DNA of 64,000 nucleotides. It comes from Branchiostoma floridae (taxonomy: Eukaryota > Chordata > Leptocardii > Amphioxiformes > Branchiostomatidae). The DNA is taken from assembly GCF_000003815.2 (NCBI RefSeq), contig NC_049980.1, positions 20,981,419 through 21,045,418 on the forward strand, written 5' to 3'. The notes below the pieces were generated by a model. The model was not told the origin of the DNA. It saw nothing but the letters and a program-made list of their open reading frames with translations, and searched no databases. Made by a program: the position numbers and the translations under genes. Shown piece by piece: positions 1 to 64,000 of the stretch (positions are counted from its first letter, which is position 1; each line of letters begins with the position of its first letter).

Positions 1-334
1 TGTAGCCCAATCGGAGAGGCACTGTACAGGTTCTGAAATCAACCTCGTTTTGTTAAAAAAAAAAGCTTTCAACAAGTTGATAAAAAATAACGACGCATCG
101 TATCTCTGATAAGATATGATACGTCTAATAAGATCGAACAGTTAATGTTCTCGAAACTTATTCAGATCTAAATACAGCTTTCAACTCGGTGGTTTCGCTG
201 ACATACCGGTCTTATCAGACAGGGGGCGCATAGAGATACTGAAAAAGATTGTTATAGCAAATCCCAGGTAGTTCCATGTTCTGTAATCGTCCCAACTGAA
301 ATTTTTTTAGTTTGCGCGAGCATAAATTTTCGCC
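1..334. other. Left flank, no gene seen
   Basis: I see no supported gene here. From about position 335 the sequence matches the stretch near 3748 onward, so the repeat array described below begins there and these first bases lie outside the recognisable repeat unit or in a diverged part of it. Confidence 0.4.
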
Positions 335-1137
335 AGTTTTCAGAAAGAGATTTATGCCAGTCATGCACCTGAAACATAACACAGTTACTTCCTGAAAGAG
401 ACTACTAGTATAGAAGTTTGCTACACCTTCTTCTGAAACAATAAACTAATCTTCAAGCAGATGTTGGGGGTGAAAGATCGTATTATTTTCTGAACTTCTG
501 TCGGGCTTTTTTTATTGTCACTTACCCGTATAACCGTTAAGCAGATGAGGAGTTGTTAAATGAAAACAGGCTGTCCACAGGATGTTTACATAAATTTATA
601 TCCATTACAACATGAGCAAATACATACACTGCAAATATTGCCAAAAAAACTATCAGACTAGAAAGGCAGACATTTGCTTGAGAGCAAATACAGCATATTT
701 CAGCCAAATCGCCCGTGTGCAAAAATCGAACATTTCTGCTTAAAATGACACACTTAAGCCCAAAACATGAATCGTAAGAATGCAAGAATGAACACTTCCA
801 GTGCACCACATGTAGAAAGACCAGTCCAAAAACACTTCCGCTAAAAAATGGAATTTTGAATCACCAATCAAATCAACATGCCCTCACGCTCTTTCAAAGG
901 TTGCAACGGAAACGCCCCTTCTCAAAGACAGCCGCTAGATATAGAAGGCCAAAACTTTCTCTCTGGGCAGAAGAGTGATCTACTAACCAAACAAGAATTC
1001 GGAGATCATATATCTCCATGAAATAGTCTGATTATGTAAATGACGTCTACATTTACATCATCTATGTTTGGTTATGTACACCTTTAGATACCTTACACCG
1101 GTCATAATGGTGGTTGTCCAATCCTTTACCGTTACAT

Positions 1138-1357
1138 GGGTACCATCCGGATAGATTGCTATGCACTATATACAGTCGCTCTAGTCCCTTACACTATATA
1201 CAGTCGCTCTAGTCCCTTACACTATATACAGTCGCTGTAGTTCCTTAATTCGCTCATTAACTGACGTCACCACCCAAAGATTTGAATACTAGTAGAAACA
1301 GTTCCCCTGTCGGATAACGTTAGCAGAAGTGATCATAGGAGTACCCGGATGGTACCC
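1138..1357 (+). mobile_element. MITE-like element acting as upstream region of copy 1
   Basis: It begins GGGTACCATCCGGAT and ends CCCGGATGGTACCC, which are inverted repeats of about 13 bp. Between them lie three copies of a 27-bp block containing ACTATATACAGTCGCT (TATA-like) and, at 1262-1269, a perfect CRE palindrome TGACGTCA. The start codon of the copy 1 gene lies 400 bp downstream. The same element stands upstream of the other three copies and a relative lies in UPF1 intron 1, so it is a dispersed repeat. Its use as a promoter is inferred only from its position. Confidence 0.55.
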
Positions 1358-1757
1358 AGGCTAAACTTGAGCTGTTCCAGAACAATATCTTACCATACTT
1401 CCCTACTGACAACGACTTGTTCTATTACCAACAACAGCAGGAGAACGTAACGCGAATGCAATTTGTAATTTCGCCTCTCGACACAATCTATGCGTACTTA
1501 TGATTTAAATGATAATTCTGAACTGCTTCGGAATGGTCAGATGTTCTTACTGTAATCTAAGTTTGATAGTTTTATTTTCCATCAAACGAATCAGTCTGCA
1601 TGAGAAGATATACGTTACCCTGCCATCATCGTTGCTATGGTGCAGCATCACTGTTACTGGCATCACCCTTCAGATAACAGATCAGCGTGTGGTCATCTGG
1701 CTGTACCAGACTATCTCACTGCATCCGACAAACCTCTGGGCGATATATTGAAACATT

Positions 1758-2423
1758 ATGGGTAACAAACGAGCCCGAGCCGACGAAGTTGTCATGGACA
1801 CCTTTATGGTACGTAAATGTGTTATATAACATTTGAAAGTAGGTTAGTCGACATCACAGCAGTGTTAACTATCATTATTGAGACCACTTTGGATGATGTT
1901 TCCCTTTGTACAAATCAAGAGTAAGCTTTGAACTAGAAATAGAGCGTTATTGTTCCCTGAAAATGATTTTGAGGGCATGATGCCATGACTCCGGTTTAAC
2001 TTGGTGGAAACTCAGTAGTCAGACATAGCGAGTATTCTAGGACCCGAGTGACAGTCTGTAAATAGTTGAAGAGTCTTACTTCTACTTTTTTGTTGCTCCA
2101 CAAGCCTTGTATTCATCATTTTTGTACAGGAAGCTAACACATCCTCAGGGAAGAAGAGGCGCTTTCCAGTTCACAAGGGTCTGGCTAAGAGGCACATCTC
2201 TGCGTCCCTGGATCCTCGGCTCCACCCACCACACTACCCGGATCCTTTCCGCCCACTGCGGCCTGTCACTCAGTCCTACTATCATTTCCCGGCCGTGCCG
2301 ACAGTCGTTGTTCCCTCCTTTCTGCCTGAAACAGGATTTGAGCCGATGGACTGGGAGCAGAGTGTTTATTCAGAGACTGTTATCCATGTGTCAGAGCCAG
2401 AAACTCCCATGGAGTGGGAATAA
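1758..2423 (+). CDS. Tandem-array gene, copy 1: small basic/proline-rich protein, unknown function
   Basis: Two-exon model: 1758-1808 and 2130-2423, giving 114 aa. The 17-codon first exon starts MGNKRARADE and ends at a GTACGT donor; the second follows a TTTTTGTACAG acceptor, and the phases agree. I do not recognise the protein. It has two basic clusters (KRAR, then KKRR after the splice), which could form a bipartite nuclear signal, a middle rich in proline, histidine and tyrosine, and two similar acidic motifs near the end, PMDWE and PMEWE, the second at the C-terminus. No signal peptide or membrane segment is seen. The 3' UTR carries AATAAA at 2879-2884. The same two-exon structure is intact in copies 3 and 4, which argues for a real gene. 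The start could lie in an upstream exon that I cannot see. Confidence 0.6.
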
Positions 2424-3266
2424 GCCGACAGCGTTACTGTTTGGAGAGTTGTCATCCCAAGGAAAAGAACTGGGTGAAACATGGCAGTCATCGCGACAAA
2501 CGTCTCCGTGATGGAAGAGACGAACGATGTGGCAGCGCCAAGTAAAGACTCTTCGAAGTTCTTAACAGAACGTTGTGGTGGCGGAATATACGTACATGTA
2601 ACCAGAACGAAGAGTGAAGTATTTGTCATGATTGAACCTCAGATGTCTAGGAACAATTTCCACGCAGAAACAAATACGTAGCGCTCTTCTTCCGAACCAC
2701 ATGGAACGCCACGTTTTGAACTAGTGTTACCTAGAGTTACATAAACTGCACACAGTTATATTTACGCAAAGTAACGCCTCGCCAGGCGTTGGTGCCGTTG
2801 ACGTTACCATGGTTTTCCATCAAATAACTCGACTCGTTGAGACGATATCTGTTATCTGTTGAAGATGTTCATTGCTTAAATAAAGGCAAGTGAAAGACAA
2901 AGACATCAATTGTATTGTTATGATACGGCATAATTTACTCTTAAGCTACAAGAGCTATGTACCACTGAAAATCATGAGCACAGCATATCAAGACCCATAA
3001 TTCCATTCCAGCACCTTAGAAAGCCGTTAGGGGGCATCATAAAACTTGACCTGTTCATAAAACTTGACCTGTTTTCCCGAACCGTACCCACATACCGAAT
3101 ATCATTAGGATCCGTTCATCACAGCTTATCGAGTTATGCTGTCTACAAACAAACAAACAAACAAACAAACAAACACACAGACACAATGTCGTCAGGCGGT
3201 GACCGACGACATTGGGAATTTTTGACAGCCACATTTCCTGCTTACAACCATATACTTACAAACTAT

Positions 3267-3752
3267 CCTGTCCATGGTGCTGAAAGCTATTCATACACAA
3301 ACTATCCTGTCCATGGCGCTGAAAGCTATTCATACACAAACTATCCTGTCCATGGTGCTGAAAACTATTCATTCACAAACTATCCTGTCCATGGTGCTGA
3401 AAACTATTCATTCACAAACTATCCTGTCCATGGTGCTTGAAACTATTCATTCACAAACTATCCTGTCCATGGTGCTGAAAACTGCTCATTCACAAACTAT
3501 CCTGTCCATGGTGCTGAAAACTGTTCATTCACAAACTATCCTGTCCATGGTGCTGAAAACTGTTCATTCACAAACTATCCTGTCCATGGTGCTGAAAACT
3601 GTTCATTCACAAACTATCCTGTCCATGGTGCTGAAAGCTATTCATACACAAACTATCCTGTCCATGGTGCTGAAAGCTATTCATTCACAAACTCTCCTGT
3701 CCATGGTGCTGAAAACTGTTCATTCACAAACTGTCCTGTCCATGGTGCTGAA
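3267..3752 (+). repeat. 39-bp minisatellite, about 12 copies
   Basis: The unit reads CCTGTCCATGGTGCTGAAAA followed by CTATTCATTCACAAACTAT, with an NcoI-type CCATGG core and few changes between copies. Because 39 is a multiple of three, forward frames stay open across it and give long repetitive ORFs (NYPVHGAESYSYT in one frame, LSMVLKTIHSQTI in another). I treat these as by-products of the repeat. The array lies downstream of the AATAAA of gene copy 1. Confidence 0.9.
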
Positions 3753-4578
3753 AGTTTTCAGAAAGAGACAAGAGATTTATGCCAGTCATGCATCTGAAAC
3801 GTAACACAGTTACCTCCTGAAAGAGACTACTAGTATAGACGTTTGCTACACCTTCTTCTGAAACAATAAACTAATCTTCAAGCAGATGTTGGGGGTGAAA
3901 GATCGTAATATTTTCTGAACTACTGTCGGGCTTTTTTTATTGTCACTTATCCGTATAACCGTTAAGCAGATGAGGAGTTGTTAAATGAAAACAGGCTGTC
4001 CACAGGATGTTCACATAAATTTATATCCATTACAACATGAGCAAATACATACACTGCAAATATTGCCAAAAAAACTATCAGACTAGAAAGGCAGACATTT
4101 GCTTGAGAGCAAATACAGCATATTTCAGCCAAATCGCCCGTGTGCAAAAATCGAACATTTCTGCTTAAAATGACACACTTAAGCCCAAAACATGAATCTT
4201 AAAAAATGTCAACATACAAGAATGAACACTTCCAGTGCACCACATGTAGAAAGACCAGTCCAAAAACACTTCCGCTAAAAATGAAATTTTGAATCACCAA
4301 TCAAATCAACGTGCCCTCATGCTCTTTCAAAGTTTGCAACGGAAACGCCCCTTCTCAAAGACAGCCACTAGATATAGAAGGCCAAAACTTTCTCTCTGGG
4401 CAGAAGAGTGATCTACTAACCAAACAAGAGTTCGGAGATCATATACCTCCATGAAATAGTCTGATTATGTAAATGACGTCTACATTTACATCATCTATGT
4501 TTGGTTATGTACACCTTTAGATACCTTACACCGGTCATAATGGTGGTTGTCCGACCATTTACCGTTACATGTATACAT

Positions 4579-4768
4579 GGGTACCATCCGGATAGATTGC
4601 TATGCACTATATACAGTCGCTCCAGTTCCTTACACTATATACAGTCGCTTTAGTTCCTTAATTCGCTCATTAACTGACGTCACCACCAAAAGATTTGAAT
4701 GCTAGTAAACAGTTTCCCTGACGAATAACGTTAGCAGAAGCGATCATAGGAGTACCCGGATGGTACTC
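4579..4768 (+). mobile_element. MITE-like upstream element of copy 2
   Basis: Same inverted termini as the copy 1 element, but only two TATA-like blocks and a damaged right end (GGTACTC for GGTACCC). The CRE palindrome is at 4675-4682. Confidence 0.5.
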
Positions 4769-5171
4769 AGGCTAAACTTGAGCTGTTCCAGAACAATATC
4801 TTACCATACTTCCCTACTGACAACGACTTGTTCTATTACCAACAACAGCAGGAGAACGTAACGCGAATGCAATTTGTAATTTCGCCCTCTGAACACAAAC
4901 TATGCGTACCTATGATTCAAATTATGATTCTGAACTGCTTCGGAATGGTCAGATGTTCCTACTGTATTTAAGTTTGATAGTTTTATTTTCCATCAAACGA
5001 ATCAGTCTGCATGAGAAGATATACATTACCCTGCCATCATTGTTGCTATGGTGCAGCATCACTGTTACTGGCATCACCCTTCAGATAACAGATCAGCGTG
5101 TGGTCATCTGGCCGCTGTACCAGACTATCTCACTGCATCCGACAAACCTCTGGGCGATATATTGAAACATT

Positions 5172-5780
5172 ATGGGTAACAAACGAGCCCGAGCCGACGA
5201 AGTTGTCATGGACACCTTTATGGTACGTAAATGTGTTATATAACATTTGAAAGTAGGTTAGTCGACATCACAGCAGTGTTTACTATCATTATTGAGACCA
5301 CTTTGGAAGATGTTTTCCTTTGTACAATAGCTTTGAACTAGAAATAGAACGTTATTGTTCCCTGAAAAAGCTTTGGATGGTATAATTCCATGACTCCGGT
5401 TTAACTTGGTGGAAACTCAGTAGTCAGACATAGCGAGTATTGTAGGACCCGAGTGACAGTCTGTAAATAGTTGAAGAGTCTTACTTCTACTTTTGTGTTA
5501 CTCCACAAGCCTTGTTATCATCATTTTTGTACAGGAAGCTAACACATCCTCAGGGAAGAAGAGGCGCTTTCCAGTTCACAAGGGTCTGGCTAAGAGGCAC
5601 ATCTCTGCGTCCCTGGATCCGCGGCTCCACCCACCACACTACCCGGATCCTTTCCGCCGACTGCGGCCTGTCACCCAGTTCTATTATCATTTCCCGGCCG
5701 TGCCGACAGTCGTTGTTCCCTCCTTTCTGCCTGAAACAGGATTTGAGCCGATGGACTGGGAGCAGAGTGTTTATTCATAG
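5172..5780 (+). pseudogene. Tandem-array gene, copy 2, with premature stop
   Basis: Exons 5172-5222 and 5535-5780. The sequence is nearly the same as copy 1 up to VYS, where a single G-to-T change (TCAGAG becomes TCATAG) makes a stop at 5778-5780. The other copies run on to the equivalent of 5828. The predicted product is 98 aa and loses the last 16 residues, including the terminal PMEWE motif, but keeps the first motif (PMDWE) and the basic clusters. Splice sites and AATAAA are intact, so the gene may still be transcribed and make a shortened protein. I call it a likely pseudogene or truncated allele; a sequencing error is also possible. Confidence 0.55.
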
Positions 5781-6649
5781 ACTGTTATCCATGTGTCAGA
5801 GCCAGAAACTCCCATGGAGTGGGAATAAGCCGACAGCGTTACTGTTTGGAGAGTTGTCATCCCAAGGAAAAGAACTGGGTGAAACATGAGAGTCATCGCG
5901 ACAAACGTCTCTGTGATGGAAGAGACGAAAGATGTGGCAGCGCCAAGTAAAGACTCTTCGAAGTTCTTAACAGAACGTTGTGGTGGCGGAATATACGTAC
6001 ATGTAACCAGAACAAAGAGTGAAGTATTTGTCATGGTTGACCCTCAAATGTCTAGGAACAATTTCCACGCAGAAACAAATACGTAGCGCTCTTCTTCCGA
6101 ACCACATGGAACGTCACGTTTTGAACTAGTGTTACCTAGAGTTACATAAACTGCACACAGTTATATTTACGCAAAGTAACGCCCCGCCAGGCGTTGGTGC
6201 TGTTGACGTTACCATGCTTTTCCATCAAATAAGTCGACTCGTTGAGACGATATATGTTATCTGTTGAAGATGTTCATTGCTTAAATAAAGGCAAGTGAAA
6301 GACAAAGACATCAATTGTATTGTTATGATACGGTATAATTTACTCTTAAGCTACAAGAGCTACGTACCACTAAAAATCACGACCACAGCATATCAAGACC
6401 CATAATTCCATTCCAGCACCTTAGAAAGCCGCTAGGGGGCATCATAAAACTTGACCTGTTTTGCCTAACCGTACCCACATACCGAATATCATTAGGATCC
6501 GTTCATAACAGCTTATCGAGTTATGCTGTCTACAAACAAACAAACAAACAAACAAACACACACACAGACACAATGTCGTCAGGCGGGGACCGACGACATT
6601 GGGTATTATGACAGCCACATTTCCTGCTTACAACCATATACTTACAAAC

Positions 6650-6830
6650 TATCCTGTCCGTTGTGCTGAAAGCTATTCATTCACAAACAATCCTGTCCAT
6701 GGTGCTGAAAACTATTCATTCACAAACTCTCCTGTCCATGCTGCTGAAAACTATTTATTCATGCACAAACTATCCTGTCCAAGGTTCTGAAAGCTATTCA
6801 TTCACAAACTATCCTGTCCGTAGTGCTGAA
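6650..6830 (+). repeat. 39-bp minisatellite, about 4-5 copies
   Basis: Same unit as at 3267 but shorter and more diverged (CATGCTGCTG and CAAGGTTCTG variants). It ends in the TTGCTGAATAACTATCAA junction block shared with the array after copy 4. Confidence 0.8.
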
Positions 6831-7731
6831 TAACTATCAATCCATTGTTATGAAATTCCATTCATCCAAGCCTATCTCGACAACCAAACAGACTTCTTCG
6901 TCCATGGCAACGCACACTACAAACAAACGCACCAACACATTGTTAAATAAATGCTGTGTTTTGTGTGACTGTTTGTCTTACTTTACGTCCTCAGCTTTTC
7001 ATAGAATTGCGCAAATCCGAAATAAGCCTGGCAAGTAATCTAAAACGTGAAACACATCTCAAGATTTCGTCATTCGTACAGCTGCGCTGCCTAGCGGAAC
7101 TTGAACACACCGTCTATCAGATGTGCTATTTTATGCCTCCATGCTGGAATACGCAGATATCATAAGGAAGCAATACACTGCGTTGAAGGCTAAGGGTAAG
7201 CCTAGGGGTGGTTGATACTAGTACTGCGGTCCTCCGAATCAAAATTGCTACCAAGCACATGTATATGTTAGTGCTGCGGCAGTGGTGCGGCAGTGGTATG
7301 GCTGAAATGTAAAAACGTATACTATTGTCATAGAATGCCAACTTAAATTCCAAGGTCAAAGAAGAAGATGTGAAAGAACAAAAATGAAGACGCAATTGTT
7401 CGGTATACCATTTATATGTTCAGTCTAATAATGAAGGTATCTTTTTTTAAGAGTTTCCAGAGGACGTCATCCATATAATCAAATCAACATGTCTCATCCT
7501 CTTTCAAAGTTTGCAACGGAAACGTCCCTTCTCAAAGACAGCTGCTAGAAGGCCAAAACTTTTTCTCTGGGCAGAAGAGCGATCTACTAACCAAACAAGA
7601 GTTCGGAAATCTCATATCTCCATGAAATAGTCTGATTATGTAAATGACGTCCACATTTACATCATCTATGTTTGGCTATGTACAACTTACACCGGTCACA
7701 ATGGTGGTTGTCCAATCTTTTACCGTTACAT

Positions 7732-7949
7732 GGGTACCATCCGGATAGATTGCTATGCACTATATACAGTCGCTCTAGTCCCTTACACTATATACAGTCG
7801 CTCTAGTCCCTTACACTATATACAGTCGCTGTAGTTCCTTAATTCGCTCATTAACTGACGTCACCACCAAAAGATTTGAATACTAGTAAACAGTTCCCCT
7901 GACGAATAACGTTAGCAGAAGCGATCATAGGAGTACCCGCATGGTACCC
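7732..7949 (+). mobile_element. MITE-like upstream element of copy 3
   Basis: Inverted termini GGGTACCATCCGG and CCCGCATGGTACCC (one change), three TATA-like blocks as in copy 1, and the CRE palindrome at 7856-7863. Confidence 0.5.
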
Positions 7950-8349
7950 AGGCTAAACGTGAGCTGTTCCAGAACAATATCTTACCATACTTCCCTACTG
8001 ACAACGACTTGTTCTATTACCAACAACAGCAGGAGAACGTAACGCGAATGCAATACGTAATTTCGCCTCTCGACACAATCTATGCGTACTTATGATTTAA
8101 ATGATAATTATGAACTGCTTCGGAATGGTCAGATGTTCTTACTGTAATCTAAGTTTGATAGTTTTATTTTCCATCAAACGAATCAGTCTGCATGAGAAGA
8201 TATACGTTACCCTGCCATCATCGTTGCTATGGTGCAGCATCACTGTTACTGGCATCACCCTTCAGATAACAGATCAGCGTGTGGTCATCTGGCTGTACCA
8301 GACTATCTCACTGCATCCGCCAAACCTCTGGGCGATATATTGAAACATT

Positions 8350-9015
8350 ATGGGTAACAAACGAGCCCGAGCCGACGAAGTTGTCATGGACACCTTTATG
8401 GTACGTAAATGCGTTATATAACATTTGAAAGTCGGTTAGTCGACATCACAGCAGTGTTAACTATCATTATTGAGACCACTTTGGAAGATGTTTCCCTTTG
8501 TACAAATCAAGAGTAAGCTTTGAACTAGATATAGAGCGTTATTGTTCCCTGAAAATGATTTTGAGGGCATGATTCCATGACTCCGGTTTAACTTGGTGGA
8601 AACTCAGTAGTCAGACATAGCGAGTATTGTAGGACCCGAGTGACAGTCTGTAAATAGTTGAAGAGTCTTACTTCTACTTTTTTGTTGCTCCACAAGCCTT
8701 GTTATCATCATTTTTGTACAGGAAGGTTACACATCCTCAGGGAAGAAGAGGCGCTTTCCAGTTCACAAGGGTCTGGCTAAGAGGCACATCTCTGCGTCCC
8801 TGGATCCTCGGCTCCACCCACCACACTACCCGGATCCTTTCCGCCCACTGCAGCCTGTCACCCAGTTCTACTATCATTTCCCGGCCGTGCCGACAGTCGT
8901 TGTTCCCTCCTTTCTGCCTGAAACAGGATTTGAGCCGATGGACTGGGAGCAGAGTGTTTATTCAGAGACTGTTATCCATGTGTCCGAGCCAGAAACTCCC
9001 ATGGAGTGGGAATAA
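8350..9015 (+). CDS. Tandem-array gene, copy 3: small basic/proline-rich protein
   Basis: Exons 8350-8400 and 8722-9015; 114 aa, complete. The splice junction residues read EGYT where copy 1 has EANT, and PLQPVTQFYYH replaces PLRPVTQSYYH. Both PM[DE]WE motifs and both basic clusters are kept. In upstream layout (three TATA blocks) and in 3' UTR variants it groups with copy 1. Function not recognised. Confidence 0.6.
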
Positions 9016-9847
9016 GCCGACAGCGTTACTGTTTGGAGAGTTGTCATCCCAAGGAAAAGAACTGGCCTGGGTGAAACATGGCAGTCATCGCGAAAAACGT
9101 CTTCGTGATGGAAGAGACGAACGATGTGGCAGCGCCAAGTAAAGACTCTTCGAAGTTCTTAACAGAACGTCGTGGTGGCGGAATATACGTACATGTAACC
9201 AGAACGAAGAGTGAAGTATTTGTCATGATTGAACCTCAAATGTCTAGGAACAATTTCCACGCAGAAACAAATGCGTAGCGCTCTTCTTCCGAACCACATG
9301 GAACGCCACGTTTTGAACTAGTGTTACCTAGAGTTACATAAACTGCACACAGTTATATTTACGCAAAGTAACGCCTCGCCAGGCGTTGGTGCTGTTGACG
9401 TTACCATGGTTTTCCATCAAATAACTCGACTCGTTGAGACGATATCTGTTATCTGTTGAAGATGTTCATTGCTTAAATAAAGGCAAGTGAAAGACAAAGA
9501 CATCAATTGTATTGTTATGATACGGCATAATTTACTCTTAAGCTACAAGAGCTATCTACCACGGAAAATCACGACCACAGAATATCAAGACCCATAATTC
9601 CATTCCAGCACCTTAGAAAGCCGCTAGGGGGCATCATAAAACTTGACCTGTATTCCCGAACCGTACCCACATACCGAATATCATTAGGATCCGTTCATCA
9701 CAGCTTATCCAGTTATGTTGTCTACAAACAAACAAACAAACAAACAAACACACACACACACACACAGACACAATGTCGTCAGGCGGAGCCCGACGACAGT
9801 GGGTGTTTTGACAGCCACATTTCCTGCTTACAACCATATACTTACAA

Positions 9848-9910
9848 ACTATCCTGTCCGTTGTGCTGAAAGCTATTCATTCACAAACTATCCTGTCCAT
9901 GGTGCTGAAA
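9848..9910 (+). repeat. 39-bp minisatellite remnant, under 2 copies
   Basis: Only about one and a half units remain before the TTTTCAGAAAGAGA junction that also follows the long array of copy 1. This marks strong copy-number change between paralogous positions. Confidence 0.75.
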
Positions 9911-10139
9911 GTTTTCAGAAAGAGACAAGAGATTTATGCCAGTCATGCATCTGAAACATAACACAGTTACCTCCTGAAAGAGACTACTAGTATAGAAGTT
10001 TGCTACACCTTCTTCTGAAACAATAAACTAATCTTCAAGCAGATGTTGAGGGTGAAAGATCGTAATATTTTCTGAACGCCTGTCGGGCTTTTTTTATTGT
10101 CACTTACCCGTATAACCGTTAAGCAGATGAGGAGTTGTT

Positions 10140-11933
10140 TGGTTTGGTTTGGTTTGGTTTATTTAGATCTCCATTAGTGAAATACACTAGTCTTCCTGGA
10201 GTCCACATTAAAAACAATACAGAAATAATTGCAACAGAAATGTACAAATTATACAAATTATAACTTTGAAACAACAGAAAGCAAACATATGGTAAACTGA
10301 AAAACAGTGATTTGCATACGTGAAGTAAAATAAAATAAATCAACTTAGTTCTTATATATACAACAAATTGTCCAATTGAATTAACAGAAACTTGGTAATA
10401 TCAACTCAAAAACGGAGTGGGAGAGGTCGGAGGTCGAGCAAAATCATAGTAAATCAAATACAATTTGAACTGAAGTATTGAAACAAACAGTATTTGAGAG
10501 CATATAAATCATATAGCAAAAATAATAATAATAATAGTCATTGATACATCATGAATAAAACAAAACAGAATTGGAACCGAGAGATGGGTTTCATTTTTAC
10601 CACCATGAAGTGAGTGGCTGGTTTTTGTCTTTATGTGCCTTTGCCCACTCTCTTAACTTACTCTTAAATACTTCCTGGTTTTTTGTTGTAATACTTGTAG
10701 GGAGTGTGTTGTAGGTCTTTATTCATCTGTATTGAAATGTTCTGGTCAATGAATTTGTACGGGGTTTAGGTTGTACGTAGCCTCCTCTTAGTGATAGCCT
10801 TGTGTTGTGGTGATGTGCGGTGTTTATATTTCTTAAGTTGTCATACATACATTTTGGTTCTTTAGTCGTTACTATCTTATGGAAGGCACAGATTGTTGTT
10901 GTAAACATTCTTTCCTTAACTGACGGCCAACATAGTCGATCATGTATCACTTCTGAGCTTGTTGTGTGTGATGTATTTGCGGCTAACCTTGCAGCTCTGT
11001 TTTGGATTATTTGTAGTCTGTCTAGCTGTGTTTGTGCTGTTGAGGAAAGTATCCCAGAACAGTAGTCAAGATGCGTAAGTACAAGTGATTGGATTACTGT
11101 TTTAGTGTGTCTTCAGGAAAGTAATCTTTATACTTCCTGATTGTTGCTGTGACTCCTGTCATCTTTCTTGTGATCTTGTTAGCATGCAAATTCCAGGATA
11201 GGTGTTGGTCTACTGTGTAACCCAGGAGTTCAGCTTGGCTAACTTGCATTATTTTCTTCCCCCCTACAGTGAGATCCAGTGTTGGATTATGCTTTAGTTT
11301 ATGGTGACTGCCCAGGAGTATGGACTTTGTCTTTCCGACATTAAGAATAAGCTTATTTATTTGTATCCATTCCCAGATGCGCGTGAGATCTGACTGTAAG
11401 ATACTTTCTACTGCTCTAGCACTGGGTGCGGAAGCAAAGGGAGTAGTGTCATCGGCATACATGACTAGTTCGGCTTTCTTTGTTATGGTGGCCAAGTCAT
11501 TAGTATAGAGACAAAACAACAACGGACCCAGGCAGCTCCCTTGTGGAACTCCGGACTTGGTCTCCTTGTAAGTTGAAAAGGCTCCGTTAATGTAGACGGC
11601 CTGACTCCTGTTTGTTAAATAGCTTTCCATCCATTCTACAGCAGAATCTGCAAATCCATAGCTTTTTAACTTGGCCAACAATATTTCATGGTTAACAGTG
11701 TCAAAAGCGGCACTAAAATCAAGCAAGACTGCACCGACCAGATTTCCCTTGTCTATTTCCCCTAGCCAGTGATCAGTCATTTGTACTAAAGCGCTGGCTG
11801 TGGAGTGGTGTTGCTTGTATGCATGTTGTTTCTGTGATATTATGTCGTTAGAGATGAGATAGCTTTGAATTTGTTTTTGGCATACTTTTTCCATAACTTT
11901 ACTGATCACTGGCAGCAAGCTGATGGGTCGGCA
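10140..11933 (-). pseudogene. 5'-truncated CR1/L2-like non-LTR retrotransposon
   Basis: Minus-strand reverse transcriptase fragment. Reading from 11933 downward it has RPISLLPVISK, DFSAAFDTVNHE, SGVPQGSCLGPLLF and the catalytic MYADDT box, then the LLGYTVDQHLSW thumb motif. A frameshift near 11095 breaks the frame: the reading then resumes with LTHLDYCSGILSS and runs to a stop near 10723. The 5' end is cut off inside the RT domain. The 3' end carries a short AAACC microsatellite tail (read as TTTGG repeats at 10140-10160 on the plus strand). AGTTGTT flanks both sides (10133-10139 and 11934-11940), and the empty site is present after copy 1 at about 3978. The element is dead but young enough to keep its target duplication. 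The exact clade is an inference. Confidence 0.85.
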
Positions 11934-12530
11934 AGTTGTTAAGTGAAAACAGGCTGTCCACAGGGTGTTCACGTGAATTTATATCCATTACAACATGAGC
12001 AAATACATACACTGAAAATATTGCCAAAAAACTATCAGACTAGAAAGGCAGACATTTGCTTGAGAGCAAATACAGCATATTTCAGCCAAATCGCCCGTGT
12101 GCAAAAATGGAACATTTCTGCTTAAAATGACACACCTAAGCCCAAAACATGAATCTTAAAAAATCTCAACATGCAAGAATGAACACTTCCAGTGCACCAC
12201 ATGTAGTAAGACAGGTCCAAAAACACTTCCGCTAAAAAATGGAATTTTGAATCACCAATCAAATCAACATGCCCTCATCCTTTTTCAAAGTTTGCAACGG
12301 TAACGCCCCTTCTCAAAGACAGCCACTAGAAGGCCAAAACATTCTCTCTGGGCAGAAGAGCGATCTATTAACCAAACAAGAGTTCGGAGATCTCATATCT
12401 CCATGAAATAGTCTGATTATCTAAATGATGTCTATATTTACATCATCTATGTGTAGTTATGTACACCTTTAGATACCTTACACCGGTCATAATGGTGGTT
12501 GTCCAATCATTTACCGTTACATGTATACAT

Positions 12531-12720
12531 GGGTACCATCCGGATAGATTGCTATACACTATATACAGTCGCTCTAGCTCCTTACACTATATACAGTCGC
12601 TTTAGTTCCTTAATTCGCTCATTAACTGACGTCACCACCAAAAGATTTGAATACTAGTAAACAGTTCCCCTGGCGGATAACGTTAGCAGAAGCGATCATA
12701 GGAGTACCCGGATGGTACCC
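12531..12720 (+). mobile_element. MITE-like upstream element of copy 4
   Basis: Termini GGGTACCATCCGG and CCCGGATGGTACCC, two TATA-like blocks as in copy 2, CRE palindrome at 12627-12634. Confidence 0.5.
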
Positions 12721-13234
12721 AGGCTAAACTTAAGCTGTTCCAGAACAATATCTTACCATACTTCCCTACTGACAACGACTTGTTCTATTACCAACAACAG
12801 CAGGAGAACGTAACGCGAATGCAATATGTAATTTCGCCTCTCGACACAATCTATGCGTACTTATGATTTAAATGATAATACTGAACTGCTTCGGAATGTT
12901 CAGATGTTCTTACTGTAATCTAAGTTTGATAGTTTTATTTTCCATCAAACGAATCAGTCTGCATGAGAAGATATACGTTACCCTGCCATCATCGTTGCTA
13001 TGGTGCAGCATCACTGTTACTGGCATCACCCTTCAGATAACAGATCAGCGTGTGGTCATCTGGCTGTACCAGACTATCTCACTGCATCCGACAAACCTCT
13101 GGGCCTGTGCCTCTGGGCGATATATTGAAACGCTATTGTGCTGATTCTTTCGCAGCAGATAGCTTTTTGGACAAGAAAGAGGTCGTGTAGATTCGGCCCC
13201 TAGTGGGTGCCTCTGGGCGATATATTGAAACATT

Positions 13235-13894
13235 ATGGGTAACAAACGAGCCCGAGCCGACGAAGTTGTCATGGACACCTTTATGGTACGTAAATGTGTT
13301 ATATAACATTTGAAAGTCGGTTAGTCGACATCACAGCAGTGTTAACTATCATTATTGAGACCACTTTGGAAGATGTTTCCCTTTGTACAAATCAAGAGTA
13401 AGCTTTGAACTAGAAATAGAGCGTTATTGTTCCCTGATTTTGGGGGCATGATTCCATGACTCCGGTTTAACTTGGTGGAAACTCAGTAGTCAGACATAGC
13501 GAGTATTGTAGGACCCGAGTGACAGTCTGTAAATAGTTGAAGAGTCTTACTTCTACTTTTTTGTTGCTCCACAAGCCTTGTTATCATCAATTTTGTACAG
13601 GAAGGTAACACATCCTCAGGGAAGAAGAGGCGCTTTCCAGTTCACAAGGGTCTGGCTAAGAGGCACATCTCTGCGTCCCTGGATCCGCGGCTCCACCCAC
13701 CACACTACCCGGATCCTTTCCGCCCACTGCGGCCTGTCACTCAGTCCTACTATCATTTCCCGGCCGTGCCGACAGTCGTTGTTCCCTCCTTTCTGCCTGA
13801 AACAGGATTTGAGCCGATGGACTGGGAGCAGAGCGTTTATTCAGAGACTGTTATCCATGTGTCCGAGCCAGAAACTCCCATGGAGTGGGAATAA
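13235..13894 (+). CDS. Tandem-array gene, copy 4: small basic/proline-rich protein
   Basis: Exons 13235-13285 and 13601-13894; 114 aa, complete, with EGNT at the exon junction. The 5' UTR just upstream (about 13105-13214) holds an extra 110-bp insertion flanked by a direct repeat of CTCTGGGCGATATATTGAAA, not seen in the other copies. It groups with copy 2 (CCGCGG at the LDPRL codons; GTTGACCCTCA in the 3' UTR), but it lacks the early stop of copy 2, so the stop arose after the dimer duplicated or was lost here by gene conversion. Confidence 0.6.
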
Positions 13895-14710
13895 GCCGAC
13901 AGCGTTACTGTTTGGAGAGTTGTCATCCCAAGGAAAAGAACTGGGTGAAACATGACAGTCATCGCGATAAACGTCTTCGTGATGGAAGAGACGAACGATG
14001 TGGCAGCGCCAAGTAAAGACTCTTCGAAGTTCCTAACAGACCGTTGTGGTGGCGGAATATACGTACATGTAACCAGAACGAAGAGTGAAGTATTTGTCAT
14101 GGTTGACCCTCAAATGTCTAGGAACAATTTCCACGCAGAAACAAATGCGTAGCGCTCTTCTTCCGAACCACATGGAACGCCACGTTTTGAACTAGTGTTA
14201 CCTAGAGTTACATAAACTGCACACAGTTATATTTACACAAAGTAACGCCCCGCCAGGCGTTGGTGCTGTTGACGTTACCATGGTTTTCCATCAAATAACT
14301 CGACTCGTTGAGACGATATATGTTATCTGTTGGAGATGTTCATTGCTTAAATAAAGACAAGTGAAAGACAAAGACATCAATTGTATTGTTATGATACGGC
14401 ATAATTTACTCTTAAGCTACAAGAGCTATCTACCACTAAAAATCACGAGCACAGCATATCAAGACCCATAATTCCATTCCAGCACCTTAGAAAGCCGCTA
14501 GGGGGCATCATAAAACTTGACCTGTTTTCCCGAACCGTACCCACATACCGAATATCATTAGGATCCGTTCATCACAGCTTATCGAGTCTACAAACAAACA
14601 AACAAACACACACACACACACACAGACACAATGTCGTCAGGCGGTGACCGACGACATTGGGTATTATGACAGCCACATTTCCTGCTTACAACCATATACT
14701 TACAAACTAT

Positions 14711-15000
14711 CCTGTCCGTTGTGCTGAAAGCTATTCATTCACAAACTATCCTGTCCATGGTGCTGAAAGCTATTCATTCACAAACTATCCTGTCCATGGT
14801 GCTGAAAACTATTCATTCACAAACTATCCTGTCCATGGTGCCGAAAACTGTTCATTCACAAACTATCCTGTCCATGGTGCTGAAAAATGTTTTCACAAAC
14901 TATCCTGTCCATGGTGCTGAAAGATATTCATTCACAAACTATCCTTTGGTACTAAAAGCCATCTATTCACAAACTATCCTGTCCGTATTGCTGAATAACT
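14711..15000 (+). repeat. 39-bp minisatellite, about 7-8 copies
   Basis: Same unit as at 3267, with one shortened unit (TTTTCACAAACTATC near 14890) and degenerate units at the distal end before the TTGCTGAATAACTATCAA junction. Confidence 0.8.
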
Positions 15001-15439
15001 ATCAATCTGTAAACTATCCTGTCCATTGTTATGAAATTCCATTCATCCAAAGCCTATCTTGAAAACAAGACTTATTCCTCCATGGCAACGCACACTACAA
15101 ACAAACGCACCAACACATTGTTAAATAAATGCTGTGTTTTGTGCGACTGTGTCTTACTTACGTCCTCAGCTTTTCATAGAATTGGGCAAATCCGAAACAA
15201 CCCTGGCAAGTCATCTTAAACGTGAAACACATCTCAAGATTTCGTCATTCGTGCAGCTGCGCTGCATAGCGGAACTTCAATACACTGTCTGTCACTATGT
15301 GCTATTTTGTGCATCAATGCTGGAATACGCAGATATGGAAGCAATAACACTGCGTTGAAGGCTAAGGGTAAGCCTAGTGGTGGTTGATACTAGTACTGCG
15401 GTCCTCGGAATCAAAATTGCTACCAAGCACATGTATATG

Positions 15440-17321
15440 TTTTAACAATGTGGTTAAACAGAATTACCGCATTGGTTACAAGGATCACAATACGGAAATG
15501 TGTGGCCACAAAATTCAACCAACAATGAGTTTCCATGCAATTGAATCTTTATTGCCAATCTTACAAACAACCAAGGGTAAAAGTGTGCAATACATGATTT
15601 AGCAGAACAAAAACAGAATCCATTACTACACGTACAATCGCAAAGTGTCAGAAAACATTGTCAAGCAAAATCATTTAATCTATGCCATAACAAATATTTC
15701 TCTTAAACAATGGTGTACATTTTTACAAAAACTAGGTATGCTGGTCAATGTAGTTCAACCAAACCCTGTAACAATTCACCTTGTTGATGTGTGGGACTCA
15801 TCACAGCATATTGATGGCAAATCCATGTCCTTAAGTTTAAAAACATGTTATGTTAGATGGTGCCCAGGTCACAATGTAAAGCTAACAGACATACACAGGG
15901 GACACCCCTATGTTGTGACACCCCTATGTTAGGGCTAGGGCCAGGTTAGGGGTAACGTAACATTGGGGTGTCAGAACATAAAGGGTGTAATGCATGTAGC
16001 TGTTTCAAGAGTGAAAATGATCATATGTATACCAGTACGTGTTCTTTTAAACTTAAACCTATGAATCCTACATGTACGGGAACACATATATGTACATACA
16101 TTGTACACCGTACAGTGCAGGTAACTACATTGCTAAACTCCATGCGTTAAAGACCTATAACAATAAAGCAAAACTTTGAAGAAAAAAATTGACATAAACA
16201 TGATGAATTACTAGATCAAAGTATGTTAACGTTGATTTCTTGTGTTCCTCTCCATTACTTGTAACCATATCCATACTGAACAAAGATGAAATGTTCAGCC
16301 TCCAGACATCTGCTTGGTATCAGATGGTGACAGATGCCAACATCAGAAGAGAAATCAACCATGTGAACTACAAATATCAGTACTTGTGCCGTGATAAAGG
16401 GTACAAACTAGACCTGCATTCAATGCTAACAAGCATATTTAGAACAAATTCTAGTGCACCAGTGTATTGGGCACACTCTTGGATACAAAAAAGATATTCC
16501 CAATATCCAGTTACCGATATTTCCATTATATCCCTAAATGGTCAATTCAACATTCGTAGCCATTGCCTATTTCATTCATGCATAATTATTCTTGTTATCT
16601 GCATAATCAAACAATGTCACCTACTCAGAAAATTCAGACCTCTCTGACCAGGCCCAGATCTAACCGCCTGCACCAAGCTGCACTATTCCCGGTAAGGACA
16701 CTTGTTCACACATGTGCAAAGTGTTTGGCTGAAAGAACATGCATGTATGGCATGGTACAGAAGTCAAAGTATGTCCCCATGGTTTTTGCAATAGGCTAGA
16801 CTTATCGTGATCATCTTAATCAATAAGTACTCAAAAAAATGAATCTAATAAAAAAAACTAGCTTGTGTCAGATGATACAAGCCACCAGGATGTTCTAGTT
16901 AATCTTATACATGTGGAACCAAAAACCATTGCCACCAGATGATTGGTGCACAATACATTTAGTATTCTATGTGGACATGAGGTGCTACAATACTGCCATG
17001 GCACAGATTGTTATGAAGTGAGAAACATGCTACTGGCATTTATCATGCTATACTGTCTGCTTGTTGTGTATGAGTGCAGATTCTACAGTGCCACATTAAG
17101 TAACCTTTAAAGATAAATCTACGCGACAAATACTTAAGACAATGAACCATTCATGCCAAAAATTTAAAACTAATTTGATGATAGCACTATATGTACTTCA
17201 CAAAAAACATAAGGGTAATTATTCCTAAAGTCTACAATGATGCTAGTTTTGTAGATTCTGATAGGTTGCTCCAGATGGGTTAAGCTTACATGCAGGGTTC
17301 CTAAGGGTTGGGATACACAGA
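15440..17321. other. Intergenic, no supported gene
   Basis: Between the tandem array and the large transposon I see no gene that I can support. An open frame at 16240-16647 (135 codons) shows no motif I know, no clear splice context and ordinary AT-rich composition. A short hairpin at 15916-15973 is listed separately. Confidence 0.5.
15916..15973. repeat. Small hairpin with TGACACCCC inverted ends
   Basis: The sequence begins TGACACCCCTATGTTA and ends TAACATTGGGGTGTCA, arms of 16 bp with one mismatch. The loop contains two GTTAGGG-like motifs. A second partial left arm (ACACCCCTATGTTG) stands directly before it. This could be a tiny MITE or a transcribed hairpin; I cannot tell which. Confidence 0.5.
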
Positions 17322-17330
17322 GGACTGACC
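17322..17330. repeat. Left target-site duplication GGACTGACC
   Basis: The 9 bp directly left of the transposon terminus are repeated exactly at 34732-34740, directly right of the distal terminus. The length is 9 bp if the element has symmetric CA...TG ends; moving a terminal base would make it 8. Confidence 0.85.
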
Positions 17331-17374
17331 CAGGGGGAATTTGCATATATCCCATGATGCACCGCGGTCTCAAC

Positions 17375-17401
17375 TATATATACGCTCGAACAGTGACGTC
17401 A
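17375..17401 (+). promoter_or_regulatory. TATA box and CRE of the HIRAN-like gene
   Basis: TATATA at 17375-17382 and a perfect TGACGTCA at 17394-17401 lie between the left TIR and the start codon at 17413. If the TATA box is used, transcription would begin near 17405 and the 5' leader would be only about 10 nt. The TIR itself contains ATTTGCAT, an octamer (POU) motif. Confidence 0.45.
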
Positions 17402-17412
17402 TCATTTGAAAA

Positions 17413-19512
17413 ATGGCGGGTTCCGGTGATGGTAGCATCCCGGGAGCTCCCGTAAACACAGTGTTTACGGTTGAACCAAAGCTGTTGCAGGACGCTCCAG
17501 AAGTTTTACTTTGCTGTGTAAACACTCACCAGTTCCCAATCCATTTCTCGGGGGTTTCGTGCATCGAAGTAGTTACACGGCGCTGTCACATAGCAGTACC
17601 GGGCGACCCGCCGTCAGTGCGCCGGCTGTGCTTGATGCCTGATCGGAACCTGGATAGCCTGTTCGCCGGGGTGACTTCCCCAGTGAAACTACGGATCAAG
17701 TCTAGTTCTACCATTGATGTAAGGTTTACTTTATTTCGTAGATCTTTTAGGGACCTCCAGTATTTTTTATGGTTCGAAATTTTACAGCAACAGAAAGGCT
17801 ACGAATTATAGGGGGCATGTAACGTAACGTATCGACTTTGTAAATGTTTTCCAGTGGCACTATTCCTTTTCAACTCTGATTCAAATCGAGTTCTATTATA
17901 GTTTTATGTACTAGTATGTGATAGTTATTTCTTCATTTTACATCAACACCGGCTATTGTTTTGTTGTCGAGTATTTTCACAGAAAAAAAGGTACAAAGTG
18001 ATGTATTTTCAGCGTTCAGTCAGTATTACTGGGTATTTGAATAGGACTGAAAAACGTGTATAATATGAAAGGTGATTTTTCACAGCCACTTTATTTGTAA
18101 AAATTATTTGCTGTCAATGGTTTTACATCATTTCAGTGTTTGGGTATTGGAAGGGGATAGTTTTTTTTTTACTGAAGACTCGTTAGCAATATTCAATTAT
18201 TTTCTTAAAATACAAATACTAGAGTTTCACGACCCCATACCTTTGTCAAACAAACCTATCTTTACTAATAGTAGAAATCATGTCTGTCTGAGGATTGAGG
18301 CATTTACAAAAACTTGTTTTTCACTACAACCATTGTGGAATGGAACATGTTGTGAAGTATGTACATGTATAGGGTAGAAGCCCCCTTGTTAGGTAGCTTT
18401 AAATAATAATGCTTGGAACTTGGAGTTAACTAGAAATGGCTTTTTTTCAACACAATTGGTTAGCAACACAATAAGTGTTGTGTTATAGTGACATATTGGT
18501 TGATTGCTGAATAAAAAGTTGTAAACAGAACTATGCGGCTCCAGCTGTGTCTCTGAAGGATGATTGCGGTGTAACTGTAAGCCCCCAGACAAGTGATAAC
18601 GTCTTGGAATGCAGCTGGCATTCAACTTCGTGTTAGTTCAAATCATGTTTTGGAATGGACCGAGTTTTGGAATGCAACAGGGTTAACTTATACAGTTACA
18701 GAACAATCATCTCCAAGCAGATTCTGCTTTTCTTACAGTTCGAATGTTCTAAAGATGCTGATAGGCAGCAGGCCAGAGGTACCCTTCTTTGGGACACAGA
18801 GATACTGCCAACAGACTATGCAGCCTCCATACTTCCAGCAGTGACGACAGATATCCCGGCTGACTTACCGTACGAGACAGACATTCAGCCTGTAGACCCC
18901 AATCTACCATACCCTGACCATTGCAACTGTCAGATGTCTGAATCTGTACAGTCACCTCCAATACTTTGCGACATGCAAACAGAATCACAACTAGACCCTC
19001 TTGTATGTAGCTTGGAGGACTTGCATTTTTCTTCAGATGGGGGGGAGTCAGATGACCAAGATCTAAATGCAGAGTCGGAAGAAGACGAAGACACAGATAA
19101 CCATGCTGCAAGTCGTATGAGTGGGCAGATTTTTTCTGTTGTTGGCTCTACGTGGCATACTAGTTGTCAGGCTGTGCTAGATAAGTGTGAAAAATTGAGA
19201 AGGGAGGGAGAAGATGTCAAAGTCCAGTTAGCCTTTGAGCCCACCAATATCAAGGATAGGAATGCCATCGTGTTTGAAATGTTCATAGAAAACACTTGGC
19301 AGATAGTGGGTTATTGCCCAGGCCCCAAAGTCCCCAAAGTGACAAGAGCAATGAGAAATGGTACCATCACTGAGATTGTGATGCACAAGTTGACTCATGC
19401 CTACTGCTTCCCTGCAAAGAAATTCATGTACAAAGTTAAGGTGAAGATTGTGAAGAGAGGAAGTTGGGAAGGCGATGCAACAGACTACAGGTTCAATTCG
19501 GTCATTGTATAA
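17413..19512 (+). CDS. Transposon-borne HIRAN-like acidic protein
   Basis: Exons 17413-17718 and 18739-19512 (GTAAGG donor, TTTTCTTACAG acceptor, phase 0), 359 aa. The start is the first ATG after the TIR, in context AAAATGG. Residues 1-102 are an unrecognised globular N-terminus with several cysteines (LLCCVNTHQF, CIEVVTRRC). Then come a proline-rich linker and, at about 200-225, an acidic run (SDDQDLNAESEEDEDTD). From about residue 230 to the end there is a HIRAN-like fold: a VVGSTW opening, LAFEPTNIKDRNAIVFEM (the characteristic EP-N-x-x-D-x-N-A-I core), then IVGYCPG. HIRAN domains in host proteins such as HLTF bind DNA ends. Here it may help the element recognise its own ends or damaged DNA. 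The domain call rests on the motif; the role is inference. The gene belongs to the transposon, not the host. Confidence 0.7.
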
Positions 19513-20189
19513 AAAGTATAACGAGGCAACAACCCATCAACTCGATTTGATCTGTAGTTTTATTGGGAATTTTGTCACTCGCTTGTGCCTCCACTCTTAA
19601 CTTTCTTAGCTAGGACACGTTTTGCCAATTCTTTATACATGTATATGGAAGCAAATCACCCTCTCTTCCTCCATACCCCACCTCTCAGGAGGAAGTTCCA
19701 TGCCAAAAGCATCTTTCCAAAAACTACATCACTATGGAACAAGCTTATCTGTACACATGTAGGCATCCTTCCATCTTTATCTGTAATTGCTTCAATAATA
19801 GGTACAATCTACACTTTGTGACCAAAATATGTCACATCATACTCATATACTTAGCATTTATTCTATTACCTAGGTTCAGGAACATTCTTACATTTTAATG
19901 GTTCAAAATACTGACAGTTTACTTCTTATTGTGTTGACAGTGGTCCTCTTATATTTTATTTAAGTCAGTTTTGATAAACTATTGTTCTATCATAAGTAGG
20001 CAGTGTTTGTCTAACAATTAGAATCTGGTGTTTGAATGAAGGTAGATATCTTGAACTAAAATGGTTGATGGCTGCCTGGCGGCCAATTTTGGCTGTTGAG
20101 TGGAGGGCGATACCACTTTGCGACTGCAAAAAAAATTGGTCGCTGGTTGGATTAGGCAGTTGGTTGCTTGGAGAAAGGTAAAAACTGAT

Positions 20190-20770
20190 ATCTTATAAGG
20201 TCAGAACCCGTATAACACTTAGGACTATACATGTTCTCCTCTTTCCTGACTTGCAACAAAATAACATCTTTTATGAGTATCATTGAGTAATAAAACTTAA
20301 GGTTCTGAAGAAAACAAAATCTGAAGAGCATGCCTCATAAGTTCAATAACTAGTTTGACAGTTACAATAACTAGTTACAATAACTAGTATAACACTTGCA
20401 ACAATGTATATACCTGAGTTCTCTTCTTTCTTGACTTGCAACAAAATAGCATCTTTTAAGTATACATTCAGCAATAAAACTAAAGGTTCTGAAGAAAACA
20501 ATATCCGCAGTGCTTGCCTCATATATACAATAACTAGTTTGACAGAAGGATACTTCAAAGCATAACTAGGCAAAAACCTGTATAACACTTGCGACAATGT
20601 CTATATATACCTGTGGTCTCAAGATCAAAAACTGATTGTCATATAAGGTCAATACCTGTATAACACTTGCAACAATGTCTATACCCGAGTTCTCTTCTTT
20701 CCTCACTTACAACAAAATAGCATCTTTTACAAGTATACATATACAGAATAAAAAGTAAACATACATAAAA
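20190..20770. repeat. Diverged tandem repeats, units of roughly 170-220 bp
   Basis: Blocks such as GTATAACACTTGCAACAATGT, TTCTCTTCTTTCCTGACTTG, CAACAAAATAGCATCTTTTA and CAATAACTAGTTTGACAG recur in the same order about three times. The array lies between the 3' ends of the two convergent transposon genes and holds no ORF of note. Confidence 0.65.
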
Positions 20771-20889
20771 TAAAAGACTTAGATATATACAACAGTGGTG
20801 ACAGGTGGAAACAAGTGGCTACAGGCACTTTCTTCTGTAAAAAAACAAACAATGCTTGGTACCATGACTAAAAAGTACATTTATATCAA

Positions 20890-21005
20890 AATCTCACTCA
20901 TCAAAAAATCGGGCAAGTGGGGTAGGACATGAGCTTGCCCAATCAGCACTTTCACTTGGCTAGGACAATAAAACTTTTGGACTTGTCCAACCCTGGATGT
21001 GGATA
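20890..21005 (-). repeat. Dispersed repeat also found in UPF1 intron 1
   Basis: GGGCAAGTGGGGTAGGACAT, GCACTTTCACTTGGCTAGGACAAT and the following CCAACCCTGG match, in inverted orientation, the stretch at about 51990-52135. The family is unknown; low copy divergence suggests a SINE or MITE remnant. It lies just beyond the stop codon of the large minus-strand gene. Confidence 0.5.
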
Positions 21006-21026
21006 TAACAGTTTAAAAGTAATCTT

Positions 21027-24000
21027 CTAAACAGGTGGCAAGCTATTTGGGACCTCAGGCAGTGGCACTTCTGGTCTGTGCAGTATCTGCCTGATTGTCC
21101 CCCTGTTCCTGACCGGCAGGACACCCCTTGCAGTTGTGAAAATCGAAGCGTCTTCCCTTCTACAAATGCGCAGTCGGTGGAGGCGCAGACGACCATCCTC
21201 AGGGTCATCATTGAAGGATGGGTAAGTGTCTTCTGCTTCCCTGAACCTCTCACTGATTGTCCAGTAGTAGAAAGGCAGGTCCGGGTCAATTCTCTTTGAG
21301 AATTCCCTGTGAAAGACAAATAAATAATTACAAACCTGTTCAAGTGAAATAATACATGCCATGGACACAAGAATTGTGCCCATACTGCCCATAATGACCT
21401 GTCCACAAGTGATTTGTAATGAACGTCGCAAGTATAATGTGAGTACATGAAACCTTTCAATAATTTTACAAAAGACCATACTGTAAATGTTTGAAAAGAT
21501 ACTTAAATACCTGACTTCTGTAGGCCATCGAGCATGCAACTCCTTGAGGGTAAAGGTGTTTCCCATGTGTCGGTGAAGTCCAGCAAAGAAACACTCTACA
21601 TCGTCTGTCGTGCTCGCTCTTGGATGCTCTTCATAGCCAATTGTCGCACTCTCACTTCTCCGCAGCTCCATTGACTCGATATTTGTTGTGACCGCGATGA
21701 GGGTTTCTCGGCTCCACCCAAGTAGTCCTCGACCGAACCTAAAAAAAGCGACCAGAACAAAGATGTTCATTTCACTGGGTCTTTAATCCATCTAGGCATT
21801 CTCGAGTTATACTATTTGGTAAAGCCCCTATCTCACTGGATTTGCAAGTTAAAGAGAGCGGTTACTGCATTTTTTATATCTAATCATATTCATTGTGTAG
21901 GGTTTTCTTGCCTGTTGATGTCAAGAGTTGAGAAGTCTGGGGGGGAACGGCGCCATGGGGGGGAACGGTGATATGGCATCAGCTCATCAAGGATCATGTC
22001 CATCATGGCTGTGTTCTTCTCCTTCCTTTCTTCCTCTGAAAGCCCTCGGCCATCAGCTGCTTCATGCCATCCAGCAACAACTTCGATATAGCATGCTTCC
22101 CGGAGATGCCCTCTGTGTCGGAGAAACCTGACCATGTTGTAGGACAGCAAGATCTCTGCATCGGTGACAGACTGCTTTCGGAAACCAAACAGGGCTGCCT
22201 CTGTTAGCCCTGGCTTGGGCTCACCATCTTGCGGATGGAGCGCTTCTTCGAGAGCATGGTGGTTAAACCACCGGGGAGGCTCTTTTCTGAGGTGACCAGC
22301 AATTCTCTTGAGGAGATGGCAATGATCTTCTCTTCTGTGAAGGTAGTTGAGGCCGTCTTTCTCTGGGACATACATGTGGTGTGTGAAATCAACCCCCTCA
22401 GTTCGAAGTTCCTCTATTCTGAGACGGTATCTGTATGTGGCCATTATTGATCGCAGCATGTCAGCCATGCACTCAGGCGAGTTGGCACGGAAGGTTGAGG
22501 GGCCACAATCTGGGGGCACGAGTTGTCCACGCAGTCTTACTACAGCATCCTCCTCTCTCATCTGCTCCACTGTTGTGAGTTTGTGGTATTCTTCAATCAC
22601 TTCTGGTGGGATAGCCTTCTCCCTCAGCTCTGTCAATGGCATGCCATTGTCATCCTCTGCACAGTGAAACCACAATCATCAATTAGTACAAACTGATGGG
22701 GAGTTCAGAGTCTATTGTGACATAAGCTGAACACATTTGGTTCGACAAGGGCAGAATTTGTGAGAAGATACAAGATGGCTTCACCATATTCCCCCTGCAG
22801 AATATCCCTGAAATCAGGTGAATTTGTTGCATTGTAAGTGTACTTGGGCCAAAGATATATCACACGGATAAAACATACTAATGTCAGTGGTACTGCACAG
22901 TCTGATATAATAGACTCAGGCCAAACATTAAAGTCAAGTCAGCAGAGAAAGAAACTAACCTCCAACTTTCCGGAGTGACTTCAGCACAGTGTCAGAAGCC
23001 ATCCTCCTGACACTGTCTTTCACCCCACGAATGATTTCATAGAGATGAATAGGGCGCTTGTTCCCAAGCGTCCTTAGGGAGTTGAACTCTCCATCCGTAA
23101 CATCACCTGACAACAAATCACCACATCACTGATAGATTTGCAAAATGAAAAAGCTCTAAATGGAAAATTAGCTTTGAGTACCTAAAAAAGCCCCCAGCGC
23201 ACAGGCTCTAGGGCCAACCCACTAGCATTGCACCAGAATATACCAACACCTCAGCAAAGACTACAGTCTACAAATGGACTTTATCATGAATTTTCGTTGA
23301 AATGTCTCAATAAAAAAGACAAATTTTCCTATAATGGATTTTGTTCAGCTTTGCATCATTCAACAGAAGCACTGTCATATTACAAAAAACAGACAAGAGT
23401 AACACTCTACTTTTACTTTTGTGCTTTAACTTCAACTTTTGTCTTTACTATGTTTATAGTGGAGTTAAGCTTCACATGTAAAGGATAGACTCTTACCAAC
23501 AGGTATCAGTCCCAGCTTCTTGGCCTCCTCATGGCACTTGTCCAGGAACTGCTGGAGGAACTGATCCCGGATACTGTGATATGGAATGAGCAGGATTGGC
23601 ACAGCATAGGGCTTCTGATTTCGTCTTTCGTCAGACACCATAACGACCAATGCATGACCAGCAGCCACTCTCTTCTTCTTGAAGAGATTGTGCAAGTAGG
23701 TTTTGTTGTCTTCTGTCAGTTCCACCAGACATTGGGCCACACGGCCAGGTTGAGGGGAAGCAGTTCCAAGAGCTGCCAGCAGCCTTTCATACCTACATAA
23801 TATAGAAAGCATGTGCATGAAGGTAAAGGTAAAGCAGTCATCCTCAACTGATGTGAAGCATAAATTGTGCTTTTTCAAGTAGCTCAGGTACATGTAGTTG
23901 TGCAATGCGGCTTTGCTAACTACTTGATTTATATAACTATGCAGACAGAAAATTGAAGTCAATATTTCTAAAAGTCACCTTTCATAGAAGGCTTTGGCCT

Positions 24001-27000
24001 GCTCCAGAAGGGTATTGTACTCTACCCTGTCCCATGCCAGGTTTTTCAGCACATCTGTAGATGAGTTAGCCTGCTCGAATTTCTCCTTATACCTCTTGTT
24101 TGCTGCCTCAAGGCCACCTTTCAGCAGATCAATGTCTTCTCCAAGATCCTGAAGGAGACTGAGGAGACAGGCCTCTAGATTGCGTGGCACGCAGGACTTC
24201 CCAGCTTCCCTGACAAGGACCATGCGTCTGTCGTTGTCAGCCCTTAGCTTCTCCAGGCTTCCATCCCCAAGATCAACGTCTCCAGCCCATTTGCCCTTTG
24301 TAGATGTCTGCAGGGCAACCTTCAAATCACAAGCATCAGCCTTAAACCAGACACGTGCTCCTGGCTTCATCTTGGCAAAGGATTCCAGTGCAGCGATCTG
24401 TATATAACAGAACAAACTTTACTGTATACTAATCTGATATGCATAAAATAGTAAAAGTTTTCCCAACGTCCATGTCTATTCTTTAGTAGTGTGTCTACCA
24501 AATGAAGCTCAATAATTTCCATTCATAGACATCACAAGGAGCAGAACTGCTGATAGTATAATTGCCAAGAAGAGAATGCCTCTGGAACAATTTTTCTCTT
24601 TTTTTTGAAGGTTTGTAAACTCACATGGATACTGGAGTTGCCATCAAACTTCTCAGTCTGTGCCAGTCTGTACATGGTGTCCAGGGAGGGGGCGGCGACA
24701 TTAATATGTGCCTGTCAGAGAAGGAAGAGAATCATATGTCAAATAAGACATGACAAGTAAAAAAAAATAGACAAAAATTACACAGTACCAGAACAAGATG
24801 TACTTTCTTCAAATGCACAGTATTTAAGTGCCCCTAATTCTTTCACAATTCATGTTATCATACTACTCAAGGTAAATATCACTCTGAGCCAGCCTCCTTA
24901 GTACTGTACTAACTTAGGGAATCTACTGGAATAACTAAGTATGTCAAATACATACAAAATGGAATTGAAAAGGTATCGCTATTATGGCAAATATTCAGAT
25001 ACTACAGTAAGTATATGGACTGGTTATCATCACAATTGAAAATTTGTGAAACATAAAAGCCATCTTTATACATGTAGTAACCTTCAATGGGTCCAAGTCA
25101 GTGCTTTCCAGGCCACTCCACCCTGGCCCCCGAAACAGCCTCAAGAACCTGGTTGGAAACTCAGCACACATGCTCTCCAACCAGCTGGCATAGTCTGGAG
25201 AAATGCTGACCTACAGAACATACATGAGTACCATTGTATAAATTAATACCATAACAAGTTGGACATAACACTGTCTCTTGCTATGAAGTCTGCAATCTTC
25301 ATCATATCTGACATCACCATAGATAATTTGTTCACACCCTCCTACCACAATGAACAAAGTTCCTGATCACACTTCTAATTGCCCAACACTACATGGCTTG
25401 GGCCTGGCTAATTGCACAGGAAGATGGTAGCAAAAATGAATTGGGGTTTTCGGAAAACCCTGTCCAGTCCAGACAGGGAAATGGGGCGGAAAACCCTGTC
25501 CAGTCTGAAAAGAGGGTCTGCATAGGGGTTCCTGGCAATGCTTAAAAGTATTACTTCAGACAGCACTTACACAGCATAATGAGTGACCCAAAGGTGCAAT
25601 ATGCATGCACACAAAGTCAGTTCTGTCAAATGCAAAGTACCCAATTAACACTTATCTGGTAGGACATGAGGGGAGAGAATTGTCAATCAAACAATGGATA
25701 GTGAGTGTCCGTCAATTTCGGGTTGTTAAATAATGGCAATACATTACAAAGACAGGCTTTGAAAGGTTTTCTTTAAATGATAAGTGCGCAGCACTCATTT
25801 TGAGAGCTGGTCTGTTTAAATCCTGGTTTAATAGAATGACTGCGAAAGGTTTCAATATCAACACGACTTTAGTACACAATGTTATAACATTACAATATAT
25901 TTTACAATGCACTACAATAAAGCCGAGATGGCATTTTTCAAACGATAGTACAAGTTGTGAGCTATATAGAACTATGTATCCTTTTAAAAATAATGTGTTT
26001 TATTTGCAAAATTATGCCGTAAGGCTAATAGCATGCTCAGTCTCAAAGACTTAAAGAGTAGACGTTTTTTATATGATGAGAAGTAACAATGATGGATGAT
26101 TTTTGTTAAGTAATAATTTTTTTATGACATTGTGCCACACTTCAAGTTGATGTTATTTCTGTGCTTAGCCGTATTAAAGATAAAAAAAAATGTTGTTGTA
26201 TACTAGTACTTAGTAGCTTACACCGTATACCCCCATGCAGACCCTCTTTTCAGACAGCTTACAATGTATACCCCCATGCAGACCCTCTTTTCAGACTGGA
26301 CAGGGTTTTCCGCACTCCGGACTGGACAAGTTTTTCCGAAAACCCAAATGAATTGAGGTAATTAGTTACAAAATTAGACAAAACTAGCCAAAACAACAAA
26401 CAAAAAACTAAGAAGGCATTCTTTACTGGAAATGCCATCATTTTAAATTAGTACATCAGATAAGTATCATTATATACTGATGCTAACCTGATGTACATTG
26501 GTGGCACTGAAGAACTCCATCTGGTATTGTAGTAATCCAAATGGCATCCTGTCAATTTGGAGCAGAGGGGTGGAGGTGCCAGGCCTGTTGGTGCTCAAGA
26601 TGTGGGCAAACTTGTACAGGATGTTGGGCTTGTTGTGTTCTTGTAGGGTGGACATGGCATTGATGGACTTTGAAAAGAAGTCGGTTGGGTATGTGGAAAT
26701 ATTCTTTGCTGTAGCTACAACTGAGAACAGTTTATCACCAAAGGATAGAACTGAAGATGATTGAACGATTTGAGGAAGCAGCATAAGCATGAAAGAATCA
26801 AATTCTGATTGGGTCAGGGCCTTGCAAGAAGACAGTACTGTTGTGACATCATCCTGGCAGCTATGTTCAGTTTGTGTTTGCTGGTCCACAGTCAACTTCT
26901 TTGTCTGGCATCCCCTGCTGACTGTTTCTTTGGTTTTCTTTGCACGGCTGATTGAATTCGTCTCAAGACCAAAAGACTTCACAGCAGCTTCAAGGGATTC

Positions 27001-28026
27001 GTCGAATTTCGTCCTCCACTTCCTGCACCTGTTCCTCACTGTGTTTGCTGTGAATAGAAAGAGAAACAGTGTGTCACTTAAGAGAAACCTTTGCTATTGA
27101 CAAAGTATGACTTCATATCCCAACACCTTGAGGGACTACACTCACACTAAATGTGAGAAATAATAGAACTTCTTTTGATTTCTATCAGTTCTAAACTTGT
27201 TGCAATAATCTATCAAGGTAAAGACAGCAAGAGCCATTGTTTTTCACTGACCTGAAAGAAGTTCACTGCTCCTGGTTGCCGTCTTGATTGATGTTGCAGC
27301 CTCTGTCCAAAAGGGACTGTTAGCGTGCCTCATTGGCCAGGATGCTGTGTCAGTGACATTTTCATCCTGATCAAGGTGGCTTAGATCCAAAAACTGGATC
27401 AATGCCTTGTCCTCCTTATCAGTCCACTGATGGTGTTTCGCCCGTCCGAGGGGACTTGGCCAGTTGAATCTTTGGGGTGAGCATGTGCCCCAAAGATCGT
27501 GTTATCTGTTGCAAATACAGGATACATGTAATTTGTAGCAAGGAGAAACTATAGCAAAGTTTGCTATAGTTTAACTGGTACTGAGTGTCATCATCAGTCT
27601 TGGCTCACCAATCTTACTCGACTTCTGAATAGTTTCTGCAAGGAGTCATGATGTAATAAACATACTATGAACTTACATCACATCAGTGCACTATGAAATA
27701 ACATCACATTAGTGAAATAATTGTATTAATGGTATAATTGACAACAGTAAAACTGTCCTTAGCCTGTAAGGTCATCAGTGAAACCTAACAATTTGTAAAT
27801 TTGCTACATCCTGTTGGACCATACCACAACAGCCAATGATGATCTTGATCGAGGAAACATTTTCTGTCTTATGGCAATTAATCACCTTAGGACTTAGGAA
27901 AGAGAGAGGTCGGCGAGCTCCTCCATCTTTCTTTCCATGTTTGTGCTGCCTCCTCTTCCCAGACGGGGTGTGACCACTCCCGCCAACATGTGGCCTCTTT
28001 TGGGGCGTTGATGGAGTTGACATCAT
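21027..28026 (-). CDS. Large transposon-encoded protein, candidate transposase (Myb/SANT-like N-terminus)
   Basis: Exons on the minus strand: 28026-27886, 27469-27252, 27047-26488, 25210-25082, 24711-24625, 24397-23979, 23792-23497, 23106-22960, 22656-21912, 21738-21511, 21306-21027. Phases agree from the second exon onward (1,035 aa plus about 47 from the first). The junction of the first two exons is unresolved. Exon 1 ([16 protein letters not shown]) is basic and NLS-like. Exons 2-3 carry [17 protein letters not shown] and, further on, [11 protein letters not shown] and [13 protein letters not shown], a Myb/SANT-like DNA-binding pattern. Exon 6 has [13 protein letters not shown] and [13 protein letters not shown]. 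Exon 9 has [18 protein letters not shown]. Exons 10-11 have [32 protein letters not shown] and [15 protein letters not shown]. The Asp/Glu-rich motifs could form a DDE centre, which is inference. Exon 9 ends at a GC donor (CAG|GCAAGA). I recall related uncharacterised proteins in invertebrate genomes but cannot name the family. Confidence 0.7.
25434..26355. mobile_element. Nested 902-bp non-autonomous TIR element with 10-bp TSD
   Basis: The element spans 25444-26345. It starts GGGTTTTCGGAAAACCC (itself palindromic) and ends CCGAAAACCC. The inverted repeats run about 85-90 bp and include CTGTCCAGTCTGAAAAGAGG and GTCTGCAT on both sides. AAATGAATTG stands directly outside each end (25434-25443 and 26346-26355). 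At the right side the GTATACCCCCATGCAGACCC block is doubled. No transposase is encoded. It lies in the intron between exons 3 and 4 of the large transposon gene, so it inserted after the host transposon had formed. The 10-bp duplication would suit a Mutator-type source, which is inference. Confidence 0.85.
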
Positions 28027-29540
28027 GACTGAGGGAAACAATATTGGACAGTCTAAGATGATTTTTACCCTTTTATAGAATATATTTCCTTGAGGTATTT
28101 CAATGAAGTTATTGATGACATTTTGCTCACTTTGGGAGAATGAGACACAGTTATTGAACATGTCAATAAAGAACCAAAATTAAAGCAAAATGTACCTTTA
28201 ACATTACAATTTAGGATAATTTTCTATCTATGGATGTCCCATAAGATATAAACTGGTCTGGTATGCAATTTTTTTCTGTTTCATTGGCAAGGATTAAAAA
28301 CTCTCGAAAATAAACTATGATATTCATAAACATCACTGCTAACCTGGGGAATCAACAATAATCCATAAATTACAAATCTTACACACCACTGCACCACTTG
28401 ATAACTTACAAATTCTGACAGACTCTCAAATTATGAAACTGAAAGACTACAACTACTTTTTGACAAGATTTATTGGTCCAAATATCAACGACAGTACGTA
28501 TATGACAGTGAAGGTGAAAATGTAGATCAGACTCCTTCGTATAACTCACAAGCAAGCCTAACCAGTCAATAATGACAAGATAGGTAAACAAGTTCTACGG
28601 CTATGTGATCCCGAGCGACCGTCTGTTTAGCGAATATTAAGCCCACAAACGCCCACCCTTGAAAAGTCTGTGCTACATAAATCTAGTTCTTTTGCAAGTA
28701 CAGTAATACGTTCAGGTTGGGCTCTCATGAGTTTCAAGTGAATTCATCGACCCGAAGTACGAAAATCCATCTTGGTAACTTCCGCCTTTGCGACATATAC
28801 GATACCCACTCACCTCCGCATTTTAAGCGAGTTTCCAGTCCAACCAACAACATTTTCCGTTTGAATAGGTTTTCCCTGAATGTCTGCTAAGTCCCCATAC
28901 TGTAACAATCTTTCCAAACTTTCTAAATTGCTTTAGGAAGGTAAAACTACGGCGCGTTCGTGGTTGTTTACGTGTCCGCCATCTTTTCTTTACCGGCTTA
29001 TTTGCATATGTTAATGAGTTTAAAGGGCCTCCGCGCGACTGTCAGGCGTATGTAAACACGACCAACCATGCGATCCTGCGCGGCTATTTTCGTGATCTTC
29101 CTATGAGTGCTTTTTGGTGCTTTTCGTTTTTTTAGACACACAATCAATCTACCATACGTAAACTACACTTTTTTTTAAAAAGCACCACTATTTGATTAAC
29201 CAATGCGGAAGATTTGATAGCACTATATGCAAATCTCCAACATGCGACAACGGGATTTACGCATGAGAAGTCTATCGGCATTTACCTCAAAATTAAACAT
29301 GTTCCTCGGGTATCACACACATCAACACTTTTCATGGAAAACTACAATTCCCGAACTCTAAAAAATGACGAAAATTACCCACCTAATTCTCTTGGCTGCT
29401 GTCCAACATGGCCAACATCTTGAAGATGCCCATGCCCTACATCTTGGGCTTTGCAGTTCCGGGTTTGCCGGCGTTCGCGCGGAAAATCGAACGCGATCGA
29501 AAGTAAAGTGCATCATGGGATATATGCAAATCCCCCCTTG
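27789..29540. repeat. Proximal copy of the transposon right end
   Basis: This 1,752-bp stretch is repeated at 32980-34731 with about four substitutions seen by eye (for example GACATTTTGCTCAC against GACACTTTGCTTAC, and GTGGTTGTT against GTGTTTGTT). It holds the first coding exon of the large gene, its presumed promoter and the right TIR. It is followed by AGTGTAAATA, not by the GGACTGACC expected from the left side. Confidence 0.9.
28800..29010 (-). promoter_or_regulatory. Probable promoter / 5' UTR of the large transposon gene
   Basis: On the minus strand an ATATGCAAAT octamer and a GATGGCGGAC motif (YY1-like) precede a GC-rich stretch (GAACGCGCCG). A good splice donor, GCGGAG|GTGAGT, is seen near 28812, which would suit a 5' exon spliced to the acceptor TTTCCCTCAG before the exon 1 start at 28026. 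Confidence 0.3.
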
Positions 29541-30328
29541 AGTGTAAATATAGAATGATTCTCACTGACGTCATTTCAACTTTGACCTTTCACGAGATAT
29601 TTTTTTCGCGATATCACACGGAATACGGTGTAATCGACGGTAGGGGCCGCAGTTAGCGATTTGATATAGCTCCAGAAATATACACCCACCCACCCCCTCC
29701 GCATGTATAGCGGCCTTCGTTTGGAACCTTTTTCGGACCTCGGTCTTCACGGCCCATTCCTCAACCTATTTCTGAGGTCCATCAGTGTGAATATATAATT
29801 AACTTCAAAATCCTACGGGCTACCAAAAGCTCACAAGGTATTGACTCAATACTGCAAGTGTTTGAAATTCCTCGTTAAGATCTCCATTTGCTCAACTCAT
29901 CAATGATCAGACAGTAGAAGAGGACGAAGAATAGCGGTTCTATAATACAACAGCCATGTTTACCCCTGTCCAGTTCATAAAACTAGCAAGGTAAAAGTAA
30001 AGAGACAAAGGAGATCTAAGCTCACCACAATGCACTACATTAACGCTCATCCGACCTGTACATTTTACGACAAATCTGACCGAAAGCGGATCTTTTCGGA
30101 CCCATTTTGTTTTCCCATAGACATATAGTTCTGTCGGTTCATTTTGTCATTACTGCATATAGACTGTTTCAACAAGCTGTGTAAAATATATTGACAAGTT
30201 ATGTTGTTAGTGATTTATGTTTATTATTATCATTTATGCAAAAATGAGGAAGACAAATATTTCGCTCTAGCTTCCGCACGTTATAGCAGTTTGGTGACTA
30301 CACCCTGCTGATTCAAGAATTGATGCAT

Positions 30329-30935
30329 GAGGCTGGAAGATGAGGGCAACTTTTTAAACTACCTCCACATCGATCCCGATATGTTCGACGAACTATTGCC
30401 ATGGGTTGGCCCAAGAATTACCTAACCTGTTTCTTGATTGAATTCATGAAAATAAGTCTAACACCAGGACTTAAGTTGGTGGCAGTCTGTTCCCTGGTTA
30501 CAGGTGACAAGTATCATTGTCTTCAGTATTCATGTCGTGTTTACATGTCACCATCTCTGAATTTGTGCAAGAGTTTTGCCAAGCTATCCGCGAGGAGCAC
30601 AGACATAAAGTAATGTTTTTTAACTACAACAGCCGAGGAGTGGAAGCCTATTGCGAAATAATTCAAGGACAGATGGGAAGTGCCTCACTCATGTGGTGCC
30701 TTGGATGGAAAGTTCATGAGATGTCCTCCCAATCAGGCAGGCAGTATTACAATTACTAGGGATTCTTCCCTGTGGTGTTGCTTGCGTAGGTAGATGCGCA
30801 ATACAAGTTCCTATGGACCTATGTGAGTGGCTCTTGTTCAATGTCGGACCCTCAGATTTTCAATGAATCTGTCGATGTCTTGTCGATGGAGCCATAAACT
30901 TCCCCGATCCTGACACTCTTCATTGTCCGAAATAG
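30329..30935 (+). pseudogene. Degenerate PIF/Harbinger (HARBI1-like) transposase
   Basis: Read across frameshifts, the plus strand gives LNYLHIDPDMFDELLPWVGP, LTPGLKLVAVCSLVTGDKY, HCLQYS and EFVQEFCQAIREEH. In a third frame come CGALDGKF and RCPPN, the first catalytic Asp block of the family, then GFFPVVLLA and SDPQIFNES, covering the second. Several frame breaks and stop codons show it is dead. The C-terminal third with the last catalytic Glu is not seen. No ends were identified. Confidence 0.75.
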
Positions 30936-31434
30936 GCGTATATATTATTGTATGAAATCAGGAGAATGCTGTGAATTCTGATAATTTCCAAACAGTCTTG
31001 TAACTTCTTAAATAATTTATGCATTATTCATTCTTTCAGTAAACATAATATATAACGTTATAAATATTTCTGTGTATGCCATAAAAAAGGAATGTCCTCG
31101 GTGAAATTTTTACTTTGTGTTGTATTTCTTTTACCTTTATGCACAGGTAATTTAAAAGTTCTGGACGAGTTTAGCATAGTTGGGTGGTAGAAGAGAATTA
31201 AGCAATGTACTAAGAGGCGTGTCGGCAGTTTTTGCCGACACGTCTAGCGAATTCCGCATCGGCACACGCAGTCTGAGGTTTAGTTCTCGAAGTTTTAGCT
31301 CTCTAAGTGATCAAGAAGCTGTTTGTGACGGCATACCATGTAGCAAGGCTGGAGCTTCTATTTACTTCTTTCCTATCCAGATCCATCCCTGTTAAATGTA
31401 CAAATAACTTATAGTCACATCAGCGTTCGGAACG

Positions 31435-31900
31435 GTCGGTGGGCCGGACGGAGTCGCCCCAAGACTTCTGAAAGTGTTTGCCTGTGAACTTGCTGACCTT
31501 CTAGCAGATGTTTTCAACACCTCACTCCGAGAAGGGGTCGTTCTCACCCAGTGGAAAGAGGTTGTCATGACTCGGATTCTGAAAGAACTCCCAGCAGTTG
31601 TGGACAAATTACGCCCAATTTCCCTAATGGCAGTATTTGTAAAGATATTCAAAGGCCTTTAGGCGAATTGGATGACATCACATCAGCGATGATTCTGGGC
31701 TATTATGAGAAGTTGTACAACCCACTGTCTTGTAAGTTTGGCACATTTCTTCTTTCAAGGCGCTGAAGTAAGTAGCAACATGGGAAGGTTAGTGTTGATC
31801 GACTTCACTGTCAACCATCAACACGCTATCTGTAGGCTACTGAACATGGGTATGAGAGCTTCCATTGTACCATGGGTTGAGAGCTTCCTGACATGAAGGC
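31435..31900 (+). pseudogene. Non-LTR reverse transcriptase fragment
   Basis: GPDGVAPRLLKVFACELADL, DVFNTSLREGVVLTQWKEV and LRPISLMAVFVKIF are the conserved N-terminal RT block. After a stop and an unrelated insertion of about 100 bp, the reading resumes with VLIDFTVNHQHAICRLLNMG and SIVPWVESFLT. The catalytic YADD box is absent. The fragment is broken by stops. Confidence 0.7.
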
Positions 31901-32189
31901 AACAGAAAATATTTTACGGATCTACCACGTCAGGCTGAGAGACACGTACCGCAGGTGTTTCGTAAGGCCTCAAACTAGGCCGGGTCATCTTTGTATGCCT
32001 GATTAACAAAGCAAGTTAAAATTATGACCGTGGACAGACGCATGGCCATAACCTGTGGAACTCACAAACACTTACTTTACCTACCTTCTGTACTACAAGA
32101 TTTCGTAAAAGTCCAGTGCCATTATTACTGAGACTAATCAACGAAACAAAATGACACTGCTTATTAGCTATATATCATATACATTTTTA

Positions 32190-32790
32190 ACCATGTACCG
32201 GAAGCAGGTGAAACTTCTGGAACGCTTCCACCAGCGTTGCCTGCGGTGCATAATGGGTATTAAGTGGCAAGACTATGTAACGAACAACGAAGTCTTAGGG
32301 AGAGCCAATCTTCCAAGCGTAGAGACAATGCTGATGTCAAAGCAGCTACGCCGGGCTGGCCACCTGTCACGAATGGAGGAATCCAGAATGCCCAAAGCTG
32401 TCTTCTACGGAGAGCTGTGTCAGGGCAAGCGTGACAGAGGAGCTCCTAGAAAACGCTATAAGGACCAACTGAAACACCAGCTCAGCTCAGCCGGCATCCC
32501 AGTCAGGGAATGGGAAAGTATTGCCACAGACAGAAAAACCTGGAAAGCTGCATGCAAGAGAGGAGCTGAAAGCTTCGAGGCAGCTCGAAGAGAGAGAAAG
32601 CAGAGGAGAGGAGAAGACGAAGGAAAGCTGTGGCCGACCAGCCTCCATATGCACAGGGCTTCAATTGCCCATCCTGCACCAGGAGGTGCGGATTGAGGAT
32701 TGGACTACATAGCCACATGAGAGCATGCAGGGGAGACCGAAGACAACCTTCCCAATGATCTTCGGACACGAAGAACAGCCATCATCATCA
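32190..32790 (+). pseudogene. C-terminal fragment of a non-LTR retrotransposon ORF2
   Basis: The frame from about 32193 reads YRKQVKLLERFHQRCLRCIMG, RRAGHLSRMEESRMPKAVFY and GKRDRGAPRKRYKDQLKH, which is the familiar C-terminal tail of a widespread animal retrotransposon ORF. In a shifted frame from about 32630 a zinc-finger-like end follows (NCPSCTRRCGLRIGLHSHMR) and then a stop. CATCATCATCA at about 32784 may be the 3' microsatellite tail. It may belong to the same insertion as the fragment at 31435, but the RT core between them is missing. Confidence 0.65.
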
Positions 32791-32879
32791 TACCTTATAA
32801 TCACTGATACAGCTTACTCCCCTTGATCACTAGTTTGAAAATAGGATTCAGATACGCTGTACAGTCAGTCTAGACAGGA

Positions 32880-32979
32880 NNNNNNNNNNNNNNNNNNNNN
32901 NNNNNNNNNNNNNNNNNNNNNNNNNNNNNNNNNNNNNNNNNNNNNNNNNNNNNNNNNNNNNNNNNNNNNNNNNNNNNNN
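32880..32979. other. Assembly gap, 100 N
   Basis: Exactly 100 N, the usual placeholder for a gap of unknown size. It falls at the start of the second copy of the transposon right end. Confidence 0.98.
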
Positions 32980-34731
32980 CAATTTGTAAATTTGCTACAT
33001 CCTGTTGGACCATACCACAACAGCCAATGATGATCTTGATCGAGGAAACATTTTCTGTCTTATGGCAATTAATCACCTTAGGACTTAGGAAAGAGAGAGG
33101 TCGGCGAGCTCCTCCATCTTTCTTTCCATGTTTGTGCTGCCTCCTCTTCCCAGACGGGGTGTGACCACTCCCGCCAACATGTGGCCTCTTTTGGGGCGTT
33201 GATGGAGTTGACATCATGACTGAGGGAAACAATATTGGACAGTCTAAGATGATTTTTACCCTTTTATAGAATATATTTCCTTGAGGTATTTCAATGAAGT
33301 TATTGATGACACTTTGCTTACTTTGGGAGAATGAGACACAGTTATTGAACATGTCAATAAAGAACCAAAATTAAAGCAAAATGTACCTTTAACATTACAA
33401 TTTAGGATAATTTTCTATCTATGGATGTCCCATAAGATATAAACTGGTCTGGTATGCAATTTTTTTCTGTTTCATTGGCAAGGATTAAAAACTCTCGAAA
33501 ATAAACTATGATATTCATAAACATCACTGCTAACCTGGGGAATCAACAATAATCCATAAATTACAAATCTTACACACCACTGCACCACTTGATAACTTAC
33601 AAATTCTGACAGACTCTCAAATTATGAAACTGAAAGACTACAACTACTTTTTGACAAGATTTATTGGTCCAAATATCAACGACAGTACGTATATGACAGT
33701 GAAGGTGAAAATGTAGATCAGACTCCTTCGTATAACTCACAAGCAAGCCTAACCAGTCAATAATGACAAGATAGGTAAACAAGTTCTACGGCTATGTGAT
33801 CCCGAGCGACCGTCTGTTTAGCGAATATTAAGCCCACAAACGCCCACCCTTGAAAAGTCTGTGCTACATAAATCTAGTTCTTTTGCAAGTACAGTAATAC
33901 GTTCAGGTTGGGCTCTCATGAGTTTCAAGTGAATTCATCGACCCGAAGTACGAAAATCCATCTTGGTAACTTCCGCCTTTGCGACATATACGATACCCAC
34001 TCACCTCCGCATTTTAAGCGAGTTTCCAGTCCAACCAACAACATTTTCCGTTTGAATAGGTTTTCCCTGAATGTCTGCTAAGTCCCCATACTGTAACAAT
34101 CTTTCCAAACTTTCTAAATTGCTTTAGGAAGGTAAAACTACGGCGCGTTCGTGTTTGTTTACGTGTCCGCCATCTTTTCTTTACCGGCTTATTTGCATAT
34201 GTTAATGAGTTTAAAGGGCCTCCGCGCGACTGTCAGGCGTATGTAAACACGACCAACCATGCGATCCTGCGCGGCTGTTTTCGTGATCTTCCTATGAGTG
34301 CTTTTTGGTGCTTTTCGTTTTTTTAGACACACAATCAATCTACCATACGTAAACTACACTTTTTTTTAAAAAGCACCACTATTTGATTAACCAATGCGGA
34401 AGATTTGATAGCACTATATGCAAATCTCCAACATGCGACAACGGGATTTACGCATGAGAAGTCTATCGGCATTTACCTCAAAATTAAACATGTTCCTCGG
34501 GTATCACACACATCAACACTTTTCATGGAAAACTACAATTCCCGAACTCTAAAAAATGACGAAAATTACCCACCTAATTCTCTTGGCTGCTGTCCAACAT
34601 GGCCAACATCTTGAAGATGCCCATGCCCTACATCTTGGGCTTTGCAGTTCCGGGTTTGCCGGCGTTCGCGCGGAAAATCGAACGCGATCGAAAGTAAAGT
34701 GCATCATGGGATATATGCAAATCCCCCCTTG
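32980..34731. repeat. Distal copy of the transposon right end
   Basis: Near-identical to 27789-29540. It holds a second copy of the first coding exon (33217-33077, minus strand) and the right TIR. It is followed directly by GGACTGACC, the same 9 bp as left of 17331, so this is the true right terminus of the insertion that begins at 17331. Confidence 0.9.
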
Positions 34732-34740
34732 GGACTGACC
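34732..34740. repeat. Right target-site duplication GGACTGACC
   Basis: Exact match to 17322-17330. The restored empty site would read ATACACAGAGGACTGACC then TAAGTTATC. Confidence 0.85.
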
Positions 34741-37042
34741 TAAGTTATCAATATTATCGTTTCCTTTTACAAATGTTGTATGTGCACTTCACAACACACC
34801 TTTGTAACGCAGCTGCTTATAAAACAGAGACTAGACAATGCCCACCACCAAAGTGGCATAGGAGTGTCTGCCAGCTCCATCTTGCAGTTAACACATCAGG
34901 ACAGTAAGGTTTCTGACTGATCAAGAAACAATCCATGAAGAAGGAAGATATGGAACTTAGACTTAAGACTAAAGTAGGGAGGCCAGTATACCCTCTCATT
35001 GATACTGTTGTTTGATCCTACAGCTCGTAGTCCACCACAGCTATTGGGAGGTTTGGGATTGGTGTTATCATTTCCCTTCCTTTCACACATATTTCATTCT
35101 TTATTTGGGACAGGACCTATATAGCTAGTATTATAACACAAAAACCATTTTTCTGTCAGGTTTACATGCTTTTTAGTTACCTTCATGAAAAAGATTTAAT
35201 TTCATTAACTGTGTAATGCATAACAAACATTACTTTGAATACATGCAAGCATTACACATCAGACATATACTGGTCATTTTAGCTGTGGATTATAGCAACA
35301 TATCTTGGTCCTCCTACTGATCTTTTTGTAACACATCCATGTGGTAAGGACCTCATGTTGATTGGTGTGATCCCGTCAGACCCGGTTAGTGACAGTACCA
35401 TTTCAGGGTGGTATGTAGGGCTTGTAGTTGACGTACTAGAAGTACATGTCATGACTCCTGCTGTGTACACTGGTTCTGGTGGTGTATTGTGATCGTCATT
35501 GGATCTCACATGATAGCATGGGCGCTAATACATGTGATTTGATGTTAACAAAAATATTGACCTGTGAGCTGTAATGTTCTCTTATACTATTTGGCATTTT
35601 GGCCAACAGGAGGCCATGATCACGAGCCCTGACACGGAAACAGAATCATCTGACAGTTTGATGTTACAAAACCTGCGCCGCAGTCTCTCCTCCCTGACTC
35701 TGTGTCTACCCTCGCCTTGCTGCTGTTTTCTGTCGTGATGTCCAGTTCCCACCTCCTGACCCACACCCGACGTATTCGGCTTGGGTTACGTCTGTGCTGT
35801 GGTGGGTAATGTCAGGATCAGCTCATGCCTCTTGTCAGCAACAACAAGTTGCTGAGATTTTGAGCTTTCTCTGTGCATTTTGGCACAAGACTGGTTACCC
35901 TGTACTGTTTTCTGTCCTTCTTGATACTGACACACTTGGGTCTTATAGCAGTGTCATTGGGTTATCCTCTGTCTTTACCCATGGCCCCCCTACATTCTGG
36001 AACAACCTCTCTTTCAGTACTCCACCCCATACGGCGTAGATTATTGCCGTACCCCAACAGAGACACGTCACTGCTGCCTTCAAAGGGAAGGAACGGTTTC
36101 TCCCCTATGGAAAGTTGTTTTACTAAAAGGCAAAGAAACAGCCTACGATCAGTGAATGGTACAAGAACTTACAAGACTCTTTCATACTTCAAAGATATGT
36201 TCAGTTCATTGTCTGACCTAGGATCTTACATACAGATCCTGCTTGGCCATTGTCAAACACATGGAGACTACCTGCTTTTTTACACCTTGACTCCTTACAT
36301 TTCCAGCTTGACAGTATCTTAGCTAAACATTTTGAAAAGTTAAACTGCCCAAAGCAGGTATCGACTTCCTTCCTGAACAATTCTTTAAGGCATGAAAGCT
36401 CTGTTATTAGCCAATAGGAAAGGGTTTAACATCATGTGGTTCTGGTCGTTGCTCTGACAGTCACATGGTCCACTGTGATGTAACATTGGTTGTGATTGGC
36501 TGTGGGTGTGTCCATGCCCATGCTGTGTGGGCGGTGACACCCCTCCTGTAGCCAGCACACCTCCCCTCATCTCAGGAGGTCTCCTCTCTTTCCTGCTCCT
36601 CCGGTAACTCCTGAGAGTAACACAACAGTTTGAGAGAAAGGCTCAAGAAGAAACTGCATGTATTTCCCCTGTAGTGCAGTCTCCAGATTTATATGCACCA
36701 GTCTCCTATGGCCAAACCCAGCTGTCGCTGAAATTTAAAATTTTTTTTTTTCTAAATTCTCATACTCATCCCTTGTACAACTGGGTTAATAGTACTTCCT
36801 AGATACACACACATGCGTTGGTGCAGCCCACTTGACATACAGTTGAGGAAACCTTATCAAGTATCAAGTATATAAATAAGTTAATACACACACTATACAT
36901 GTTAGTGTGATAGGCCAATGTAGAGGAGAATGATTCCCCTGAAAGAAATAGGTGTCAAAAGTGGCCCAAAAGAAGGTTCCTGATACCACGTACATAACTT
37001 CACAAACACGTTTGAGAACAATGACACATTGGTTTACACACC
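34741..37042. other. Downstream of UPF1: 3' UTR and intergenic
   Basis: No second gene is supported. The part nearest 37042 is presumably UPF1 3' UTR. Short open frames such as 35873-36322 show no family motif. A minus-strand piece near 36565-36610 with a good acceptor (TTACTCTCAG) encodes ELPEEQEREETS and a stop, and could be an alternative last exon, but I prefer the exon at 37153-37043. Confidence 0.45.
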
Positions 37043-56415
<19,373 letters not shown>

Positions 56416-57494
56416 TTTTGTATCTCTTATATTTCTACTTATATACAGAATGCGTTACTTTGTGTAGATATATACAAAACGTCTAATTTTCTGGAAAAAC
56501 ACAAGGAAATATCGAAAAGAACTATAACGAAACCGTCACAGATTCCACGACACTCGCGCCATTTTCACACAGATTGATGATGTAATAGAAAATTGGGTAT
56601 AGGGAGATACTTTCGAAGGGGGTGTAATGTTTTATGAATTTGATAATGATAGCAAAAAATGCGTATCATCTATAAAAAACTTCCTTAACCTAATATAAAT
56701 AAAACAAATTGAGTAATTTTTGGCTATTTTATTAATTTCTTATCCAATCATATCTATTTCAAAAAGCTCCCTTCCCTCTTCTAAAAAAAGTGCACTCTCC
56801 TTTACGTCATCAGATATGGTGCACAATCCGGTCACTGGGGCAGGTAAGGGCTCGTGGACGTCTTTTTGAAGATAGTTTATGGCGAAAATTTAATATTTGT
56901 CGCAAAATATCCACACTATCTAGTCAATAGCTGTTTCATAACACAGAGAAGGAGATATTTTCATTGGTGCAATTTCGTATATTTAGTTTAAAGGTATTTG
57001 TTCCCCATTTTTGCGGACTTGGTATATGAGACTAGAGGGCTATGAGCTACGAATTTACGCTCGAATTTTTGGTCCTATAGAAGAAAGCTACTAAATGACA
57101 TAAATGTATAGGTATAATCTGCAAAATTCCATTTCATGACAGACAAAAAGGTCACAGGATTTGAAATGCCCTCAGGAAAGCTGCACAAAGTTTTGCAGAA
57201 AAGGGTATAATTTCCTAAACATCTTGTAAACAACTTGCAAATATATTGACTGTCTAAATGAAAACAAGCTAGATATTATCACGAATCACACATTGCAAAA
57301 ATATTGTTGTGTTAAGAGTCCATAGACAGTCTTATGGATGCTGTAGTCGTACAACTGTCTAATATGCTGTAACAAAGTGATGCACAGATGTGCTGAAAAA
57401 AAATGTAATTCAGGTAATCATGTTACATAGAAAGGTTTGTCAGTTATGTAATAACTTTAATGAATAACAGCACTGTGTACATATCTATTTCCAG
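56416..57494. promoter_or_regulatory. Probable bidirectional promoter of UPF1 and TENT2
   Basis: UPF1 starts at 56415 on the minus strand and the first TENT2 coding exon opens at 57495 on the plus strand. A GCGCCATTTT motif near 56557 and TTACGTCATC (CRE-like) near 56812 stand in this region. A plausible non-coding TENT2 exon ends at 56843 with CAG|GTAAGG. The two transcripts would then start within roughly 300-400 bp of each other. No TATA box in a fitting place was seen. Confidence 0.55.
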
Positions 57495-57541
57495 AGATTT
57501 GGGACAATTTTCTTTGAAGATCTTTGGTCAAGATTGTCGGG

Positions 57542-60500
57542 ATGTACAGCAATATCCAAGCCCCTCCATTTCCGTACAATCCCCTCGTCCTCCAAGCCAT
57601 GCATGCACAGTTGTCCCGCCCGCCACCAACGCCAAGGGAGCTAATCGCACTGGAGCTGAATATGAGACACCAAAAGTCAGTATAGAATTTGCAAGTACAG
57701 TTTCATTTGATGCTCATTGTAATGTTAGTCCCATTTTTGTGTCGCTATGGCACAATAGAGACGTGGGTACCATCCTCCCTGTACCCAGTTACTACTGGCT
57801 CTCCATTGTTGCTTCCATACATGTAGGTAAGGCAAAGAGTGCCATCAGTAGCACAAGTGGTATATATAAGTGACCCTGCTGCTTTGCTATTTGGACCAAA
57901 TTCTGTGGTTCCAGAGGGCAAAGGTTAGACCCCCTCTTGACAATTTTAATAAGGGATTAAAGACCATTGCACTAGTCCCTCCAGACAGGGATGTTAATCC
58001 AGCAGTTGTGTGTATGGGGAGCTTGATACATTCTCAAACTTTTGGCAAACTTTTGCTATGTAAAACTATCCAACAAGCACACACATATTATATGAAGAAG
58101 AGTGGGGGTGAACAGTTGTGCTTCTTCATGAAAACACAAAACAAAGTTGCATTGCAATACATTGTACTCGCTATCAAAGTATTACACAAGATTTGAAGAT
58201 TTGATCTTCCATATGTATTTGTATGTGTAGCTTTTCATATTCCCTCATATGTTTCAGAGGAATGCAAATAACAGGAATGACCACATGTCCTCTCAGAGGA
58301 ATAAAGTAAGTTTGCTTTTAGATGACCTTTTATGATCTCCTTTTTTCTTGATGATTGCTGGTTCGCTTGGTTCTAGAACAACCAGACAGCTACATTGTAA
58401 GTACACAAATGTATGAATTTTTCTTGATAATCCTCATGTTCCATTTTTTTCAGACGTAGACATGAAGTGGAGTCCATGGACCCCAAGCGGCAGTGTTTTC
58501 AGGCTCCTCAGCTGCAGAACAACAACCTGCACTTCCAGACACTCCCTCAGCATCAGCTTCTCCTCCATAATGTCATCAACAGACATGTGACCAATCAGAA
58601 CCCTATGCATAATGCTACAACATTAATCAATCCACAGCTTCTTTACAATAGGCTTCATGTTCAGGAAGCTCCAAGCAATCAGCTACCAGCGTACAACGGT
58701 GTGAATGTAAACGAGCAGCCAGTATCAACTGCACAGCCAGTGACTCTCAATAATAACAGGCCGATCGCCAGTAGAAAACGACTAAATGCTGTCAGTACGC
58801 CACCAAAGAACCACAAAGCCGCCAAGCTGATGAAAGTCGATGTGACGGATAATCCCTCAGGAAGCTGCCCTGTTAACAATGTCAGGGGCAATATTAATCA
58901 GAGAGCAGTTTCCGACCTGCAGCTCCCACTTATTCCAGAACCAGACAATAGTCCTGACCTGAAGCAGCTAGACAAGGTAATACACTTTTCATGTCAGTAA
59001 AACATTTGAAAAAGGTAATCTGCTTAAAGCCCCTGTTACAAAGTCAATGAGCTTTGACTGTATCTGTTGATCACCAGAAAGTCACTGAATTTCAAAATCA
59101 TCTTAGATTTAAGTGTTGTTTTTTTCCTGAATATCTACCTCACAGTGAAAGGAGCTTAGTGACTTGTGAATGTTGATCAATCCTTTAGAATTTGTGCGAT
59201 GATCTAGACCATATATATCAGGCGTAATATTGCCACAAATGTCACAGAGCCCACAGACTTGTAGGCCAGTTGCATTGCCTGCTGTACGACAGGTATTATA
59301 CCCCGGTACATTGTTTTCTTCTATAGAACTCTCTCTAATCATGACCTATATTTCTTGGTCCCTAGTTGTCACTTCAGATGTTGAATCGTTACCAGTCCCA
59401 GAGACAATGCTCCTATGATCTGCAGAGGAAAGTTCGTCTCCAGGACGCTCTTACAGACATCATACGAGGAGTCATTCCACGTAGGTACTGCCTTTGGGAG
59501 GATAGGACTAAAGTCTGAAGTTGTTGTTAATAGGTTTACTTCCATTGACTACTGTAAAAAATTCATATGAAAGCGCTGTCAACTATGGAAGTAAAACAGT
59601 AAACATTATATGTACATGTCTGTCCTTCTCAGACTCCTCGCTCTACCTTGTTGGGTCGTCGTTGAATGGGTTTGGAAGTCATGACAGTGATGCAGACATG
59701 TGCCTCATCCTGGCCAACAGGAGATACGTAAGTCATAACCATCATACTTTGTTTACTAACACAAGTTCAGAAAGGTTCTTAGACAAAATTAACAAAATGG
59801 CAGAAAGGATACTAGGATATAGGGGTTATTCTTTTATACAACCATGTTATACTTACTGTGCTTACATTTCCTCTGCACAACCAAGATCATCATTAAGTTA
59901 CTTGGCAAGTTTTCTTTAGTGATTCTGCTACTTTTCTCAGGGCAATGCTGACTGTAGCTACTTTTGCTCCTGGTGGCACTGCTGTGAGAAGACTGTGGTC
60001 CCAAATGTGGCCAAGGTTTTGTCCCCCTTTTCTATCTCACAGATTACTGTTTTAATTTCCAGATTAACCAGAGAGGAGAGGCTCGAGAGATCCTTGCTGT
60101 TGTCAACAAAGCTCTCCGGATATGTCGTAAGTAGATATATTTTGTTTTGCATAAGGAAATTTATCCTATTAAGTTCTTTTAGAGCACTGTTAGTAATGAA
60201 TTCATGATCAGTTATTGGAACAATGGAACTTGCATGGACATCATGGAAAGTTTTATACATGTAAGCCATTGACAATGGATTCACATTCCTCATTATTATC
60301 TTCGATGTTCTCAGCCTTTATTCAGCGCCCCCAGCTCATCCGAGCCAAGGTTCCCATACTCAAGTTCAAGGACTCTGTCAGGTTTGTGATTATCTGCATT
60401 GTCGTCTGATACATTTCTTTATGTTATTTTGTAATCAATCAATAGTTGAAATTTCTTTGCACAGCATGTGCAGTTAATGGGTATGGTGTAAAACGTTTGT

Positions 60501-63460
60501 GGTTGTGCATGATGATTATACATGTACTTTTCTGATTGTTGTACTAAAGTACTAGTCAGTTTTAACTGTATTAATGATAGCACATAATGGCATCCAGTGC
60601 TGTTTTGTATACCCTAAGTTTTGATAAACCAACAGTCCTGTAATCTTTGTTTGTTTCCCCCTGCAGCGGTGTGGAGTGTGATGTCAACATCAACAACCTG
60701 ACTGGCGTCAGAAACACCTTCCTTCTGCAGGCATACTCGCGATGTAAGATCAACCACTCATACCGCAGATGTTATGGCTATGATAATTGCACCATAAATG
60801 TTAGCTGTTTTTTTTGGGGGGGGGGGGGGACTGTTGAAAGATGGTGAAAATTAAGGGTTATTTCTTCTTTCTTGCCCAAGAACATGTCTCACATTTATCA
60901 CATGTTCCTATAGAATAACGTAGGCCTGGGGAGTATATGGTATCATAAGGCATACTAGTAGTCAGTTCCTATTGCCACCTTACAAATCATAAATCCATTG
61001 TCATATATCAAACCAATGGAAACATTGCAAAATGTGGTCAATATGGAGTAACAATGACCATACCAGTGGTTATGGGAAAATGGAGCCTTTTCATCAGTGT
61101 GTCATCTGGCTATATATGGTAATTCTGGACCTGGTTTGGGGTATATGTAATTGTAGCTACAGGTAATGATATTTATGTAAACAACTACACAGTGACTGTA
61201 GATACATGGATTCCATTGATAGCCCTTGGTTCCTCTTTAATTTGACATCATTACTTCAAATACTAGTAGTGTTAAACTTAAAGGTTGTCTATTGTCCTGA
61301 TCCTGCCTACAGTGGACTGGAGAATACGACCCCTGGTGTTCCTGGTAAAGCTCTGGGCGGGTGCACAGGGGATCAATGATGCCAGCCAAAGTACACTGTC
61401 TTCCTACTCCCTTACACTCATGACTCTGCACTACCTGCAAGGTGGGTATAAATGTAATTCATGGATACCATAATGTTGTAAATTTTTGTGCTCTTATGCA
61501 AAACATGAAATAATACAAAATAGACTTAGTGATGAAATCGGAAATGGCCTTTACTTTCATGAATCAAAGAATATAAGTTAAGATTGTTCCTTGTATTTAG
61601 TCCTGCCTAATGTGAAATGGTGATTGAGCCTGTGTTATGAGTATGTAGATATATTGAAGCTATTCACTGTTTTGTTTTATAGAAGACAGACATGTGGGTG
61701 GTTTAACCTTACTTATTATACCCTTCTCTCCTGCAGTGGGCTGTTCTGCACCTGTCATTCCATCCATACAGAGGGATTATCCAGTCAGTACTTTACTGTG
61801 TCTTTGATCTGTCATAGACTAAAATTGTGTTTGTGATGCCAACCTTTCCTACATTGTTACATTGAGCCATTTATATAGCAGACTGATAAGAGAGCTGATA
61901 TACAAATGTATATGGTAAGACTGTCATGAACCACGAGGTACTTCTCAGGATAACTAAAGTTTTGTGTGCATAACCAAAAAGTTAATACTTAGCCAATGTT
62001 CAACTCTCACATTTGCTTTCTTAGGGCTATGCAAATTGGCTCTACTTTGCAGCTAAAATGTAGGTGTCACAATTACTGTGCAAAGAATATGGTTGTAACC
62101 CTCACCAAGTTTATCATCCTGATGAAACGATTTATATATGTATTTGTCATCACATGTAATTTTATACAAAGCATTTTTCTTCCTATTTTAAACATGATTA
62201 ATGCTTTAGTTTTCATACATACAACTACCTCTGCAATGCCCCAGCAGAGATGGGTAGATTGTTGAATGTTAATGACATGTGAATGTTGCCTTGTGTAGGA
62301 GCTGTTTGCCCTGCACCTGACAGTAGAGCAGCTGGAAGCCAATGTGAGCCGGGTTCCCCCGTACAAAACTGCCAACACACAGTCACCAGCAGAGCTACTC
62401 AAGGGAATGCTGAACTACTACACAAATGTGTTTGAGTAAGTTGCCTTGCTCGTTGCTTACTGTCAAGCTGCAATGGTCAGCCCTTCCATGATAGATGATT
62501 GGTGAAAAACTTCCGGCTGTTTTAACATAATTTTCTCCACTTAAGCACCCTCATAGATGTCATTCGGTGCTGTAGAATTATCCTATAATCGTGCCTACCT
62601 CTGTCAAAATAGAAAACAAGCAAGTATTTCACGAACGTGCAGCCACTGTCTCATTGGTCAAACTGCTAATTGCCATGCTGTATCATTGGTTGAATTGCTA
62701 ATTGTGATGGACAGTCAGGAACATCAGCTAAGTAATACAAATGTATTAATACATGCCCATGAAACTGATGTTGACAGTTTTGAGGAGGAAGTCATCTCTG
62801 TGAGGCTGGGCATCAAGTTGAGGAAAAGTGGCCTGCAGGATGACCGGGAGTGGAGGGAAAAGTTCATCTCAATTGAAGGTACGAGTTGTCAACATCATTA
62901 GAGTATAAGGATAAGAAAAGACTACAGCTGCCCTTAAAAGCTGTATGATATTTTTATGTCAAAAGAGCAAACATACAAAAGTTGCAAGTTGATGTTCAGT
63001 TATATGCTCCTGCAAACACTGGTTAGAAGTCCAGCTTTGCACTTATACCTCACTGTTTGTTAAGATCCCACTTTTTTACTGCATGCAAAATCATCCTCTG
63101 CTAAGGAATGATGACTCATTGAATATGTCTGTTCATATCTAGAGCCATTCGACCAGTCCAACACAGCTCGGGCAGTGTATCAATACCCCAAGTTTGAGCT
63201 GATCAAGAGGGCCTTCAGCAAGGTAGGTACACTTTAATGAGTGAATGACATATGTACTTATCATACATGTACAACCATGTTAGCAAAATATTACTTTTGC
63301 ACCTTTGAAACACAGCATCGGTTGGTCTAGGTAGTTGGTATGACCATTTTGTCTTAATGAAAGACATTGAATTTGTTGTTGTTTTTGTCTATCATAGGGC
63401 TACAAGACTCTTCAAACAACAGACAACCTGGATGACCTGCTGTGCAAATGTGATCCATGA
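57542..63460 (+). CDS. TENT2: TENT2 (GLD2/PAPD4), cytoplasmic poly(A) RNA polymerase
   Basis: Fourteen exons: 57542-57675, 58258-58305, 58454-58976, 59378-59480, 59633-59727, 60063-60126, 60315-60381, 60667-60743, 61313-61441, 61737-61783, 62299-62435, 62778-62878, 63143-63222, 63398-63460. All phases agree, giving 555 aa (human 484). The long low-complexity N-terminus, rich in Asn and Gln, accounts for the extra length. The catalytic block is LVGSSLNGFGSHDSDADMC with D289 and D291, and the third aspartate is D350 in VECDVNINN. The central domain has IRPLVFLVKLWAGAQGINDA and LSSYSLTLMTLHYLQ, and the PAP-associated part ends with EPFDQSNTARAVYQYPKFEL. GLD2 enzymes add AMP to mRNA 3' ends in the cytoplasm, with partners such as GLD-3 or CPEB giving RNA specificity; no RNA-binding domain is seen here either. 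The short last exon (GYKTLQTTDNLDDLLCKCDP) may be divergent or one of several ends. Confidence 0.95.
60806..60831 (+). repeat. T/G homopolymer run in TENT2 intron
   Basis: A run of T followed by about twelve G, a likely slippage-prone site in the intron after the exon with the third catalytic aspartate. Confidence 0.6.
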
Positions 63461-64000
63461 CCTTTACACATTGACCCCTGCCCTTCAATCCATGACCTTG
63501 TTGAGTCTTGAATGTTTCCTTTCCTGATCCTTTACTTGTCTTCAATCAAAGCATCTTATATCAAAACAGTGACATTTGTAAACCTTGAAGACAGGAGATG
63601 CCTTGTGCTGCTATCTGTTTGGACAAATTCTGTTAGAATTTCCAATATTGATCGTTGTGTATAGCCCTGCTGACTATGTTCAAATTGGTCCTGCTGCCAT
63701 CATATCCTAAAAATTATCTGTGCAGAAGATTTGACTTTCCAAACTGGATCTCTCTCACAGAACACCTGAACTGTGACACTGAAACCTTGGTGCTAATGTC
63801 TTAAGAGGTTATCAGTTCTAGTGTATAAAAAGTGTCAAAAGTGGAAATTATTCAATTATTAAGTCCAAGAAAAATCAGGGCAAATTGTAACTGAACAGAA
63901 ATACAAGCAGAATGTACCTTACCTTTGCTATGTGTCTCTCCAAACAGCTTAAAAGCCAAGAACTCTTCACAAGAAAGGAAATATTTTGCATTGTTTACTT
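63461..64000 (+). other. TENT2 3' UTR and downstream
   Basis: No other gene is seen up to the window edge. No perfect AATAAA is present in this stretch, so the transcript end probably lies beyond the window or uses a variant signal. Confidence 0.4.

What the first reader, a model, noticed from the sequence alone, without database searches (positions are those of the whole stretch)
17331..34731. A 12-kb two-gene DNA transposon that does not match a family I can name
Seen: inverted ends CAGGGGGAATTTGC..., an exact 9-bp flanking duplication, and two large spliced genes pointing away from each other toward the termini. The minus-strand protein of about 1,080 aa combines a Myb/SANT-like N-terminus with [31 protein letters not shown] and LPFYYWT motifs. 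Known: large TIR transposons with accessory genes exist (for example KDZ/Zisupton, Academ, Mutator-like). Inference: this may be an undescribed superfamily or an unannotated branch of one. It is the most interesting part of the window.
Basis: partly seen in the sequence, partly recalled or inferred. Interest (0 to 1): 0.87.

Follow-up and report, generated by a model that had tools for sequence, protein, structure and literature searches.

The report
Two-gene lancelet transposon, unnamed superfamily
A recently active 12-kb jumping gene in what looks like a lancelet genome carries its own cut-and-paste enzyme plus a partner protein of the HIRAN DNA-binding type, and the pair fits no named transposon superfamily well; its nearest relative, by weak evidence, is the fruit-fly P element.

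Summary
The transposon is real, 12.2-12.5 kb, low-copy and recently active. Its genome (513 Mb, probably Branchiostoma floridae) holds 23 terminal motifs, none of the reversed control. Of 9 left ends, 8 share an exact 9-bp flank with a right end; another insertion has an empty site on another contig. Two copies differ at 6 of 12,454 bases. The window region is an assembly chimera: 29541-32879 is another insertion's flank.

The 11-exon transposase (1,068 aa) is open in 4 of 6 other copies. Four lineages each give a sub-threshold match to the P-element/THAP9 RNase H model at the same positions. The 9-bp duplication, spacing and missing THAP fail P-superfamily tests. The partner is a HIRAN protein (relatives pass Pfam's cut-off). 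The convergent pair recurs in three divergent lineages besides the window family; one lineage (C10) and several relics show no partner.

Best reading: a P-like DDE transposase with a HIRAN partner, an unlisted branch or superfamily. Repbase, Dfam and the transposase fold could not be tested.

The parts
17322..17330 (.). left target-site duplication GGACTGACC
   Evidence: sequence; identical at 34732-34740
17331..17362 (+). left terminal inverted repeat, 5'-CAGGGGGAATTTGCATATATCCCATGATGCAC
17413..17718 (+). accessory (HIRAN) gene exon 1
   Evidence: open, ends at GTAAGG, phase 0; 70% and 75% identical homologues in C15 and C233
18739..19512 (+). accessory (HIRAN) gene exon 2, stop at 19512; HIRAN-like domain about 19117-19509
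   Evidence: Pfam HIRAN E 0.028-0.04 here, below cut-off; over the cut-off in relatives L049 and L051
20198..20729 (.). degenerate minisatellite-like repeats between the two 3' ends
   Evidence: direct repeats D2-D4
21027..21306 (-). transposase exon 11 (LPFYYWT, stop)
21511..21738 (-). transposase exon 10, [10 protein letters not shown] with candidate catalytic E948
21912..22656 (-). transposase exon 9, long region between second D and E, with D762-x-x-H765 (REDHCH); GC donor
22960..23106 (-). transposase exon 8, VTDGEFN with candidate catalytic D607
23497..23792 (-). transposase exon 7, [20 protein letters not shown] block
23979..24397 (-). transposase exon 6, [21 protein letters not shown] with candidate catalytic D385
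24625..24711 (-). transposase exon 5
25082..25210 (-). transposase exon 4
26488..27047 (-). transposase exon 3
27252..27426 (-). transposase exon 2 (weak Myb-like; 5' boundary uncertain)
27886..28026 (-). transposase exon 1 (also at 33077-33217 in the duplicated right part)
25435..26354 (.). nested palindromic MITE-like insertion in intron 3, arms about 25435-25529 / 26215-26354
   Evidence: inverted repeats I1, I2, I5
29509..29540 (-). right TIR of a different insertion (flank AGTGTAAAT), joined here by the assembly
29541..32879 (.). foreign flank: 3,339 bp identical to contig C11 at an empty site; not part of the element
32880..32979 (.). 100-N assembly gap
32980..34731 (.). right part of the element that truly ends at this locus
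   Evidence: copy of 27789-29540 with 4 differences
34700..34731 (-). right terminal inverted repeat, read inward 5'-CAAGGGGGGATTTGCATATATCCCATGATGCAC
34732..34740 (.). right target-site duplication GGACTGACC

Best explanation
An autonomous cut-and-paste DNA transposon, 12.2-12.5 kb, ends 5'-CA...TG-3', 9-bp target duplications, in what is probably the lancelet Branchiostoma floridae (inferred). SHOWN: ends, duplications, copies, recent movement, two convergent spliced genes, the recurrence of that pair in divergent lineages, and a HIRAN domain in the partner of two relatives. INFERRED: the minus-strand protein is a DDE transposase with a P-element/THAP9-like RNase H fold (candidate triad D385, D607, E948, with D762-x-x-H765 as the C/DxxH motif), carrying one long insertion between the first two acids and another between the second acid and DxxH; it binds the ends, excises the element and inserts it with strand transfers 9 bp apart. 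INFERRED, less sure: the HIRAN protein is a transposition partner that holds 3' or single-stranded transposon ends, or recruits gap repair, by analogy with the HIRAN domain of HLTF. The layout resembles RAG1L/RAG2L transposons, with proteins not seen to be related.
For: Ends and copies: (8 of 9 left ends matched to a right end with the same 9 bp). Empty site. Recent movement: 6 differences in 12,454 bp between two C7 copies with different duplications. Deletion derivative of 758 bp with its own duplication. Gene model open in the window and in 4 of 6 other copies checked (C7a, C7b, C9, C15). Accessory gene dN/dS 0.20 (exon 2) and 0.13 (exon 1) by NG86 against C15. RNase H: PF21787 E 0.16 (window), 0.10 and 0.056 (L041, L043), 0.0035 (L049): 4 of 4 lineages scanned over this region (L042's was not scanned), profile span 61-133. 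hhalign of five lineages against two THAP9-like proteins of the genome puts D607 on the D of their VSDG motif; the D2 block beats 200 of 200 column shuffles. HIRAN: 28.9 and 24.9 bits against a cut-off of 24.7. Pairing.
Against: No Pfam transposase model passes its cut-off; in L041 an unrelated model (NleF caspase inhibitor, E 0.0085) scores better than TNP. HH-suite gives the THAP9 match a probability of only 3.5-14% (E 0.012-0.002). The first catalytic D is not fixed: the D385 block alone is not significant (130 of 200 shuffles score as high), and D558 is an alternative. Tests with fewer lineages were not significant. Of 6 other copies, C1 has a 1-bp deletion in exon 7 and C168 has Ns and stops. 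Partner gene: window against C7a gives dN/dS 0.70 (few changes); the genome-wide search with it lists no match on C10 beside L043, nor near L046 or L047, and the window's own HIRAN match is below cut-off (14-15 bits). The only fold obtained (HIRAN domain, no alignment, pLDDT 46) gave mostly Ig-like matches and no HIRAN among the 50 shown. The window's element may be a chimera of two copies. No expression or transposition data.
Confidence: 0.72

Rival explanations
1. A divergent lineage inside the P superfamily: a P-like element that lost the THAP domain, shifted to 9-bp duplications and gained a HIRAN gene.
For: Only the P/THAP9 RNase H model is hit in more than one lineage; hhalign to THAP9-like proteins of the same genome; a C/DxxH motif, shared by P among others (PMC10045372, PMC8230255 passages).
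Against: Below the curated cut-off; 9 bp instead of 8 bp; no THAP hit; residues between motifs 221, 154, 185 against 72, 35, 191 for D230, D303, D339, E531 of the fly protein; no hit to GTP-binding or C-terminal TNP models.
Confidence: 0.3
2. A member of KDZ (Zisupton/Dileera/Kyakuja), some of whose transposons carry accessory genes.
For: Accessory gene; 5'-CA..TG ends as in Kyakuja (PMC12730594 passages).
Against: No KDZ match listed in Pfam at E up to 10; 8-bp (Zisupton, Dileera) or 7-bp (Kyakuja) duplications against 9 bp here. The KDZ search of the genome did not complete.
Confidence: 0.06
3. The minus-strand protein is not the enzyme of movement; the element is moved in trans and the two genes are captured host genes.
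For: Low copy number; the C13 lineage, for which no ends were recognised in the part held, could be a host gene pair.
Against: It is the largest product found in the element and is open together with both ends in C7a, C7b and C9; acids D607, D762xxH and E948 stay in order across lineages.
Confidence: 0.06
4. Assembly artefact: the duplicated right end and odd flank create an apparent two-gene element.
For: Chimeric join shown; ends of the C9, C15 and C168 copies are also out of order or split.
Against: Three gap-free copies elsewhere (C7a, C7b, C1) have the same ends, order and 9-bp duplications.
Confidence: 0.02

Closest known systems
P element / THAP9 transposons (P superfamily)
   Same: Weak but consistent RNase H profile match; C/DxxH motif; long stretch between DxxH and E (185 residues here, 191 in the fly protein); internally deleted derivatives.
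   Different: 9-bp not 8-bp duplications; no THAP domain found; about 150 more residues between the first two acids and about 120 more between the second and DxxH; two genes; 12 kb against 2.9 kb.
RAG-like transposons (ProtoRAG)
   Same: Two convergent genes, one catalytic and one partner, between inverted ends; known in lancelets.
   Different: No RAG match in the profile scans; 9-bp duplications (5 bp in ProtoRAG, recalled); partner is HIRAN, not RAG2-like.
Dada, Kolobok, hAT, MuDR (C/DxxH group)
   Same: [quoted passage not shown] Dada can have 11 exons, Kolobok lineages carry accessory proteins (passages).
   Different: No profile match listed; Dada targets small RNA genes with 6-7 bp, Kolobok TTAA; here eight different 9-bp sites.
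KDZ (Zisupton, Dileera, Kyakuja)
   Same: Elements with accessory genes; CA..TG ends in Kyakuja.
   Different: No profile match listed; 7-8 bp duplications.
HLTF HIRAN domain
   Same: HIRAN over Pfam cut-off in two relatives; conserved N-x-x-D-x-NAI-type core like the asparagines that HLTF needs (PMC4666394 passages).
   Different: In the gene model it stands without helicase or RING parts, inside a transposon.

Membership tests
TIR cut-and-paste DNA transposon | inverted ends flanked by fixed-length target duplications in independent insertions | tested here: met
   8 of 9 left ends share the same 9 bp with a right end; C9's left end found no partner, 5 of 13 right ends have none
TIR cut-and-paste DNA transposon | precise empty site | tested here: met
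   C11 carries the 3,339-bp right flank without the element and one AGTGTAAAT; the left junction of that insertion was not found
DDE/RNase H transposase | three ordered catalytic acids in an RNase H fold | tested here: inconclusive
   D385, D607 and E948 conserved wherever letters exist; fold not obtained
P superfamily | TNP-like RNase H profile over cut-off | tested here: not met
   best 18.1 bits, cut-off 24.6
P superfamily | 8-bp target duplications | tested here: not met
   9 bp in 8 of 8 matched pairs
P superfamily | N-terminal THAP domain | tested here: not met
   no THAP match listed in Pfam
P superfamily | GTP-binding insertion | tested here: inconclusive
   no TNP-like GBD match listed; no structure
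KDZ | KDZ transposase profile | tested here: not met
   not listed at E up to 10
KDZ | 7-8 bp duplications | tested here: not met
   9 bp
C/DxxH group (hAT, MuDR, Kolobok, Dada, P) | C/DxxH between second D and E | tested here: met
   D762-x-x-H765, conserved in L041, L042, L043, L049; that it is the same motif is inferred
HIRAN protein | HIRAN profile over cut-off | tested here: met
   in relatives L049 (28.9 bits) and L051 (24.9), cut-off 24.7; window, C15 and C233 proteins are below
RAG-like transposon | RAG1/RAG2 homology | tested here: not met
   no such Pfam match listed
any Repbase/Dfam family | match to a deposited consensus | not testable with these tools
   neither library is held

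The most novel reading that the evidence does not exclude
An undescribed superfamily of animal DNA transposons that works as a two-protein machine: a P-like DDE transposase plus a dedicated HIRAN DNA-end-binding partner, kept in convergent order across lineages whose transposases are only about 31-44% identical. It would be a second, independent example of the catalytic-plus-partner layout of RAG transposons.
Probability: 0.47. Interest if true: 0.82.

Novelty: new variant of a known kind. Interest (0 to 1): 0.7.

Why it matters
Few eukaryotic cut-and-paste elements are known (recalled) to keep a non-transposase partner over deep divergence. A HIRAN partner would make testable whether end protection or gap repair is supplied by the element itself, and gives a comparison for how RAG1 and RAG2 became a pair. 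The near-identical copies and the empty site suggest an element that moved very recently in a chordate, hence a possible genetic tool.

Tried and rejected
KDZ, hAT, MULE as home: no Pfam match listed; Dada, Kolobok and Academ may lack Pfam models, so for them this is weak. Direct homology to THAP9-like proteins: a first profile comparison, hmmsearch among 5,000 shuffled decoys and pairwise alignment of motif blocks (best of 14 tests p 0.035, the other 13 at 0.27 or more) were not significant; only with the distant lineage L049 added did the second-D block exceed all 200 shuffles. Both are reported. Relatives in viral contigs (3 scans), prokaryote genomes and phages: none confirmed. PDB by sequence: no relevant match (best thymidine kinase E 0.19, UreE E 0.88); the genome's own THAP9-like proteins also found nothing there. 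HIRAN fold: uninformative. dN/dS of the transposase failed with a numerical error in all five comparisons, which I take for saturation. No paper naming this element was seen in the listings of searches; passages were read in PMC10045372, PMC12730594, PMC3706591, PMC8230255, PMC7776569, PMC9587614 and PMC4666394. The library holds open-licence papers only.
Full report
WHAT IS THERE. The window is contig C2:20981419-21045418 of a 513,431,437-base genome in 431 contigs. Size and contigs fit Branchiostoma floridae; that identity is recalled and inferred, not given by a tool. The left terminus is at 17331 and the matching right terminus at 34731, with GGACTGACC at 17322-17330 and 34732-34740.

ASSEMBLY CHIMERA. 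27789-29540 and 32980-34731 are the same sequence with four differences up to the terminus. The first copy ends at 29540 and is followed by AGTGTAAAT, not GGACTGACC. The next 3,339 bases (29541-32879, up to the 100-N gap) are 100% identical to contig C11, where the same sequence stands without the element and AGTGTAAAT is present once in the 4.2 kb fetched. So the first right end belongs to a different insertion, whose empty site is on C11, and the assembly joined it here. Sequenced lancelets have 3.2-4.2% heterozygosity (abstract of PMC12500494 in the listing), so no difference in 3,339 bases means either a very young insertion or re-use of the same reads. The left junction of that insertion was not found.

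COPIES. The 19-base TIR core occurs 23 times (22 exact, 1 with one mismatch on C226) and 0 times reversed: 9 left ends, 13 right ends and the C226 variant. Eight of the nine left ends share an exact 9-bp flank with a right end: GGACTGACC, GTACGGCCC, TAGCAGGTG, GGCCACGAT, GATTCCGCC, TCACGTGAC, TATTAGGGC and AGCTTCCAC. Seven of the eight pairs lie on one contig, though in C168 the ends are out of order and in C15 a further left end lies between; the AGCTTCCAC pair is split between C15 and C9. The C9 left end (ATATGACGT) has no partner. Five right ends have no left partner: 29540, C302 and C5 (which share one flank), C6 and C2:9264236. Gap-free copies on C7 (two) and C1 are 12,454-12,456 bp; the window's nominal element is 12,210 bp. 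The two C7 copies differ at 6 of 12,454 bases but have different duplications; other pairs differ by 0.2-1.2%. One C7 copy is a 758-bp internal-deletion derivative with its own duplication.

GENES. The minus-strand gene has 11 exons and 1,068 codons. The same frame without a stop is present in C7a, C7b, C9 and C15, is broken by a 1-bp deletion in C1, and is incomplete (Ns, stops) in C168: open in 4 of 6 other copies checked. The exon 1/2 junction is the least certain. The plus-strand gene has two exons and 359 codons; it is open in C7a, C7b, C1 and C9. C15 holds a version 54% (exon 2) and 70% (exon 1) identical, without a stop in the matched parts; dN/dS is 0.20 and 0.13 by NG86. Window against C7a gives 0.70 on few changes.

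TRANSPOSASE. Genome searches found relatives at decreasing identity: L042 (C233), L043 (C10), L046/L047 (C6, with stops), L041 (C1, 38-51% per exon, one in-frame stop) and L049 (C13, 33-48% per exon). In the D1-D2 region of five lineages (pairwise identity to L049 31-35%), 53 of 278 window residues are invariant where at least four rows have letters, among them D385, D388, D404, D406, D558, E559, D580, D607 and E609. D762-x-x-H765 and E948 ([18 protein letters not shown] in L049) are also kept where present. One Pfam model recurs, TNP-like_RNaseH_N: window E 0.16, L041 0.10 and L043 0.056, L049 0.0035, all within profile positions 61-133 and all under the cut-off of 24.6 bits (best 18.1). It is not the best hit everywhere: in L041 NleF_casp_inhib has E 0.0085. 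Two THAP9-like proteins of this genome score 78-80 bits with the model. Comparing the five-lineage alignment with these two aligns D607 with the D of their VSDG motif, which I take for their second catalytic D. The D2 block scores 23.5 against a maximum of 18.7 in 200 column shuffles and the whole region 25.4 against 23.7, but HH-suite's own probability is 3.5-14%, and the D1 block is not significant (130 of 200 shuffles). Comparisons made before L049 was added were not significant. I treat a P-like RNase H fold as likely, not proven.

PARTNER GENE. The accessory protein's C-terminal domain matches HIRAN weakly in the window (E 0.028-0.04), C15 (0.0098-0.078) and C233 (0.013), and above the cut-off in L051 (24.9 bits) and L049 (28.9 bits, E 1e-6). 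A homologous gene lies beyond the transposase's 3' end in convergent order in the window family, C233 (L042/L052), C1 (L041/L051) and C13 (L049) and, from match coordinates only, at C6:21.43 Mb. C15 also has the pair, but its transposase is that of the window family and its left part may be an assembly join. The genome-wide search with the partner lists no match on C10, where L043 lies, nor near L046 and L047, so the pairing is recurrent, not universal. A genome-wide HIRAN profile search lists two loci at E <= 0.001, both over the cut-off: C12:570257 and the C13 partner gene; it did not list the C1 gene, so it undercounts. In human HLTF the HIRAN domain prefers fork-like DNA and is suggested to recognise 3' ends of single-stranded DNA (PMC4666394, passages). 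That suggests, without proof, handling of cut transposon ends or of the gaps left by integration.

MECHANISM, MOST LIKELY. Transposase made from the right end binds the TIRs, an RNase H active site cuts and joins, strand transfers are 9 bp apart (shown by the duplications), and host repair fills the gaps. The HIRAN protein would stabilise ends or steer repair. Order of cuts, cofactors and partner role are untested.

PLACE AMONG KNOWN FAMILIES. Papers seen in passages speak of 20 superfamilies with a DDD/E transposase, or 23 in all (PMC9587614, PMC10045372). P makes 8-bp duplications and has THAP, coiled coil, HTH, split RNase H and GTP-binding parts (PMC7776569), with D230, D303, D339-x-x-H and E531 (PMC8230255). 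Zisupton and Dileera make 8 bp and Kyakuja 7 bp (PMC12730594); Dada makes 6-7 bp in small RNA genes (PMC3706591). The element meets none of these in full. RAG-like transposons share the convergent two-gene layout (abstract of PMC7204232, listing). I file it as a new variant of DDE cut-and-paste transposons, possibly a new superfamily near P. Repbase, Dfam and nr were not available, so an existing name cannot be excluded.

CHANGE AFTER CHECKING. 

Noticed in passing
G000:C6 about 19.5-27.8 Mb: Many degraded relatives of the transposase and of the HIRAN gene, often with stops, lie in one end region of contig C6: a relic-rich, perhaps low-recombination stretch.
   Followed up: no
L050 3280-3930 (G000:C17), and matches on C2 (two), C13, C8, C9, C12, C3: A second multi-copy family with a HIRAN-like stretch about 30% identical to the partner gene; each of these eight matches holds one in-frame TAG, and L050 has a 456-aa ORF nearby that reads like a reverse transcriptase (label recalled). 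It may be another mobile element with this domain.
   Followed up: partly
L049 (G000:C13:11850500-11858000): The most distant transposase lineage found here sits beside a HIRAN gene; no TIR was recognised in the part held, so it could be a domesticated gene pair.
   Followed up: partly
25435-26354: Palindromic MITE-like insertion (CGGAAAACCCTGTCCAGTC arms) in intron 3; its arms also match the C7, C1, C9 and C15 copies, so it travels with the element.
   Followed up: partly
2062-2511, 5467-5889, 8654-9142, 13533-13955: The same ORF (IVEESYFYF...) occurs four times in direct order left of the element: a repeated segment or tandem array.
   Followed up: no
11094-11978: Minus-strand 294-aa ORF that reads like a non-LTR reverse transcriptase (YADDT motif; label recalled, not searched).
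   Followed up: no
3226-3804: Short tandem coding repeat (QTILSMVLK units) beside the repeated ORFs.
   Followed up: no
G000:C5:16768596-16768691 and C302:1344: Same right flank, but C5 matches only 96 bp of element while C302 holds several kb: possibly two haplotypes, one with a deletion.
   Followed up: no
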